From NCBI GenBank assembly GCA_025455005.1, contig JALONH010000001.1:186001-250000 (forward strand): a stretch of DNA of 64,000 nucleotides. The letters are read 5' to 3'. This document shows, piece by piece, positions 1 through 64,000 of the stretch. The translations under genes and the position numbers were made by a program. This stretch comes from Cytophagaceae bacterium (GTDB lineage Bacteria > Bacteroidota > Bacteroidia > Cytophagales > Cytophagaceae). The notes beneath the pieces are model-generated. The model did not search any database, was not told the DNA's origin, and worked only from the letters and a program-made list of their open reading frames with translations. Positions within the stretch are counted from its first letter, which is position 1. Every line of letters starts with the position of its first letter.

Positions 1-1
1 C

Positions 2-223
2 ATGGCAAAAGCTAAAGCTTCCGCTAAGAAACCTGCAGCTAAGAAAGTTGCAAAGAAAGCTGTTAAGAAAGCTGCTAAAAAAGTAGCTAAGAAAGCAGCA
101 GTAAAAAAAGTAGCTAAAAAAGCGACTAAAAAAGTAGCTAAAAAAGCAGTTAAAAAAGCTGCTAAAAAAGCGACTAAAAAAGTAGCTAAGAAAGTTGCTA
201 AAAAAGCGGCTAAGAAAGCATAA
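2..223 (+). CDS. Histone H1-like Lys/Ala-rich DNA-binding protein
   Basis: A 73-residue protein made almost only of Lys, Ala and Val/Thr in repeats of the type KKVAKKA and KKAAKKATKK, resembling the C-terminal tail of histone H1 and the bacterial Hc1/Hc2-like proteins. Such proteins bind DNA through charge and are thought to compact the nucleoid; this is family knowledge, not shown here. The DNA itself is a series of near-identical short repeats (aaagtagctaagaaagc-like units), so the number of repeats may vary between strains. The ATG is the second base of the window, so a longer N-terminus upstream cannot be excluded, although the MAKAKASAKK start is typical. A strong terminator follows 25 bp after the stop. 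Confidence 0.75.
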   Translation: MAKAKASAKKPAAKKVAKKAVKKAAKKVAKKAAVKKVAKKATKKVAKKAVKKAAKKATKKVAKKVAKKAAKKA

Positions 224-247
224 TTGATTTCTTAGAAAAAACAAAAA

Positions 248-277
248 CCCCGAAGTATAGTGCTTCGGGGTTTTTTT
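248..277 (+). terminator. Rho-independent terminator of the H1-like gene
   Basis: Perfect 8-bp stem CCCCGAAG/CTTCGGGG with a 7-base loop, preceded by an A run and followed by seven T. It separates the H1-like gene from the prenyltransferase operon and also argues against an ATG at 260 being the start of the next gene, because that codon lies inside the hairpin. Confidence 0.9.
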
Positions 278-325
278 ATACCTAAAATAGTAGAAAACCT
301 TCTTAATCCCCCATTATCTCGGAAC

Positions 326-1186
326 ATGAAAGCAATTTTGGCACATATGAGATTTCCCTTTTCCTTTTTTCTAATGCCCATGTATAGTTGGGCACTTTAT
401 TTAGTTAGGGATTGGGATTACAATCGATTTGATGCAACGTTCCTTTTTTTGATCTTACACCTTTTAGTTTATCCTTCGAGTAATGCATTTAATAGTTCAC
501 AAGATAAAGATTTGGGAAGTATCGGTGGATTGAAAAATCCTCCACCTGTACCGGCATCATTGACTACGATTACATGGATAATAGATATTACGGCTATTTT
601 GCTTTCTTATATTTTCCTTTCCGCATTCGTTGCCATCGGAATATTTGGCTACATTCTAGCCTCCAGAGCATATAGTCACCGCTCCATTCGTTGGAAGAAA
701 AATCCTATTTCCGGGTTTTTAACCGTATTTATTTTTCAAGGTGCGTATATTGTGGCACTCGTAGTTTATTCTTTAGTTCCCAATGTTCATGACTTGTCTA
801 TCGATATTTGGATACCCATTTTGGCAGCTTCCTTTTTAATCGGAGCTATTTATCCGCTCACTCAAATATACCAATTCGAGTCAGACAAAGCAGACGGTGT
901 CACTACCTTGTCCATGCGCTTAGGTTATAAGGGAACGTTTATTTGGACTATTCTTTGTTTTACCATCGCCTCTCTTGCCATTGCGTATAGTGGAATATCG
1001 AATGGAAAAACAATGGATGTGATGGTATTCCAACTTTTTGGGCTTCCTGTGGTTATATACTTTATATACTGGATGCGATTGGTATGGATAGATACTATAC
1101 ATGCTTCCTTTCATCATACTATGCGCTTTAATCTTATCGCATCGTTTTGTTTAAACAGTTGCTTTCTTTATTTAGCTTTCGTCTAA
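326..1186 (+). CDS. UbiA-family prenyltransferase
   Basis: Integral membrane protein of 286 residues with about eight hydrophobic segments. The two Asp-rich motifs of UbiA enzymes are visible: NSSQDKD at residues 56-62 followed by IGGLKNPPPVP, and YQFESDKADG at 182-191; these bind the Mg-diphosphate of the isoprenoid donor. UbiA enzymes attach a prenyl chain to an aromatic acceptor. The start at 326 (MKAILAHMRFP) is preferred over an in-frame ATG at 260 that lies in the upstream terminator. The polyketide synthase starts 5 bp after the stop, so the acceptor is probably the product of that enzyme (inference). The first motif has the N-x3-D-x-D form rather than the usual NDxxDxxxD, as I recall for Bacteroidota relatives beside type III synthases. 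Confidence 0.85.
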   Translation: MKAILAHMRFPFSFFLMPMYSWALYLVRDWDYNRFDATFLFLILHLLVYPSSNAFNSSQDKDLGSIGGLKNPPPVPASLTTITWIIDITAILLSYIFLSAFVAIGIFGYILASRAYSHRSIRWKKNPISGFLTVFIFQGAYIVALVVYSLVPNVHDLSIDIWIPILAASFLIGAIYPLTQIYQFESDKADGVTTLSMRLGYKGTFIWTILCFTIASLAIAYSGISNGKTMDVMVFQLFGLPVVIYFIYWMRLVWIDTIHASFHHTMRFNLIASFCLNSCFLYLAFV

Positions 1187-1191
1187 AATAA

Positions 1192-2202
1192 ATGCCTGCT
1201 CATATTAATCATATTGCATCCGTTTTACCTCCCTATTCTTACAGTCAAGAGGCCATTCGGAATTATTTATTAAAACACAGCAAAAAAGCATTTCCTATAC
1301 AAATGTTGTTCAATGAAAGTATCATTCAACAACGGTATTCTGTTTTATCCGATTTGTACTTGCCGGAACCCATAGGCTTGTACACTTTAGAAGCTCGGAT
1401 GGCTATATATAAAAAGGAAGCACCAGCATTAGCTATTCAAGCCATTCAAAAATTACCAATCGACCTTGCTGATATTACGCACATCATTACGGTTTCTTGT
1501 ACCGGATTATACGCACCGGGATTGGATATTGATATTCAACAACAACTGCAACTTGCTCCCGGTATACAACGACACGCCATAAACTATATGGGTTGTTATG
1601 CCAGTTTTCATGGACTACGATTGGCCCATTTAATACTAAATGAGCAACCTCAAGCAAAGGTGGTACTCGTGAGTGTAGAGTTGTGTTCTCTCCATTTGCA
1701 GCACAACACGGATGTAGAGTCTTTAGCAGCCTATACCTTATTCGGTGATGGTGCAGCTGCTGTATTATTAAGCGCTACACCGATAGGACCTGTTATTCAA
1801 AACTACCATTCCTATTTACTACCGGATACTGCCTCCTTAATGCAATGGAACGTTACATCTACTGCATTTGAGATGGTCTTGCATAAATCCATACCACATC
1901 ATATTACTACTCATTTACCGGAAGTATTAAAAGACGCATATGAAAAAGGAATACAACCACCGGATACGTTTGTAGTTCATCCCGGCGGAAAAGAAATTTT
2001 AAATGCCTTTGCTCAAGCCATTCCGGAAAGTCAATCGGACCTTGAGATTAGTAAAGCTATTTTAAAACGATTGGGTAATATGTCGTCGGTTACCATATTA
2101 TTTGTTTTAGAGTCTTATCAAGTTCAGGGTTGGAAAGGTTCGTATTTGGCTTGTGGCTTTGGTCCCGGACTTACCGTAGAACTCTTATCTTTACAAGCAT
2201 GA
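1192..2202 (+). CDS. Type III polyketide synthase (chalcone/stilbene synthase family)
   Basis: A 336-residue thiolase-fold protein. The Cys-His-Asn triad of type III synthases is present: Cys135 in NYMGCYASFHG, His263 in VVHPGGKEIL and Asn296 in LKRLGNMSSV; the C-terminal CGFGPGLTVE loop is also typical. The family condenses a starter acyl-CoA with malonyl-CoA units to make alkylresorcinols, alkylpyrones or similar phenolics. It lies second in an operon UbiA - synthase - methyltransferase - FAD enzyme, the last three with 4-bp ATGA start/stop overlaps. The set resembles the srsA-srsB-srsC phenolic-lipid genes of Streptomyces griseus (synthase, methyltransferase, flavoprotein hydroxylase) with a prenyltransferase added. 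The actual product cannot be read from sequence. Confidence 0.9.
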   Translation: MPAHINHIASVLPPYSYSQEAIRNYLLKHSKKAFPIQMLFNESIIQQRYSVLSDLYLPEPIGLYTLEARMAIYKKEAPALAIQAIQKLPIDLADITHIITVSCTGLYAPGLDIDIQQQLQLAPGIQRHAINYMGCYASFHGLRLAHLILNEQPQAKVVLVSVELCSLHLQHNTDVESLAAYTLFGDGAAAVLLSATPIGPVIQNYHSYLLPDTASLMQWNVTSTAFEMVLHKSIPHHITTHLPEVLKDAYEKGIQPPDTFVVHPGGKEILNAFAQAIPESQSDLEISKAILKRLGNMSSVTILFVLESYQVQGWKGSYLACGFGPGLTVELLSLQA

Positions 2203-2903
2203 AGTTGAACCACCGGAGTAGTCAAAAAGAATTGTTGGATGAACCGAATATACCTACGGCGGCCCTTCATCAAAATTTGAAAGAATTAGATACCATTAAC
2301 GCTCTTTTAGGTGGCGACAGCATCAACCAAAAAGCGTTACTGAAATTTAAATTACCTACCACTTCTAACATCACGATTCTGGATGTAGGATGTGGGAGTG
2401 GGGGAAGTTTAGTTCGTATGGCGGAGTTTGCCAGAACGAAAGGTTTTTCGTTTCGACTCATAGGCGTAGATATAACAACCGACTGTATCACCTATGCGCA
2501 GCGGCGCTGTGTTGCCTATCCGGAGATATCCTTTATTACTTGTGATTATCAAAATATAGCAGAATACTTACAGGAACCACCCGATATCATTTTTTCTTCA
2601 TTATTTACGCATCACTTATCGGATGTAGAATTAGTTTCGTTTTTGCAATGGATGGAAAAAACGGCCCGAATCGGCTACTTCATTAATGATCTACACCGAC
2701 ACGTAGTAGCGTATTATAGTATACGAGTACTTACAAAACTGTTTTCTTCTTCGTATCTTGTACAAAACGATGCCCCGATTTCTGTTTCCAGAGGTTTTCG
2801 AATAGCAGATTGGAAAACCTATATTCAAGCAGCTGCAATACCGGCTCCTACCATTAAGTGGCAATGGGCATTTCGGTGGTTGGTCTTTCGAAAAAAAATA
2901 TGA
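2199..2903 (+). CDS. SAM-dependent class I methyltransferase of the polyketide operon
   Basis: A 234-residue Rossmann-fold methyltransferase. Motif I is ILDVGCGSGG at about residues 60-69, followed by an acidic residue after beta-2 (IGVDITTDC). Start chosen at 2199 because ATG overlaps the synthase stop (ATGA), which implies translational coupling; the longer reading frame upstream lies wholly inside the synthase. It probably methylates a hydroxyl or ring carbon of the phenolic made by the synthase (inference from context; compare SrsB). No membrane segment is obvious, unlike isoprenylcysteine-type methyltransferases. Confidence 0.82.
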   Translation: MKLNHRSSQKELLDEPNIPTAALHQNLKELDTINALLGGDSINQKALLKFKLPTTSNITILDVGCGSGGSLVRMAEFARTKGFSFRLIGVDITTDCITYAQRRCVAYPEISFITCDYQNIAEYLQEPPDIIFSSLFTHHLSDVELVSFLQWMEKTARIGYFINDLHRHVVAYYSIRVLTKLFSSSYLVQNDAPISVSRGFRIADWKTYIQAAAIPAPTIKWQWAFRWLVFRKKI

Positions 2904-4030
2904 GTACTGTCCTTGTATATGATATTGTGATAGTAGGAGGAGGACTATCCGGTTTAGCTCTTTCGATTGAAATGGCACGAAAAAACTATAAGGTGGCACT
3001 TCTGGAAAAACAGTCGTATCCCTTACACCGAGTGTGTGGTGAATATATTTCACATGAGGCATGGCCTTACCTCAGGTTCTTGGGTATTCATCCGGAACAA
3101 GAATCCTTACCTGTCATACAAGAACTTATCATATCTGACACGACAGGTAAACTCTTACGACACTCCATGAAAAATAAAGGAGGAATAGGCGTAAGTCGGT
3201 ATTGGTTAGATAATCGATTGGTTGACATCGCACGATATTCCGGAGTAGACGTCATCGATCAAACCAATGTAGATCGAATTCATGCAACACCTACACAGTA
3301 TAGAATAGAAACCAATACAGGTTTTACTTATTTGGCTAAAGCAGCCGTAGCCTGTTATGGGAAACGCAGCTCTTTGGATAAATATCTAAATCGCACATGG
3401 TTCATGGAACGTAGCGATTTTATTGGTGTCAAATACCACATTCAATACGATTATCCAAAAGATCAAATACATCTTTACAATTTTGAAGACGGTTATTGTG
3501 GTATGTCGCATATTGAACAAAACAAATCGTGTTTGTGTTACCTTACCACTGCTAATACTTTAAAAAAATATGGTTCCATAGAAACCATGGAAGACGAGCA
3601 TTTATCTCAAAACCCTTGGTTGCGTAAAATATTTTTACAAGCTGATTTTTATAGGCACAAACCGTTAAGTATTTCTCAAGTTTCGTTTATTCCTAAAGAT
3701 ATTGTAACACAAGAAGTACCTATGTTAGGTGATGCAGCCGGTTTGATAACACCGCTTTGTGGAAATGGGATGAGTATAGCCCTGCAATCTGCGAAAATGA
3801 TGGCGGTACATCTAAGTTTATTTATGGAAGGAAAATATTCTCGAACCGATTGGCTAACGAAATATGAAAGAGAATGGAAATCTACCTTTGCCTTTCGATT
3901 GTGGGCAGGTAGACAGATACAACAACTTTTTGGTAAGCCATCCCGGACGAATCCTGCTATTGCTTTTTTACAAAAAACGCCTTGGTTAACAAGCGCACTC
4001 GTTCGAGCAACACACGGTAAACCTTTTTAG
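2900..4030 (+). CDS. FAD-dependent oxidoreductase (geranylgeranyl-reductase / aromatic hydroxylase-like)
   Basis: A 376-residue flavoprotein of the PHBH/geranylgeranyl reductase fold. The dinucleotide-binding motif IVGGGLSG is at residues 11-18, with an acidic end of beta-2 (ALLEKQSYP), a conserved RVCGEYISHEAW segment, and the second FAD motif GDAAGLITPLCGNGMSIAL near residue 280-300. It starts by a 4-bp ATGA overlap with the methyltransferase. In the family, members hydroxylate aromatic rings (as SrsC does on alkylresorcinols), halogenate, or reduce isoprenoid double bonds. With both a phenolic synthase and a prenyltransferase in the operon, either ring oxidation to a quinone or chain reduction is plausible; sequence alone does not decide. 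Confidence 0.85.
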   Translation: MSTVLVYDIVIVGGGLSGLALSIEMARKNYKVALLEKQSYPLHRVCGEYISHEAWPYLRFLGIHPEQESLPVIQELIISDTTGKLLRHSMKNKGGIGVSRYWLDNRLVDIARYSGVDVIDQTNVDRIHATPTQYRIETNTGFTYLAKAAVACYGKRSSLDKYLNRTWFMERSDFIGVKYHIQYDYPKDQIHLYNFEDGYCGMSHIEQNKSCLCYLTTANTLKKYGSIETMEDEHLSQNPWLRKIFLQADFYRHKPLSISQVSFIPKDIVTQEVPMLGDAAGLITPLCGNGMSIALQSAKMMAVHLSLFMEGKYSRTDWLTKYEREWKSTFAFRLWAGRQIQQLFGKPSRTNPAIAFLQKTPWLTSALVRATHGKPF

Positions 4031-4032
4031 AT

Positions 4033-4479
4033 ATGTTAACCAAAAAGGAAGTACATCAACAGGCTTTGACTTTTGTTATCGAAAAAAAAGATCAACTAAA
4101 AAAAGAGTGGGCGTCTATTCAAGAAGCGGCAAATTTAGAGACCAAAAGCAGTGCAGGGGATAAATATGAAACAGCACGTGCTATGGCTCAAATTGAGATT
4201 GACCGATTACGTCAACAAGTAGTACGTATGGAATTTTTTGAAAATTCATTACGCCAATTGTCTACGGATCCGTCGGATCGAGCATTACCCGGCGCTTTAA
4301 TATTAACTGATACATCCAGAATATATTGGAGTGTACCATTAGGGAAAATCAAGTTAGGTGACACACACTATTTTTTATTATCTGCAGATGCCCCCTTAGC
4401 AAAAGCTTTACAGGGTAGGGAAAAAGGGGATAAAGTCGAATTTTTAGGAACAACTCATACTATACTAGAAGTCCTATAG
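4033..4479 (+). CDS. GreA/GreB C-terminal-domain-like protein
   Basis: A 148-residue protein whose N-terminal half is helical and charged (SSAGDKYETARAMAQIEIDRLRQQ at about 39-62) and whose C-terminal half (ALILTDTSRIYWSVPLGKI to SADAPLAKALQGREKGDKVEF) matches the FKBP-like C-terminal domain of Gre transcription factors, including the APLAKALxGxxxGD turn. Bacteroidota homologues are often labelled 3-oxoacyl-ACP synthase in databases, a label nothing in this sequence supports. It starts 2 bp after the FAD enzyme stop, so it is probably co-transcribed with the polyketide operon. The Gre N-terminal coiled coil that enters RNA polymerase looks shortened, so anti-pausing activity is uncertain. Confidence 0.6.
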   Translation: MLTKKEVHQQALTFVIEKKDQLKKEWASIQEAANLETKSSAGDKYETARAMAQIEIDRLRQQVVRMEFFENSLRQLSTDPSDRALPGALILTDTSRIYWSVPLGKIKLGDTHYFLLSADAPLAKALQGREKGDKVEFLGTTHTILEVL

Positions 4480-4512
4480 ATAAAGTGATGTGGTACACGT
4501 GTAGGCTATAAT

Positions 4513-5652
4513 TTATTCTTCCTCTTTATTTAACAATATAGAAAGCAAGGTATAAGCACCTGTTGTTACAAATTTTTCTTTCTTAATACTTTCCGATAAC
4601 AGCACTTCTGTCCATTCGGCAGAGGATAAGCCTATATCAATTGGTATGGCTTCATATGTAGTATAGTCTTTCGTAGATTTTTTTTCTATAAAAACATAGT
4701 TTTTTCCATTTGCTTGTACAACGGCAGATGAAGGTAACGCAAGCACACGTGCTGACGTTACGATAATTTTTCCTTGTACATACATATTCGGTAATAAATT
4801 AGGATCCTCTTTAGTTAAATGACCATGGATTCGAACTGTTCGGTCATTTTGTATGGTTCGTTGAATCAAATAAACTGTGGCGGTATACGATTTGGTTTCG
4901 TCATTCATTAATTTAAATTCTATCGCTTGTCCTTCTTTTAATTTGTTTAAATCTTTTTCATAAGCGAAGAGTTCTACATGCAAATGAGAGGTATTGACAA
5001 TGTCACATAAAACATCCTGAGGAGAAACATACTTTCCAATATTAACTTCGAGTCGACTTACAAAGCCGTTTTCAGGTGAAATAATAGTTGCGGTAGAAGT
5101 GAGTTTGTCTGTTTGAATATTGGCAGCTTGAATACCTACGAGTGAGAGTCGAGCAGAAATATCTGATAATTGAGCTTGAGCGGATATATAATTCGCTTGA
5201 GCTTCTTGAAAGGCTTGTGCGGCCCCTATGTTTTGCTGGTATAAGGCTTCTTGTCGTTTGTATTCTAATTCTAGATAGGTTAGTTTACTTTTCGTTTCTA
5301 AATAACTTCTTTGAAGTACTAGAAATTCGGGATTTTCTATAACAAATAATACCTCACCTTTTTTTACTTTTTTACCCGGAAGTAAGTCTGTCTTTTTTAT
5401 ATAACCTCCTAACAAGGCACTTATGGTTATTAAATTTTGCGGGGGCACATCTAATTGACCACTTGCTTGAATACTTCCTTGAAGTGTTTTAAGTTGTACT
5501 GTATCCACTGTTATCGAAGCAGACATACGTTGAGCTTCTGTTAAAAGAATTTCATTTGCTTTAATATCTCTTGTTTCTTGTTCTTCTTTAGGAGCAGAAC
5601 AAGTAGTCAATAGAAAACCGAATATCCCTATAGTATAGATGAAGTAGTTCAT
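4513..5652 (-). CDS. RND efflux periplasmic adaptor lipoprotein (CusB/CzcB family)
   Basis: A 379-residue membrane-fusion protein. The start MNYFIYTIGIFGFLLTTC at 5652 gives a lipoprotein signal with Cys18 as the lipidated residue; an in-frame upstream ATG at 5697 lies inside the pump gene and is less likely. Domains follow the adaptor order: lipoyl half (GGYIKKTDLLPGKKVKKGEVLFVIENPEF), alpha-hairpin coiled coil, second lipoyl half (TIISPENGFVSRLEVNIGKYV), beta barrel and membrane-proximal domain. It begins 1 bp after the pump stop codon. It should link the inner-membrane pump to an outer-membrane channel, which is not encoded nearby. Confidence 0.88.
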   Translation of the reverse strand: MNYFIYTIGIFGFLLTTCSAPKEEQETRDIKANEILLTEAQRMSASITVDTVQLKTLQGSIQASGQLDVPPQNLITISALLGGYIKKTDLLPGKKVKKGEVLFVIENPEFLVLQRSYLETKSKLTYLELEYKRQEALYQQNIGAAQAFQEAQANYISAQAQLSDISARLSLVGIQAANIQTDKLTSTATIISPENGFVSRLEVNIGKYVSPQDVLCDIVNTSHLHVELFAYEKDLNKLKEGQAIEFKLMNDETKSYTATVYLIQRTIQNDRTVRIHGHLTKEDPNLLPNMYVQGKIIVTSARVLALPSSAVVQANGKNYVFIEKKSTKDYTTYEAIPIDIGLSSAEWTEVLLSESIKKEKFVTTGAYTLLSILLNKEEE

Positions 5653-5653
5653 A

Positions 5654-8600
5654 TTATTTCTTTTTATCGATAAGCGTGTATAAGATGGGTAATACAAATA
5701 ATGTGAGGAGTGTTGCCGTCACTAATCCACCCATCACAACAGATGCTAAAGGTTTTTGCACTTCCGCTCCTGCATTTTCTGATAATGCCATGGGTAGAAA
5801 TCCAAGTGAAGCCACTAATGCGGTCATTAAGACAGGACGAAGTCTTACGATACAGCCTTCGAGAACAATGCTATGTGAATCGGCATCCGGTTTCAAGGTA
5901 CGAAGTCGATTAAATTCACCCATTAACACGATTCCATTTAAGACAGCCACGCCGAACAAAGCGATAAACCCAATACCGGCTGAAATACTAAAGGGCATGT
6001 CTCGCCACCACAAAATCCATATACCACCTAATGAAGCGAGGGGTATGGCAGTGAATATTACTATACTTTGTTTTACCGAGTGGAATGTAAAGTAAAGTAA
6101 AAGTAAAATTAACCCAAGTGCTATGGGTACGGCAATTTGTAATCGTGCTTTAGCCTCTAATAAATTTTCAAATTGTCCTCCGTAGGAGATCGAATAGCCG
6201 GGTGGTAACCAGATGTTTTTATTTACTACGGCTTGAATATCCTGTACGACACTTTCTACGTCTCTCCCTCGTACGTTGAATGCCACTATCATTCGACGTT
6301 TAGTTTGGTCTCGTTGTATTTGATTGGGTCCATACTGTAGTCGTATGTCAGCGACTTGTACCAGCGGTATCAGTCCATGACCTTCCGTTGGAATATATAA
6401 ATTTTTTAAATGTTCTATATCTTTCCGAGCAGAGGAATCTAACCGAACGACTAAGTCGAACCGGCGTTCGCCTTCATATATTTTTCCCGCTATTTCACCG
6501 GCAAAAGCCGTTCGAACTAAGGTGTTAGCTTCTTCGATACTTATTCCAAAACGAGCTAGTGCCGGACGCTTATATTCTACTACTAACTGGGGTAGACCTA
6601 ATATTTTTTCTTCATACAAATCTTTAACCCCTTCAATAGAACCGGCTTGAAGTGCTATTTGATGACCTATAGAAGAAAGTTCTTCTAATTGGTCTCCATA
6701 TATTTTAATGGCTACATCTTGTTTAGCGCCCGTCATCAATTCATTAAAACGCATTTGAATGGGTTGTTGAAAACTGAATAGAACACCCGGTATATTTTTT
6801 TCCAGCTCGTCTTGCATATCATTTGCCAATGTTTCTTTAGAAAAGGCGTTCCATTGAGATTTATCTTTTAAAATAACCATTAAGTCACATGCCTCCATAG
6901 GCATAGGATCAGTAGGAATTTCTGCCGTACCAATTTTACCTATCACTTCTTTTACTTCAGGAAAGGAAGCGTGTAGCACTTGTGCTGCTTTTTTAGTAAC
7001 GGCTATTGTTTGTTCCATCGAACTACCGGGTAATAAACGAACTTCGACTGCAAAATCTCCTTCATCCAATGCAGGTATAAACTCTCCTCCCAATTGTAGG
7101 AATACCATAAACGAACCCAAACTAAAAAGAAGTACTGCTACTAAAATACTTTTTTTATACAACAGAGCTTTTTGCAAGAGCGGTTGATAGAACCGTTGAC
7201 ACCTTCCCATTATTCTATCCGAAAAATTCTTTTTGGCCGTTGTTGCATTGGTTAATAAAAGGGCACTCATCATAGGTACATAGGTTAACGATAATAGAAA
7301 TGCCCCAACAATCGCAAATATAACCGTCTGTGCCATCGGTTGAAACATCTTTCCTTCGATTCCGGTCAATGCCAAAATAGGTAGGTAGACGATTAAAATA
7401 ATCAATTCGCCGAAAGACGCTGTTTTCCGAATGCCCGATGCTGCTTGATATACAGCCGTGTTCATCGATTCGGCGGATAGTACCTGTCCTCTATAGAGTT
7501 GTAAGGCATGTAACGTGGCTTCAACTATAATAACAGCACCATCCACTATAAGTCCAAAATCAATAGCACCCAATGACATTAAATTACCTGACACACCAAA
7601 GTAGTGCATCATCGATAGGGCAAACAACATAGCGAGTGGGATAACCGAAGCAACGATAATCCCGGCACGAATATTACCTAGCAGTATGACCAATACAAAA
7701 ATGACAATTAAGGCACCTTCTACAAGATTAGATTGAACAGTATGAATCGCTTTAGAAACTAAAGAGCTTCGGTCTAAAAACACCTCTACTTCAATTCCTT
7801 CCGGCAATGTTTTTTTGATACTCGCCATTTTGGTTTTAACGGCTTCGATTACTTTGGCAGAGTTCTCCCCTTTTAACATTAATACTATAGCACCTACCAC
7901 TTCTCCTTCGTCGTTATAAGTCATGGCGCCATATCGAATAGCATGACCAAACCGAACATCACTCACATCGGATATCAATATAGGATTCCCCTGAGGGGTT
8001 TGTTTGACTACCATCGAACCGATAGATTCCAGTGAGGTAGCAAGGCCTTCGGTTCGTATCATCCATACGTTGGGTTGTTTATCGATATAGGCCCCACCGG
8101 TATTTTGATTATTACGTTCAACGGCATCAAACACTTCCCGAATCGTAACACCCATACTACGCAATCGTTCCGGTTGAATCGCAATTTCATATTGTTTTAC
8201 ATGACCACCAAAGCTAGAAACATCCGCAACTCCGGGAGTACCGAGGATTTGACGGCGTACAATCCAATCCTGTAAAGTACGTAAATCGGTAGAGCTATAT
8301 TTTCTTTCATATCCTTTTTTAGGACGAAGAATGTATTGATAAATTTCACTTAACCCGGTAGATACCGGAGCTAACTCCGGAGTGCCAATTCCGGGAGGAA
8401 TATCCTGTTGAACTTGCAGTAGTCGTTCGCTTACTTGTTGGCGTGCCCAATAGACATCTGTAGCATCTGTAAAGACGATGGTAATAACAGATAGACCAAA
8501 TCTTGAAATCGATCGAATTTCAGTTTGTCCCGGAATATTGGCCAATCGCAGTTCGATAGGAAAGGTAATGAGTCGTTCCACATCCGGAGCTGCTAAGGTA

Positions 8601-8761
8601 GGACTGTATGTAATAATTTGAACTTGATTATTTGTAATATCCGGAACAGCATCGATCGGCAGTTTGCTTAATGACCAAATACCCCAGAAGAAGAGAGCCA
8701 AGGTGCCAACAGCTACAATGATTTTATTGTGTATAGAGAAATAAATGATACGATCCAGCAT
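5654..8761 (-). CDS. Heavy-metal RND efflux pump, CzcA/CusA family
   Basis: A 1035-residue proton-driven transporter of the heavy-metal efflux (HME) branch. It starts MLDRIIYFSIHNKIIV, has the two large periplasmic loops and twelve membrane helices expected, and carries the branch signature DFGLIVDGAVIIVE at residues 401-414 in TM4, whose acidic residues carry protons. The length matches CusA and CzcA, with no C-terminal TolC-like fusion of the kind seen in some Bacteroidota pumps. The adaptor follows 1 bp downstream and a small exported protein precedes it. The metal (Cu/Ag, Zn/Co/Cd) cannot be assigned safely from the sequence. Confidence 0.93.
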   Translation of the reverse strand: MLDRIIYFSIHNKIIVAVGTLALFFWGIWSLSKLPIDAVPDITNNQVQIITYSPTLAAPDVERLITFPIELRLANIPGQTEIRSISRFGLSVITIVFTDATDVYWARQQVSERLLQVQQDIPPGIGTPELAPVSTGLSEIYQYILRPKKGYERKYSSTDLRTLQDWIVRRQILGTPGVADVSSFGGHVKQYEIAIQPERLRSMGVTIREVFDAVERNNQNTGGAYIDKQPNVWMIRTEGLATSLESIGSMVVKQTPQGNPILISDVSDVRFGHAIRYGAMTYNDEGEVVGAIVLMLKGENSAKVIEAVKTKMASIKKTLPEGIEVEVFLDRSSLVSKAIHTVQSNLVEGALIVIFVLVILLGNIRAGIIVASVIPLAMLFALSMMHYFGVSGNLMSLGAIDFGLIVDGAVIIVEATLHALQLYRGQVLSAESMNTAVYQAASGIRKTASFGELIILIVYLPILALTGIEGKMFQPMAQTVIFAIVGAFLLSLTYVPMMSALLLTNATTAKKNFSDRIMGRCQRFYQPLLQKALLYKKSILVAVLLFSLGSFMVFLQLGGEFIPALDEGDFAVEVRLLPGSSMEQTIAVTKKAAQVLHASFPEVKEVIGKIGTAEIPTDPMPMEACDLMVILKDKSQWNAFSKETLANDMQDELEKNIPGVLFSFQQPIQMRFNELMTGAKQDVAIKIYGDQLEELSSIGHQIALQAGSIEGVKDLYEEKILGLPQLVVEYKRPALARFGISIEEANTLVRTAFAGEIAGKIYEGERRFDLVVRLDSSARKDIEHLKNLYIPTEGHGLIPLVQVADIRLQYGPNQIQRDQTKRRMIVAFNVRGRDVESVVQDIQAVVNKNIWLPPGYSISYGGQFENLLEAKARLQIAVPIALGLILLLLYFTFHSVKQSIVIFTAIPLASLGGIWILWWRDMPFSISAGIGFIALFGVAVLNGIVLMGEFNRLRTLKPDADSHSIVLEGCIVRLRPVLMTALVASLGFLPMALSENAGAEVQKPLASVVMGGLVTATLLTLFVLPILYTLIDKKK

Positions 8762-8814
8762 AAGCCAGTAGAATTAATAAACCATAAGATTAAAGAAAAG
8801 AAAATAAGATATGA

Positions 8815-9159
8815 TTATCCTATACGTGGTGGTTGCCAAAAGCCGATAATGTTGCTTTGGGTTTTGGGCGTAATAAAAAATGAAAAATAAGAAGGACGTA
8901 TAACTACGTCCAATACATATCCGATAGTGAAGGGTGAAGGTAATATACCGATACAAACAATGGAGGATGACCAACTTTTAAACGGTAATTGGGTATGCTC
9001 TTTATGAGAAGTAGAATCAGAATAATGGTCTACTAAAAAATCCCAAAATGACATAGATGTATGTTCTTTATAGTGAGAAAGTAATGCAGGTACTTTAAAA
9101 ACCTCATTTGTAAGAGGTAAAATAAGCGTAATTAAGAATATAACCATCCACTTTTTCAC
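8815..9159 (-). CDS. Small exported His-containing protein of the metal efflux operon
   Basis: A 114-residue protein with a GTG start, a signal-peptide-like N-terminus (MKKWMVIFLITLILPLT) and a segment rich in His and acidic residues (HYKEHTSMSFWDFLVDHYSD, then SHKEHTQLPFK). Similar small proteins with an ISFxDFxxxHY...QLPFK pattern precede CusA-type pumps in other Bacteroidota, as I recall. The position 54 bp before the pump and the His residues suggest periplasmic metal binding or sensing, but this is inference. An ATG at 9147 is an alternative start that would spoil the signal peptide. Confidence 0.6.
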   Translation of the reverse strand: MKKWMVIFLITLILPLTNEVFKVPALLSHYKEHTSMSFWDFLVDHYSDSTSHKEHTQLPFKSWSSSIVCIGILPSPFTIGYVLDVVIRPSYFSFFITPKTQSNIIGFWQPPRIG

Positions 9160-9359
9160 ATAACTAAAATAAGGAAATAGTTTAAAATAAGAAACTTAAT
9201 TAAAGTTTTAATTTATAAGGTTACTTTTCTTTTGTTTTATTGTATTGTAAGTATAAACGCATTAAAACCATGAAAAAGATTGTATTTATTCTTACGTACC
9301 CCCTATTTCAAATCGTTTCTGTGTTGAGCTTAATGGTGCAACAATAGGTACTTAGTCCT

Positions 9360-9914
9360 CTAGTATTGAATTCTTGTGCCAAATAAAAATTTACTACCCC
9401 AATAACTATTACCTATTAAGGAACTTTTCACTACACCACTCTGTGCCGTTGCATGGATAAATTGATTATTACCTAAATAAATTCCGGAATGGGTAATAAA
9501 GTATGCGGATGCGTAAGAAGCATAAAAAAATACCATATCTCCCCGTACTAAACTATCGGGATGACCCACTACTTTTCCATACCTGCTTTGTTGGTGTGAC
9601 TGATGGGGTAATTCAATTCCGCACGATTTATGACTGACCATTACCAATCCGGAACAATCTATTCCTTTTTTAGTTGTTCCGCCCATACAATGGCGAACGC
9701 CTAAATAGGATTCAGCTGTTTGTATCACCTTCTCTCTAGAATAGGATGTGGTATCTACCGTTTTTTCGACGCCTTCTTTTTCTAATTGAAGTAGACGCGC
9801 TTTGATGGTTGCATCTTGCATTCGATCAAATACTGCTTGAAATACACTCGGAACCTTTAAAGAAGTAACTACAAAGGAAGTACAAATAAAGATTAAAAAG
9901 ACGTAACGGGCCAT
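9360..9914 (-). CDS. NlpC/P60 family cysteine endopeptidase
   Basis: A 184-residue exported peptidoglycan hydrolase. Residues 1-20 form a signal anchor (MARYVFLIFICTSFVVTS). The NlpC/P60 domain covers roughly 62-180 with catalytic Cys87 in KKGIDCSGLV, His142 in YFITHSGIYLG and a second polar residue His154 in QFIHATAQSG. Enzymes of this family cut gamma-D-Glu-diaminopimelate bonds in stem peptides. The start at 9914 is 2 bp after the HrpB stop, so the two are probably co-transcribed; a longer frame starting inside hrpB would hide the signal peptide and was not used. Confidence 0.88.
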   Translation of the reverse strand: MARYVFLIFICTSFVVTSLKVPSVFQAVFDRMQDATIKARLLQLEKEGVEKTVDTTSYSREKVIQTAESYLGVRHCMGGTTKKGIDCSGLVMVSHKSCGIELPHQSHQQSRYGKVVGHPDSLVRGDMVFFYASYASAYFITHSGIYLGNNQFIHATAQSGVVKSSLIGNSYWGSKFLFGTRIQY

Positions 9915-9916
9915 AT

Positions 9917-12397
9917 TCAATTGGTTGGTTTTCGTTTGACTCCGCGCACTGCTACTGCTGTCCAAGGATCGTCCGGCCACGCGTGTTTAGGGTATCTGTT
10001 TTTTAACTCTTTTTTAACGTCAGAATACGTCGTATTCCAAAAATTTTTCAAGTCTTGCGTTACTTGCACCGGCTTGTATCCCGGAGATAATAAGTGCATC
10101 AACACTTTTACTTTTCCTTGATTCACGGTTGGAGTATCAGCCATCCCAAACACTTCTTGTAACCGAACGGATAAGACCGGTGCGCTACCATCCTGTTGAT
10201 ACTCTATTCGTATGCTTGATCCACTGGGCACATCAATATGAGTGGGTGCATCAGCTGCTAACTTTTGTTGCATCTCCCACGATAAGGTATTCATTAAAAT
10301 GTCGTGTAAAGGCAATTTCAGGATGTCTTCTATCCGTTTAATAGAAGTTAAATAAAGTGAGAGCCAGTCTTCTACGGTTTCAAGTAAATGCTCTGTTGTT
10401 ACATCCGGCCATGGATAATCTTCTTGCCAGCGTTTCAAGGAAAGAATACGGGCTTGCCATTGAAGCACGGTATCATCCCATTGTAGCCAACGTTTACCAT
10501 CCGTTTGTAAAAGTGATAAAAAGACAGCTTGTCGTTTCGCTTCGCTCACGTTCGATAACGCTTGCGCTTTTACCAACAGGTGTCCTATACGCCACTCCTT
10601 TTGTGCTACTATTTTTTCTTTTTGTACATCCCAATGTACCGTCTCTTTTTCTTCTACATAATGGGTCATGGACTCGGGATCAAATGGCGCTGCCAGATAC
10701 ACTCTACCTTCTCCCACTCCTGCATCCATTGCTGCAATGACGATCCATTCTTCTGTTGCTAAAGTATCTTGATCCGGCAATACCGCGGTTCTTCCAAAGG
10801 CTAGTTTGTATCGGGACGACACATCCATTCGCTTTGCCATTCGTTCCGGAAAGGCCATGGCCAGTAGGTTACCTACATCATCCGGATGAAAGGTATAGCG
10901 TCCATTATCGGACGACCATTGCGAACGTGTTTTTTCAAATCGTTGAAAGGTAGTGTTATCCAAAACTCCTCTTGATTGAGATCGTTGTTGTTGAAGTAAA
11001 AGAAGTCGTTCGACTATACTAACCGATCGGATTTGTTTGAACGGATCCCTTTCGTCTAATACAGTCACCAGATCTGCGGCTAAAGGGAGTTGGGATCGTT
11101 TTTTGGCTTCTATTAAAATATTGGCTAACCGTGGATGGGTTGATACTTGAGCTAATTGCTTTCCTTTATCGGTAACTTTTCCAGCTTCATCCAAGGCGCC
11201 TAAACGTTTTAAGACGTCTTTTGCTTGATTCCAATTACCTATTGGAGGAGGCGTAATCCAAGATAATTGTTGAACGTTCGGAATGCCCCAAAGTGCTAAT
11301 TCTAATACTAAAGGACATAAATCCGCTTCTACTATTTCCGGGGTCCGGTTGGGTAGTAATTGGTGTTGTACCGCCGGAGGCCATAATCGGTAGGCTATTC
11401 CGGGGCCCAATCGACCGGCTCTACCTGCTCGCTGTATAGCTGCATCCAAGGTAACACGTTCGGTAACTAAACGACTTAATCCGGCATTGGGATCAAATCG
11501 AGTAACACGACTAAATCCTGTATCCAAAACTACTTTTATACCTTCTATTGTTAAGCTGGTTTCTGCAATTGAGGTAGCCAATACGATTTTTCTTTTCCCA
11601 TACGGATTCGGTCGTAAGGCGGCTTCTTGTTCCTTTAAGCTTAACTCTCCATATAAAGGGGTTATGGCAAAATCGGTCAAGTCATGTGATAAGGACTCTG
11701 ATACCAATAGAATATCGCGAATCGTTGGTAAAAAAACCAAGATATCTCCTTCGGGCACTTCGTTTAAAATTTGTCGAAGTGCTTTTCTGGTTTGATCCGA
11801 AAAGGATAAAGATTTATCCGGAGGGATATAATGGCAGGTGATAGGATACATTTTACCTTCACTACGCACAACAGGAGCATCTTGCAAAAGCGAAGAAAGG
11901 GTTGTCGTATCCAACGTGGCCGACATAACGACCATTTTTAAGTCGTCACGTAACAATTGTTGTATTTCTCGTCCAAGAGCAAGTGCTACATCACCGTGAA
12001 GGGAGCGTTCATGAAACTCATCTAAAAGTAGAATTCCATAAGCATCCAAACTATTGTCTTGTTGCATCATTCGAGTTAGGACACCTTCCGTTACTACTTC
12101 GATTTTAGTAGCACTAGATATTTTAGTTTCCTGTCGAATTCTATAACCTACAGTTTCACCCACAGCTTCTTCTAGATTAGCTGCCAATCGAGCAGCTACC
12201 GACTTTGCCGCTACACGTCTTGGTTCTAATAAGAGGATTTTCTTTTGCGATAGTATAGGATGATGAAGTAAGGCTAAAGGAACTACCGTACTTTTACCTG
12301 CACCGGGAGGTGCTTCTAAAAGTGTAATCGGATGTTGTTGTATGGTTCTCAACAACTCTTCTAACACATCATCGATAGGGTATCCGTAACGTTTCAT
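9917..12397 (-). CDS. hrpB: ATP-dependent RNA helicase HrpB
   Basis: An 826-residue DEAH/RHA-type helicase. Visible motifs: Walker A APPGAGKST at residues 29-37, DEFH in LLLDEFHERSLHGD, motif III MSATLD, and motif VI AAIQRAGRAGRLGPG. The C-terminal HrpB-specific domain ends in NRYPKHAWPDDPWTA, characteristic of this family. Length agrees with E. coli HrpB (about 810-820). The ATG at 12397 is preferred over a TTG two codons upstream. Its cellular role is poorly known even in E. coli; it is not the HrpB regulator of type III secretion. Followed directly by the NlpC/P60 gene. Confidence 0.93.
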   Translation of the reverse strand: MKRYGYPIDDVLEELLRTIQQHPITLLEAPPGAGKSTVVPLALLHHPILSQKKILLLEPRRVAAKSVAARLAANLEEAVGETVGYRIRQETKISSATKIEVVTEGVLTRMMQQDNSLDAYGILLLDEFHERSLHGDVALALGREIQQLLRDDLKMVVMSATLDTTTLSSLLQDAPVVRSEGKMYPITCHYIPPDKSLSFSDQTRKALRQILNEVPEGDILVFLPTIRDILLVSESLSHDLTDFAITPLYGELSLKEQEAALRPNPYGKRKIVLATSIAETSLTIEGIKVVLDTGFSRVTRFDPNAGLSRLVTERVTLDAAIQRAGRAGRLGPGIAYRLWPPAVQHQLLPNRTPEIVEADLCPLVLELALWGIPNVQQLSWITPPPIGNWNQAKDVLKRLGALDEAGKVTDKGKQLAQVSTHPRLANILIEAKKRSQLPLAADLVTVLDERDPFKQIRSVSIVERLLLLQQQRSQSRGVLDNTTFQRFEKTRSQWSSDNGRYTFHPDDVGNLLAMAFPERMAKRMDVSSRYKLAFGRTAVLPDQDTLATEEWIVIAAMDAGVGEGRVYLAAPFDPESMTHYVEEKETVHWDVQKEKIVAQKEWRIGHLLVKAQALSNVSEAKRQAVFLSLLQTDGKRWLQWDDTVLQWQARILSLKRWQEDYPWPDVTTEHLLETVEDWLSLYLTSIKRIEDILKLPLHDILMNTLSWEMQQKLAADAPTHIDVPSGSSIRIEYQQDGSAPVLSVRLQEVFGMADTPTVNQGKVKVLMHLLSPGYKPVQVTQDLKNFWNTTYSDVKKELKNRYPKHAWPDDPWTAVAVRGVKRKPTN

Positions 12398-12612
12398 TAG
12401 CAAAAGAAGGTTGTAAATATACTACTATATTCGGAATACAATATCGTATAGCGTATCGGAAAACCGAACAAGTTTAACGTTAGGTATACCGCTCGATTAG
12501 GTATAAAGCGCCTCTATCAAGGAATAAAAACCTAATATGTATTCATTAAATAACATTGAATTCGACTTACTACCACGTTTTAAAATCCTATGAGAGTCTG
12601 CCATTTAATTCG

Positions 12613-12620
12613 TACCTTTG
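12613..12620 (+). promoter_or_regulatory. Bacteroidota -7 promoter element before era
   Basis: TACCTTTG matches the TAnnTTTG -7 consensus of the Bacteroidota primary sigma factor. It ends only 9 bp before the era ATG at 12630, so transcription would begin about 2-6 bases before the start codon. No clear -33 TTTG was found upstream. Confidence 0.5.
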
Positions 12621-12629
12621 TACTAGTAT

Positions 12630-13526
12630 ATGAATTCTAGAACCGAACATAAGGCAGGTTTTGTTAGCATCGTTGGAAAACCGAACGTAGGTAAGTCTAC
12701 ATTGATGAACCAATTGGTCGGGGAACGTTTGTCGATTATTACGCCAAAAGCTCAAACTACGCGCCATAGAGTCATGGGTATTTTGAGTGGACCGGATTAC
12801 CAAATTATCTATTCGGATACACCGGGTATTATAGAGCCTAAATATGAGTTGCAAAAGTCTATGATGAGTTTTGTCGACTTCTCATTAGAAGATGCGGATA
12901 TGGTTGTTTGGGTGGTCGATTTGACGGATGATACAGAGGCAGAAAAAGTAATCGAGCGATTGCAAAAAGTATCGGTACCGGTTCTGATTGTGTTAAATAA
13001 AATGGATACCAGCGACCAAGCAGCGGTAGTAGCAGCTATGGAAAAATGGAAAGGGTTGTTTCCGAAAGCGGATGCTGTGGTCCCTGTTTCAGCAACGGAA
13101 CAATACAACACACAAGCAGTAATGGATTGGGTATTGGATAAATTACCGGTTCATCCGGCGTATTACGATAAAGAAGAGTTAACCGATCGACCGGAACGCT
13201 TTTTTGCTTCAGAGATGATACGCGAAAAAATATTTGAACTCTATAGTCAAGAAATTCCTTATAGCACGGAAGTGGCCATAGAAAGCTTTAAAGAAGAGAC
13301 GGCTATCATTCGGATACAAGCCGTCATATATGTAGAACGGGATAGTCAAAAAGGAATCATTATAGGCAAAGGAGGGGAGTCTCTAAAAAAGGTAGCTACT
13401 TGGGCTAGGAAATCTATGGAAGCCTTTTTTGGTAAAAAAGTTTTTCTGGAAACCTTTGTTAAAGTTGAAAAAGACTGGCGCAGCAAAGAACGTTCGTTGA
13501 AACAGTTTGGTTATAAATTAGATTAA
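12630..13526 (+). CDS. era: GTPase Era
   Basis: A 298-residue GTPase needed for 16S rRNA maturation and 30S assembly. G1 is GKPNVGKS at residues 16-23, G3 is DTPGI, G4 NKMD, and the C-terminal KH domain is seen in GIIIGKGGESLKKVATWARKSM with the K-F-G-K-K-V-F-L-E end typical of Era, binding the 3' end of 16S rRNA. Length equals E. coli Era. Der follows after 8 bp, a common pairing. The predicted -7 element lies almost against the start codon, suggesting a very short or absent leader. Confidence 0.96.
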   Translation: MNSRTEHKAGFVSIVGKPNVGKSTLMNQLVGERLSIITPKAQTTRHRVMGILSGPDYQIIYSDTPGIIEPKYELQKSMMSFVDFSLEDADMVVWVVDLTDDTEAEKVIERLQKVSVPVLIVLNKMDTSDQAAVVAAMEKWKGLFPKADAVVPVSATEQYNTQAVMDWVLDKLPVHPAYYDKEELTDRPERFFASEMIREKIFELYSQEIPYSTEVAIESFKEETAIIRIQAVIYVERDSQKGIIIGKGGESLKKVATWARKSMEAFFGKKVFLETFVKVEKDWRSKERSLKQFGYKLD

Positions 13527-13534
13527 AATTAAGT

Positions 13535-14842
13535 ATGAATAATATAGTTGCCATTGTGGGCAGACCCAATGTGGGCAAATCCACTTTCTTCAATCGATTG
13601 GTGGGCGAACGACAAGCCATCATGGATGATCAGAGTGGGGTGACGCGCGATAGGCACTATGGCCATTCTGAGTGGTGTGGTAAATATTTTACGGTCATTG
13701 ATACCGGCGGTTATGTAACCGGTTCAGACGATACATTTGAGGCGGAGATTAGACGACAAGTGGACTTAGCCATTCAAGAAGCTACCGTTATTTTATTTTT
13801 AGTGGATGCAGCCGCCGGATTGCATTTTTTGGATGAAGAGTTTGCCAATAAAATTCGACATACAAAAAAACCTATACTGTTGGTCGTCAATAAAGCCGAT
13901 AACAACCATCGTTTACAAATGGCCGGAGAGTTTTATGCTTTGGGTTTGGGTGAAATTTATCCAATCTCCTCCCAAAACGGAACCGGTACGGGTGAACTGT
14001 TGGACGAAGTTATTCGACATTTCGATGATCCGGGAGTGGAGGATCCGGATGCCGGAATCCCTAAAATTTCAATTTTGGGACGGCCAAATGTAGGTAAATC
14101 TTCTTTTGTAAATGCACTTTTAGGAACACAAAGAAGTATAGTAACGGATATAGCCGGAACGACTCGAGATGCCATCAACGCTCGGTATAATTCTTATGGT
14201 CAAGAATTTATAATTGTAGATACTGCCGGTATACGTAAAAAATCAAAAATATCAGAAGACGTGGAGTTTTACTCTACTTTACGTTCCATAAAAGCGTTAG
14301 AAGAGTCGGATGTGTGTGTGGTTTTGTTGGATGCGGAGCGGGGTTTAGAATCTCAAGACATGAACATCATTTGGAATGCGCATAATAATAAAAAGGGATT
14401 AGTCATTTTGGTCAATAAATGGGATTTAATAGAAAAGGACCACAAAACAGCTAAAGCGTTTGAAGATAGGATACGGGAAGGATTGAAGCCCATTCATTAT
14501 CCACCTATTATGTTTATATCTGTGTTAAATAAAGTTCGTCTCTTCCAAGCCGTAGAGGTTATCATGAAAGTGTACGAGAACCGAACTAAGAAAATTGCAA
14601 CTTCTCATTTGAATGATACTATATTGCCGTATATAGAACATTATCCTCCGCCCATTCATAAAGGAAAGCAGGTTAAAATAAAATATTGTACACAATTACC
14701 GACTAGGACCCCAACATTTGCGTTTTTCTGCAATTTACCGCAATATGTAAGCGAATCGTATACACGTTACTTGGAAAACAAGATACGGGAGCACTATGAT
14801 TTTGCCGGCGTACCTATCCAGGTGGTCTATAGAAAAAAGTAA
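13535..14842 (+). CDS. der: Ribosome-associated GTPase Der (EngA)
   Basis: A 435-residue protein with two tandem GTPase domains, the hallmark of Der: first P-loop VGRPNVGKST at residues 8-17 and second LGRPNVGKSS at 181-190, each followed by its own DTGG/DTAG and NKAD/NKWD motifs. The C-terminal KH-like domain (about 350-435) ends YDFAGVPIQVVYRKK, a very typical Der ending. It acts in 50S subunit assembly. Located 8 bp after era in one probable transcription unit. Confidence 0.96.
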   Translation: MNNIVAIVGRPNVGKSTFFNRLVGERQAIMDDQSGVTRDRHYGHSEWCGKYFTVIDTGGYVTGSDDTFEAEIRRQVDLAIQEATVILFLVDAAAGLHFLDEEFANKIRHTKKPILLVVNKADNNHRLQMAGEFYALGLGEIYPISSQNGTGTGELLDEVIRHFDDPGVEDPDAGIPKISILGRPNVGKSSFVNALLGTQRSIVTDIAGTTRDAINARYNSYGQEFIIVDTAGIRKKSKISEDVEFYSTLRSIKALEESDVCVVLLDAERGLESQDMNIIWNAHNNKKGLVILVNKWDLIEKDHKTAKAFEDRIREGLKPIHYPPIMFISVLNKVRLFQAVEVIMKVYENRTKKIATSHLNDTILPYIEHYPPPIHKGKQVKIKYCTQLPTRTPTFAFFCNLPQYVSESYTRYLENKIREHYDFAGVPIQVVYRKK

Positions 14843-14912
14843 AATTAAATTGAGGTTAGGGCGCCTAAACGAATAACATCTTAAAAAAGTTCTAAAAAAT
14901 TGCCCAAGATTC

Positions 14913-14942
14913 TTTTGAATATTGAAATATTAATTAATTTTG
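14913..14942 (+). promoter_or_regulatory. Bacteroidota promoter for the small lipoprotein
   Basis: TTTTG at 14913-14917 and TAATTTTG at 14935-14942, separated by 17 bp, fit the -33/-7 pattern (TTTG and TAnnTTTG). The start codon is 30 bp downstream at 14973. This is one of the few promoters in the window where both boxes are visible. Confidence 0.6.
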
Positions 14943-14972
14943 TGGGTATTAAAGTTAAACTTAATTAAAACT

Positions 14973-15167
14973 ATGAGAAAAGTATTTGCGTTATTAGCTG
15001 TTGCTGCTGTTATGTCTGTAGCATCTTGCGGTGGTTCTAAAACTGAAGGTACTGGTGATTCAGCTGCTGTTGATACAGCTGCAGCTTTAGTTCCAGTTGA
15101 CACAACTCCTGCTATCGTTGATTCAGCTGCTGCTATCGTTGATTCAGCTGCTTCAGTGGTTAAGTAA
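14973..15167 (+). CDS. Small Ala/Asp-rich lipoprotein
   Basis: A 64-residue predicted lipoprotein: Lys-containing signal MRKVFALLAVAAVMSVASC with the lipidated Cys19, then Gly-Gly-Ser and a low-complexity tail of Ala, Val, Asp, Ser and Thr with repeats VDTAAA and IVDSAAAIVDSAA. The DNA repeats nearly exactly (gctatcgttgattcagctgct twice). It has its own promoter and terminator and so is a single-gene unit. Similar tiny Ala-rich lipoproteins are common in Bacteroidota; no function is known to me. The rival TTG start at 14940 would place charged residues before the signal and overlap the promoter. Confidence 0.8.
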   Translation: MRKVFALLAVAAVMSVASCGGSKTEGTGDSAAVDTAAALVPVDTTPAIVDSAAAIVDSAASVVK

Positions 15168-15190
15168 TTTACACCAACCAAGCATTAAAA

Positions 15191-15218
15191 AGACCTCCGC
15201 AATGAGGTCTTTTTTTTT
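15191..15218 (+). terminator. Rho-independent terminator after the small lipoprotein
   Basis: Perfect 7-bp stem AGACCTC/GAGGTCT with a 6-base loop, A run before and nine T after (15210-15218). Confidence 0.9.
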
Positions 15219-15239
15219 GGTACATCCCAGTCTTTTTAT

Positions 15240-15857
15240 ATGAAACGAATGTCGGTACCGGATGCGCTTACTCGCCATGTCCCCCAGACAGCAGCAGCAT
15301 ATTGTATAGAGTTGTGGCAGTTGGGAAAGTTTTCCTTACGAATAACGAAAGACCGACAAACGAAATTAGGCGATTACACATTTGATCCTAAAAACGGACA
15401 ACACACCATTAGTGTCAATCAAGGGTTGAATCGGTATGCATTTTTAATTACCTATTTACATGAAGTAGCACATCTGGTAACCCAATTACGATTTGGAGTT
15501 TCAGTAAAACCACATGGAATAGAGTGGCAATCGGCTTTTAAAGAAATCGTTTTTCCTGTAGCCACTACGGATGTTTTTCCTGAAGAAATACTTAGAGCGT
15601 TGTTTCGGCATATGAAAACACCGGCAGCCAGTTCCTGTAGTGATCTTCAATTACAAAAGGTGTTACATGCTTATGATTCCGATGCTGCGGATTTCGTTTT
15701 CGTTGAAGAATTAATGGTAAATCAACAGTTCCAAATAAAAAAAGATATCTATCGCGTGATAGAAAAAAGTCTTAAAAAATCTATTTGTATACAAGAGTCA
15801 AACCAAAAGAAGTATTATGTTCCGCATGTTATGCGTGTAAAAAAAGTGAAACCCTAA
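15240..15857 (+). CDS. SprT-like zinc metalloprotease
   Basis: A 205-residue protein of the SprT/Spartan fold. The zinc site is HEVAH at residues 74-78 and a third ligand is likely His92 in KPHGIEWQSAF, the spacing usual for SprT-like domains. The segment before it (TISVNQGLN) fits the family beta strand. The C-terminal half (about 125-205) is Lys-rich and poorly defined and lacks the zinc-ribbon cysteines found in some relatives. Eukaryotic relatives cut DNA-protein crosslinks; the bacterial role is not established. It has no signal peptide, so it is cytoplasmic. Confidence 0.8.
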   Translation: MKRMSVPDALTRHVPQTAAAYCIELWQLGKFSLRITKDRQTKLGDYTFDPKNGQHTISVNQGLNRYAFLITYLHEVAHLVTQLRFGVSVKPHGIEWQSAFKEIVFPVATTDVFPEEILRALFRHMKTPAASSCSDLQLQKVLHAYDSDAADFVFVEELMVNQQFQIKKDIYRVIEKSLKKSICIQESNQKKYYVPHVMRVKKVKP

Positions 15858-15867
15858 ATTATTAATT

Positions 15868-16563
15868 ATGAAATTGAAAAGCGTTTTTGTAGTACTTATT
15901 ACATTTTTGTTTAATTATAGTTTTGCCCAAAAAGATAAAGTCGGAATGGGAGTAGAGTATAATACAAGACCTATTTCATCCGAAAAACAAAACGGAATCT
16001 TGATTACACCTACCTATATTTTAGAAGGAGATTATTCTGTACAACTTTCTTTGATCCATCGACATTTGATAGGTATAGGACTAACGAAAGACGGGCCATT
16101 ACGAAAGGAAGAGCTACTTCCAAGAAATGATAATGACGACCCTTATTTGGGCTTAGCAACTACTCAACCTATGGTTGGGTTTAGTTTTTTGTATCATTAT
16201 AGAAAGTTTTTTGCACATGAATATGAGACGATGGGATGGTACGGTGGCACTTTATTACGAGTAAGAAAATATGTAACGGAGATTACATCCTTTGATGAAA
16301 AACCTTTAAATGAAACAATAAGAGATAAAAGTACATGGATTAATTTTGGATATCAAATTGGTTATTTAAAAACGTTTAATTCAAAGTGGATTATTGATAT
16401 ATATGGAGGGCTTGGTTGTCGATTAGAATTTAATAAAGAACATTATGTTGATTTTAATAATTATAGTTATTTAGGGGCCACTACCCCCACTTTTTATGAA
16501 ACTAGAGATAATGCTGTTCGATTTATACTGAACACAGGCATACGCTTAGGATATGCCTTTTAA
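15868..16563 (+). CDS. Exported beta-barrel-like hypothetical protein
   Basis: A 231-residue protein with signal peptide ending SFAQ (cleavage after residue 20) and alternating hydrophobic strands with aromatic residues, ending in GIRLGYAF, an outer-membrane-barrel type C-terminus. Product unknown. It starts 10 bp after the SprT-like gene. It shares size and layout (signal, early GDYSV strand, terminal LG-x-F strand) with the protein at 19880, though direct identity is low by eye. Likely outer-membrane located. Confidence 0.65.
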   Translation: MKLKSVFVVLITFLFNYSFAQKDKVGMGVEYNTRPISSEKQNGILITPTYILEGDYSVQLSLIHRHLIGIGLTKDGPLRKEELLPRNDNDDPYLGLATTQPMVGFSFLYHYRKFFAHEYETMGWYGGTLLRVRKYVTEITSFDEKPLNETIRDKSTWINFGYQIGYLKTFNSKWIIDIYGGLGCRLEFNKEHYVDFNNYSYLGATTPTFYETRDNAVRFILNTGIRLGYAF

Positions 16564-16586
16564 ATGTAAGAGTGATAAATATTGTT

Positions 16587-16640
16587 AAAGGCAGCTATAG
16601 AGACAGATTCTTAAACTTCTTTATAGCTCCTTTAGTATTT
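16587..16640. terminator. Possible bidirectional terminator hairpin
   Basis: Two arms AAAGG-c-AGCTATA (16587-16599) and TATAGCTCCTTT (16622-16633) can pair over 12 bp with one bulged base and a loop of about 22 bases, between the barrel gene and the convergent acyltransferase pseudogene. The T run after it is weak, so termination is not certain. The rest of 16564-16816 holds no recognisable gene. Confidence 0.35.
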
Positions 16641-16816
16641 TCGAATTGTTAAAATGTATTAGTGATAATAGTTACGATAACGTACTATGCCTACTGATTT
16701 ATTTGAATATGAGGGTATACCTATTTCAAATCATTTAATTGCAGTGCATATACTTTTCCTTATACCATTTACTAGTTGTATTCTCAGCTTATGTATAAAG
16801 TGAATAAGTACATGAT

Positions 16817-17908
16817 TTAAACTTTTAAAAATGTTGAATACAAATATTTTTTCACGACGGGAGTCAAGATCACTTCAAATACATATCCCATCATAAAGCT
16901 TATGACATTAGACATTACACAACCTATAAAAAATAAAAGATAAGGAGAATAAACATTTCCCCAATGTGTAACAATAAAATCAAGAGTGGAATAATGTATT
17001 AAATATAAAGTGAACGAATAATTAGCATTCAAACGAATGAGTTGTTCTACTTTCGGATGGAATCGTATATCTTTTACAATATCAATAGACAGGAAAAGTA
17101 TACAAGCCAGGAGCAATGCAAAAATTGGATCGTACGCTGTCATTTTTATATAAGCTCGACCTAGAGCGAAACATACTAAAAGTACAATCAAAAGTAGTTT
17201 GCCTATTTTAGTAAATGTTGCCATAGGAAATGTCTTAGACAATATCCAAACGCCGGCACCCATAAGCCAGAAAGCAGTTAACCCATTTCCTCGGCCGGAC
17301 ACTAGATGGTATAAAGGAGCAATGCTTAGTGCAAATAGAAGTAGTAGGCTAAAAATAGAAATCGATTTTTTCTTCATAATAACGAACACGATATATCCGA
17401 ACCAAATATAAATCCACCATTCAATAGCGAGTGTCCAAAATGTTCTAGCAGAGCCAAAAGAAGTAAAATCTAAAATGTTAATAGATTTCATAAATGGAAA
17501 ATCTTGTAATTGGAAAAGATTTCCTAAAAACGAGGAAAAAGTAAATGCAGTCGTATACTTATAGTTTTCCGGTGCTAATGCAATACTAACACTATCTATA
17601 ACAACAACAAATAACAGGGCCGGTACATAAGCGGTATAGATTCTTGAAAAGCGATCGATTAAATACGATGTATAAGAATAGTCTATTCGAGTTTCAATAT
17701 TTTAAATATAGAAAAGGAAATTAAAAAACCGGAGAGGATAAAAATACAACGACGGCCATATTTTGGATCCAGGGGAAGTTGGGCTCATGTAAAAAGGATG
17801 CGATACCAAAAAAACTAATTCCATGACCAATTACAACCGCTTGAGCGCTAAACCTCTTAATACATCTAAGAATATCGAACTTCCTTTAGGTAGTGTAACC
17901 GGTGACAT
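16817..17908 (-). pseudogene. Acyltransferase 3 (OafA/YrhL family) pseudogene
   Basis: A broken membrane O-acyltransferase of about 363 codons. Reading from an ATG at 17908 (MSPVTLPKGSSIFLDVLRGLA) the frame shifts by one missing base at about 17846-17849, resumes as AQAVVIGHGISFFGIASFL, shifts again by one missing base in a homopolymer at 17740-17744 (ILSGFLISFFYI), then meets an in-frame TAA at 17702-17704 and continues as YLIDRFSRIYTAYVPALLF, FWTLAIEWWIYIW and the remaining membrane helices to the stop at 16817. LRG, IGHG, SGFLI and RIYxA are typical of Acyltransferase 3 proteins, whose members acetylate surface sugars. Three independent lesions argue for true decay, not sequencing error. 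The last 225 codons remain open from an internal ATG at 17491. Confidence 0.85.
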
Positions 17909-18115
17909 GTAGTATGTAAAGCTTCGTAATTAAATTTATTTTTAAATGGAATAAACTTACATAGTGTAAATTTATAAATGCGTAAGAATACGATATAATA
18001 CTACTCTTATAAATGAATGACCAGTTCGGGTTTATCTTTACGAGATGAATTCACCGTTAAAGCGTAATAGAGGCAACAGAATAGATAGATTGAGGTAATA
18101 CGTTACTTTGGAAAT

Positions 18116-18282
18116 ACTACTTGCCATAGTTTTCGATAACAGCACGAACCGAACCATATTTTTCTAACAGCGTTTTAGCAGTATTTTCTTCCACTTGTAA
18201 TTCATCCATAATCATACGTACACCACGGTCGACCAACTTCAAATTGCTCAATTGCATATCTACCATTTTATTTCCTTTTACT
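18116..18282 (-). repeat. Direct repeat copy A: murQ 3' end
   Basis: A 167-bp segment matching 20580-20746 with no gaps and six differences (at 18128, 18138, 18139, 18150, 18158, 18183); the 99 bp from 18184 to 18282 are identical. At five of the six sites copy A has A where copy B has G, as expected for drift of a non-functional copy towards AT. On the minus strand it carries the last 49 codons and stop of murQ, starting at the AGTAAAAGG that is also the repeat edge. It forms the left border of a 2.3-kb insert. Confidence 0.95.
18117..18266 (-). pseudogene. Detached murQ 3' fragment
   Basis: Open from an internal ATG at 18266 for 49 codons (MVDMQLSNLKLVDRG to IENYGK), this is the C-terminal helical domain of N-acetylmuramic acid 6-phosphate etherase without the SIS domain. 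Compared with the copy beside the murQ body it has His to Tyr twice and Ala to Val, changes that look like decay. Unlikely to be functional alone. To its left (18007-18099, minus) lies a 30-codon open stretch ending SSRKDKPELVIHL with no start codon, perhaps the remnant of the gene that once followed murQ. The remaining bases to 17909 show nothing recognisable. Confidence 0.8.
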
Positions 18283-19794
18283 AATTTGGTTATTGTTAAA
18301 TTGATAAGTGAACTTAGGAACTAAAACTGTTTTTAATTTTTGGTCAGGGTATAATTCTTTTTTATAAATGGCGCTGGTACTATTTGTTCCGACCATTACT
18401 CTGCGGGCTATCATGAATGGATAGGCCATAACTTCTTGATTTATGCCTAATCGATTTAAATTATCTTTATGGTCATTGTATAGGACAATATATTTTGAAT
18501 TATAGTATATATAACCGATTGAAACGTAATTATAATAAATAGCATCTGAAGGGTGAGCCAAATATCCAATATTTTGATATTTAGTATATTTGATTTGTTC
18601 AATCATTACTCCGGATTCGTTCATTTCAACCGTTACAATGTTATTGAAACTAGAAATATAACCCATAAGACTTTTATTAGTAGACACGGTAGAGGGATGA
18701 TTGGATGATGATGTTTCAAAACTCTGTTCTATTAACATGGAAATAAAATTTTTACTATTTAATTTTACATCATGTAGTTTATAATTATAAATTTCATTTC
18801 TATTAAGGAATAAGTTTTCATCAAAAGTTCTAGCATCGAATTGATTTAAAAATTCTTTTGAAAAATCTGTATTTACTGAATAAATAAGTTTTTTCTCTGT
18901 TAAATTTAGTTTCGTACAAAAGGATCCTGCAGCAAAATGTGACTTTTTATATGAATATAGACCTACTACATACAAATGAGTCTCATCTGCATCCAATAAC
19001 ATATCAAAATCACTTATAATAAATTGATCATCTAAAATTTCGAATTCAGATATTTTTTGCTCATTTACATTATAGTAACATAATACATGTTTTTCTTCTA
19101 AATTTTTATTTTGCTCATTATCATTTGATTTTATTTCATATGAATATGAAAAAAATAAATTCCCTTTTGAATCTAATTTTCCTAACGTAATAGAAGTCGT
19201 TTCAAAAGGCTTATTTATAGTTGTCGTAAACTCCGACTTTTTGATTAAATCATTGGAGAATAAAGCCCAAAATAACTTCGTAACAGGCTGGTTTTTTTGA
19301 GCCAAACCGATATTTACAATAAAAGTAGATGTATCACTTGATTTTATTTTAGAGTAATAAATTTCATCAGGAGAGTTGATATTTTTAAAAGTCATTAATT
19401 CTTTAAAAGGGGTAGAAAATTTACAGTCTTTTCCGATTAATCGACCATAAAGAGTACTCGTTTTTAGCTTTTTATCGTAATTACTATACAAACAAACAAT
19501 ACCGGTAGAAGTATACCAGTAATTTTCTAGTGATCCAGATTCTTTATAATATGTCGTTGGTATATTTTGTGAGGTAATGACTTCTAAAGAAGGACTTACC
19601 TTTTCTAAAGTTAATGTAAAATCTTTATTTAATTTTGATACATAAAAACCGGACTCATCATGTCCAACAACGTAGGGCATATAAAGATTGTTTGAATACT
19701 TTAAAGTTGGCCCCATAAATGGAGTAACATTCTGTGAGAAACCATTCGTGATAGAATAAATAGAAACGAATAGAAATAAAAGTATTTTTTTCAT
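18268..19794 (-). CDS. Secreted protein of unknown function, possible beta-propeller
   Basis: A 508-residue protein with a signal peptide (MKKILLFLFVSIYSITNGFSQ, cleavage near 21) and a beta-rich body with repeated strands of the type GxFYVSKLN, GNLFFSYSYE, THLYVVGLYS and SKYIVLYND, compatible with a propeller-like or WD-like fold; no catalytic motif is seen and no type IX sorting tail. DNA is clearly more AT-rich than the flanking housekeeping genes. Its last five codons (ISKRK) and stop are read from the edge of the murQ repeat, so the original 3' end seems to have been replaced or trimmed when the segment joined here. Divergent from the barrel gene at 19880. Confidence 0.75.
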   Translation of the reverse strand: MKKILLFLFVSIYSITNGFSQNVTPFMGPTLKYSNNLYMPYVVGHDESGFYVSKLNKDFTLTLEKVSPSLEVITSQNIPTTYYKESGSLENYWYTSTGIVCLYSNYDKKLKTSTLYGRLIGKDCKFSTPFKELMTFKNINSPDEIYYSKIKSSDTSTFIVNIGLAQKNQPVTKLFWALFSNDLIKKSEFTTTINKPFETTSITLGKLDSKGNLFFSYSYEIKSNDNEQNKNLEEKHVLCYYNVNEQKISEFEILDDQFIISDFDMLLDADETHLYVVGLYSYKKSHFAAGSFCTKLNLTEKKLIYSVNTDFSKEFLNQFDARTFDENLFLNRNEIYNYKLHDVKLNSKNFISMLIEQSFETSSSNHPSTVSTNKSLMGYISSFNNIVTVEMNESGVMIEQIKYTKYQNIGYLAHPSDAIYYNYVSIGYIYYNSKYIVLYNDHKDNLNRLGINQEVMAYPFMIARRVMVGTNSTSAIYKKELYPDQKLKTVLVPKFTYQFNNNQISKRK

Positions 19795-19850
19795 AGCATT
19801 AAAAGTTAAACAATTGGATTACTTGTAAATATAAAAATAGTTTTTAAAAT

Positions 19851-19858
19851 TACCTTTG
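19851..19858 (+). promoter_or_regulatory. Bacteroidota -7 element before the 19880 gene
   Basis: TACCTTTG fits TAnnTTTG and ends 21 bp before the ATG at 19880. A TTG at 19823-19825 is a weak -33 candidate with unusually long spacing. Confidence 0.45.
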
Positions 19859-19879
19859 TTCTAAATAAATATTGATGTT

Positions 19880-20578
19880 ATGGCTAAAATCCACCTTTGT
19901 TGTCTTTTCTTTTTAATTAATTCCTCTTGTTTACTTTTTGGTCAAACTAATGTAAATGAGGGAATAGAATATTCAGGTTTTAAACAGAAGTATGATAAAA
20001 ATATATTCAATATAAATGCACTAGGAGTTTTTGTTGGTGATTATAAACTATTTTACGAGAGATTATTAATCAAACATTTATCATGTGTAGTTGGAGCTGG
20101 TGTTACGTATGAAAATTATTTGTATAAATGGAATGTAATTGAAACTAAATATGATAGAACAAATTTAAATTTTCCAAGTTATCAATTAGGATTTTCAGCA
20201 TCCGCAGGATTTAAGTTTTATTTTAATTCTGTTGAATTAAAAGATTCGTACATAGGTGTACTTTATAATTATCTGAACTATAATTATTCATTTGATCAGG
20301 GCTATTTTGGAAATATTAATCCTCCCATTAATGCGTATGAAAGATATAGATCTGTATTCTTAAATTATGGATACATTTGGGATATTACCGGATGGTTTTG
20401 TTTAGAATTTGCAACCGGCTTGGGAATTACGTATAAAGAAGTCTTGGATGTTAATTATAGTACCTATACCTATCGTTACGGATATAAAGTTCCTAACAGT
20501 GAAGAAATAGTAGTTGAATATAATGAAGGAATTTCCCTGTTGCCAAGAATTGGATTACAACTTGGAATTACTTTTTAA
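19880..20578 (+). CDS. Exported beta-barrel-like hypothetical protein in the murQ insert
   Basis: A 232-residue protein with a signal peptide ending LLFGQ (cleavage near 22), then strands such as FVGDYKLFYERLLIKHLSCVVGAGVTYE, consistent with small outer-membrane barrels of the DUF3575 type (resemblance only), and a terminal LQLGITF strand. AT-rich. Its stop codon lies 2 bp from the convergent murQ stop (TAG, complement at 20581), so the insert ends almost exactly at the end of murQ. Unknown function; the divergent partner at 18268 is also exported. Confidence 0.7.
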   Translation: MAKIHLCCLFFLINSSCLLFGQTNVNEGIEYSGFKQKYDKNIFNINALGVFVGDYKLFYERLLIKHLSCVVGAGVTYENYLYKWNVIETKYDRTNLNFPSYQLGFSASAGFKFYFNSVELKDSYIGVLYNYLNYNYSFDQGYFGNINPPINAYERYRSVFLNYGYIWDITGWFCLEFATGLGITYKEVLDVNYSTYTYRYGYKVPNSEEIVVEYNEGISLLPRIGLQLGITF

Positions 20579-20579
20579 C

Positions 20580-20746
20580 ACTACTTGCCATGGTTTTCGA
20601 TGGCAGCACGAACAGAACCATGTTTTTCTAACAGCGTTTTAGCAGTGTTTTCTTCCACTTGTAATTCATCCATAATCATACGTACACCACGGTCGACCAA
20701 CTTCAAATTGCTCAATTGCATATCTACCATTTTATTTCCTTTTACT
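20580..20746 (-). repeat. Direct repeat copy B: murQ 3' end next to the murQ body
   Basis: Partner of 18116-18282 in the same orientation, 161 of 167 positions identical. The right edge (AGTAAAAGG on the minus strand) is joined directly to GGTAGCA of the murQ body, which is where about 25 codons are missing. The left edge coincides with the murQ stop codon. The coincidence of repeat edges with the gene end on one side and with the deletion on the other is the key evidence that both arose in one rearrangement. Confidence 0.95.
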
Positions 20747-21311
20747 TGCTACCCGTTACAAATTCCGGTCCTACGATAACTTCAATGGGAAATTCGCAAG
20801 CGGCTGCTACGGCACTTTCCGGATTACAAACAATGCAACCGGTTGTTATACCCTCAGCACGTGCTCGTTCTAAACCTCCAATAACATAGGGTGTACGACC
20901 GGAGGCGGCTATTCCGATTAACGTATCTTGAGAGTTGATTTGATAATGTTCTAAATCTTTCCACGCTTGTTCTTTATCATCTTCTGCAAATTCTACTGCT
21001 TTACGTATTGCAGTATCTCCACCAGCTATGATTCCCACGACCATCCCTTGAGGAACACCATAAGTAGGCGGGCATTCAGAGGCATCAACAATACCTAAAC
21101 GTCCACTCGTGCCGGCTCCAATATAAAATAAGCGGCCTCCGGTTTTCATTTTAGGTATCACTACTGCAAGTAAACGTTCAATTTGAGGAAGGGCTTTTTC
21201 AACCGCTAATGGAACTGTTTTGTCTTCGGCATTGATGTGGTGCAACAAAGTCGCAACGGACATATTTTCTAAGCCCTCATATGAGGAGGAGGATTCTGTA
21301 ACCGAACTCAT
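20581..21311 (-). pseudogene. murQ: N-acetylmuramic acid 6-phosphate etherase, internally deleted
   Basis: MurQ cleaves the lactyl ether of MurNAc-6-phosphate to GlcNAc-6-phosphate and D-lactate in peptidoglycan recycling. Residues 1-188 are well conserved (ENMSVATLLHHINAEDKTV, YIGAGTSGRLGIVDASECPPTYG, IAASGRTPYVIG, VGPEFVTGS), but the expected STRMKAGTAQKLVLN signature and about 25 residues in all are missing. After GS the frame runs into AAG TAA at about 20742-20747, and the normal continuation VKGNKMVDMQLSN follows out of frame. The first frame therefore ends at 189 residues; intact enzymes have about 270-300. Starts with a 4-bp overlap with the upstream kinase. Probably inactive; a separately translated 49-residue tail from the ATG at 20730 is possible. 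Confidence 0.85.
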
Positions 21312-22156
21312 ATACGATGATTTAGATGGTACTCTTGTAAACCCGGTAGCGGATCGTTAGTGATAACATCCACTTGAACTCCTTTAGATTGTGCCACTTC
21401 TTGGAGATAGGGTTGTAGATGTAAAGCTACGGAACCAATAAATCGTACCGGCACTTTTGTGTGCTGTGTATATTGACAAATACAACGCTCAAATAACAAT
21501 CGAAAGTTTTCAAGGATGAGTTGTTGTATGTAATCATTTGTTTGATGTAAAATGGCAAATGGTGCCAATGAGGCTAAATAGCGATTCGGAAAAGGTTTAC
21601 GATAAATTTTATCCATGATATCCGCTCGTCGATCCGGAGTGAACACTTCAAAACGCTCGCGCATTTCTTTCGGCATCACTTCTCGTAAATAATCCCGAAT
21701 TAGCATCTTGCCCAAATATCCGCCGCTACCTTCATCTCCCATATACAAACCAAGTGAATTAATATTACGCTCTATTTTCTCTCCATTATAATAACACGTA
21801 TTGGAACCGGTTCCACTAATGCAAGCTATCCCTTTTTCTTTACCAAATAAAGAACGGGCTGCTGCTATCAAATCGTTATCCACTTGAATTTTCGATTGAG
21901 GAAAAATGGGTTGAATCGCTTTTTGTACAATGGCTTGTTGTGCCGGTAACTCACACCCGGCACCATAAAAATAAACCGCATCCATTTGCCGTACATCCGG
22001 CATATTAGGAACTAATTCTTTTAATAAATGCTCTGTTATATCATCTGCAGTTTGATAATAGGGATTAATTCCAAGGGTACGAATTTGTATACCTTCTTTT
22101 TCTCCGGTAAATAACCAATTCGTTTTAGTTGAACCACTGTCGACAATAGCGATCAT
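21308..22156 (-). CDS. BadF/BadG-type N-acetyl sugar kinase (GlcNAc/MurNAc kinase-like)
   Basis: A 282-residue ASKHA-fold kinase beginning MIAIVDSGSTKTNW (phosphate-1 loop) with GIACISGTGSNTCYYNGE (phosphate-2) and MGDEGSGGYLGKMLIRDYL, typical of N-acetylglucosamine kinases and of MurK-type kinases. Placed directly upstream of, and overlapping by 4 bp, the murQ gene, it most likely phosphorylates MurNAc (or GlcNAc) to feed the etherase. That partnership is known for MurK-MurQ in other bacteria. The reading frame is intact although murQ is broken. Cytoplasmic. Confidence 0.8.
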   Translation of the reverse strand: MIAIVDSGSTKTNWLFTGEKEGIQIRTLGINPYYQTADDITEHLLKELVPNMPDVRQMDAVYFYGAGCELPAQQAIVQKAIQPIFPQSKIQVDNDLIAAARSLFGKEKGIACISGTGSNTCYYNGEKIERNINSLGLYMGDEGSGGYLGKMLIRDYLREVMPKEMRERFEVFTPDRRADIMDKIYRKPFPNRYLASLAPFAILHQTNDYIQQLILENFRLLFERCICQYTQHTKVPVRFIGSVALHLQPYLQEVAQSKGVQVDVITNDPLPGLQEYHLNHRI

Positions 22157-22225
22157 TTTAAGTATTAAGTATTTTTTAATAATTGTAGATTTTTTGTCAT
22201 AAGACTATGTTCTAGTATTTAAAGA

Positions 22226-22459
22226 CTAAATCAATTTACCTATGGCTTTAAATTTATCAAACACATGTTCGGTATGGGGCGCCGTATTCATTTCTTCCGT
22301 TAAATCTTGTCCGGCCCAGTGTTCATAATGTTTTCCATTGCGCCACAACTTAGAAACTGTCACATCATAAATCAAACCTTGATAGGCACACCAGATTTCC
22401 GGTTTGTCTTGTCCATTGCGTAAAGCTAACTGCGCTTTGGTGTATTCAGGTAAAGACAT
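22226..22459 (-). CDS. Small cytochrome b5-like heme/steroid-binding domain protein
   Basis: A 77-residue single-domain protein: LPEYTKAQLALRNGQDKPEIWCAYQGLIYDVTVSKLW then NGKHYEHWAGQDLTEEMNTAPHTEHVFDKF. The pattern WxxGxHxxHxAGxDLTxEMxxAPH is that of small bacterial cytochrome b5-like proteins, where the His residues may bind heme; the eukaryotic HPGG motif is absent. No signal peptide or membrane anchor. Start ATG at 22459 is 2 bp after the stop of the arginase-fold gene, so the two are likely co-transcribed. Partner and function are unknown. Confidence 0.75.
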   Translation of the reverse strand: MSLPEYTKAQLALRNGQDKPEIWCAYQGLIYDVTVSKLWRNGKHYEHWAGQDLTEEMNTAPHTEHVFDKFKAIGKLI

Positions 22460-22461
22460 TA

Positions 22462-23619
22462 TCAAATCAGTTTAGCGTGTGTATTAATCCATCGATAGGG
22501 AAGCTCACCTTTATTTGCTGTTACATAATCCGTATAGGCACACGGCACGATCGAATTACGTGCGAGTTGTTTTTTGTAACTCGGGTAGGGTACTTCCATC
22601 CACCATTTTTCTGTACTTAAATGTTTATAGAATGTGAGTTGATGGGGTTCTCCGGGAAGAGGAACGATATACCGCATGAAATGTTTGCTATCAAATGATT
22701 CTTCCGGTTTACGGTGATAATACCCTTCTATAAAATACCAAATCATGGTGGCTACAACAGATGCCGTAATACCTCTTTCATCGTATTCGGGATTATACTC
22801 ATAAATACCTAAGGAGGTCAACTTCGTATTAATACCGGCATACCAACACAATTGGCAGGCTTCTTCACCACTTAAACCAAACGGTTGAGCGGCAGCATTC
22901 CCCGGTGCATCGGATGCTCGGATCGCTGTAATATCAAAACTCATCATATCCGCACTACGAATCACCGGTTCCATCTCGCTTATGTTCTCCTTTAATTGAC
23001 CGATTCGATAACTTTCAAAATACAACTTTTCCAAAACATTAATGGTTTCGCTGTCAGTCAGAAAACTTTGATAGGCCAAATGACTATAGTTAAATAAGTA
23101 ATTAGGCTCATGCACTAACATTCGATGTGTATGGTGCTTGCTCATATCATCTGTAGCGGCTTGCATATCCATAAAACTATCAACCGTCAGCACAGAAATA
23201 AATTGTTCTGAGCCTTGATATGCCCAGAATTGTGCTAAGTCTATATCATGCGATCCTCCTAGTAAAACAGGCACAACGTTTATCTGTAAAAGATATTCCA
23301 CTACTTCTTTGATGCGCAGGTAACTCTCTTCGGTAGTAACACCTTGCCGAATATTTCCTAAGTCCGCAATGCGATAACTTCCTGTCCCTTTTTTTAAACG
23401 ATATAGTTTTTTTCGGACAGCATCGGCTGCTTTTTCTACCCCTTTATTCGTAAGCGTACCACCGGATTCGGATATTCCAATAATCGCTATATCGATATCG
23501 TGTATTTCCGGAAAGGTTTGAGTATACGTACTGATAGAGTGAAAGAAAAGAAAGGGGTCGAGTAGCTCAGACGCCGTTAATTCTGTTGAAACAGGATCGA
23601 AAAAGATTCTTACATTCAT
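22462..23619 (-). CDS. Arginase/agmatinase-fold protein with an incomplete metal centre
   Basis: A 385-residue ureohydrolase-superfamily protein. Family motifs align as GGSHD (121-125, usual GGDHS), VDSFMDM (146-152, usual DAHxD) and SFDITAIRASDAPG (227-240, usual SFDxDxxDPxxxPG). The ligands equivalent to rat arginase H101, D124, D128 and D232 (site A) are kept as H124, D147, D151 and D229, but those equivalent to H126 and D234 (site B) are Phe149 and Thr231. It may therefore be mono-metal, altered or non-catalytic. Database labels for such proteins are usually formimidoylglutamase. Upstream of the b5-like gene with a 2-bp gap. Confidence 0.75.
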   Translation of the reverse strand: MNVRIFFDPVSTELTASELLDPFLFFHSISTYTQTFPEIHDIDIAIIGISESGGTLTNKGVEKAADAVRKKLYRLKKGTGSYRIADLGNIRQGVTTEESYLRIKEVVEYLLQINVVPVLLGGSHDIDLAQFWAYQGSEQFISVLTVDSFMDMQAATDDMSKHHTHRMLVHEPNYLFNYSHLAYQSFLTDSETINVLEKLYFESYRIGQLKENISEMEPVIRSADMMSFDITAIRASDAPGNAAAQPFGLSGEEACQLCWYAGINTKLTSLGIYEYNPEYDERGITASVVATMIWYFIEGYYHRKPEESFDSKHFMRYIVPLPGEPHQLTFYKHLSTEKWWMEVPYPSYKKQLARNSIVPCAYTDYVTANKGELPYRWINTHAKLI

Positions 23620-23672
23620 ATATAAAAGCTATGCTCAGCAAAGATATTCAAAAGCAGGCAATCCACACTATA

Positions 23673-24653
23673 TCAACGAAACCATTCTTTCCACGTCCCC
23701 TTATAATAATTATACTTAAGTGTGCCGGGCAATGCTTTCCAAAAATACTTATTCAAATGCGTCGCAAAACTGGGTTGCATATAACAATTGATGGCGCACC
23801 CCTCACATTCCGGTAAAGTACCTTCTAAGGCCACCCATTGCTGGACTTCCGCGCTTTTATACAACGTTTCTAAATTTCCTTGGATAGGAAATTGTTTTGT
23901 TCCCAAGTGGTAACAGGGCACCGACAATTCATTCTCCGGAGTTATGACAATGGTAGTAGACGCCGCTTTGCAAACAGGGTGTTCTCGGTGATTACCGCCA
24001 TCTAAGCGTAATTCAATAAAAGCATCGTTAAGGTAGATATACGGTTTTTTCCCCCATTGTCTAAGTTGTTGTAGTCGTGGACCGTCTAAATTTTTTCCGG
24101 TATCGACTTCATTGTATTCAAATGCCGGATTCAAAAGAAGCAGTAACTTTCGAGGTAACGTGATGTTATGATAAATCTTTTCGATTTGAGACAAGTTGGA
24201 TTCAAACACTGTACACAATACATCCGGCCGCTCTCCAATGCTCAGGGCTACATCCAAGGATTCTAATACAAAATCAAAACAGGCGACACCCCGCATTTGA
24301 TCATGGGTTGCTTTATCGGCAGCATCCAAAGAAAAATGTAACATATCAATTAAACCTTTCAGTTCTTTTGCACGCTTGGGGTAAAGTAAACCATTACTCG
24401 TAACCGTAGTGATCATCCCATGAGATTTAGCGATGTAAAGGAGTTCGGGAAGTTGTCGGTGCAATAAAGGTTCACCACCCGTGAAATCTATTATTTTAAC
24501 ACCAAGCCGTTTTAGGTGGCGAATATTTTCGTTTACTTGATCAGGTGTAACGTAAGGGGAGGGTTTTTCCCAAATATCACAAAAATGACAGGTAGCATTG
24601 CACCGGTAGGTAACATAGTAATTGCATAAAACCGGATGGGAGACCAAGCGCAT
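23673..24653 (-). CDS. Radical SAM protein with C-terminal SPASM/twitch-like cysteines
   Basis: A 326-residue radical SAM enzyme. The 4Fe-4S motif is C18-x3-C22-x2-C25 (RCNATCHFCDIW), followed by FTGGEPLL (SAM contact), TSNG and SLDAADKATHD. A second set of cysteines near the C-terminus (VCKAAST, SVPCYHLG, LPECEGCAINC) suggests an auxiliary cluster as in SPASM or twitch proteins. Substrate unknown; no peptide precursor was found next to it. Starts ATG at 24653 and lies 53 bp upstream of the arginase-fold gene, likely the same transcript. Confidence 0.85.
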   Translation of the reverse strand: MRLVSHPVLCNYYVTYRCNATCHFCDIWEKPSPYVTPDQVNENIRHLKRLGVKIIDFTGGEPLLHRQLPELLYIAKSHGMITTVTSNGLLYPKRAKELKGLIDMLHFSLDAADKATHDQMRGVACFDFVLESLDVALSIGERPDVLCTVFESNLSQIEKIYHNITLPRKLLLLLNPAFEYNEVDTGKNLDGPRLQQLRQWGKKPYIYLNDAFIELRLDGGNHREHPVCKAASTTIVITPENELSVPCYHLGTKQFPIQGNLETLYKSAEVQQWVALEGTLPECEGCAINCYMQPSFATHLNKYFWKALPGTLKYNYYKGTWKEWFR

Positions 24654-24858
24654 GAGACAATCGGAAGTATCGAAAGATACACATAAAGCGAGAAAAAAAG
24701 GCTATAAATAGTGGAAATAGGCTTTAAAAGGCACATTTTGAATACTTGGGGCGGCAATTGTGGAATAGATTCATCGAAAAAAGAATGGATTTTAGTATAT
24801 TTACTCCTTATTCTTTTATTACAAAACTGTTTACGAACGTATCTAAAGTAAAATAAGT

Positions 24859-25956
24859 ATGGTTGACAATGTAAAAAGTGCTACCCTAACGGGAGTTATC
24901 ACCGGGGACAAAGTACAGGAAGTATTTAAAGCAGCGAAAAAAGCAAACGTAGCCTTTCCTGCTGTTAACGTAATCAATACCAGTACCGTGAATGCGGTTA
25001 TGGAAGCTGCAAAAGCAGTCAATTCTCCGGTATTTATTCAATTCTCTAATGGTGGTGCACAATTTTATGCCGGAAAAGGTTTATCTAATGCCGGTGAAAA
25101 AGCAGCGATAGCCGGTGGTATTTCCGGTGCACAACACGTTCATTTGCTAGCAGAACAATATGGTGTTGGTGTGTTTTTGCATACTGACCATGCCGCCAAA
25201 AAATTATTACCTTGGATAGATGGTTTATTAGATGCCGGTGAGAAATTTTATAAAACACATGGCAAACCATTGTACTCTTCCCACATGTTGGATTTATCCG
25301 AAGAACCCTTACATGAGAATATTGAAATTTGTAAGAAGTACTTAGAGCGCATGAGCAAACTAGGTATGACCTTAGAAATAGAATTAGGTGTAACAGGAGG
25401 AGAAGAAGATGGGGTAGATAATACAGGAGTTGATAATAGTAAATTATATACACAACCGGAAGAAGTGTCATACGCCTACGAAGAGTTGATGAAAGTTAGT
25501 GATAAATTCACCATTGCGGCTGCCTTCGGAAATGTACATGGTGTTTACAAATCCGGAAGTGTTAAATTATCTCCGAAAATTTTGAAAAATTCTCAAGACT
25601 TCGTTATTAAAAAATACAACTTACAAGATAGCGAACCATTGAACTTTGTATTCCACGGAGGTTCAGGGTCGACTCAAGAAGAAATCAGAGAAGCGATTTC
25701 ATATGGTGTTATCAAAATGAATATCGATACCGATTTACAATGGGCATTCTGGGAAGGGGTATTGAATAATTATAAAGCAAACGAAGCGTATCTTCAAGGT
25801 CAGATTGGAAATCCAAAAGGAGAAGACCAACCAAACAAAAAGTACTACGACCCACGTGTATGGTTACGCAAAGGCGAAGATACTTTTGTAGCACGCCTGA
25901 AAAAAGCATTCGAAGATTTGAATGCTATCAATGCGAACGAAAAAATGTGGAACTAG
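24859..25956 (+). CDS. fbaA: Class II fructose-bisphosphate aldolase
   Basis: A 365-residue zinc aldolase of the E. coli FbaA type (class IIA). Catalytic Asp110 and zinc ligand His111 are in FLHTDHAAKK, the Glu-rich loop is EIELGVTGGEEDGVDN, and later His ligands are seen in AAFGNVHGVYK and FVFHGGSGST. It interconverts fructose 1,6-bisphosphate and DHAP plus glyceraldehyde 3-phosphate. Monocistronic, with its own terminator. Length matches the family (about 355-360). Confidence 0.96.
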   Translation: MVDNVKSATLTGVITGDKVQEVFKAAKKANVAFPAVNVINTSTVNAVMEAAKAVNSPVFIQFSNGGAQFYAGKGLSNAGEKAAIAGGISGAQHVHLLAEQYGVGVFLHTDHAAKKLLPWIDGLLDAGEKFYKTHGKPLYSSHMLDLSEEPLHENIEICKKYLERMSKLGMTLEIELGVTGGEEDGVDNTGVDNSKLYTQPEEVSYAYEELMKVSDKFTIAAAFGNVHGVYKSGSVKLSPKILKNSQDFVIKKYNLQDSEPLNFVFHGGSGSTQEEIREAISYGVIKMNIDTDLQWAFWEGVLNNYKANEAYLQGQIGNPKGEDQPNKKYYDPRVWLRKGEDTFVARLKKAFEDLNAINANEKMWN

Positions 25957-25988
25957 TTTTTAGTTTTTAAAATACTTTCTATATTTGA

Positions 25989-26018
25989 GGCAGTAGTTTT
26001 TTTCTACTGCCTTTTTTT
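25989..26018 (+). terminator. Rho-independent terminator after fbaA
   Basis: Stem GGCAGTAG/CTACTGCC with a T-rich loop of 7 bases and seven T after it (26012-26018). A TAnnTTTG-like box (TATATTTG, 25980-25987) touches its left side. Confidence 0.88.
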
Positions 26019-26042
26019 GTTTCATTTTTATCCAAAAGTTCT

Positions 26043-29000
26043 ATGTTAAAGAAATGTTTACATCGTGTATTAACTTTATTGTTTAGCTTTTACTTAGTTT
26101 ATTATGTAAAAGCTCAGAATTGTAATGTTCCCCTTTCTTTGTCTACTGTTGATTTGCCAAAGGTATCCAATAAATTGTCTATAGTTTTGCCGGAGTACGT
26201 AAATCAAATTCCATTTTCAAATTACACAAGGGTTATTTCTCAAGACTATGATGAATATGGGACAACAGTTAAAGCTTCGCTTTACAAAGGGGAAAACTTC
26301 GAAAAAGTGTTTGCCCTAACACATGGAAATACTATAAGTGAGAATGTAGAAATTACCTATCAACCCCTGTTTAATGCAAGCTTACTATCCTCCACTTTAG
26401 ATATTGATATTATCAATGAGTCCGGTCAAAGTATTTTGAATTCTACAAACCAACCCATTTTATTTTTAACCAACAATGATATTATCAATTCTCCTAAAAC
26501 AGTGAATGCTAATACGGTTTACACTATTAAATTACCTTATTTATCTCCTAATGCACGCATAGTTTTTATAGAAAAAATTACAGTAACTGGATGCATTCCA
26601 ACTGAAGGAACCACACATGCTATTCAACTTAAAATATGTGATGTATTTATTAATCAAACGTCATCAACTATAGGGGGGAAGATTGAAACCAAACTGGTCA
26701 ATAAGATTGATAAAACGAAATCAAATCTATTGGTTTTTGAAGGTACACATTCAAATGATTATTGTTTAAAAAATGATATATATAAACAAACCAGACAAGT
26801 TGTATTCCGGTTTGAAAGCACAACATCTCCAGTCGATTTTAATTATTTCTCTATATTCTTATTTGACCAATATGAAAAATCAGCAATTAATAGTCTATCT
26901 GTTATTGATGCTACTTCATTAAAAGTAAGTTTACTTCGATTAGATGAAAATGGAATAGAACAAAGTTATGATTTGAGAAACAGTACTATTGCTGCTGATA
27001 AAAATATCAATTTGGGAATTCAAACTAAGGAAAATATTGCAAATTGTAAAGGTTTAGAAACATATAACTTTTTTAAGAGTTTACAATTAGATTTTACCAC
27101 TAATGTAAGACCTACAGATAAATATCGAATTGAATTTGAAGAAATATCTTGTTGCCCTCAAACCTTTAATCCTATTCGAGAACCAGATTATTTCTTTCAA
27201 TTTCAATACTTAAATACGTGTGGTGATTGGCGTATTTATCAAAAAGCGTTAACTAATTTCCCAGATATTGGAACTATTAATGTGTCGGCTCTGCCTACTG
27301 TTTTCCCAAGTTCGATTAATGCTACTAGGTTAACTAATCCGGCTACACCTTCCGCTCCCCCTATTATCACGGGTGTAGAAAACTTCAAAACAACCATTGA
27401 ATTTCTTAATAAAGAAGCGAATCTTTTCATTCACAATTTTAACTCAGTTTCTATCGAAGATATGTATTTTGTATTTGGTATACGACATGAAAATGGTATT
27501 CGATTGACAGAATATGATGTAAATGGTAGTCCTATTAATTCAACAGAATTTGATTATCAATTATGGAATTCTTTACCACAAGGTACATTTAATCCTAAAT
27601 ATCCTCACAGTGGATTAGTTTTAACATTATCTAATAATACTAAAATTAATTTAAACAAGTTAAACCAAACGGATGACCTCTATTCAAATATTTCCTTTTC
27701 TACTTATCCCGTCTCAAACACTTCATTATTTAAAGTAAAATTATCGGATATTTTACCTATTGCGATGGGAGAAGGAAGAGCAAACTATTTGTTAAGAGTT
27801 CAAAATGTAATAAAAAATGCAACCGTTGAGTGGTCTTTTGAGCCGGTATGTAGTGCTTTATCAGAAGAAGATGGAGTACCTAATTATAGTTTTGAATGGT
27901 ATTTCTCTCCAGGTGATGAAGAATGTCAAAAATGTATATTACCGCTTACCCAAATTGAGAAAGACGTATTTGTGAATTGTCCCGGTTGTAGATTTACGGG
28001 AGGGGATGTATATTATTCGTCAGCCAAAAGAGTTACTTTAGGTTATGTTGATTTAAATAATGATGATAAACCGGATTTAATAGATAATCTACCGAGTTAT
28101 GCAACTATTCTACAGAATAGCGATTCCGATCCGAATAATAATTTAAATTTAAATACGGTTATTCAGAATGATGTTGTTTTATTAAAACACCATTATTATT
28201 TAACCACCGGTCAAAGTTTCCCTTATGGTACCGCTGGTCAAATTATTACTATTTCGGATGATATTTTTGGAGTAAACGCGTTAACTCAATCGTATTTAAA
28301 GGTTCAGATACCTAAAGGATTTAGTATCTATGAGAGTTCCAATCAAAAAATGAAAGTTACCATTCGAAATGGTTCAACTATTTTGTTTTCACTATCTAAT
28401 CTTTCTATTTTTAATTTAGATGGAACTACAAATTCTTGGATTGAAGAAATAAATTCGACTACAACTACAACCGATATAGTCTTTAACTTTAGTGTTTCTC
28501 AACTGCAACAATTTGGTTTGACAACTTTTTCTTCTTATAAATCTAATTATAGTGTTGAGGTTGAATTCTTTATTCAGTTGAAAGAGAATATTATAGGTGA
28601 AAGTAATGGACTCAAAAATCACCTGATAGTATTTAAACCTTATTTTTCTAAGGTGCAGTATAAAAATCGAGATATACGTCATAATGATGGAGAGTTAGAA
28701 CAATTTAATAGTTTTCAACCGGATGGGGATCCTTATCAACAAGTAGGAAATCAAATTTTATATACGTGGGAAAATTTTAATTCTCCCAATCGATTTATAA
28801 ACGAGATGTCAAATATTTATTACAATAGCAATAAGTTATTACTTTGTGGTGCTAGCGAAACATCTATTACTTCTGCACAAATCTTTTTTAATGTATTGGG
28901 AACTCCTAATTTAAATTATGGATTACCATACTATAACATAAAGTCATGTGACTTATTTTATGAAATTTCAACACAAGTTGATTTTAGTTTAATAGACAAT

Positions 29001-32000
29001 TTGTTTGTTAATGAATACAGAGCAGCTGATTATATAGAGAAGGTAGAAATTCCTATTCCGGAATCATTAGATCTAGAGAACATATACTTTATTAATTCCG
29101 GTGATAGGTCTTTGATATCTAGATATGATAATAAAAATGGAGTTGTAATTCCGAATATTACACTCGATCCTAATAACCCTAATAATTCAGCACTAACCTA
29201 CATTGAGAATAGGACTGGTTTTGATATGTATTCATTAAATATTTCTCAACTAAGATCAAATGGCAATATCATAGGGAGGGGGGATGAGCATGAAGCTATT
29301 TTGTTAAATATTTCTTTTAAAGACAAATGTATAGAAGGGATGAATTCCACTAAACGATTTTTTCCAGATAAAATAACTAGTCCAAATGCAAGTCCAAAAT
29401 TTTATGTAAGAGAAAATACAATTGATATCTCAACACTTTTAAATTTTGATCAAAACTGGGGAGAACTTTTTGTAGAAAATCAATCTAAAACAACCATCGT
29501 TAGAGAAAACTTTACTACTCAAGTTTCGAGTGACAATAAAATTGAGTATATATATCAAATAAAAAATCCTGAATTGTCTGGTTCGCTATCTAGCTTCTCC
29601 AATGTATTTACTGTAATTGCCTATGATAATAGAATTGTTACACCACCTTTGCTTACTAGTGTTGATGAACCCAACCAAACTATTTTATACTTTGATATAG
29701 ATAAAGGTAATAATATTTATTGGAGGTTTTTTTACCAACTTAATAGTATAAATAAGTTAAATGCTAATAATTTAATTAAATTAAAATTAAGCACCACATT
29801 TTTGTCTTGTCCAGATAATAATTTTAAGTTATTTATAGGTTATGGTCATCATTGTGAAGGCGAAATTAACCAAACAATAAGTATAAATTCTTTATGTTCT
29901 TTTACGCCACCAAATGAATTGGACTTCATAACAGTTTTTGTAAAAGAAGCATTTGTGAATGTTTCGAATGTTAGATATCCAAACGAAAGCTGTGGACAAG
30001 TAGAACTTCAATATAATTTGATATCCAATCAAGGAATTGCTAAGGATGTATCAAGTACAATTCAATTACCAGTGAGTTTTAACTATAACCAACAACCAAT
30101 TACCGTTCGTTATGGGAATAACGTACTCCCTTCAGATCAATATTCACTTTCCTTTATATCGCCATCTACTTTACAATTATCTATCCTTGATCAGAATATT
30201 CCATTTGCAAAACAATTAGAAATTGGCACTACTGCAGTAGATATAATAGAAGTATCTATTCCCCTTCTATACGAAGAAGGATGTGTACTTTATTCTAATG
30301 TATCAATTCCGATATCAGTTCGATATACATCTATTTGTCCGGAGTATAAAACTGAAACTACCACTAGCTTAATTCCATCGTTATTAAATTGCCCAAGAAC
30401 AGGAAGTGTTATGGGTAGGCTTTCCCAACCCAATGGATCAGGAACTATTTTATGTAAAGATTCGGACAATCAGTTTACACCTATTCAAATTACCTTTACC
30501 CAAGATCCTTCCATGACCTCTGCGTATACGTATGAATGGTATCAAGGCAATGGTTCCGCGTTTACTACAATCGTTGGTCAATCGTCTCCGACTATAACTG
30601 TGAATAATCCTTCTACTATTAAAGTAAAAGTTACCGATATCAATACCGGTTGTTATGGGGAATTTACTACTACCGTATCGGATCAAATTGTATTTCTACC
30701 TATTGATCCTGTATGTAAAGGCCAATCACCAAGATTACAATTAAATGGTTTAAATAATGTACAAGGCTCCATAACTACATCTTGGTTTAGAGAAACGAAT
30801 CCAAACGAACTATTATTTAGTCTTTCAGAAGAAGGAATGTACAAGGCTATGGCTATAGTACCCGGCTGTACTTTAACAACCGCTACAGCTTATGATATTC
30901 GATTTAAAGAAGCTCCTATACCTTACATTTTTGAACGGGATTTAATTTACCATGGACAAAATGACGTTACGATTTCAATAATAAATCCTACCGCAAACCT
31001 ACTAGGATCGGTTTCTATCCGTTGGTCTCATGATGTTCAAAAAACAAATCTTGAATCGTTTAATACCAATAAAGATGGAGTCTATTCGGTTACAGCAACT
31101 CTATTATCTACTGGATGTTCGGTCATTTCTTCAACGAAGATAGTGAGTCCTCAAATTAGAATCTTGCCTCTTGGAGCGGATGCGTGTGCTCCTAACAGTT
31201 CTATCGTTCTTATGGCAGAATCAAATATTGTTGCCGGAAATTATATTTGGCAAAAGATAAACCCCTTAACACGTGTTGGAACTACTATTTCTACTTCTGC
31301 AACCGTGAATATATCTGAAACAGGTTTATATGCAGTATCAAATGATTTAACCGTTCAAACCTGTGATGCCTCTTATTTTTATATTAACTTGGATAAAGGA
31401 AGTATACGTCCTATTGATTTGATATCAAATAATTCTTCCGATGGTAATTTTGAGAATATCAGCAGTTGCTCTCCTGTAGGATTTTTAACAGATTACACTT
31501 GTTTGTCTACCGTTCCGGATTTTTCTAATCCAAATTATGCTCAAGATTTGTTGGGTAGATTTATTTTGACACCTAATGCTACACTTTGGAATAGACCAAA
31601 CTTATGGACTGGTCTGGCATTGAATAATCCTAATTATAATATCCCTGCAGCCCAACAGCAAATGATGGTTGTAGATGGATCTTCTTCTTCTCGTGTTTGG
31701 TCAAAAGAAATTTCTATTGAAGAATATCCTTATTTTTTACAGGAATTTATGTTCACAGCACATGTTCGTAATATTGAATCTAATGCTGTTGCAGCCAGAA
31801 GAGAAATTCCAAAGATGAATTATTCTATTTCATTTAGAACATCTGGTCCTAATCCTATCCAAAGATTAGTTAGCAAAGGAGTCTTAAATGAAATTACGTT
31901 TAATACTAACCAAAGAAATTGGATACAAATGACTGCTTTTGTGAATAGATTCCAAGAATTTATTGGTTGTGCAGATGATGATGTCGAATCTGATTTTACT

Positions 32001-33620
32001 CATGCTATCATAGAACTTTCACTACAAAACGGAGGTGATATTGGAAGAGACTTTGCTATAGATGAAATTAGTTTTGTTCCTTTAGATGTTTTTCACTGTG
32101 TTGAAAATACTACTGCTACTACCACCTCTTTTGCATACAGAATGGTACCAAGACCGTGTGAAGCTTCCTTGTTTAAAGTTATAACTACTGAATTTCATAC
32201 TTGTCCCGGTATAGGAGCAACTTTGACAGCTCAAAAATATACAGATGCGGCTTCGTTATCCTATTCTTGGAGTAAAGACAACACGACGTTATCTAATAAT
32301 TTGACAATTTCAGTAAATCCACCCGTTACTACTACCTATACGTTTAGAGTAGTTGATACAGAAAATCAATGTTCTTTCGAAAAAGCTGTTACGGTTTATG
32401 TTACCAAACCTGAAATTTCTATTCAGTCTAATGGAATAAATGCTTGTACACAACCTGAAATCTCTTTTGAAGTAGATCGCTTTACAATAATTGGAAACAT
32501 TTCCTATGAATGGTCTGTAAATAATCAAATCATACCAAATGAGAAAGGTAGAAAGTTTGTACATCGTTCTGTAACAAACGGCGATGAAGTTTCATGTCGA
32601 CTCATTCATCATTGTACTAATCCCGATGGTTCTTCCTTACTCGTACAATCCAATTCCATCATACTAAAGGGTCAACTCGAGCAGGCGAATGCCGGTCAGG
32701 ACACTTCTATTTGTGCTTTGGATATAGTTACGATAGGTACACCGGTCAACTCCGTAAATACATACGCTTGGTCAACACCTACTGAAACACTAGCAGCAAC
32801 AAGTGCTACGGTTCAAGTACAACCTGCGACTACGACTACCTATACCTTACAATTAACCGATGCCAATACTTGTATCACTGAAGATGATGTTGTTATACAT
32901 GTAAAAGGTCCGAAACCTCAAGTACAAGCAGGACCGGATCTACAAGTTTGTTCCGGTTCAAGTGTAACCGCTACTCAAGCTTCAACGAACGCCGCTTCTG
33001 TATTATGGTCGCCAACATTAGGTCTAAGCTCTCCCACTGATATAACCCCTATATTTTCTCCTTCCACTGATACGGAATTTACCCTTACTGCTACCCATTC
33101 TTCAACAGGCTGTTCCGCCTCCGATAACGTTCTAGTAGTGGTGTATCCTTTACCTTCCGGCGAATTAGAATATCGTAATCAACAATTACAAGTTCAAATC
33201 CAACAACCGGAGTTATATACGTATCAATGGTCCGGATTTAGTGTTCCCAATACCTGGTCGGAATCGTATTTGAATGTTAGCGAATCCGGTAGATTTAGTG
33301 TGACGGTACAAAACAAACATACAGGATGTAGTACAACGTTATTTAAGGATGTGCAAGTAACTAATATTGTAGCTCCCGATGGTTCTCCATTGATAAGCCT
33401 ATACCCGAATCCTATGCAACATCGACTTCATGTGCATACTCATAGTTCAACTAGTATTAAAACAATGGAGTGGATTACGGTTACCGGAACGGTAGTTCAA
33501 CTGAATGAAATTAATCAACCTCAAGCGGAAATTTCATCCTATTTGGCTTCCGGTATGTATATATTGAAAATTACCCTAATAGATGGTAAAATTCTTTACC
33601 ATCAAATGGTGATAGAATAA
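26043..33620 (+). CDS. Giant secreted protein with Ig/PKD-like domains and type IX secretion tail
   Basis: A 2525-residue protein. A signal peptide (residues 1-24, ending VKAQ) is followed by about 1,400 residues of beta-rich sequence with scattered Cys and a GCRFTGG segment (near 660), then a chain of Ig/PKD-like modules from about 1,480 (repeats of the type YEWYQGNGSAFTTIVGQSSPTITV, AGQDTSICALDIVTIGTP, AGPDLQVCSGSSVTATQA). The end (about 2450-2525) is a type A T9SS sorting domain: ISLYPNPMQHRLHV, an inner strand, and YLASGMYILKITLIDGKILYHQMVIE. It should be exported across the outer membrane and cell-attached. Function perhaps adhesion; no enzyme motif seen. The first 4-6 kb looks more AT-rich than the final 1 kb. 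Confidence 0.85.
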   Translation: MLKKCLHRVLTLLFSFYLVYYVKAQNCNVPLSLSTVDLPKVSNKLSIVLPEYVNQIPFSNYTRVISQDYDEYGTTVKASLYKGENFEKVFALTHGNTISENVEITYQPLFNASLLSSTLDIDIINESGQSILNSTNQPILFLTNNDIINSPKTVNANTVYTIKLPYLSPNARIVFIEKITVTGCIPTEGTTHAIQLKICDVFINQTSSTIGGKIETKLVNKIDKTKSNLLVFEGTHSNDYCLKNDIYKQTRQVVFRFESTTSPVDFNYFSIFLFDQYEKSAINSLSVIDATSLKVSLLRLDENGIEQSYDLRNSTIAADKNINLGIQTKENIANCKGLETYNFFKSLQLDFTTNVRPTDKYRIEFEEISCCPQTFNPIREPDYFFQFQYLNTCGDWRIYQKALTNFPDIGTINVSALPTVFPSSINATRLTNPATPSAPPIITGVENFKTTIEFLNKEANLFIHNFNSVSIEDMYFVFGIRHENGIRLTEYDVNGSPINSTEFDYQLWNSLPQGTFNPKYPHSGLVLTLSNNTKINLNKLNQTDDLYSNISFSTYPVSNTSLFKVKLSDILPIAMGEGRANYLLRVQNVIKNATVEWSFEPVCSALSEEDGVPNYSFEWYFSPGDEECQKCILPLTQIEKDVFVNCPGCRFTGGDVYYSSAKRVTLGYVDLNNDDKPDLIDNLPSYATILQNSDSDPNNNLNLNTVIQNDVVLLKHHYYLTTGQSFPYGTAGQIITISDDIFGVNALTQSYLKVQIPKGFSIYESSNQKMKVTIRNGSTILFSLSNLSIFNLDGTTNSWIEEINSTTTTTDIVFNFSVSQLQQFGLTTFSSYKSNYSVEVEFFIQLKENIIGESNGLKNHLIVFKPYFSKVQYKNRDIRHNDGELEQFNSFQPDGDPYQQVGNQILYTWENFNSPNRFINEMSNIYYNSNKLLLCGASETSITSAQIFFNVLGTPNLNYGLPYYNIKSCDLFYEISTQVDFSLIDNLFVNEYRAADYIEKVEIPIPESLDLENIYFINSGDRSLISRYDNKNGVVIPNITLDPNNPNNSALTYIENRTGFDMYSLNISQLRSNGNIIGRGDEHEAILLNISFKDKCIEGMNSTKRFFPDKITSPNASPKFYVRENTIDISTLLNFDQNWGELFVENQSKTTIVRENFTTQVSSDNKIEYIYQIKNPELSGSLSSFSNVFTVIAYDNRIVTPPLLTSVDEPNQTILYFDIDKGNNIYWRFFYQLNSINKLNANNLIKLKLSTTFLSCPDNNFKLFIGYGHHCEGEINQTISINSLCSFTPPNELDFITVFVKEAFVNVSNVRYPNESCGQVELQYNLISNQGIAKDVSSTIQLPVSFNYNQQPITVRYGNNVLPSDQYSLSFISPSTLQLSILDQNIPFAKQLEIGTTAVDIIEVSIPLLYEEGCVLYSNVSIPISVRYTSICPEYKTETTTSLIPSLLNCPRTGSVMGRLSQPNGSGTILCKDSDNQFTPIQITFTQDPSMTSAYTYEWYQGNGSAFTTIVGQSSPTITVNNPSTIKVKVTDINTGCYGEFTTTVSDQIVFLPIDPVCKGQSPRLQLNGLNNVQGSITTSWFRETNPNELLFSLSEEGMYKAMAIVPGCTLTTATAYDIRFKEAPIPYIFERDLIYHGQNDVTISIINPTANLLGSVSIRWSHDVQKTNLESFNTNKDGVYSVTATLLSTGCSVISSTKIVSPQIRILPLGADACAPNSSIVLMAESNIVAGNYIWQKINPLTRVGTTISTSATVNISETGLYAVSNDLTVQTCDASYFYINLDKGSIRPIDLISNNSSDGNFENISSCSPVGFLTDYTCLSTVPDFSNPNYAQDLLGRFILTPNATLWNRPNLWTGLALNNPNYNIPAAQQQMMVVDGSSSSRVWSKEISIEEYPYFLQEFMFTAHVRNIESNAVAARREIPKMNYSISFRTSGPNPIQRLVSKGVLNEITFNTNQRNWIQMTAFVNRFQEFIGCADDDVESDFTHAIIELSLQNGGDIGRDFAIDEISFVPLDVFHCVENTTATTTSFAYRMVPRPCEASLFKVITTEFHTCPGIGATLTAQKYTDAASLSYSWSKDNTTLSNNLTISVNPPVTTTYTFRVVDTENQCSFEKAVTVYVTKPEISIQSNGINACTQPEISFEVDRFTIIGNISYEWSVNNQIIPNEKGRKFVHRSVTNGDEVSCRLIHHCTNPDGSSLLVQSNSIILKGQLEQANAGQDTSICALDIVTIGTPVNSVNTYAWSTPTETLAATSATVQVQPATTTTYTLQLTDANTCITEDDVVIHVKGPKPQVQAGPDLQVCSGSSVTATQASTNAASVLWSPTLGLSSPTDITPIFSPSTDTEFTLTATHSSTGCSASDNVLVVVYPLPSGELEYRNQQLQVQIQQPELYTYQWSGFSVPNTWSESYLNVSESGRFSVTVQNKHTGCSTTLFKDVQVTNIVAPDGSPLISLYPNPMQHRLHVHTHSSTSIKTMEWITVTGTVVQLNEINQPQAEISSYLASGMYILKITLIDGKILYHQMVIE

Positions 33621-33714
33621 TACCTATGTGCTGATATTCAATAAAATGAATAAAAAACGAACTATTTTCATCAAGCTATCGTATTAATACTATACCTAAA
33701 AATATTGGTTGGTT

Positions 33715-34014
33715 ATGGATAGTACGAGTGTAAGCCCCAAGACAATTGAGAAGGAAGATATTATTCATCTGAACTTCTCCTCTGTAGATGTGATCACCGA
33801 CCCTGCAAAAAAAAGGTTACGGGAAATCTACCTACAAAAAGCCGAACGTTATGGAAACGGTTATAAAGGCAAAGTTAAAATTCAGTTTATCGCAGCTGAC
33901 AATCAAGTCTATGTTGTCAATACTACGATTTGGTCTGCAGATCACGAACACGTCTCTTTAAAACATGGTATAGTACTTCCAACGAAATCTATACTGGACA
34001 TAGAATTTAGTTAA
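33715..34014 (+). CDS. Conserved hypothetical protein, about 99 residues
   Basis: A small cytoplasmic protein without signal peptide or membrane segment; it begins MDSTSVSPKTIEKEDIIHL and ends in VLPTKSILDIEFS, with a YKGKVKIQFIAADNQVYVVNTTIWSADHEHVSLKHG core of beta strands. Resembles small uncharacterised Bacteroidota proteins; no function recognised. The ATG at 33715 is chosen over a TTG two codons earlier. A terminator follows 4 bp after the stop, so it is monocistronic. Confidence 0.7.
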   Translation: MDSTSVSPKTIEKEDIIHLNFSSVDVITDPAKKRLREIYLQKAERYGNGYKGKVKIQFIAADNQVYVVNTTIWSADHEHVSLKHGIVLPTKSILDIEFS

Positions 34015-34017
34015 TTG

Positions 34018-34043
34018 AAGAGGGATACACTCCCTCTTTTTTT
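34018..34043 (+). terminator. Rho-independent terminator after the 33715 gene
   Basis: Stem AAGAGGGA/TCCCTCTT with a 5-base loop, followed by a run of T to 34043. Confidence 0.85.
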
Positions 34044-34086
34044 GTATTTTTAATCCATTCCTTTATGTGCTTCACTATTTGTAAAG

Positions 34087-34842
34087 ATGGAATCTCTGGA
34101 CCTTTGGTTTTGGCTATTGCTAACCATTACAGCTTTCTTATACGCTTCCGTAGGTCATGGTGGAGCTAGTGGTTATTTAGCTTTATTGGCGCTCTATGGT
34201 TTGGCACCGGCAGAGGCTAAGGTATTGTCTTTAGCTCTCAATGTGGGTGTTGCGGCTTTAGCATGGATTAATTTTTATCGAAAAGAAACGTTTCAATGGT
34301 CTATGTTAGGATGGTTTTTAATCGGTTCTATACCCATGGCTTATTGGGGGAGTACCTTTACCTTACAACCGTATTGGTATAAAATGGCCATTGGTATTGT
34401 ATTACTCTTCCCTATTATTCGGTTGTGGCAATCGGTCTACCATACAGAATCAAGCCACAATATTCAAGTCTTTAAGGTAATTTGGGTAGTTCCCATCGGA
34501 GCTGCGATTGGTTTTGTTTCCGGACTCATAGGTATTGGTGGAGGAATTTTACTATCTCCTTTGCTCCTTTGGTTGCATTGGTCTACACCTAAACAAACCG
34601 CTGCTCTGAGTGCTGCATTCATTTGGGTAAACTCTTGTGTTGGTTTGATAGGTGGTCAAGATACAGCGGGCAGTTCTATCGAACTCCATTGGCCTATATT
34701 AGCCGTAGCATTCATAATGGGTTTACTAGGTGCCTATGTTGGAGCACAGTATTATCCTTCTCTATGGTTAAAAAGAGTATTAGCAGTGGTTCTACTTTTA
34801 GCATCCATAAAACTTACGAATGTCTTAGCCTTATTTTCATAA
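34087..34842 (+). CDS. TSUP (TauE/SafE) family membrane transporter
   Basis: A 251-residue protein with seven to eight hydrophobic segments and the two half-repeats of TSUP exporters: VGHGGASGYLALLALYGL near the start (residues about 21-38) and GFVSGLIGIGGGILLSPLLLW in the middle (about 141-161). TSUP proteins move sulfite, sulfoacetate, thiosulfate and related anions. It stands first, 4 bp before moaD, in a molybdopterin gene set; a role in sulfur or molybdate supply is possible but unproven. Confidence 0.85.
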   Translation: MESLDLWFWLLLTITAFLYASVGHGGASGYLALLALYGLAPAEAKVLSLALNVGVAALAWINFYRKETFQWSMLGWFLIGSIPMAYWGSTFTLQPYWYKMAIGIVLLFPIIRLWQSVYHTESSHNIQVFKVIWVVPIGAAIGFVSGLIGIGGGILLSPLLLWLHWSTPKQTAALSAAFIWVNSCVGLIGGQDTAGSSIELHWPILAVAFIMGLLGAYVGAQYYPSLWLKRVLAVVLLLASIKLTNVLALFS

Positions 34843-34846
34843 TACG

Positions 34847-35080
34847 ATGCAGGTTTATGTGAAAACATTTGGGAAAATAACGGATATCCTACCGGAAGGT
34901 ACCGTGGAATTGCCCATGGGGAGTACAGTGGCAGAGATTCGAGTCCTTCTTCATCAACTGTATCCGGCTTTGCAAACCCTTACCTATAAAATAGCGGTTA
35001 ATGCAAGACTATCAGAAGAAACAATACAAGTTCAAGAAGGGGATACCCTTGCGCTTTTACCACCATATTCAGGAGGTTGA
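34847..35080 (+). CDS. moaD: Molybdopterin synthase sulfur-carrier subunit
   Basis: A 77-residue ubiquitin-fold protein ending in PPYSGG; the C-terminal Gly-Gly is thiocarboxylated by MoeB and donates sulfur to precursor Z. The body has the expected pattern of MoaD (VKTFGKI, TVAEIRVLLHQLYP, KIAVNARLSEE, VQEGDTLALLPPYSGG). Starts 4 bp after the transporter stop and is followed 5 bp later by moaE, its partner. Confidence 0.92.
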   Translation: MQVYVKTFGKITDILPEGTVELPMGSTVAEIRVLLHQLYPALQTLTYKIAVNARLSEETIQVQEGDTLALLPPYSGG

Positions 35081-35085
35081 TAGGG

Positions 35086-35523
35086 ATGGATAACGTTATA
35101 CTCGAATGGGTACAAGGCCCGGTACAGCTGGTATCTATGTATGAAAAAATACAACAACATTCTACGCATACGGAAGTAGGTGCACTCGCCACCTTTGCCG
35201 GTATCGTACGGGCAGATACAATTCAAGGTCAAGTGGTGCAATCCATACGGTTCACTGCTTATACGGATATGGCAATGGCTGCCTTATCTGCAGCGCTAAA
35301 ATCTATCGAATTAGTCAAAGAGGCTCATCGCATTCAGGTGTTTCATAGTTTAGGAGAAGTACCGACAGGTGCTTGCTGTATGTGGATTGTGGTAGAAAGT
35401 AAGCGTCGTGTAACGGCATTACAATTGTGCGCAGAAATAGTAGAAGTTGTGAAATTTCAGCTGCCCATTTGGGGTGAAGAAATAGTATCCGATACGCATC
35501 GATATTGGAAAGAAAATACGTAA
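35086..35523 (+). CDS. moaE: Molybdopterin synthase catalytic subunit
   Basis: A 145-residue protein (start ATG at 35086 after AGGAGG within the moaD end). Characteristic segments: GALATFAGIVRAD, IRFTAYTDMAMAAL, RIQVFHSLGEVPTGACCMWIVVESKRR, and KFQLPIWGEE. MoaE converts cyclic pyranopterin monophosphate to molybdopterin with sulfur from MoaD. At the motif that reads WKxE in E. coli MoaE (Lys126) this protein has WGEE, while the nearby Lys (equivalent to Lys119) is kept. The AGGAGG is one of the few clear Shine-Dalgarno sequences in the window. Confidence 0.9.
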   Translation: MDNVILEWVQGPVQLVSMYEKIQQHSTHTEVGALATFAGIVRADTIQGQVVQSIRFTAYTDMAMAALSAALKSIELVKEAHRIQVFHSLGEVPTGACCMWIVVESKRRVTALQLCAEIVEVVKFQLPIWGEEIVSDTHRYWKENT

Positions 35524-35526
35524 AAT

Positions 35527-36441
35527 ATGGTTGATATTACACATAAATCCACTTCGTTGAGAAGAGCAGTTGCCGAGGCTACTGTACGCATGAGTTCAGA
35601 GGCTACGATAACTGCTGTACTGGATAATAAAGTCCCCAAAGGTAATGTATTGGAAATAGCGCGCGCGGCAGGATTATTTGCAGCTAAACGAACCAGTGAT
35701 ATGATACCGGACTGTCATCCTATTCCCATCGAGTATACGGATATTCAATATACCATTCAGCGTCAAGCTATAGTTATAACGGTCACGATAGCGACGGTGT
35801 ATAAAACCGGAGTAGAAGTAGAAGCGATGCATGCCGCTTCTGTCGTGGCTCTTACGATGTATGACATGTTAAAACCTTTAGACAAAGGGATACAAATTGA
35901 GACCATACGCTTGAGTTCCAAAACAGGTGGTAAGAGTTCGGTTTCGTATGATACATTGTCAATGAACGCAGTAGTGGTATCGTGTTCGAATGCAGTGTAT
36001 AAAGGTAAACGAGAAGATAGGGCCGGAGGAGGTATAGTGCAATTGTTGCAAACGCATGGCATCTCGGTAAGCGAGCATTTGAAAGTAGAAGGAACGATGG
36101 ATTCCATACAAACAGTAGTACAACAATACGCTTCAACCAATAATGTAGAGTTGCTGGTATTATATGGAGGAACCGGTCTCACAACTACAGATGTTACTCC
36201 GGAAGCATTAGAACGTGTTTTGGATAAACGAGCACATGGCATAGAAGCCGCCATATTACAATATGGACAAGCCCGTACACCTCAAGCAATGTTGTCTCGG
36301 GTGATGGCCGGTATGGTTGGGGATACTTTAGTGATAGCGATACCCGGTTCGAGTGGTGGAGCCCAAGAAGCACTACAAGCTTTGTTGCCGCAGGTGAAAC
36401 ATAGTTTAATCATGCAAAAAGCAAGTAAGCGAGATGAATAA
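35527..36441 (+). CDS. moaCB: Bifunctional MoaC-MoaB fusion for molybdenum cofactor synthesis
   Basis: A 304-residue fusion. Residues 1-140 are MoaC (MVDITHKSTSLRRAVAEA, KGNVLEIARAAGLFAAKRTSDMIPDCHPIPI, VEVEAMHAASVVALTMYDMLKPLDKGI), which with MoaA makes cyclic pyranopterin monophosphate. From about 148 the MoaB/MogA domain follows (AVVVSCSNAVYKGKREDRAGG, YGGTGLTTTDVTPEAL, LSRVMAGMVGDTLVIAIPGSSGGAQEAL), which adenylylates molybdopterin. The fusion is known in Bacteroidota. Starts 3 bp after moaE. moaA, moeA and moeB are not in this window. Confidence 0.93.
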   Translation: MVDITHKSTSLRRAVAEATVRMSSEATITAVLDNKVPKGNVLEIARAAGLFAAKRTSDMIPDCHPIPIEYTDIQYTIQRQAIVITVTIATVYKTGVEVEAMHAASVVALTMYDMLKPLDKGIQIETIRLSSKTGGKSSVSYDTLSMNAVVVSCSNAVYKGKREDRAGGGIVQLLQTHGISVSEHLKVEGTMDSIQTVVQQYASTNNVELLVLYGGTGLTTTDVTPEALERVLDKRAHGIEAAILQYGQARTPQAMLSRVMAGMVGDTLVIAIPGSSGGAQEALQALLPQVKHSLIMQKASKRDE

Positions 36442-36629
36442 CAAATTTATTTATAATATGTAATTTTTTACCCGCCGGTATTTGTTTTACAGAGTAAAAA
36501 ACGAGGGGTTGTGAACCCTGCTCAATGGATTGCCTAAGCAACTCTTTCCCTATTTAAAATACCCATAGGAATCTTACATCTATCTTTCATTGGTAAACGT
36601 TATTTTTAGAATAACCAACTTGTCCGATT
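36442..36629 (+). other. Intergenic region with short hairpins
   Basis: The 188 bp between moaCB and the SPFH gene hold a small hairpin GGGTT-gtg-AACCC (about 36506-36518) and a second possible pairing TTGC-ctaa-GCAA just after, but no T run and no match to a riboswitch that I recognise, including the Moco motif. It may be a structured 5' leader. Confidence 0.3.
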
Positions 36630-37406
36630 ATGTATACAAATCCACTGTATCCCTCACTTGCATTCGCTTTAATCCTGTCTGTCTTCAGTTCTTGTACCAT
36701 TGTACGACCGGGAGAAGTAGGCGTAAAGCAAAAACTAGGCAAACTATCTAATAAAACACACAGCCAAGGCGTGGTGTGGTTTAATCCTTTTTTAACAAAA
36801 GTAATTAAAGCCAATGTACAATTATCCGATATCGAATTGTCTATTAGCTTACCTACAAAAGAAGGATTAAGTGTAGTGTCTCAGATATCCATACTGTATC
36901 GTGTGAATAAAGATAGTGTACCTATGGTCATTCGAAATATAGGTCTGGAATACGAAACCATTATATCCAATGTCTTTCGCTCCGCCTCAGCCGATGTCTG
37001 TTCTGAATATTATGCAAAGGATATGCACTCCGGAATGCGCGCAGAAATAGAAGAAGCTATCAAAAGTAAAATGAGTGCTACACTCTCGCCACAAGGGATA
37101 AATGTTCATGCTGTATTGATGAAAAGCATCCAACTACCGGCAGGATTAGCTAATTCGATTGAACAAAAACTTCAAGCAGAACAAGATGCTATGCGTATGG
37201 AATTTGTGCTTCGTCAGGAGCGATTAGAAGCGGAACGTAAAATTATTGAAGCCACCGGTACTCGGGATGCGCAAAAGATTCTATCCGAAGGATTAACAGA
37301 AAATATTATTCGACTTCGAGGAATCGAAGCATTCTTAGAACTTTCTAAGTCATCGAACAGTAAAGTTATCATCACGGATGGTAAGGCGCCGCTATTATTA
37401 GATTAA
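36630..37406 (+). CDS. SPFH/prohibitin-domain lipoprotein
   Basis: A 258-residue protein with a lipoprotein signal (LAFALILSVFSSC, Cys22) followed by an SPFH domain (VRPGEVGVKQKLGKLSNKTHSQGVVWFNPF, ISILYRVNKDSVPMVIRNIG, FRSASADVCSEYYAKDMHSGMRAEIEEAIKSKM) and a helical C-terminus (LQAEQDAMRMEFVLRQERLEAERKIIEATGTRDAQKIL) typical of prohibitins. Such proteins form ring assemblies on membranes and often hold proteases or chaperones. Here a lipid anchor replaces the usual N-terminal helix. Monocistronic with a terminator. Confidence 0.85.
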   Translation: MYTNPLYPSLAFALILSVFSSCTIVRPGEVGVKQKLGKLSNKTHSQGVVWFNPFLTKVIKANVQLSDIELSISLPTKEGLSVVSQISILYRVNKDSVPMVIRNIGLEYETIISNVFRSASADVCSEYYAKDMHSGMRAEIEEAIKSKMSATLSPQGINVHAVLMKSIQLPAGLANSIEQKLQAEQDAMRMEFVLRQERLEAERKIIEATGTRDAQKILSEGLTENIIRLRGIEAFLELSKSSNSKVIITDGKAPLLLD

Positions 37407-37471
37407 AGTTATTCGTTGTTTAATGAAAAAGAGAGGAAACATTTATTCTGGACTTTATTTACAGTGTGAAG

Positions 37472-37503
37472 AGGGTTGTTTCTAACAGAACAACCCTTTT
37501 CTC
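37472..37503 (+). terminator. Rho-independent terminator after the SPFH gene
   Basis: Stem AGGGTTGTT/AACAACCCT (9 bp) with an 8-base loop and a short T-rich tail (TTTctcttt). Confidence 0.85.
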
Positions 37504-37576
37504 TTTCATAGATTGAACTTTTATGTTAATAGACTGTTCTTTATAATACAGTCTTGTATATGCTACACTATATTTT

Positions 37577-38188
37577 ATGACAATTAAATCGTTCACAATT
37601 TTTCTACTCCTTTTATTAAACCTTCCTACCTATGCTCAGGTGATGGATTCCATCACATTTAAATCGAAGAGTATAAAGCAAAATAAAACAGCATTTCTAA
37701 CTTTAGGTTCTTTTGCCCTCGCTAATGTTACCTATAGTGGGATTGCTTGGGCAAATGCTGAACGTTCTTCTATCGACTATTCTTTTCATGCTACTAATAC
37801 CATTTGGAATGCGATAAATATTGGTATCGTAGCCCCTTCTTATTGTATTAACCCATTTAGGAAATCGACTACTGCCAAAGATATAGTTACGACTCATCGT
37901 AACTTAGAAAAAACACTATTGATCAACGCGGGATTCGATGTTGGTTATATTTTAGTTGGAACATGGATGTTGTATGAAGCGCAATATAAAGGTGATAAAA
38001 GAGCTTCTTGGGAAGGATCCGGAAAAGCAATAGTATATAATGGTTTGGCCTTATTCCTTTATGATATGATTTTTTATGCCTTCAAAAATAAATTATCTAA
38101 TACGTATCTCCATCCCAGAATTCAGTTTTCAACTTATCCAATGCCCGCTACCTCTTCCTGGTGTGTACAGTTCCGCTACACATGGTAA
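37577..38188 (+). CDS. Conserved membrane protein of unknown function
   Basis: A 203-residue protein with a signal peptide ending LPTYAQ (cleavage near 21) and three or four hydrophobic segments (FLTLGSFALANVTYSGIAW, ATNTIWNAINIGIVAP, TLLINAGFDVGYILVGTWML, YNGLALFLYDMIFYAF). It resembles an uncharacterised Bacteroidota membrane family (DUF6992-like, from memory). C-terminal strand QFRYTW. No catalytic residues recognised. Converges with the methyltransferase at 38200. Confidence 0.65.
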   Translation: MTIKSFTIFLLLLLNLPTYAQVMDSITFKSKSIKQNKTAFLTLGSFALANVTYSGIAWANAERSSIDYSFHATNTIWNAINIGIVAPSYCINPFRKSTTAKDIVTTHRNLEKTLLINAGFDVGYILVGTWMLYEAQYKGDKRASWEGSGKAIVYNGLALFLYDMIFYAFKNKLSNTYLHPRIQFSTYPMPATSSWCVQFRYTW

Positions 38189-38199
38189 CATCAATTGGT

Positions 38200-38856
38200 T
38201 TATTTTTTTATTACATGTATGCATAAAGCCTCCACGGCATAAGCTACTCCATTAATATACTGTATAGGTTCTACAATTTCTTTTATCTCTTTTATTTCCC
38301 ACAATTGTTCAGGAAACAATTGTACTAATTCTTCTTTAGAGTACATCGTAAAGCCGAATGCAGTGAACGGATATTTTTCCATGACGTGTTTCGGGCGAAT
38401 AGTAAGTATGAACGAACCGTTATCGTTTAATAATTGACGAATTCGATCCAGCACTTCTATAGGGTTTTCCCAAAAATATAATGTATTAACTGTATAGATA
38501 GCATCAAAAGTCTTATGAAGCGACACCGGTTTTTGAATGTCCTCCAGTAAAAAGTGTACACGTCCGTTCTTAACCCATTCAGCATTCAAGTTCTTCGCTG
38601 CTTCTACCATCTCTTCTGAAAAATCAATTCCTGTGTAGTATGCATCGGGACTTTGTTCGATTAGTTCACGAACAAAAAATCCATTGGCCATGCCGATTTC
38701 CAAAACAGAATAGGGTTTATTCTTTGGAAGGAATGACAAGGTTGTTCTATTCATAATAGCATTACCCTTGTTCATTCGTTCGGCTATGATTGAGGCTTCA
38801 TCTCCATGCGGTTGACGCAGTTGAGCGGCTATAGATCGTTGTTCTTGTTCTGTCAT
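38200..38856 (-). CDS. Class I SAM-dependent methyltransferase
   Basis: A 218-residue methyltransferase with motif I VLEIGMANGFFVREL (about 50-64; the usual GxGxG reads GMANG), GIDFSEEMVEAA (motif Post I), and DAIYTVNTLYFWENP (motif II). Belongs to the Methyltransf_11/25 group. Substrate unknown. Starts by a 4-bp ATGA overlap with the membrane protein upstream, so the two are translated together. Confidence 0.82.
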   Translation of the reverse strand: MTEQEQRSIAAQLRQPHGDEASIIAERMNKGNAIMNRTTLSFLPKNKPYSVLEIGMANGFFVRELIEQSPDAYYTGIDFSEEMVEAAKNLNAEWVKNGRVHFLLEDIQKPVSLHKTFDAIYTVNTLYFWENPIEVLDRIRQLLNDNGSFILTIRPKHVMEKYPFTAFGFTMYSKEELVQLFPEQLWEIKEIKEIVEPIQYINGVAYAVEALCIHVIKK

Positions 38857-39866
38857 TTTTTATACATAAAGGTAACATTCTCGTTTTCTATAAAAAGAGC
38901 TATTAGTATTGCATATAAGGGCATGCCAAAATATAACATACGCGCAGCATCTCCTGAAATAAGTGCATGAATAAGAATACAAATCATAAATACCCAATAC
39001 CCAACCTCTATTTTGTTTTTCCATATCAGACGAACGTCTGAACGGAATGCTCCGTAAAGTAAAACGAAAGTGAACACACCCAGAACAGTAAAGATTTCTC
39101 CTAATCCACGAACAGAAAGTAAAGACAATAGGGTATCTGTAGTTTTATATACATGACGAATAGCAATGTCTGTTAGTGTTTCCTTAGGAAACGAGGAAAA
39201 TGTATTCAAAGGATGCAGAAAGTCTAGTATGGTATGCGAAAACCAAACGACACCGACACTTAAAACAATTAAAGCAGCTCTGAGGGTGAACCTAAGCGGT
39301 CCATTCCACAATATAAATGGAGTAAACAACAAAAAAGATTCTTTACTTAGCCCTCCCAATACAACCACGAAAAGATAAAGAAGCATCTGTTGAGTACGGA
39401 TACTATAAAGAAGCAGAACGATACAGAGTATATATAAACTATCTGTTAAGGGAAGACCGGATATGTATCCCACCCACCTTCCGGTTAAAACGGTGACTAA
39501 ACCCATTACTATAGACATAAGGTCTTGGGTATAGGTAAGGAGAAGTCGATAACAAAAATAACCGGCGAGCGACAGGATGAGTACATTAACCAGGAAATAG
39601 GATAAACGTATGGGCCAGTCGGACGTAGCTCTATGGGGCCATAGATGAGCGTAAATCGATTCTATTGGAAGGGAGACGAGGGTAACGATGCCGGGCACTA
39701 TTACTCTGTATCGGTGTACCGGATTGACATCATAATTTCCTTGTGCCATCACTACATAACTATTGGTATCCGATGAGTGTGAAAAGTCATAATGAACATA
39801 CATGGTATATGCCGGTCCTATAATTACAGCCAAACAAAATAGATAAGGTAAGAAAAACGATTTCAT
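38853..39866 (-). CDS. Polytopic membrane protein, possible GT-C glycosyltransferase
   Basis: A 337-residue protein with about nine hydrophobic helices. An acidic/Ser pattern in the first periplasmic loop (HYDFSHSSDTNSYVVMAQG) followed by HRYRVIVPGIV resembles GT-C fold glycosyltransferases, which use lipid-phosphate sugars, but the catalytic motif is not secure. Other segments: GLPLTDSLYILCIVLL, GLSKESFLLFTPFILW. Coupled to the methyltransferase; together they may modify a lipid or surface glycan (inference). Confidence 0.6.
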   Translation of the reverse strand: MKSFFLPYLFCLAVIIGPAYTMYVHYDFSHSSDTNSYVVMAQGNYDVNPVHRYRVIVPGIVTLVSLPIESIYAHLWPHRATSDWPIRLSYFLVNVLILSLAGYFCYRLLLTYTQDLMSIVMGLVTVLTGRWVGYISGLPLTDSLYILCIVLLLYSIRTQQMLLYLFVVVLGGLSKESFLLFTPFILWNGPLRFTLRAALIVLSVGVVWFSHTILDFLHPLNTFSSFPKETLTDIAIRHVYKTTDTLLSLLSVRGLGEIFTVLGVFTFVLLYGAFRSDVRLIWKNKIEVGYWVFMICILIHALISGDAARMLYFGMPLYAILIALFIENENVTFMYKK

Positions 39867-39942
39867 TGTATGTGTACAAGTAAGAGTAAAAGGTCGAATT
39901 ACAAAAAGGAGTTTAGATGAATAATAAAAGTAGAGGGCTAAT

Positions 39943-39972
39943 AAAAAAGTCCGATGATACTCGGACTTTTTT
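39943..39972. terminator. Bidirectional rho-independent terminator
   Basis: AAAAAAGTCCGA / TCGGACTTTTTT with a 6-base loop, symmetric A and T runs, just beyond the accD stop; it can stop accD transcription on the minus strand. Confidence 0.88.
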
Positions 39973-39978
39973 AATTCT

Positions 39979-40824
39979 TTATTTACTTAACATATGTAGC
40001 AAATCACTTAGGCGTTTTTTCATTTCTTTTCGATCTACGATAAAATCTAAGAAACCATGTTCTAATAAGAATTCTGCTGTTTGGAATCCGGCCGGCAAGT
40101 CTTTACCAATAGTTTCTTTAACCACTCTTGGTCCTGCAAATCCTATTAAAGATCCGGGTTCCGCTATATTAAAATCGCCCAACATAGCGTAGGAAGCCGT
40201 GACACCACCTGTGGTAGGGTCGGTCATGAGGGAGATATAAGGCAACCCATCTTGATCTAATAATGCTAATTTGGCCGATGTTTTAGCCATTTGCATTAAG
40301 GAGAAACCGGCTTCCATCATGCGTGCTCCACCGGATTTAGAAATCATGATAAAGGGACATTTTTTCTTACGGGCATGGTCAATTCCACGAGCTATTTTTT
40401 CACCCACAACGGAACCCATGGAACCCCCTACGAAAGCAAAATCCATACAACAGATCACCACATTCATTCCATCCATTTTCCCAAAACCGGTACGCACTGC
40501 ATCTTTAAGGCCGGTTTTCTTTTGCGCGGCTACAATACGGTTTGGATAGGGTTGACTATCTTTAAAAGTTAGAGGATCGGAGGAAACTAAATTTTCATCT
40601 AATTCAGTAAAGTGCTGGTTATCGAATAATAACTCAAAGTATTCTTTTGAACCTATTCGAGCGTGGTAGTTACATTCGGAACAGGTATAAGCATGTTCGG
40701 CGTGTTCTTTCGTTGGTACTACTTTCTTGCACTCCGGACATTGATACCATAAACCATCCGGCACCTCTCTTTTTTCTTCGGTAGGCGTCGTGATGCCTTT
40801 TTCAGTACGTTTAAACCAAGACAT
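39979..40824 (-). CDS. accD: Acetyl-CoA carboxylase carboxyltransferase subunit beta
   Basis: A 281-residue subunit of the carboxyltransferase that forms malonyl-CoA for fatty acid synthesis. The N-terminal zinc ribbon has Cys29, Cys32, Cys48 and Cys51 ([17 protein letters not shown]). The crotonase-fold part shows [37 protein letters not shown] and [17 protein letters not shown]. Length is the family norm. Its partner accA is not in the window. Confidence 0.95.
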
Positions 40825-40969
40825 TATAGTTGTTGTTTAAGCTTCTTTACTCTATGAAATCAGTAGAGAAGAGTCGACAAATATACTAATTTTTTAGACC
40901 AAGAGGAGGATTAGAGTGGATTTTTTCTCAGTAGGCAAAAATGTATAAGCCTTTATATCAAAATGTTAA

Positions 40970-41224
40970 CTATTTAACTTCTTCAAAATCGACGTAGTCG
41001 CCCCCTTTTACGCTCCCCCCCTTTGATTCATTTTTAGCTGGTGGGATATAGTCGATGTGTATACTCCCTTCGGGAGATTTTTTTCGGCCGGTATGTTGTT
41101 GCTCTTTGAATTGGGCATCGGCCATTTTCTTTGCAGTATGGTATACCATAACTTTAAGATACGGTCGTAGCAACCATCGAATCAGTAAGAAAACAATTAG
41201 TGTCCAAAAGATGAACTTAAACAT
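40970..41224 (-). CDS. DUF4834-like small membrane protein
   Basis: An 84-residue protein with a single N-terminal membrane helix (MFKFIFWTLIVFLLIRWLLRPYL) and a charged, Lys-rich cytoplasmic tail with repeats of Gly and Lys (EGSIHIDYIPP, GDYVDFEEVK). It matches the pattern of the Bacteroidota DUF4834 family as I remember it. No function known. ATG at 41224 is taken instead of a TTG two codons upstream. Confidence 0.7.
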   Translation of the reverse strand: MFKFIFWTLIVFLLIRWLLRPYLKVMVYHTAKKMADAQFKEQQHTGRKKSPEGSIHIDYIPPAKNESKGGSVKGGDYVDFEEVK

Positions 41225-41284
41225 AAGCAATCGTTTTTTTGGTAAGACGAGTGGGTAACGTTTTTATTGTAGAAGAGTACGAAC

Positions 41285-41322
41285 AAAAAAGCACCCTCTA
41301 CTTAAAAGTAAAAGGGTGCTTT
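41285..41322 (-). terminator. Rho-independent terminator after carB
   Basis: On the minus strand AAAAGCACCCT pairs with AGGGTGCTTTTTT around a loop of about 14 bases, with a T run at the end; located 14 bp after the carB stop. Confidence 0.88.
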
Positions 41323-41335
41323 TGAGGATTCGGTA

Positions 41336-44149
41336 CTAACGACTTAGATATAAGTTTCGTTCGCCATAAATACGTTGGAAATTTTCATCTTCTAAGTCTT
41401 TAATAAATAAGATGGCTTCTCCGGTAGATTTCATTTCCGGACCCAGCTCTTTATTGACGTTAGGGAATTTATTAAAAGAGAAAACCGGAATCTTAATGGC
41501 ATACCCTTCTTTTTTCGGTTGGAATGTAAAATCCTTCACCTTTTTCTCTCCTAACATCACTTTGGTAGCATAGTTGACATACGGTTCATCATATGCTTTG
41601 CATATAAATGGTACCGTACGAGAGGCTCTTGGATTTGCTTCAATGATGTAGACTACTTCGTCTTTAACAGCAAATTGTATATTAATTAAACCGACTGTTT
41701 TCAATGCGATGGCTATACGTTTCGTATAATCTTCGATTTGTTGCAACACATTCTCACTTAAATTAAAGGTAGGTAATACGGAATGTGAATCTCCGGAATG
41801 AATACCTGCTGGTTCAATGTGTTCCATAATACCAATGATGTACACATCCTTGCCATCACATATAGCATCCGCTTCTGCTTCAATCGCATTTTCTAAAAAG
41901 TGATCCAACAATACACGGTTATCCGGATGTTCTTTCAAGATATTGACTACGTGTTGTTCTAATTCCTTTTCATTGATGACTATCTTCATGCTTTGTCCGC
42001 CCAATACATAAGATGGACGAACTAATAGAGGAAAATTTAATTCTTTACATAATTCAAGTGCTTGGTCTGCATTTTGAATCACCCCGAATTTAGGGTAAGG
42101 AATATTATTTTCTTTTAATAAGGTAGAGAAACGTCCGCGGTCTTCAGCCAAATCAAGCGATTGAAAATCCGTACCTATGATTTTAATTCCGTAACGTTCT
42201 AATTTTTCTGCTAGTTTTAAAGCGGTTTGACCACCTAATTGAACGATTACGCCTACCGGTTTTTCCAATAGTATGATTTCGTAAATGTGTTCCCAGAACA
42301 CCGGTTCAAAATAGAGTTTATCTGCAATGTCAAAATCAGTAGAAACCGTCTCCGGATTACAATTGATCATGATGGTTTCATACCCACATTCTTTTGCGGC
42401 CAATACACCATGTACGCAAGAGTAATCGAATTCTATTCCTTGACCAATACGGTTAGGTCCGGAACCTAAAACTATTATTTTTTTACGATCGGATGGTATC
42501 GATTCGTTTTCACCTTCAAAGGTGGAGTAATAATACGGTGTCTTTGCTTCAAATTCTGCTGAACAAGTATCCACTATTTTATAGACGCGTTTGATTCCGA
42601 ATTCGTGGCGTTTATTAAATACTTCGGATTCTAAACAACGCAGTAAATGGGCTATCTGGCGGTCGGCATACCCTTTTTGTTTTGCAGTACGAAGGATGCC
42701 TGCTGGCAAACTTTGTATCGTATAGGATTGAATTTCTTTTTCAAGTAGTACTAATTCTTCAATTTGATTCAAGAACCAAGGATCAATTTTAGTAAGTTTT
42801 TGAATGGTTTTAAATCCAACTCCTAATTTGAAAGCATCGTAAATATGGAAAAGTCTATTCCAGCTTGGGTTTTCTAAACTATGAAGGATTTGGTCTTGTT
42901 GGGTCAACTCTTTACCGTCTGCTCCTAACCCATTTCGTTTGATTTCAAGGGACTGACACGCTTTCTGTAAGGCTTCTTGGAAGTTACGCCCTATACCCAT
43001 GGCTTCTCCAACCGATTTCATTTGTAAGCCTAACGTACGGTCGGCTCCTTTGAATTTATCGAAATTCCAACGTGGAATTTTTACAATCACATAATCCAAT
43101 GCCGGTTCAAAGAAGGCACTTGTAGTCTTAGTGATTTGATTTTTTAATTCATCTAAATTATAACCAATGGCAAGTTTTGCTGCGATCTTAGCAATAGGAT
43201 ATCCGGTAGCTTTAGAGGCAAGTGCGGAAGAACGGGATACCCTTGGATTTATTTCTATACCTATGATATCATCCGTTTCCGGGTTTACAGAAAACTGAAC
43301 ATTACATCCACCGGCAAATTGACCTATACCATTCATCATTTTGATGGCTAAATCACGCATGTGTTGGTAAATGGTATCGGGTAATGTCATCGCCGGAGCT
43401 ACTGTGATGGAGTCGCCGGTATGAACCCCCATAGGGTCAAAATTTTCAATGGAACAGATGATAATGATGTTTCCTAAATTGTCGCGCAACAACTCCAATT
43501 CGTATTCTTTCCATCCCATGATACTTTGTTCAACCAGAACTTCATGAATAGGGGAGGCATGTAACCCTCTGGTTAACGCTTCATCAAATTTATCCGGGTC
43601 ATTGACAAACCCTCCTCCTGTACCTCCTAAGGTAAAGGAAGGACGAATAACTAATGGGAATCCGATTTGTTGGGCTATTTCTTTTCCTTCTAAAAAAGAC
43701 GTAGCAGTTTCACCTTTACAGACACCGACCCCTAATTCCAACATTTTTAAGCGGAATTTTTCTCTATCTTCAGTAGTTTCAATAGCATTAACATCAACAC
43801 CAATCAGGCGTATGTTGTACTTTTTCCAAATACCTGCTTTGTCACACTCTAAACAAAGATTCAATGCAGTTTGACCACCCATGGTAGGTAAAACCGCATC
43901 AATTTTATGTTTTTCCAGAATTTCAATTATGGATCTTTTCTCTAAAGGTTTTAAATATACATTATCCGCCACTACCTTATCTGTCATGATAGTAGCTGGA
44001 TTGGAGTTGATTAATGTAACTTCGATACCCTCTTCTCGAAGTGAGCGAGCAGCTTGAGAACCGGAATAATCAAATTCACACGCTTGACCGATGATAATGG
44101 GACCGCTACCTATTATTAAAACCGACTTAATGCTGTTATCCTTTGGCAT
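41336..44149 (-). CDS. carB: Carbamoyl-phosphate synthase large subunit (no allosteric domain)
   Basis: A 937-residue synthase with the two ATP-grasp halves: first half from SVLIIGSGPIIIGQACEFDYSG through RPSFTLGGTGGG, second from IIVLGSGPNRIGQGIEFDYS through RPSYVLGGQSM. It makes carbamoyl phosphate for pyrimidine and arginine synthesis. E. coli CarB is 1073 residues; this one stops at FPNVNKELGPEMKSTGEAILFIKDLEDENFQRIYGERNLYLSR, where the roughly 130-residue MGS-like regulatory domain would begin. The loss appears clean (own stop and terminator, no remnant downstream). The small subunit carA is not in the window. Confidence 0.95.
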   Translation of the reverse strand: MPKDNSIKSVLIIGSGPIIIGQACEFDYSGSQAARSLREEGIEVTLINSNPATIMTDKVVADNVYLKPLEKRSIIEILEKHKIDAVLPTMGGQTALNLCLECDKAGIWKKYNIRLIGVDVNAIETTEDREKFRLKMLELGVGVCKGETATSFLEGKEIAQQIGFPLVIRPSFTLGGTGGGFVNDPDKFDEALTRGLHASPIHEVLVEQSIMGWKEYELELLRDNLGNIIIICSIENFDPMGVHTGDSITVAPAMTLPDTIYQHMRDLAIKMMNGIGQFAGGCNVQFSVNPETDDIIGIEINPRVSRSSALASKATGYPIAKIAAKLAIGYNLDELKNQITKTTSAFFEPALDYVIVKIPRWNFDKFKGADRTLGLQMKSVGEAMGIGRNFQEALQKACQSLEIKRNGLGADGKELTQQDQILHSLENPSWNRLFHIYDAFKLGVGFKTIQKLTKIDPWFLNQIEELVLLEKEIQSYTIQSLPAGILRTAKQKGYADRQIAHLLRCLESEVFNKRHEFGIKRVYKIVDTCSAEFEAKTPYYYSTFEGENESIPSDRKKIIVLGSGPNRIGQGIEFDYSCVHGVLAAKECGYETIMINCNPETVSTDFDIADKLYFEPVFWEHIYEIILLEKPVGVIVQLGGQTALKLAEKLERYGIKIIGTDFQSLDLAEDRGRFSTLLKENNIPYPKFGVIQNADQALELCKELNFPLLVRPSYVLGGQSMKIVINEKELEQHVVNILKEHPDNRVLLDHFLENAIEAEADAICDGKDVYIIGIMEHIEPAGIHSGDSHSVLPTFNLSENVLQQIEDYTKRIAIALKTVGLINIQFAVKDEVVYIIEANPRASRTVPFICKAYDEPYVNYATKVMLGEKKVKDFTFQPKKEGYAIKIPVFSFNKFPNVNKELGPEMKSTGEAILFIKDLEDENFQRIYGERNLYLSR

Positions 44150-44223
44150 GGATGTTTTTTTTATAATTTAGAAATGATAGACAATGACCTAATTTGATTG
44201 TCGTTTCTGACAGACAAATTGCA

Positions 44224-44231
44224 CAAAAGTA
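44224..44231 (-). promoter_or_regulatory. -7 element for carB
   Basis: On the minus strand the sequence reads TACTTTTG (TAnnTTTG), 75 bp before the carB ATG. A clear -33 box was not found. Confidence 0.45.
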
Positions 44232-44413
44232 CTGTAAAAAGTCTGTATATGAAACATTAAATAAATATTAAGAGAAAGGCCTTTGATTGTCAATTTCTTA
44301 ATTTTTGCTGACACGGAATTATACTATTTATTATGTGTTTTGTTTAAGATGTTGGATTGTGCTTTTTGAATCTACCAGAATTAGACCTCTTTTTCTATTG
44401 ACTAAAATTCCTG

Positions 44414-44421
44414 TATCTTTG
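44414..44421 (+). promoter_or_regulatory. -7 element for tpiA
   Basis: TATCTTTG (TAnnTTTG) 44 bp before the tpiA ATG, with TTGAC at 44398-44402 as a possible, rather close, upstream box. Confidence 0.55.
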
Positions 44422-44465
44422 GACGTATGGAGTTTAGTTTAACCATTATATTTTAAGTAGGATAC

Positions 44466-45221
44466 ATGAGAAAGAAAGTAATTGCCGGTAACTGGAAAAT
44501 GAATAAAACAGTTGAGGAAGGTCTAGCATTGGCTACTGAAGTTGCCAATATCACAAAAGATGAGGTTCCTTCGGATGTTCAAGTAGTAATTTGTGTGCCT
44601 TACATAGCATTAGCACCGGTGTCAAAGGTTCTGAACTCAAGAGTAGCTCTTGGTGCCCAAAACGTACATCAAAAAGAATCCGGAGCCTATACAGGAGAGA
44701 TTTCAGCGACTATGTTGGCATCCGTTGGGGTATCTTATGTAATTATTGGTCATAGCGAACGTAGAGAATATTTTGGTGAAACCAATGCTCAGTTAGCGGA
44801 GAAGGTAAATATTGCCATGGCTCAAGGTCTAACGCCTTTATTTTGTTGTGGTGAAACGCTACAACAAAGAGAACAAGGTATTCATATTGATTTTGTGAAT
44901 AGTCAGTTGACTGAAAGCTTATTTCATTTATCTGCTGAAGATATTAAAAAAGTAGTGATTGCATACGAACCCATTTGGGCTATTGGAACCGGGGTTACGG
45001 CATCCGATGAGCAAGCACAAGAAATGCATGCTAAAATTCGCTCGCACTTAGCGTCTAAATATGGCGCAGCTGTTGCAGATGAAATTTCTATATTATATGG
45101 TGGAAGTATGAAGCCGGACAATGCGAAAGGACTTTTAGCTTGTAAAGACATAGATGGCGGCTTAATTGGCGGGGCCTCTTTAAAAGCAAGGGATTTTATT
45201 TCGATCGCTAAATCGTACTAA
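44466..45221 (+). CDS. tpiA: Triosephosphate isomerase
   Basis: A 251-residue TIM barrel. Catalytic residues are visible: Asn9 and Lys11 in GNWKMN, His96 in IIGHSERR, Glu168 in AYEPIWAIGTG, and the phosphate loop LYGGSMKPDNAKG and GGLIGGASL near the end. It interconverts DHAP and glyceraldehyde 3-phosphate. Followed by a GC-rich hairpin and prmA. Confidence 0.97.
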   Translation: MRKKVIAGNWKMNKTVEEGLALATEVANITKDEVPSDVQVVICVPYIALAPVSKVLNSRVALGAQNVHQKESGAYTGEISATMLASVGVSYVIIGHSERREYFGETNAQLAEKVNIAMAQGLTPLFCCGETLQQREQGIHIDFVNSQLTESLFHLSAEDIKKVVIAYEPIWAIGTGVTASDEQAQEMHAKIRSHLASKYGAAVADEISILYGGSMKPDNAKGLLACKDIDGGLIGGASLKARDFISIAKSY

Positions 45222-45253
45222 ATCGTTCTTAAAAATACAAACAGTGCATTCAT

Positions 45254-45280
45254 AACCCCGGCTTGACCGGGGTTATTTGT
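45254..45280 (+). terminator. GC-rich hairpin between tpiA and prmA
   Basis: Perfect 8-bp stem AACCCCGG/CCGGGGTT with a 5-base loop and a modest T-rich tail (ATTTGTC). It ends only 9 bp before the prmA ATG, so it may be an attenuator or a structure covering the start of prmA as much as a terminator. Confidence 0.6.
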
Positions 45281-45283
45281 CTT

Positions 45284-46120
45284 ATGGAAAACTATACTCA
45301 AGTCACCTTATCTGTCGACAACGAACAACAAGACCTGGTCATTGGCATGTTGATGGGCTTATCTTATGATTCTTTTGCTCAATTTGAGGGATATATCGAA
45401 GCTTATATTCTTACAGAATCCTTTGAAGAAAGCACTGTAAAAGAAGTATTGGAACAATTGCAACTCGATTCTACCATTCAGTCGGTACCGATGGAACAGA
45501 AAAACTGGAATGAAGAATGGGAGAAAAATTTTGAACCTATGGTAGTAGAAGAACAGTGTTACGTCCGAGCTTCCTTTCACCCTGAACGCAACAACTATCC
45601 ATATGAAGTGATCATCAATCCCAAGATGTCCTTTGGTACTGGGCACCATGCTACTACTTACATGATGATGCATTGGTTATTAGAATTAGACGTTACAGAT
45701 AAAAAAGTAATCGATGCCGGTTGTGGAACAGGTATTTTAAGCATTTTAGCAGAAAAAAAAGGGGCACATTCCGTTATCGCCTTTGATATTGAAGATTGGG
45801 CATTTGAAAATTTAAATGAAAATTGTAATTTGAACGGATGCAATAGGATTGAAACAGGACAAGGAAGTATAGCTGATATCGTATCCCATGGTACACAAGT
45901 TGACATTTTATTAGCCAATATTAATAAAAATGTATTGTTGGACGAGATGGGACGGTATGCTCAACACCTGCTTTCGGGTGGGACTTTGTTGTTAAGTGGT
46001 TTTTATGAAGCAGATGAAGCGGATATCACACAAGCAGCAAAAGCAGTTGGCTTAGAACCTAAGGGTAAAAAGGTTCGTTTACAATGGATGTCCTTACAAT
46101 TCGTTAAAGCAGTAGAATAG
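45284..46120 (+). CDS. prmA: Ribosomal protein L11 methyltransferase
   Basis: A 278-residue methyltransferase. PrmA hallmarks are NPKMSFGTGHHATT (about residues 119-132), motif I VIDAGCGTGILSIL, and DILLANINKNVL (NPPY-like position). It trimethylates ribosomal protein L11. The ATG at 45284 (MENYTQVTL) is used; a TTG at 45263 lies inside the hairpin. Length is slightly short of E. coli PrmA (293). Confidence 0.93.
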   Translation: MENYTQVTLSVDNEQQDLVIGMLMGLSYDSFAQFEGYIEAYILTESFEESTVKEVLEQLQLDSTIQSVPMEQKNWNEEWEKNFEPMVVEEQCYVRASFHPERNNYPYEVIINPKMSFGTGHHATTYMMMHWLLELDVTDKKVIDAGCGTGILSILAEKKGAHSVIAFDIEDWAFENLNENCNLNGCNRIETGQGSIADIVSHGTQVDILLANINKNVLLDEMGRYAQHLLSGGTLLLSGFYEADEADITQAAKAVGLEPKGKKVRLQWMSLQFVKAVE

Positions 46121-46132
46121 TAAAAGCAGGTT

Positions 46133-49100
46133 ATGAGAGCATTTGTTTTTAAATGGGTAATAGGTTGTATACTTTTCACAGTAGCCCTTAGCCAAAGTAT
46201 AGCACAACAACGGATAAGCGGCGACCCGTCTACTTTTCCTACGGAAGTGACAACGATGATGGCTACCGGAGCGAATACTTATGCCATAGAGTCAGGAAGT
46301 AAATTTACTGCTGTATGGGGTAGTTTTTCAGCGACACAACAAAAACAAATCATAGATGTCACTCAAAAGTTAATCAAAAGCAAAAAACTTAGAACCAACC
46401 CGCATTTTGCCGATTATTTTGTATGCTTAGCTGCCTTGCAGTCGAAAGGTGCAGACCAAGTGGATTCGATGTTATATATCACCTCTAAAATTATTGAGAC
46501 ATATGATGCCACTAAAATGGGACAGTTTTTTAAAACGGTTCGAACGGTTTTTGATGAAGGCTACTTATACAAATCTAACTTTAACACCACTAAAGTAACC
46601 GGAGGTACGCCGCGTTTACGCTTTGTAGAAATAAAGGCCCCGGTTTTTGAAGAACCTATACCGGCAGACACTGCAAAAGAGGAGTATTTTGAAGATTGGG
46701 ACAATTGGCAACAAAATGAAGAGACATGGGGAACAGAAGAAACTCAGGAAATAACTACTGAAGAGGCCTTGAATATAGCCTATGTACCTCCTCCACAGCC
46801 ACCGGTAGAAGGTCCGGTGATCGATTTGACTGGTATTTCCTTGACGTTTCAAACACCTTATGATACTGCTACTGTTCAACAGACCTCCGGTTCTGTCGTG
46901 TTTAATTCCGGTTTGTTTATAGGTCAAGGTGGTAAAATGGATTGGTCTTCTGCTGGACTACCTCAAGCTTACTGCGATTTAGCCGGTTATAACTTTCCTA
47001 TTCATACCTATCGCTTCTTATCCGAAGGGGCCTTTTTACACTATCCGGATCAAACTGATTCTATACCCCAAGGCGTTTTTGAATTTAATAGCGTTAAATC
47101 TAAAGTAGGGGGAGATAAATCGTTCCCTCGATTTAAATCCTTTGACAGCAACATACCGGTGAAAGGTTTAGATGACAATATCCGATACAAAGGTGGATTT
47201 TCCATGTCCGGTAAAAAGATATATAGTTCTTCTTTAGACGAAGGATTAGCCTCAATAGAAATTTTAAAAGGCGATAAAATAATTATTAAAGGTTTATCCA
47301 ATCGTTTTCAATTAGGCGATTCTTCTATAACTGCGGATTATTGTAAAACCATTATTTATATGAATAATGATTCTATATATCATCCGGGAACTGTTTTTAA
47401 ATACAGCAAAAGTCAAAATAGACTTAGATTAACAAAAACGAACGGCTTCAGAATGGCGCCGTTTTTAGATTCATATCATAAAATAGAAATTACAGCAGAT
47501 GCCTGTATTTGGAATATAAATTCAGATACCATTGATTTTAATATAGTAAATGCACGGAATGAAATAGCTGCCACCTTCGAATCTCAAGATTATTATAGTC
47601 TACAGAAATATGCACAACTAAAAGGTCTATACCCCTTTCACCCTTTACAATTGATTGTTGGGTATGCGGATAAAATAAAATCCGATGAGTTTCCCATTCA
47701 AGACCTAGCAGAAGATTCCAAATTGCCTTTAGAAACATTACGCGGAGCAATGGTCCAAATGATGAAACTTGGTTTCGTTGAATATAATCCTAAAGGAGGG
47801 ATGATTACGCTTAAAGACAAAGCGCGTCACTATGTGATGTCTAGAAGAGACAAACGCGACTATGATAATATAAAATTTTTATCCCTTATCAACTCCGGAT
47901 CAAATGCGCAGTTAACCTTAACCGATCAAAAATTAATTGTACACGGCGTTAAACGTGTTCAAATAAGTGATTCTTTAAACGTGACAATAGAACCTGATAG
48001 TAATACAATTGAAATTTTAGGTAATAGAGATTTTAAATTTAATGGAAAAATTAATACTACTACTTTTCAATTTATAGGTAAGGATTTTCAATTTAACTAT
48101 GATAGTTTTTTTGTTCGGATGAATACCATTGATCAAATTAAATTGACAGTTAAAAACGAGAATGATACTACGGGGAACAAAGATAAACCTCAAACTTTAG
48201 GAAATGAGTTACGCCATTCTTCCGGTACATTATATATTAATGAACCATTAAATAAATCGTCTAGAAAAAAGAAACCATTATATCCTATTTTTGATGCATC
48301 AACTGGCGCAAGTGTATTTTTTAATAAAGATCATATCGCCAACGGCTCTTATGATACAACTATGAAGTTTGTCATTCCTCCTTTTCGAGTAGACAGTTTG
48401 AGTAGCGACGATCCCACATCGATTGGCTTTGATGGTACGTTTGAGTCCGGAGGAATCTTTCCCGCCTTCAAAGAAAAATTAGTCGTAATGCCGGATAATT
48501 CGCTTGGTTTTAAACACAGTGTGCCACAAGCAGGATATAAAAATTATGAAGGGGATGCCATGTTCTATGGAAACATAAAAGTAGATAATCAAGGTTTACG
48601 AGGGAATGGGGAAATTCATTACTTGAACACAACGCTGTGGTCGGGGGACTTTGTTTATTTTAAAGATTCCTCCCTAACAGAAGGGAATCAAATGATAACC
48701 AAACCGGGCACCAATCCATTATTAGGTCCTACTGTTACGTTTCCCGACGTTCATGTGGATTTATATCGTATGATGTGGAAGCCTAAGGTAGATAGCATGT
48801 ATATATCGAATCGAGATAAACCATTCGAATTTTATAATCAAACGGCTTCGTTAAATGGTACTGTCATCGTAACGCATGGAGGAATGTATGGTTTGGGTAT
48901 TTTATCTACTCGTGGATCTGAAACGGAATCGCCTAAATTTTATTTTGAGCAAACTAAATTTTCTGCTAACGATGCCACTTTCCGTATCAAATCCGATAAT
49001 CCCAATAAGCCGGCACTTAAATCCGTTCAATCTAAAGTATACTTTGATTTAGAGGCCTCGAAAGCTACGTTTGGTCCGGAGGTAGAAGGGTTTGCCAGTA

Positions 49101-51076
49101 CGGAATTCCCTTATGCCATGTACAAAACGTCTTTAGAAAAAGGTATTTGGGATATGAATAAACGAGAAGTGTATTTAAATGCTTCCGATTCTGTAAGCAT
49201 AGAAAATTCTTATTTTTATTCAACACACCCTCTGCAAGACTCTTTAGTATTCAGCTCCAGAAAAGCGATATATAAAATTGATTCTTTAACATTGAATATT
49301 TATGATATTCCTTTTATTAAAGTGAATGATGGCAAAGTATTTCCGGATAGCAATCATGTTGTTATTCGAGAGAATGCTGTGATGCAAACCTTAAATGATG
49401 CTAAAATTGAAATGGATACCATTAATCGATACCATCATTTTTATGATGCAACGATTGATATTTATGGAAGAAAAAAATTCAACGGACAAGCCTTATATCA
49501 ATACATCAACTTAGGAGGGGATACTTTAGAATTAGTATTTTCTAATTTTATCTATACAGTTGGAGATAAGAAAAAAGAGGGTGCTTATACTGTCGCCCAA
49601 TGTTTAGTTAAAGAAGAAGATTCTATATACGTTGGGGATAAAATTTTGTATAAAGGGAAAGTGACCTTAGAGTCCAATAATCAATTTTTGGCATTTGACG
49701 GTTTTATAAAACTTGATTTAAAAGGTGTTCTACATTATGCTTCTTGGTTGAAATATGTGAACTCCGGTGAATCGGATAAAGTTACGCTGAATTTAGAAAA
49801 TGCGGTTTCGGAAAAAGGGAATCCTCTTTATACCGGAATGTCCTTTAACTCTAAAAATTATTTGTTATACACCAATTTTATTTCAGAAAAAATAAAACCG
49901 GAAGACCAAGATGTACTTGTTACAGGTACCGGATTCCAATTTGATTCGGATTCGGCAGAGTTTACTGTTGGAGATCAAGATTTCTTAAGTAAAAAATCGC
50001 TTAAAGGGAATTACTTAACCTATAATGATAACCGTTCTACCACAAAATTTGGTGGGGTGTTCTCCTTGACCAAGCCGGACCCTTCCTATAAATTAATGAG
50101 TTCCGGAAATGGTTCATCCGATTTAATGGAGGATGTTTATTTTCTAAATGTACTATTAAGTTTACAATTTAAAACAAGCCCTACTCCCTTTGTGGCTATA
50201 GGGACACATATTAAAAGTATTGCCTCTGTAATCCCGGACTCTGTTCCGGCTAATAATGATTTCTTGAATAGTGGAAGTTCTAGAGATAAAGAGTTGGAAC
50301 AAAAACTAGTACAAATAATTGGGGATGATGGGTTACGCAGTTACTATACTAAAAAGGCCAGCGGAAGTGCTCCTTTATTCGAATTAAATGCTGATTTCGC
50401 TAAATCGATTTTGTTGACCGACGTTCATTTTACTTGGTCACCTGAATACAAAGCATTTTACAGTACGGGTAAAGTTAAACTGTCTTCTATTATTAAAACG
50501 GAAATTGAAAAATATGTAGATGCCTATATTGAAATCAGAAAAACATCTACAGGAGATCAGATCACCCTATATCTTATGCCGGCAAATAATACTTGGTATT
50601 ATCTACATTACGATGAAAACAGGTTATCGATGGCTTCATCCAGCGATGAGGTAAACAAAGCAATCAAGACAAAAGGTGAAATGCCGGACCGATCAAAATT
50701 CTTTATTGTAAAGTCCGAACCCATGGAGATTAATAAGTTTGTTAATATGTATCGGGATCGTTATTTAAATTATGTACCTCCGGTTGAAACGGCCCCAAGC
50801 GATTCGTCGTCTATGGACTCAACCTCAACCGGCGACGGGGGCTTGCGCAAACAATTAAATATTCAAAATCAAGATAATACCCAACAAAGACAACAAGACA
50901 ACAAAAATACGAATCAATACCAAGACGCTACATCTGATCCTAATAAATACAAACTACAACAACAAGATACACAATATGAACAACCTCAAGACGATCCAAA
51001 CAAACAAAAACCTACCATTGAGGACCAACAACAATTGCAACGGGATCAAAAGCAATTGCAAGATATGTTTAAATAA
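46133..51076 (+). CDS. Very large exported protein of unknown function
   Basis: A 1647-residue protein with a signal peptide (MRAFVFKWVIGCILFTVALSQSIAQ, cleavage near 25) and a long beta-rich body with no recognised catalytic motif. N-terminal 150 residues are helical; residues about 170-230 are acidic with repeated Glu/Trp (FEDWDNWQQNEETWGTEE); the end (about 1560-1647) is disordered and very rich in Gln, Asn and Asp. No type IX sorting tail and no terminal barrel strand, so it is probably periplasmic or bound to a membrane. Starts 12 bp after prmA. Conserved in Bacteroidota to my recollection; function unknown. Confidence 0.75.
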   Translation: MRAFVFKWVIGCILFTVALSQSIAQQRISGDPSTFPTEVTTMMATGANTYAIESGSKFTAVWGSFSATQQKQIIDVTQKLIKSKKLRTNPHFADYFVCLAALQSKGADQVDSMLYITSKIIETYDATKMGQFFKTVRTVFDEGYLYKSNFNTTKVTGGTPRLRFVEIKAPVFEEPIPADTAKEEYFEDWDNWQQNEETWGTEETQEITTEEALNIAYVPPPQPPVEGPVIDLTGISLTFQTPYDTATVQQTSGSVVFNSGLFIGQGGKMDWSSAGLPQAYCDLAGYNFPIHTYRFLSEGAFLHYPDQTDSIPQGVFEFNSVKSKVGGDKSFPRFKSFDSNIPVKGLDDNIRYKGGFSMSGKKIYSSSLDEGLASIEILKGDKIIIKGLSNRFQLGDSSITADYCKTIIYMNNDSIYHPGTVFKYSKSQNRLRLTKTNGFRMAPFLDSYHKIEITADACIWNINSDTIDFNIVNARNEIAATFESQDYYSLQKYAQLKGLYPFHPLQLIVGYADKIKSDEFPIQDLAEDSKLPLETLRGAMVQMMKLGFVEYNPKGGMITLKDKARHYVMSRRDKRDYDNIKFLSLINSGSNAQLTLTDQKLIVHGVKRVQISDSLNVTIEPDSNTIEILGNRDFKFNGKINTTTFQFIGKDFQFNYDSFFVRMNTIDQIKLTVKNENDTTGNKDKPQTLGNELRHSSGTLYINEPLNKSSRKKKPLYPIFDASTGASVFFNKDHIANGSYDTTMKFVIPPFRVDSLSSDDPTSIGFDGTFESGGIFPAFKEKLVVMPDNSLGFKHSVPQAGYKNYEGDAMFYGNIKVDNQGLRGNGEIHYLNTTLWSGDFVYFKDSSLTEGNQMITKPGTNPLLGPTVTFPDVHVDLYRMMWKPKVDSMYISNRDKPFEFYNQTASLNGTVIVTHGGMYGLGILSTRGSETESPKFYFEQTKFSANDATFRIKSDNPNKPALKSVQSKVYFDLEASKATFGPEVEGFASTEFPYAMYKTSLEKGIWDMNKREVYLNASDSVSIENSYFYSTHPLQDSLVFSSRKAIYKIDSLTLNIYDIPFIKVNDGKVFPDSNHVVIRENAVMQTLNDAKIEMDTINRYHHFYDATIDIYGRKKFNGQALYQYINLGGDTLELVFSNFIYTVGDKKKEGAYTVAQCLVKEEDSIYVGDKILYKGKVTLESNNQFLAFDGFIKLDLKGVLHYASWLKYVNSGESDKVTLNLENAVSEKGNPLYTGMSFNSKNYLLYTNFISEKIKPEDQDVLVTGTGFQFDSDSAEFTVGDQDFLSKKSLKGNYLTYNDNRSTTKFGGVFSLTKPDPSYKLMSSGNGSSDLMEDVYFLNVLLSLQFKTSPTPFVAIGTHIKSIASVIPDSVPANNDFLNSGSSRDKELEQKLVQIIGDDGLRSYYTKKASGSAPLFELNADFAKSILLTDVHFTWSPEYKAFYSTGKVKLSSIIKTEIEKYVDAYIEIRKTSTGDQITLYLMPANNTWYYLHYDENRLSMASSSDEVNKAIKTKGEMPDRSKFFIVKSEPMEINKFVNMYRDRYLNYVPPVETAPSDSSSMDSTSTGDGGLRKQLNIQNQDNTQQRQQDNKNTNQYQDATSDPNKYKLQQQDTQYEQPQDDPNKQKPTIEDQQQLQRDQKQLQDMFK

Positions 51077-51210
51077 TCTCTTGTATTATAGTTATTTATA
51101 AAGTATTAAGTGTACAGAAGGTATAATTTATATTGTATCAACCGGATGTATTACGTAAATTTGAAGCCATTATTATAACCGATTATTGGGTTGTATTCGT
51201 ATAAAGAACT

Positions 51211-51864
51211 ATGGAAAACAATTTTCTACATATTGTATTGGGATTAGTAGCAGCCTATTTAATAGGCTCCATACCAACCGCAATTTGGTATGGGAAGTTA
51301 CTTCATGGGATAGATATTCGCCACTTTGGTAGCGGTAACGCCGGGGCCACCAATACGTTTCGTACTCTAGGTAAAAAAGCAGGATTTATCGTTATGGCGT
51401 TTGATATTTTCAAGGGTTGGGCAGCTACAAGTCTTGTTTATGTATTACAACAAAGAGGTAGTTTGAGTTTATCCCTTGTAGAGGTGTTTTTGTTATTGTT
51501 TGGCGTAGCAGCTACTATAGGGCATATATTCCCGGTGTATGAACGATTTAAGGGAGGGAAAGGAATAGCAACTTTATTAGGAATGTTATTAAGCATCCAA
51601 ATCGAAGCAGCGTTGATTTGCATGATGGTTTTCTTCATTGTGTTGATTTTATCCAAGTATGTTTCGTTAGGCTCAATGATATCTGCTTTAGCCTTCCCTT
51701 TGATGCTATTGTTTATCCCTAGGTTCCGTCCGGATCACCCGATTATTATCATTTTTGGATTTTGTATTTTCTTAATTGTAGTCATCACACATAAAAAAAA
51801 TATTGTGCGGTTGATCAATGGGGAAGAAAATAAAACATTTTTAGTGAAGAAGAAATCTGCCTAA
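51211..51864 (+). CDS. plsY: Glycerol-3-phosphate acyltransferase PlsY
   Basis: A 217-residue inner-membrane acyltransferase using acyl-phosphate to acylate glycerol 3-phosphate, the first step of phospholipid synthesis. Motifs: GSIPTAIWYGKLLHGIDIRHFGSGNAGATN (about 20-48), KGGKGIATLLG in the middle, and a C-terminal KNIVRLINGEENK. Five or more membrane helices. Its last 24 bp overlap the end of anmK on the other strand. Confidence 0.94.
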   Translation: MENNFLHIVLGLVAAYLIGSIPTAIWYGKLLHGIDIRHFGSGNAGATNTFRTLGKKAGFIVMAFDIFKGWAATSLVYVLQQRGSLSLSLVEVFLLLFGVAATIGHIFPVYERFKGGKGIATLLGMLLSIQIEAALICMMVFFIVLILSKYVSLGSMISALAFPLMLLFIPRFRPDHPIIIIFGFCIFLIVVITHKKNIVRLINGEENKTFLVKKKSA

Positions 51865-52947
51865 TCCTCCGTAAAGAGCTCCTCCTATGCTATCCCGTCG
51901 AGCTCCTGTTACTTGTGCCAACGTATTTGTTTCTCCTATTAAAAAAAGGTAGCCAAGATAAGCAAAGATTAACGCTTCTTTAAATAAGATTATTTCTTTT
52001 GAAGGAATCGTCAACGTGTCGTCCTTCATATACCCTTTTAAACAATCCATCAAATAAGTATTCAGAGCGCCTCCTCCTGTTAATAATATAGTATCTGAGG
52101 AATGGTTCCGTTCGTTTTTAATGGTTCGGGCTAATTGTAAAGCGATATGATGTGTACATGTATGTAACAGGTCTTGTACCGATAGCCCTTGTAATAAGTA
52201 AGTATCCAACAAGTGTATGTAATGACGTTCAATATACTCTCGACCTAATGATTTGGGACCTTGAAGTTGGTAATACGAGATAGATTGAAGTGCTGTTGCT
52301 ACCTCAGGTAATAGTATACCCTGTGCTGCTACAGCTCCATCTTTATCGTAGGCTAACCCTATTTTTTGACTTAAATAATTTAAGATCATATTTGCTGCTC
52401 CAATATCATAGGCCACAATGGCGCCGTTAGGTTTTTTTATAGAAAGGTTAGAAATCCCACCTATGTTGATACAAATCGGATAAGATGAAAAAAGCAATTG
52501 GTCTCCAATAGGGACTAAAGGTGCACCTTGACCACCTAATGCCACATCAACACAACGAAAGTCGCCAATGACAGGTATTTGTGTAGCAGCGTATAGTTCA
52601 GCCGGATGTCCAATTTGAAGTGTGATGCCTTTATCCGGTTGATGGAAGACAGTATGTCCATGTGAGGCAATAGCATCTACTGGAAACTGGGTTTGACTTA
52701 AGAATTGACGCACCTGTTCACCAAAATACCGTCCAAGAGATCTATCCAAAGCGACAATATCGAATGCACTACCCGACATCACTTGGGTTAATTGTTCTTT
52801 AAGTTCCGGAGTGTAGTCTACAGTATAGGCGCTTTCTATTGAATACGTAACTTTACTGTCTTTTTTTTCAAAAGTACAGAGTGCTATATCTAAACCATCT
52901 AAAGAGGTACCGGACATGAGCCCAAGAATGTGATACGTTTTAGTCAT
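51841..52947 (-). CDS. anmK: Anhydro-N-acetylmuramic acid kinase
   Basis: A 368-residue kinase (start MTKTYHILGLMSGTSLDG at 52947; an ATG at 52968 seven codons earlier is possible). The MSGTSLDG loop, ASHGHTVFHQP, QIGHPAELYAAT, DFRCVDVALGGQGAPLVPIGD, and TGGGALNTYLM are typical of AnmK. It hydrolyses and phosphorylates 1,6-anhydro-MurNAc to MurNAc-6-phosphate, the substrate of MurQ. The gene is intact while murQ in the same window is broken. Overlaps plsY by 24 bp at the 3' ends. Confidence 0.94.
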   Translation of the reverse strand: MTKTYHILGLMSGTSLDGLDIALCTFEKKDSKVTYSIESAYTVDYTPELKEQLTQVMSGSAFDIVALDRSLGRYFGEQVRQFLSQTQFPVDAIASHGHTVFHQPDKGITLQIGHPAELYAATQIPVIGDFRCVDVALGGQGAPLVPIGDQLLFSSYPICINIGGISNLSIKKPNGAIVAYDIGAANMILNYLSQKIGLAYDKDGAVAAQGILLPEVATALQSISYYQLQGPKSLGREYIERHYIHLLDTYLLQGLSVQDLLHTCTHHIALQLARTIKNERNHSSDTILLTGGGALNTYLMDCLKGYMKDDTLTIPSKEIILFKEALIFAYLGYLFLIGETNTLAQVTGARRDSIGGALYGGLGRFLLH

Positions 52948-52991
52948 GTAATAATTCGATTCAACCATCGAATATACAGCTAAATACTTCT

Positions 52992-52999
52992 TATATTCG
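52992..52999 (+). promoter_or_regulatory. -7-like element before coaX
   Basis: TATATTCG (one mismatch from TAnnTTTG), ending 7 bp before the coaX ATG at 53007, so the leader would be only a few bases. Confidence 0.35.
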
Positions 53000-53006
53000 T
53001 GGACCT

Positions 53007-53717
53007 ATGTACAATTTAGTCATCGATGAAGGGAATACCCGAATAAAAGTAGGGATTTTTAAGGAGGGTTCGATAGTGGATTCAATCGTTTGTTCCACAT
53101 CGGAAGAGCTGGAACAGATAGCCCTATCCCATCCCATTCTTCATGTTATTCGATCGAGTGTCCGAGAGCAGCCTATAGTAAAAAACAACTTTCGGATTGC
53201 CGGTAATTGGTTAGAAGTATCAAATGTAGGATCGTTCCCTATACAACTTCCTTATTCCGGAATAGGTACGGACCGGATTGCATCTGCTTGTGCTGCTCAT
53301 AGTTTATATCCTAACCACCCTGTCTTAATCCTGGATTGTGGAACCTGTTTGACCCATGGGGTAGTAAATCGGGCGGCATTTTTAGGTGGAAGTATACGAC
53401 CGGGATTACAGATGCGGTTTAAAGCTTTAGAACAGTATACCTGCAAGTTGCCCCTGGTGGAGTTACCGTTTGATTCCTACCCTAATAGAACCGGTACGAC
53501 AACGATAGAAAATATCCAAAGCGGTGTTTTTTGGGGTATGGTAGACGAGATAAACGAATTAATTCACTATTATCATACTATTTACTCGAATTTAATCGTA
53601 CTAATAACCGGAGGGGATGCCCCTCACTTTGAAAAAAGTATAAAAGAAACCATCTTTGCACAGCCTGATTTAAATTTAATCGGCTTACATAGTCTAATAG
53701 TTTATAATGTATCTTAA
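53007..53717 (+). CDS. coaX: Type III pantothenate kinase
   Basis: A 236-residue ASKHA-fold kinase for the first step of coenzyme A synthesis. The phosphate loop is D7-E-G-N-T (VIDEGNTRIK), followed by GTDRIASACAAHS, LILDCGTCLTHG (usual DxGTAxT) and AAFLGGSIRPGLQMRFKAL. The variant DCGTCLT still keeps the catalytic Asp. The 3' end overlaps the following gene by 11 bp. Confidence 0.92.
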   Translation: MYNLVIDEGNTRIKVGIFKEGSIVDSIVCSTSEELEQIALSHPILHVIRSSVREQPIVKNNFRIAGNWLEVSNVGSFPIQLPYSGIGTDRIASACAAHSLYPNHPVLILDCGTCLTHGVVNRAAFLGGSIRPGLQMRFKALEQYTCKLPLVELPFDSYPNRTGTTTIENIQSGVFWGMVDEINELIHYYHTIYSNLIVLITGGDAPHFEKSIKETIFAQPDLNLIGLHSLIVYNVS

Positions 53718-55107
53718 GTATTTCATTTTCCTTCTATCCTTACTATCGGTTTCCACAGTTGTTGCGCAAGGGCTAGGTAATGCACCTTATACTCGTTTGG
53801 GTGTTGGAGATTATAAATTGCATCAAGGTTCTATTCGCAATATTGGAATGGGCGGTGCCGGCATTGCAGCACGATCAGCTCACTATATTAATTGGATCAA
53901 TCCCGCATCCTTATCTAACTTTAAAGGCCTTCGGGAAGATTCGCTATTAAAAATCGATGTAGGTTTTGCGGCTCAATATAAATGGCTAAATGATGGACAA
54001 AATACAAATACCGACTTTGGTTTAAACATTCAACATATTCTTATTCAGTTTCCGCTTGCAAAGCGAATGAATGGTACACTTGGACTCATGCCTTTAACAT
54101 CGGTTGAAAATAACTATCAAACGAATGTGCCCGTTCAAAATGATCCTAATGGAGCAAGTGTAAATTATAATTACTTAGGATCCGGTGGTATTTACCATTT
54201 AAATTTTGGCTTCGGATATGGAGTTACCAAGCATGTAGCACTTGGGTTGGGTAGTTCAGTATTATTTGGTTCGATAAAACAAGAATCAACCTCGCAAGTT
54301 GTCATAGACCCGTCTAATCCTACAAGTCAAAAGAAAGTCGGTTTCTACGATCAAGCCAGTTATTCGGGTTTTCTATTTCGACCTTCCATCCTGGTTCGAA
54401 AAGCAATTGGAGAATATGTGTATTCTAAGAGAGCAATCGATACTATGAACGTTTCGGAAGAGGACAAACAATATTACAGAACCTTAAAAGTACCACAAGC
54501 TCCAATCTTTTCCTTTGGGGCCTCGGTTGATCTTTATACCCCAACAAAAACTAAACAAGAAGTGCATTATGTTGAACGGGACCTGTTGGACAAATATATC
54601 ATAGACTCTGTTATAGGCACTCGGACAGGCACTACCTATTTACCTTTAGGATTTCGATTGGGGGCAGGGTATGAAAAAGCAGGCAAATGGGCTTTATTTG
54701 CCGATTACACTTTTACACAATGGTCTACTTATCAAAATAGTGAAATCAAGAGTGATATTTTAAATAATAGTTTTTTGTTTCAAACCGGTGGAGAATGGGT
54801 AAAAATAAATGAAAACAAACCGGCACGTTCCATTACGTATAGAGCTGGTTTTTATATGGGACAATCTTATTATACCTTGTTATCCGAAAATGTAACCGAT
54901 AGAGGTATCACCTTAGGGGCATCTATACCGGTTGGTTCTACGGCCGGAAATCGATATGTGCAACCGGTTTTAACTAAATTAAATACAGGTATCATGTTGG
55001 GTCAATTGCATGTAGTTAACCAGGACTTAATTCGGGAATCGTACATCCGATTGTTTGTCAGTATGAATATCTATTCTGGATGGTATGGGAAACGTCGCAT
55101 ACAATAA
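53707..55107 (+). CDS. Outer-membrane protein, FadL/OmpP1-like
   Basis: A 466-residue protein with signal peptide (cleavage after VVAQ, near 21) and a beginning typical of Bacteroidota outer-membrane transporter-like barrels: APYTRLGVGDYKLHQGSIRNIGMGGAGIAARSAHYINWINPASLS, where GMGGAG and NPAxL recur in FadL/PorV-like proteins. The rest is beta-strand rich. Probably a 14-strand barrel for hydrophobic compounds or a type IX secretion helper; not decided. Overlaps coaX by 11 bp and lptC by 23 bp, implying one operon. Confidence 0.75.
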   Translation: MYLKYFIFLLSLLSVSTVVAQGLGNAPYTRLGVGDYKLHQGSIRNIGMGGAGIAARSAHYINWINPASLSNFKGLREDSLLKIDVGFAAQYKWLNDGQNTNTDFGLNIQHILIQFPLAKRMNGTLGLMPLTSVENNYQTNVPVQNDPNGASVNYNYLGSGGIYHLNFGFGYGVTKHVALGLGSSVLFGSIKQESTSQVVIDPSNPTSQKKVGFYDQASYSGFLFRPSILVRKAIGEYVYSKRAIDTMNVSEEDKQYYRTLKVPQAPIFSFGASVDLYTPTKTKQEVHYVERDLLDKYIIDSVIGTRTGTTYLPLGFRLGAGYEKAGKWALFADYTFTQWSTYQNSEIKSDILNNSFLFQTGGEWVKINENKPARSITYRAGFYMGQSYYTLLSENVTDRGITLGASIPVGSTAGNRYVQPVLTKLNTGIMLGQLHVVNQDLIRESYIRLFVSMNIYSGWYGKRRIQ

Positions 55108-55645
55108 AACGATTTTACTTTATTTGATGGGGTTTTGGGGAACTCTACTACTTTCCGATTGCTCATCCAATCCTAAAACAACGGCTTCCTTACACACATT
55201 ATATGATGGCCCTGTATTGGATATAGATTCTGTTCAAACTTGGTATAGCGATTCGGCAGAATTAAAAATACATTTGACCGCACCCAAGCAATTAGAACTT
55301 CTCAATGGTAATAGAGAATTTCCTAAAGGTGTTTTAGTAGAATTTTTTAAAAACGGTGATTCAACAAAACCGTCTATTTTAAAATCGAATTATGCCGTGA
55401 TGTTAAAAGATAAGCAAGTGTATAAAGTCACCGGCAATGTCCTTGTAGAGAACCCTACCGAACAAAAAAAACTGACTACCGAGTCATTGTTTTGGTCGCC
55501 CGTAACCAAAAAAATATCTACGACAGAACAAGTGATTATTACCACTCCTAAAGAAGTGATTAAAGGTATAGGTATGGAAGCCAGTCAGGATTTCTCCTCC
55601 TATACCATAAAGCAAGTTACCGGAATATTACAAGTAGGCGAATGA
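55085..55645 (+). CDS. lptC: LPS export periplasmic protein LptC
   Basis: A 186-residue lipoprotein-like protein (LLLSDC, Cys26) with the YrbK/LptC beta-jellyroll: LYDGPVLDIDSVQTWYSDSAELKIHLTAPKQLELLNG, VYKVTGNVLVENPTEQKKLTTESLFWSPVTKKISTTEQVIITTP, KGIGMEASQDFSSYTIKQVTGIL. It should hand LPS from LptB2FG to LptA. Its start overlaps the preceding gene by 23 bp, and the stop overlaps the next by 4 bp. Confidence 0.88.
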   Translation: MGNVAYNKTILLYLMGFWGTLLLSDCSSNPKTTASLHTLYDGPVLDIDSVQTWYSDSAELKIHLTAPKQLELLNGNREFPKGVLVEFFKNGDSTKPSILKSNYAVMLKDKQVYKVTGNVLVENPTEQKKLTTESLFWSPVTKKISTTEQVIITTPKEVIKGIGMEASQDFSSYTIKQVTGILQVGE

Positions 55646-55908
55646 TTCGTTCCAAAAATACTCTAACCAATATACTCTTTTATCTGAGTATAGGCTTATT
55701 GATGATTTCTATTCATCAAAGCGCTTCGTATGGCTTTACGCGCAGTTATTTTATTTACATGTTTGCCTTTTCTGTTTTTCTATGGTATAGCTATAGAAGG
55801 ACTCAGGAAAAACGGGCATTAGATAAATCGACACCAACCTTGACGGTTGAAAAGCGCCCTAAACCGTCGGAGGCAATTCGAAAAGGGGCTAAGAAGAGTA
55901 GTAAATAA
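55642..55908 (+). CDS. Small two-helix membrane protein
   Basis: An 88-residue protein with two membrane segments (NILFYLSIGLLMISIHQSA and FIYMFAFSVFLWYSY) and a basic C-terminal tail with Lys and Arg. It overlaps the lptC stop by 4 bp (ATGA), so it is translationally coupled. No function recognised. A gap of 77 bp then precedes the PpiD-like gene. Confidence 0.7.
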   Translation: MIRSKNTLTNILFYLSIGLLMISIHQSASYGFTRSYFIYMFAFSVFLWYSYRRTQEKRALDKSTPTLTVEKRPKPSEAIRKGAKKSSK

Positions 55909-55985
55909 CTGGTTTACAGTAGTATATTAAACTTTGTTTTTCCAGTACTTTGTCGTTATTTTGCAAGTTCTAAGAATATATAAAA

Positions 55986-58070
55986 ATGGGTGTTTTTAAT
56001 AAAATTAATCAGTATTCAGGAGTCGTAACTACGACTATCGTCATCAGTTTAGTGTTGTTCATGTTAGGAGCAGATTTCTTCGCTAACAAATCTATACTAG
56101 GTTCTTTTTCTACCGATATCGGTGAAGTAGATGGACATTCCATCACTCGGGAGGAGTTTACAAAGGAATTGGAGTCGGCAAATAAATTATATGGTGGAAA
56201 CTCTAATGCTGCAAATCTGGAAGACATTGCTTGGGGACAAGTGGTATTCAACAATTATCATGTTGAACAGTTTGAATTAGCCGGAATTACGATTTCAGCA
56301 GAAGAAGAAGAAGATTTGTTGAAAGGGGATAATATGCATGAAGTAATGAAACAATTTTTTGGAAATGCAGAAGGCGTAGAGAAATTTTTAAGCAGTTTTG
56401 AAGATGAACAAATGTCAGAAGAAGATAGAAAAAATAGAATAGCCGTTTGGAAAGCCTTAAAACAATATGTTCGTAGAGATCGATTGACCAAGAAATACGA
56501 AGCACTTATTACTAAAACAGAATACGCAACCTTAAACGAAGCGAAGCACAACTATCAAACCATGAACGATAAAGTAGAAGTGAAATACGTTTATGTACCG
56601 TATGCATCGATTGAAGATTCTACTGTAGAAGTCACAGATGAACATTTAACCAAGTATTTAAAGGAACACAAAAATGAATTTAAAGTAGAAGCCGGTCGCT
56701 CTATAGAATTCGTTGTATTAAATGTTACACCTGCAAAATTAGATAGTTTAAAAGTATTAGAAGAAGTCGCAGCATTAAAAGAAGAATTTGTAGCTGCTAC
56801 CAATGATTCTCTATACGTAGCTCAGAACTCCGAAACCCAAAAATCTATCTATTCAGCTAAAGTGGATCAATTACCGGAATTTATTCAAAATGATTTTTCA
56901 AACATTTCTGCCGGCAAACTCTATGGTCCTTACGCCTCTGCATCCGGATATCAATTGACAAAAGTTGTTGCCGTGGAATCCGATACTATTGCATCTGCAA
57001 AAGCAAGTCATATCTTATTTCAAACACGTGCTGATGATACAGATGAAAAAAAGAAAGAGCAAAAAGATAAAGCCTTACAGATATTAAAAGAAATACAATC
57101 CGGTGCCAGTTTTGAAAAAATGGCAGCACAATACGGTTCTGATGGTACAGCATCCAGAGGCGGAAGTTTAGGGTGGTTTGGAAAAGGTGTAATGGTAAAA
57201 CCGTTTGAGGAAGCCATCTTTGGAACGACTCAAGCAGGATTATTACCTCGTCTTGTAGAAACACAATTTGGTTATCACATCGTACGGGTAGATGTACCAA
57301 AGACAAATAAAAAATTCAAATTAGCTACGGTAGATCGTCCTATCATCACATTTGAAACCACACGTGATTCTATTTACAGAGTGGCAGATGAACTTGCTGC
57401 TTCTATCAAAGATACAGCCACTCTTCGAAGTGGAGTGAGAAATACACCGGGAGCTATTCGATATGAACAACAAAATGTAGAACAAACAGCGAAGGCTATT
57501 ACATCCATAAATGAAGCGGCTCCTATTATTAAGTGGCTATACAACGATGAAACAGAAGTGAATTCTGTTTCGGAAGTATTTACGTTGCAAGATAAATATG
57601 TAGTTGTATTGGTTACCGGTATCCGAGAAAAAGGAACAGCATCACTTAAAGATGTAAAAGATCAAATCAAACCACGGGTAGTGAACGAACGGAAAGCTGC
57701 TTTCATTAAAGCCAGTTTAGCTACAGAAGGTACTTTGGAATCGATTGCTAAAGCGTATGGTGCAAAAGCACAATCCGGTTCTGCAAATGAAATTACCTTA
57801 TCCTCCGGAACAATTGGAACTATCGGTTACGAGCCGGAAGGTGTTGGGTATGCTTTTGGATTAGCAAAAGGGCAACGTACGGCTCCAATTGAAGGAGAGA
57901 ATGGCGTTTACATTTTGGAATTGGTGAACAAAACCAGTACACAGGTATCGGATTATGTTCAAACTCAAAAACAAGTTTCGGATAATAGAAGACAACGATT
58001 AAGCTATGGTGTAGTTGAAAATGTATTTCGCACTCAAGCTAATATCGAAGACTTCAGATATAGATATTAA
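55986..58070 (+). CDS. PpiD-like periplasmic peptidyl-prolyl isomerase
   Basis: A 694-residue protein with a signal anchor near residues 15-35 (VVTTTIVISLVLFMLGADFF), a SurA/PpiD-type N-terminal chaperone region, and a parvulin domain about 335-440 (KASHILFQTRADDTDEKKKEQ, FEKMAAQYGSDGTASRGGSLGWFGKGVMVKPFEEAIFG, TQFGYHIVRV). Helps fold outer-membrane and periplasmic proteins. The C-terminal part may hold a second, degenerate PPIase-like domain. Has its own terminator. Confidence 0.9.
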   Translation: MGVFNKINQYSGVVTTTIVISLVLFMLGADFFANKSILGSFSTDIGEVDGHSITREEFTKELESANKLYGGNSNAANLEDIAWGQVVFNNYHVEQFELAGITISAEEEEDLLKGDNMHEVMKQFFGNAEGVEKFLSSFEDEQMSEEDRKNRIAVWKALKQYVRRDRLTKKYEALITKTEYATLNEAKHNYQTMNDKVEVKYVYVPYASIEDSTVEVTDEHLTKYLKEHKNEFKVEAGRSIEFVVLNVTPAKLDSLKVLEEVAALKEEFVAATNDSLYVAQNSETQKSIYSAKVDQLPEFIQNDFSNISAGKLYGPYASASGYQLTKVVAVESDTIASAKASHILFQTRADDTDEKKKEQKDKALQILKEIQSGASFEKMAAQYGSDGTASRGGSLGWFGKGVMVKPFEEAIFGTTQAGLLPRLVETQFGYHIVRVDVPKTNKKFKLATVDRPIITFETTRDSIYRVADELAASIKDTATLRSGVRNTPGAIRYEQQNVEQTAKAITSINEAAPIIKWLYNDETEVNSVSEVFTLQDKYVVVLVTGIREKGTASLKDVKDQIKPRVVNERKAAFIKASLATEGTLESIAKAYGAKAQSGSANEITLSSGTIGTIGYEPEGVGYAFGLAKGQRTAPIEGENGVYILELVNKTSTQVSDYVQTQKQVSDNRRQRLSYGVVENVFRTQANIEDFRYRY

Positions 58071-58092
58071 GAATCAATGAAATCATTTAAAA

Positions 58093-58120
58093 AAGTCCCG
58101 AAACTTCGGGACTTTTTTTT
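58093..58120 (+). terminator. Rho-independent terminator after the PpiD-like gene
   Basis: AAGTCCCGAA / TTCGGGACTT with a 2-base loop and eight T after it. Confidence 0.9.
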
Positions 58121-58158
58121 TAACTTATTCTCTTAATTCGCTATTCCCACATTCGAAT

Positions 58159-61100
58159 ATGGCAACCGGAAAATATGAAGCTTCTTTTTTAAACGAGCTG
58201 CAAAAGTTAAACTCCAAACAAGCGGAAGCAGTCCAACATATAGAAGGGCCTGTATTGGTTATCGCAGGCCCTGGAACCGGAAAAACACAAATCTTATCCG
58301 CTCGGATTGGAAACATTTTGCATCAATCGGGCACACATGTAGGACCTCATGCTATTTTATGTTTAACGTATACAGATGCCGGTGCTATCGCTATGCGGAA
58401 ACGATTACTTAAGTTTATTGGTCCTGAAGCGCACCGAGTACCCATTCATACGTTTCATGGGTTTTGTAATATCGTTATACAGGAAAATCAAGAATGGTTT
58501 GGCGTTCGCCAACAACAACCCATTTCAGAATTAGAAAGTATTCAACTCTATAGTAAACTGATTGATTCGATTCCTTTAGAGCACCCTTTAAAGCGATTAA
58601 AAGGAGACGTTTATTTCGATATTCCTCGTTTACGCCATCTTTTCGATACCATGAAGAAAGAAGGTTGGACACCGTCCTTTGTCCTTCAACAAATTCAAGC
58701 GTATCGAGAGGAAATAGCAATGGACGAACGGTTCTTAAGAAAGCGCAAAAGTGCTAAAGCAACTAGTCCTTATACAGAAGAATACTTTGATTTGTTAAAG
58801 AGACTTCAGACATTAGAAGATGCTACTCCTTTATATACTACCTTTCAGAAGTTGATGAAAGAAAATTATTTTTATGATTTTAATGACATGTTGGTATGGG
58901 TGAACGATACCTTTAAACAAGAAGAAAAAATACTTCGAAAATATCAGGAACGGTATTTATATATATTAGTAGATGAATTCCAAGATACCAGTGGTATTCA
59001 ATTAGACTTATTGTATCAGCTTGCCGACTATTGGGAGAAACCGAATATTTTTGCAGTAGGGGATGATGACCAATCTATTTATCGCTTTCAAGGTGCGAAC
59101 ATAAAAAATATAGTTGACTTTAACTTTAAGTATTCTCCTAAAGTCATTGTTCTAGAAGATAATTACCGTTCATCCCCTTCTATTCTGGATGCATCAACTG
59201 CTTTGATTCAACAAAATAAAGAGCGTTTAGTAAACCAACTCCAAGGTTTAGATAAGGTATTGTATGCAAAAGGAGAGAATGCAGGTATAACACATGTGCC
59301 CATAGTACAGGAATATACCAACCCCTTACAAGAGGAAGCAGGCCTTATTGAAACATTAACACAACTTCATCATAATGGGGTGGAATGGAAAGATATGGCG
59401 GTACTCTATCGAAATCATAAGAAAGTAGATCGTATTGTTCAAGTATTACAACGACGAAATATTCCTTTGTCCATCAAACGAAAATATAACATTCTTCATG
59501 AAAATTTGATTGTACAATTACTGGAAATTTTAAAATATTTACATAAGGAACAACAATATCCGGATTCAGGAGAAGAACATTTATTTAAACTATTGCATTT
59601 TTCTTTTTTTGAAATTGACCCAAGAGACATTGCCCACATCGTTCGCTATAGTGTATCGAATGAGTATAAAAAATGGCGCTTGATAATGGGTTCACCTGTC
59701 CTGTTATCCGGTTTACCATTACGTACTCGAACGAAAGTAGAACAAATAGAAGAAAATCTAAGTAGTTGGACGCAAGCATTAGAAACACAAACGTTACAAG
59801 TACTTCTTGAAAAAATATTAACCTATGGGAATGTGTTTTCATGGATCATGAAATCAGAAGATAAGACATGGTACTTACAAGTAGTAGCAACTTTTTTTGA
59901 TTTCCTTAAAGAAGAAACAGCTAAACGACCGGATTTAACCTTAGGTGAATGGTTGTCGATTATTGATCAATTAAAAGAAAATGCTATTTCACTTCCTCTG
60001 GAGCGTTCTATTCATTCGGAAGAAGGTATACAATTTATTACTGCGCATTCCTCTAAAGGTTTAGAATTTGATTATGTACATATACTAGGGGCCAATGCCA
60101 GTGAATGGGAAAGTAAACGGGAGTCGGGACAGTCCTACTTTTATCCTCCTACGTTGACAGAAAAAAGTGATTTTAATAAAGAGGAAGACGAACGTCGACT
60201 TTTTTATGTTGCCATGACCCGTGCTAAAAAACAATTAAGCATTAGTTATGCGGCTACTGCAAAGGAAGATAAGCCTACCTTGCCCAGTCGATTTGTAACA
60301 GAACTATTAGATTCGGATTCTGTTCAAATCCAATATCCGATAGTGGAAGAATCCGCTCTTCATACATTTTTAGAAGAGTTACACTCCACTATAGAAAGTC
60401 CAACCATTACTTTAATGGATACTGCATTTGTTCATCAACTACTGGATAAGTATAGATTGAGTGTAACGCACTTGAATAAATATTTAAAATGTCCCATCAG
60501 TTTTTATTTTGAAAATATTTTACAAGTTCCTTCTGCACGTACACCCAGTAGTGGATTTGGTTTAGCTATTCATGGAGCATTACGACGAATGTATAATGCC
60601 ATGTTAAAATCCTCTCCTATGCGATTCCCCGATAAAGCATTTTTGATCGAAGCGTATGAACAAGAGTTAAAACTTGTTAAATCACATTTCACTTCTTTAC
60701 AATATGAATATCATATTCATTTGGGGAAAGAAGTTATACTCCCGGCATATTACGATTCCTTTCATACGACTTGGATTACAGATACTCGTGTTGAATATAC
60801 TGTGAAGGACGTGGAAGTAGATGGAGTACCCATTAAAGGTACGATTGATAAAATGGAGTTCTCCGGAAACAATGTTCATGTAGTGGATTATAAAACAGGA
60901 AAGTTCAAACCGGAAAAAATTAGTCCTCCATCCGAGAAACAACCTTTAGGGTCGGATTATTGGAGACAAATAGTATTTTATAAAATTTTGTTGGAAAACG
61001 AGCGCTTTTCTTCTTTTGAAGTGCGGTCCGGTGAATTAGATTTTGTAGAAGAAGCAGGAAATAAAAAAAGTAGATTTATTCTGCCTATTTCCTCCGGTGA

Positions 61101-61266
61101 CGTCGAATTGGTAAAAGGACAAATTAACGAAGTCTATTCTAAAATCATGCAAGCAGAATTTACGCAAGGATGTGGAAAGGAGGATTGTACTTGGTGTAAT
61201 TTTGTTAAGTATAATTATACCGGATTAAAAAATATTCCGGAACAAGATGTACTAGATTTGGGTTGA
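58159..61266 (+). CDS. UvrD/Rep-type DNA helicase fused to a PD-(D/E)XK Fe-S nuclease domain
   Basis: A 1035-residue protein. Helicase part (1-720): Walker A AGPGTGKT at residues 36-43, LCLTYTDAGAIAMRKR (motif Ia), VDEFQDTS (motif II), GDDDQSIYRFQGA (III), ITAHSSKGLEFDYVHILG (V), EEDERRLFYVAMTRAKKQL (VI). C-terminal part (about 770-1035) has a RecB-family nuclease core (IKGTIDKMEF, VVDYKTG) and cysteines placed like the AddB/Cas4 iron-sulfur staple: one before the core (LKCPISFYF) and three at the end (GCGKEDCTWCNF). This makes it an AddA-like or DinG-unrelated repair helicase-nuclease; the exact partner, if any, is not visible. Ends 15 bp into the CDF gene on the other strand. Confidence 0.87.
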   Translation: MATGKYEASFLNELQKLNSKQAEAVQHIEGPVLVIAGPGTGKTQILSARIGNILHQSGTHVGPHAILCLTYTDAGAIAMRKRLLKFIGPEAHRVPIHTFHGFCNIVIQENQEWFGVRQQQPISELESIQLYSKLIDSIPLEHPLKRLKGDVYFDIPRLRHLFDTMKKEGWTPSFVLQQIQAYREEIAMDERFLRKRKSAKATSPYTEEYFDLLKRLQTLEDATPLYTTFQKLMKENYFYDFNDMLVWVNDTFKQEEKILRKYQERYLYILVDEFQDTSGIQLDLLYQLADYWEKPNIFAVGDDDQSIYRFQGANIKNIVDFNFKYSPKVIVLEDNYRSSPSILDASTALIQQNKERLVNQLQGLDKVLYAKGENAGITHVPIVQEYTNPLQEEAGLIETLTQLHHNGVEWKDMAVLYRNHKKVDRIVQVLQRRNIPLSIKRKYNILHENLIVQLLEILKYLHKEQQYPDSGEEHLFKLLHFSFFEIDPRDIAHIVRYSVSNEYKKWRLIMGSPVLLSGLPLRTRTKVEQIEENLSSWTQALETQTLQVLLEKILTYGNVFSWIMKSEDKTWYLQVVATFFDFLKEETAKRPDLTLGEWLSIIDQLKENAISLPLERSIHSEEGIQFITAHSSKGLEFDYVHILGANASEWESKRESGQSYFYPPTLTEKSDFNKEEDERRLFYVAMTRAKKQLSISYAATAKEDKPTLPSRFVTELLDSDSVQIQYPIVEESALHTFLEELHSTIESPTITLMDTAFVHQLLDKYRLSVTHLNKYLKCPISFYFENILQVPSARTPSSGFGLAIHGALRRMYNAMLKSSPMRFPDKAFLIEAYEQELKLVKSHFTSLQYEYHIHLGKEVILPAYYDSFHTTWITDTRVEYTVKDVEVDGVPIKGTIDKMEFSGNNVHVVDYKTGKFKPEKISPPSEKQPLGSDYWRQIVFYKILLENERFSSFEVRSGELDFVEEAGNKKSRFILPISSGDVELVKGQINEVYSKIMQAEFTQGCGKEDCTWCNFVKYNYTGLKNIPEQDVLDLG

Positions 61267-62244
61267 GGTCGATTTATGTTTTTTATTTAAACATACAATA
61301 GCCGCATTCCATATTTGTTTTTCTTCCATCGGGAAAATTCGTTTGGGACAGCCCGAAACACTACAAATTTTACAGGAGGATGGAATACAGGGGTCTATAT
61401 GAATAAATAATTCAACCGGTTGTTGTAATTCGTGTTCGATTAACTTTTCTAACAAACTGATTTCATCATGTGCTTCTTTGATATCCATGTACCAAGGTAG
61501 TGTCATGTGTGCATCAATATGCAAAGCATTTCCATATTGTATCAATCGCAAATTGTGAACGTCAATCCAAACATCTTTTCGATATTTCGTAAGCACTTGA
61601 ATCAATTTTTCTATATACATGGGATCCGATTCATCCATTATACCCGCAACACTTTTCCGGATAATAACAAACCCATTGTATAAAATAAATACACTCAGAC
61701 CAATGGCCAATACAGCATCAATCCAAAGCCATTGCGTCCAATAAATCAATCCTAAGCCTACCACAATACCCAAAGAAGACCAAGTATCTGTTTGTAAATG
61801 TTTACCTCCGGCAACTAAAGATAAGAGTTGTAGTTTTTTTCCTTTTTGTAATAATACTGTACTCAGTCCATAGTTTACTCCAGCAGAAAATAATATTAAT
61901 ATTGTTCCTAAGCCCAATTCTTGTATAGGTGAAGGGTGAATTAAATTATTAATGGATTGAATACAAATAAAAATGCCGGCAGCAATGATTAACGAACCTT
62001 CTATACTGGCAGCTATAAATTCTATTTTACCATGACCATAGGGATGGTTTTGATCTTTTGGAGTATGTGAAAGTCGAAGACTATATAATGTGAATCCGGC
62101 AGCAATTATATTAACAATGCTTTCCAATGCATCAGTCAAAATGGAAGTAGAGCGAGTGAACCACCAAGCTACTATTTTTATAAAAAACAATACCACTCCC
62201 GTTATAAAAACAAATCGTTGAATGGAGATAGGTCCGGATAGCAT
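61252..62244 (-). CDS. Cation diffusion facilitator (CDF) metal exporter
   Basis: A 330-residue transporter with six membrane helices (about 10-200) and a C-terminal ferredoxin-like domain. Typical segments: TDALESIVN, NHPYGHGKIEFIAASIEG, and HLQTDTWSSLGIVVGL with the His/Asp pair of the transport site. The last part (HIDPCIPSSCKICSVSGCPKR) has four Cys in spacing C-x5-C-x2-C-x4-C, a possible extra metal site not usual in the family. Exports Zn, Fe, Mn or Co; the metal is not decided. Overlaps the helicase by 15 bp at the 3' ends. Confidence 0.9.
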   Translation of the reverse strand: MLSGPISIQRFVFITGVVLFFIKIVAWWFTRSTSILTDALESIVNIIAAGFTLYSLRLSHTPKDQNHPYGHGKIEFIAASIEGSLIIAAGIFICIQSINNLIHPSPIQELGLGTILILFSAGVNYGLSTVLLQKGKKLQLLSLVAGGKHLQTDTWSSLGIVVGLGLIYWTQWLWIDAVLAIGLSVFILYNGFVIIRKSVAGIMDESDPMYIEKLIQVLTKYRKDVWIDVHNLRLIQYGNALHIDAHMTLPWYMDIKEAHDEISLLEKLIEHELQQPVELFIHIDPCIPSSCKICSVSGCPKRIFPMEEKQIWNAAIVCLNKKHKSTSTQI

Positions 62245-62263
62245 AATAGTAAAGATAAAAAAA

Positions 62264-64000
62264 CTATTCAGGATGTAGTAAAAGAATTTTAAGTGTATAA
62301 AAGGTGGTTTCGCATTTTATATTGATATAATAAAATCCACTGCTCCAGAGATGTGTTTGTACTTGAAGAGTTCCCCAAAAATTTCCTTTTTCAACTTCTT
62401 TTCCTTCATTGGTATACAGGGTATAAGAATAAAACGTATTCGGCAGGCCTTCCAATATTATATAGTCTTGCGCAGGATTAGGATAAGCTCGAACCAAAGC
62501 AGGAGAGGAGACGGCGAGTATTCTTAACGAAACCCAATGATTAGATGTCGTTTTTTCGATGAGTTGTATATAATTATAATAAGAAGGAATCGTTCCTGAG
62601 TACGTTTGTATAGAAGAGGCATACAGAGGTAGAATGGAATCAACCGCATCGAATTGTATCCCATCAATGCTACCTAAAATATAATACCCCTCTATAGAAT
62701 GTTCATGTAAAGTGCGAAACGTATACTGAATGCCAGTTGTATTTTTATTAGCTGAAAATTCGAGAAGAGTCAAGGGAAGTAAACACGTATTGTTTATTAT
62801 TCCGAAGGGTACAGTAGTGCTGAACAACGTAGTACCGGATGCGCCTGCAGTAGCATTCCGATTGCCGTTAAGGGAAGGATCTAAAGCATTAGTAGAAAAG
62901 CCCGGTAAACCACCGGTAGTTTGAATCGTTAATCCTACGGGTAATGTAGCAACAGATAAATAGACTACGCCTCCACTTCCGCCTCCTCCAGGTCCTAAGC
63001 TCCTATTAGGACTATTGGTATCGCCCCCCATCCCTCCGTTAGACTGTACAATCGTGTTCGTAAAGGTGTTACTTTGAAGTAGTATAGAGCCTCCACTACC
63101 CCCACCACCTGCTCCGTCTCCACCCCCATCGGGAGCAGCTTCGCCATTACCGGAGATTAAAAACCCATTTCCAATTATATTGTCCGCAATCAAGAGTATA
63201 ATACCTCCTCCATTACCTCCGCGAGTTCCTTGGCCATTATTCTGATGACCGCCACCACCACCGCCACCTAAAAACAATCGAGTAGGGATTTGGGTATTTA
63301 AAGCAATTCCCCCTTGTGCATTCGTTGCAGCATTATTACATCCATTAGATTGATTGCCACCTTGACCTCCGGTTCCCCATAGTCCACCACCGCCTCCACC
63401 TGCATTGTGGTTGTTACCGCCTCCGCCACCTATGGTATTTTTAGCTCTTCCCGAGGACTCATTTAAAGGTATAGAATAGATACCTTCCCCTTTTTGAGAT
63501 ACTAAGGTACTTGCTGGTAATGAAAAATTATTTAAAAAGAAACTGCAACTGACCGAAGGGTCATTCAAACTTGCATTTCCTCCCCTGAATCCTATACCAT
63601 CGGCTGCTATAGGTGCGTTTAACGTTATGGTTCCACTCGCCCTAATGGCTACAATACCACCGGTGGTTCCGTTCCAATTCGAACCGGTTAGGGTTCCATT
63701 AACGGAAACGTTAGTATATTCCGGAACACGAACTAATTGAACAGACCCACTAATAGTATAGGTTTTTAATAGGGCATGAACAAAATAAATATCGTTCCCG
63801 GTGATAGCTAATATGCGTTGTAATTCGTAATTACCCGCATCATTTATTGAAGTCAATGATCCATATGCAGCAGACGTTACGGTAGTGTTAATGGACGCCC
63901 CTTTCATTTGAATGAGCACCACCAAATCTCCTACAGCATAACCCGAAGCGGAACTAACCGTTACTCTATGGCAAGCATAATCTATTGCAGTAACGTCTAT
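62264..64000 (-). CDS. Glycine-rich secreted protein with type IX sorting tail (partial)
   Basis: The frame is open from the stop at 62264 to the window end, so the N-terminus lies beyond it (at least 578 residues). Residues before the TTG at 63925 already read GYAVGDLVVLIQMKG, so that codon is internal. The middle consists of Gly/Asn-rich blocks (GGGGGNNHNAGGGGGG, GGGGGGGHQNNGQG, GGGDGAGGGGSGG) between beta-helix-like strands; the C-terminus has SPALVRAYPNPAQDYIIL followed by LWSSGFYYINIKCETTFYTLKILLLHPE, a type A T9SS domain. Probably an exported surface protein. Confidence 0.8.
   Translation of the reverse strand: MDVTAIDYACHRVTVSSASGYAVGDLVVLIQMKGASINTTVTSAAYGSLTSINDAGNYELQRILAITGNDIYFVHALLKTYTISGSVQLVRVPEYTNVSVNGTLTGSNWNGTTGGIVAIRASGTITLNAPIAADGIGFRGGNASLNDPSVSCSFFLNNFSLPASTLVSQKGEGIYSIPLNESSGRAKNTIGGGGGNNHNAGGGGGGLWGTGGQGGNQSNGCNNAATNAQGGIALNTQIPTRLFLGGGGGGGHQNNGQGTRGGNGGGIILLIADNIIGNGFLISGNGEAAPDGGGDGAGGGGSGGSILLQSNTFTNTIVQSNGGMGGDTNSPNRSLGPGGGGSGGVVYLSVATLPVGLTIQTTGGLPGFSTNALDPSLNGNRNATAGASGTTLFSTTVPFGIINNTCLLPLTLLEFSANKNTTGIQYTFRTLHEHSIEGYYILGSIDGIQFDAVDSILPLYASSIQTYSGTIPSYYNYIQLIEKTTSNHWVSLRILAVSSPALVRAYPNPAQDYIILEGLPNTFYSYTLYTNEGKEVEKGNFWGTLQVQTHLWSSGFYYINIKCETTFYTLKILLLHPE

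Follow-up and report, generated by a model that had tools for sequence, protein, structure and literature searches.

A type III polyketide synthase operon with a UbiA-type prenyltransferase in Bacteroidota, predicted to make a prenylated alkylresorcinol-type lipid

The window analyzed here, 64,000 nucleotides of a Cytophagaceae bacterium, carries four genes on one strand at 326-4030 that encode a UbiA-type prenyltransferase, a type III polyketide synthase (PKS), a methyltransferase and an FAD enzyme. The operon had been proposed in a preliminary description, and all four of its genes were confirmed. The features are as follows.

243..275, strand not assigned (called on the - strand): terminator-like stem-loop with T-rich tails, 13-pair stem
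326..1186, + strand: UbiA-superfamily prenyltransferase, 286 aa (Pfam UbiA, 44.5 bits)
1192..2202, + strand: type III PKS, predicted alkylresorcinol synthase, 336 aa (Chal_sti_synt_N/C, 78/61 bits)
2199..2903, + strand: class I SAM-dependent methyltransferase, 234 aa (Methyltransf_25, 46.5 bits)
2900..4030, + strand: FAD-dependent oxidoreductase, 376 aa (FAD_binding_3, 43.1 bits)
4033..4479, + strand: small ORF with a weak match to the GreA/GreB C-terminal domain (GreA_GreB, 20.3 bits, below cut-off)

The Pfam matches of the four enzymes all exceed the gathering scores. UbiA and PKS genes are separated by 5 nt, while the last three genes are joined, as had been described, by ATGA overlaps at 2199-2202 (PKS/methyltransferase) and 2900-2903 (methyltransferase/FAD enzyme). 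On the 5' side, the stem at 243-275, whose + strand copy is followed by ggggttttttt, closes an upstream lysine/alanine-rich gene and bounds the operon, which we therefore take to begin downstream of it. Since an alternative GTG start for UbiA (260) falls within this stem, ATG 326 is favored.

The residues of the PKS were compared with those of 62 homologues and of 9 PKSs from outgroups. The Cys-His-Asn triad, already reported to be intact, consists of C135, H263 and N296 and is identical in 62/62 aligned homologues. The other pocket residues are T104, A108, C165, H168, W219 and M228, the first three being similar to those of PKS18, which is the best PDB match (phmmer). W219 lies at position 256 of CHS (G256) and corresponds to W281 in Azotobacter ArsB, a match made by register and not by direct alignment with ArsB. 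This register is supported by THNS-like Streptomyces PKSs, which have a Y at 219 that matches Y224 of THNS, and by the 9 residues between W219 and M228, the same spacing as between G284 and M293 in ArsC. W219 is found in 43/43 examined UbiA-associated PKSs and also in the PKSs of planctomycete and proteobacterial operons that combine the same three enzyme classes. A short starter is possible even for W-type PKSs. In ArsB, a W281G change switches the enzyme from resorcinol to pyrone synthesis, with the opposite shift for G284W in ArsC (PMC6274091), and W281 is shared by the synthases that make polyketide quinones in Streptomyces and Mycobacterium smegmatis (PMC9927152). On the basis of W219, a resorcinol is therefore predicted rather than a pyrone.

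We consider it unlikely that the PKS instead uses a short starter, acetyl- or malonyl-CoA, to make a ring of the orcinol or phloroglucinol type, with the UbiA prenyl group as the sole long tail of a ubiquinone-like molecule and an acyl tail in its place in flavobacterial relatives. The best NCBIfam model for the PKS is indeed DpgA (112 bits, cut-off 425), which has a malonyl-CoA starter. Loci of the Flavobacteriaceae type would also fit, as they have no UbiA, genes for a KAS, a FabZ-like protein, an SDR, an ACP-like protein (INSANLVDI) and a PPTase adjoin FAD-MT-PKS, and the PKS pocket differs (I108, P165, T168 and F219). However, the PKS18-like T104, A108 and C165 are kept by the UbiA-linked PKSs and not by the flavobacterial ones, and PKS18 uses long acyl starters. 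Furthermore, the W281-type enzymes so far tested make long-chain alkylresorcinols (PMC6274091, PMC9927152), which is the kind of product that we favor for this PKS.

The methyltransferase scores 131.6 bits against PRK06202, below the cut-off, and its homologues adjoin a PKS in Sphingobium, Deinococcus, Psychrobacter, Methylobacterium and Paludisphaera (128-187 bits). It would methylate a phenol, either on oxygen or on carbon. The FAD enzyme is from the geranylgeranyl-reductase/halogenase/UbiH superfamily, its profile search returned halogenases and monooxygenases, and the motifs of its family are CGEYxS and NFxxGYCGxS. Its NCBIfam scores (GG-red-SF 98.6 bits, QhpG 71.9 and Ubi-OHases 54.6) are all below the cut-offs, and the 98.6 bits against TIGR02032, for which the cut-off is 158.8, do not place it among geranylgeranyl reductases. 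Neither cut-offs nor motif support a halogenase or a geranylgeranyl reductase, and we view the enzyme as a putative ring hydroxylase.

Since the best NCBIfam model, although below its cut-off, is that of the geranylgeranyl reductase superfamily, a reductase role is possible, in which case the FAD enzyme would act on the prenyl chain and the product would be a partly saturated prenyl alkylresorcinol, comparable to the dihydrogeranyl in Agq, and no quinone. This model matches 29/29 family members, with the top E-value among NCBIfam models. We nevertheless find such a role improbable because FAD homologues accompany PKS and methyltransferase with no UbiA nearby in Psychrobacter, Deinococcus, Methylobacterium, Paludisphaera and the Flavobacteriaceae type, so that a prenyl substrate is seemingly not needed, and because GYCGxS stands in place of the W-x-F-P type motif of the reductases. 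Ring hydroxylation is the function that we retain for the FAD enzyme.

The prenyltransferase, with a score of 44.5 against the Pfam gathering cut-off of 34.2, is a multi-helix membrane protein of the UbiA superfamily, and its profile search matched ApUbiA (4od4) and chlorophyll synthase (9sau). The canonical NxxxDxxxD and DxxxD motifs are absent, and there are instead, throughout the subfamily (28 members of which make up alignment A1), NxxNSxxDxD (S52-N53-x-x-N56-S57-x-x-D60-x-D62) and QxxQxxxD (Y176-P-x-x-Q180-x-Y182-Q183-x-x-x-D187-x-x-x-G191). S57 and Q183 stand where MenA from the same genome has D. Since two of the usual motif aspartates are missing, the donor or the chemistry may differ. 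The A1 profile cleanly sets apart 47/296 genomes, and a single-sequence AlphaFold model was poor (pLDDT 50). The protein is neither MenA, as it scores 12.4 bits against the menA model (cut-off 102), nor CtaB: MenA (L124, 4031-5008), CtaB and another UbiA-family member are separate genes in the same genome. EboC was rejected because its motif differs. A dedicated prenyl synthase was rejected, as the genome has only 2 polyprenyl synthases, neither of which is in the window. The prenyltransferase seems to belong to a new UbiA subfamily of Bacteroidota whose Asp motifs are non-canonical and which is tied to the PKS phylum-wide.

How widespread is this tie? The four-gene set is not confined to one genome but recurs over much of Bacteroidota. 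Counts come from genome-wide searches, a nucleotide-pattern search of contigs for the PKS having given one relative only. Among 348 Bacteroidota genomes, all 83 with the UbiA subfamily also have the PKS (83/83), 88 have the PKS without UbiA, and 0 have UbiA without the PKS. The association is far beyond chance, with Fisher p = 1.5e-13 for 59 relatives and p = 4.9e-19 for 296 phylum genomes, both values being optimistic because of kinship. UbiA adjoins the PKS in 29/62 examined loci, and both are kept even though far apart or on separate contigs in genomes such as G190, G072, G316 and G333. They are jointly absent from some members of families f1, f59, f66, f6 and f9, while in the f24 clade UbiA is divergent and unlinked to the PKS. 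Since it is never seen without the PKS, this UbiA seemingly serves to modify what the PKS makes. The UbiA query had 0 matches among plasmids. A tie between the PKS and aerobic respiration was dropped, since COX1, found in 43/43 PKS+ relatives, also occurs in 13/16 PKS- relatives and does not tell the two groups apart.

That UbiA merely adjoins the PKS and serves another pathway (carotenoid, archaeal-type lipid or menaquinone, the last named in the preliminary description as contrary to its proposal) is very improbable: the gene is off-contig or distant from the PKS in about 14 genomes and has weak NCBIfam matches that include MenA and DGGGP synthase models, but it never occurs without the PKS, MenA and CtaB are separate, and genomes without this UbiA keep other UbiA-family genes, with 2-4 remaining in PKS- genomes.

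A comparison with known systems places the operon next to agqABCD from Actinoplanes missouriensis, which according to citing papers makes alkyl-O-dihydrogeranyl-methoxyhydroquinones (Awakawa 2011 ChemBioChem, cited in PMC10896814, PMC7692728 and PMC4044012). As described there, a type III PKS makes an alkylresorcinol that undergoes prenylation, methoxylation and hydroxylation, with a membrane-bound, UbiA/MenA-like enzyme prenylating the alkylresorcinol-type lipid (PMC10896814, PMC4044012). The four enzyme classes (type III PKS, methyltransferase, FAD enzyme and UbiA) are matched here, the make-up of agq being taken from citing papers and not from sequence. The earlier statement that no established product is known for this exact set has to be amended, since agqABCD has one with apparently the same enzymes. 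The likeness is by description, the phylum is different, and the Bacteroidota UbiA has altered Asp motifs.

The trio had also been said to mirror srsABC of Streptomyces griseus. Like the operons for polyketide quinones in Streptomyces MNU77 and Mycobacterium, srsABC combines a W281-type PKS with two genes to give methoxylated alkylquinones (PMC9927152). However, srsABC is not clearly the closest relative, as the trio is HMM-homologous to trios from Pseudomonadota, Deinococcota and Planctomycetota. These actinobacterial pathways, likened here by description and not by MT/FAD sequence, are described without a prenyltransferase. Cyanobacterial hidABC (hierridin) and planctomycete MT-FAD-PKS operons unite the same three classes of enzyme (PMC10896814, PMC8086630), and alkylresorcinols, with C-methylation, are the products of the latter (PMC10896814). 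Against the Bacteroidota models, the trio of Paludisphaera reaches 363/129/113 bits, with W219 retained. These operons are described without UbiA, except for a prenyltransferase in the hierridin-like cluster of one cyanobacterium (PMC8086630). EboC/Ubi-297 from Flavobacteria is, like our protein, a UbiA-like aromatic prenyltransferase of Bacteroidota apart from quinone synthesis, but lies within the ebo cluster with no PKS and retains a DXXDXXXD motif (PMC9235831). Furaquinocin-type clusters, found on Streptomyces plasmids, also combine a type III PKS with aromatic prenylation, but their prenyltransferase is soluble and annotated as aromatic prenyltransferase rather than UbiA, and their PKS is THNS-like with Y at 219.

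Taken together, these findings suggest, with a probability of roughly 0.6, that the product of the operon is an alkylresorcinol-type lipid that has been prenylated, methylated and oxidized. The core of the original proposal, a prenyltransferase added to a phenolic-lipid trio, is supported, with W219 pointing to a resorcinol, a trio as in other alkylresorcinol operons and a UbiA always accompanied by the PKS. Starting from a fatty acyl thioester, the PKS would add three malonyl units and close the ring by aldol condensation, giving a 5-alkylresorcinol, to whose ring or phenolic oxygen the membrane UbiA would transfer an isoprenoid from the general polyprenyl-diphosphate pool. The methyltransferase would then add its methyl group, and ring hydroxylation by the FAD enzyme would give a hydroquinone oxidizable to a quinone, leaving a prenylated alkyl-hydroquinone/quinone lipid in the membrane. 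The gene set, operon geometry, triad, W219 and UbiA subfamily with its PKS dependence across genomes are features read from the DNA, from which we infer substrates, step order, acceptor atom, prenyl length and role, as a membrane redox or a structural lipid.

Bacteroidota are thought to depend on menaquinone as their quinone. Should the operon produce a redox lipid, this would form a second quinone pool beside menaquinone, comparable to the polyketide quinones of Actinobacteria, for which a respiratory role has been demonstrated (PMC9927152). We put forward only tentatively, with the odds against it, that Bacteroidota have a phylum-wide prenylated polyketide lipid, made by an ArsB-type synthase and the new UbiA subfamily, which is possibly a second membrane quinone and has an acyl-tailed counterpart in flavobacteria. 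AntiSMASH repeatedly reports type III PKS clusters in Bacteroidota, e.g., in PMC10752948, PMC11225308 and PMC12565237, where the passages concerned name no product. In much of the phylum, these clusters are now linked to one particular UbiA and have a residue-based product prediction, a prenylated resorcinol. Our literature search for a Bacteroidota cluster combining UbiA and type III PKS found none. Pathways of this type have been described in another bacterial phylum, but the Bacteroidota version and its distinct, widespread prenyltransferase appear to be undescribed in the literature searched.

Finally, the small ORF at 4033-4479, which the preliminary description had missed, begins 2 nt past the end of the FAD gene. 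It may be transcribed together with the operon, although a role in the pathway is not supported. A similar ORF is found 5' of the FAD gene in another locus (L117, 4204-4650).

The preliminary description had placed four genes in one operon, and open reading frames (ORFs) were found for all of them at the positions it assigned. The classes that it named were borne out by Pfam, each above the gathering score. Its ATGA overlaps and the intact Cys-His-Asn triad of the type III polyketide synthase (PKS; C135, H263, and N296) were also confirmed. The layout in the window is as follows.

243-275: terminator-like stem between the unit and the upstream lysine/alanine-rich gene
326-1186: UbiA gene, stop codon TAA
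1192: start of the PKS gene, 5 nt past the UbiA end
2199-2202: ATGA overlap of PKS and methyltransferase (MT) genes
2900-2903: ATGA overlap of MT and FAD enzyme genes
4033-4479: small fifth ORF, beginning 2 nt past the FAD gene

Directly before the terminator lies the 3' end of the lysine/alanine-rich gene (1-222), which is histone H1-like with AAKK-type repeats. Just downstream of the operon, on the opposite strand, are genes for a membrane-fusion protein and an RND-type efflux pump (4513-8761); such genes (neighborhood gene clusters 6 and 10) are also near the PKS in loci L065, L071, L073, and L087. Elsewhere in the window, two very large ORFs (26043-33620 and 46133-51076; 2525 and 1647 aa) have no Pfam match at 1e-5.

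The published resorcinol/pyrone switch is ArsB W281/ArsC G284, with M293 nine residues further (PMC6274091). The window PKS has W219 nine residues ahead of M228, aligned with CHS G256. This register is supported because THNS-like Streptomyces PKSs in the same alignment show Y in place of W219 and C at 168, in agreement with the published THNS residues (Y224 and T197C). W219 is present in 43/43 UbiA-associated PKSs (29 linked, 14 unlinked). On its position, register, and invariance, the window PKS is predicted to form a resorcinol; its starter is less certain. T104, A108, and C165 match the PKS18 residues. The flavobacterial PKS clade has I108, P165, T168, and F219, and P165 with F219 suggests a different starter or product.

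In the UbiA subfamily, NxxNSxxDxD and YPxxQxYQxxxDxxxG stand where the canonical Asp motifs would be: compared with MenA of the same genome, S57 and Q183 replace aspartates, whereas D60 and D187 are retained. Unlinked homologs in one family of genomes (f24; 24-30% identity) carry the same signature. The nearest solved structures by profile search are ApUbiA and chlorophyll synthase, and the structural model is poor. The genome has distinct genes for MenA, CtaB, and a third UbiA. Since the genome holds only two polyprenyl synthases, this putative prenyltransferase probably draws its donor from the general pool.

By profile search, the family of the FAD enzyme is closest to halogenases and monooxygenases; its closest NCBIfam models, with the window protein under the cut-off of each, are those of the geranylgeranyl-reductase superfamily, QhpG, and Ubi hydroxylases. 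We prefer ring hydroxylation over prenyl reduction because FAD homologs also belong to PKS-MT-FAD trios in whose neighborhood no UbiA appears. The MT might methylate either O or C; a planctomycete MT is probably a C-methyltransferase and a cyanobacterial one is O-directed (PMC10896814).

By predicted function, the operon most closely resembles the agqABCD cluster of Actinoplanes missouriensis as citing papers describe it (PMC10896814, PMC7692728, and PMC4044012). A hierridin-like cyanobacterial cluster also has a prenyltransferase (PMC8086630). In the accessible text of the open-access literature, Bacteroidota type III PKS clusters appear only as antiSMASH entries (PMC10752948, PMC11225308, PMC12565237, and PMC12843772). 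A respiratory role of the product is only a possibility, since COX1, which shows PKS-positive relatives to be aerobic-capable, fails to separate them from PKS-negative ones.

In the genomes sampled, this UbiA occurs only together with the PKS. Across 296 Bacteroidota genomes spread over the phylum, 135 have the PKS and 47 have UbiA, the same 47 being found with a single sequence and with a profile of 28 orthologs, which at 1e-15 returned nothing beyond them. Among 59 relatives, the counts are 43 and 42. When the samples were merged (348 genomes; PKS in 171), all 83 UbiA-positive genomes had the PKS, and none had UbiA without it. Fisher p-values of 4.9e-19 (phylum) and 1.5e-13 (relatives) ignore shared ancestry and are thus optimistic. 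The absence of UbiA is specific because other UbiA-family genes remain in genomes lacking it. UbiA adjoins the PKS in 29 of 62 loci, co-directional or divergent. Co-occurrence is more than a by-product of adjacency, since UbiA lies apart from the PKS in about 14 loci examined. Families f1, f59, f66, f6, and f9 hold members with both genes beside members with neither, which is consistent with joint gain or loss. The FAD gene often adjoins UbiA, not the PKS (e.g., L065, L070, L071, L073, L079, and L090); in genome G317, UbiA is megabases from the PKS, yet a FAD homolog (514 bits) is ~3 kb from UbiA.

In Flavobacteriaceae-type loci (L093, L116, L117, and L119-L121), where UbiA was not found, FAD-MT-PKS is followed by FabZ-like, KAS, ACP-like (INSANLVDI, with NSA where DSL is usual), and PPTase genes, some loci also having an SDR. 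This adjoining set lies at:

L120, 8238-10696
L117, 8199-11882
L116, 7885-11255
L093, 7925-11295

Plasmid-borne trios, homologous in all three enzymes, occur in Psychrobacter, Methylobacterium, Sphingobium (with ACP and KAS), Deinococcus, and Paludisphaera. Because of these plasmid trios and the UbiA-less flavobacterial loci, we consider PKS-MT-FAD the widespread core and UbiA an extra component, present in some of the Bacteroidota sampled. Directly upstream of FAD-MT-PKS, ORFs judged YceI-like (lipid/isoprenoid-binding) by eye only are present in L116 (3713-5011) and L117 (4716-5228). L093 belongs to G249, the sole PKS-positive relative in the order without UbiA, and its flavobacterial-type PKS locus suggests horizontal replacement.
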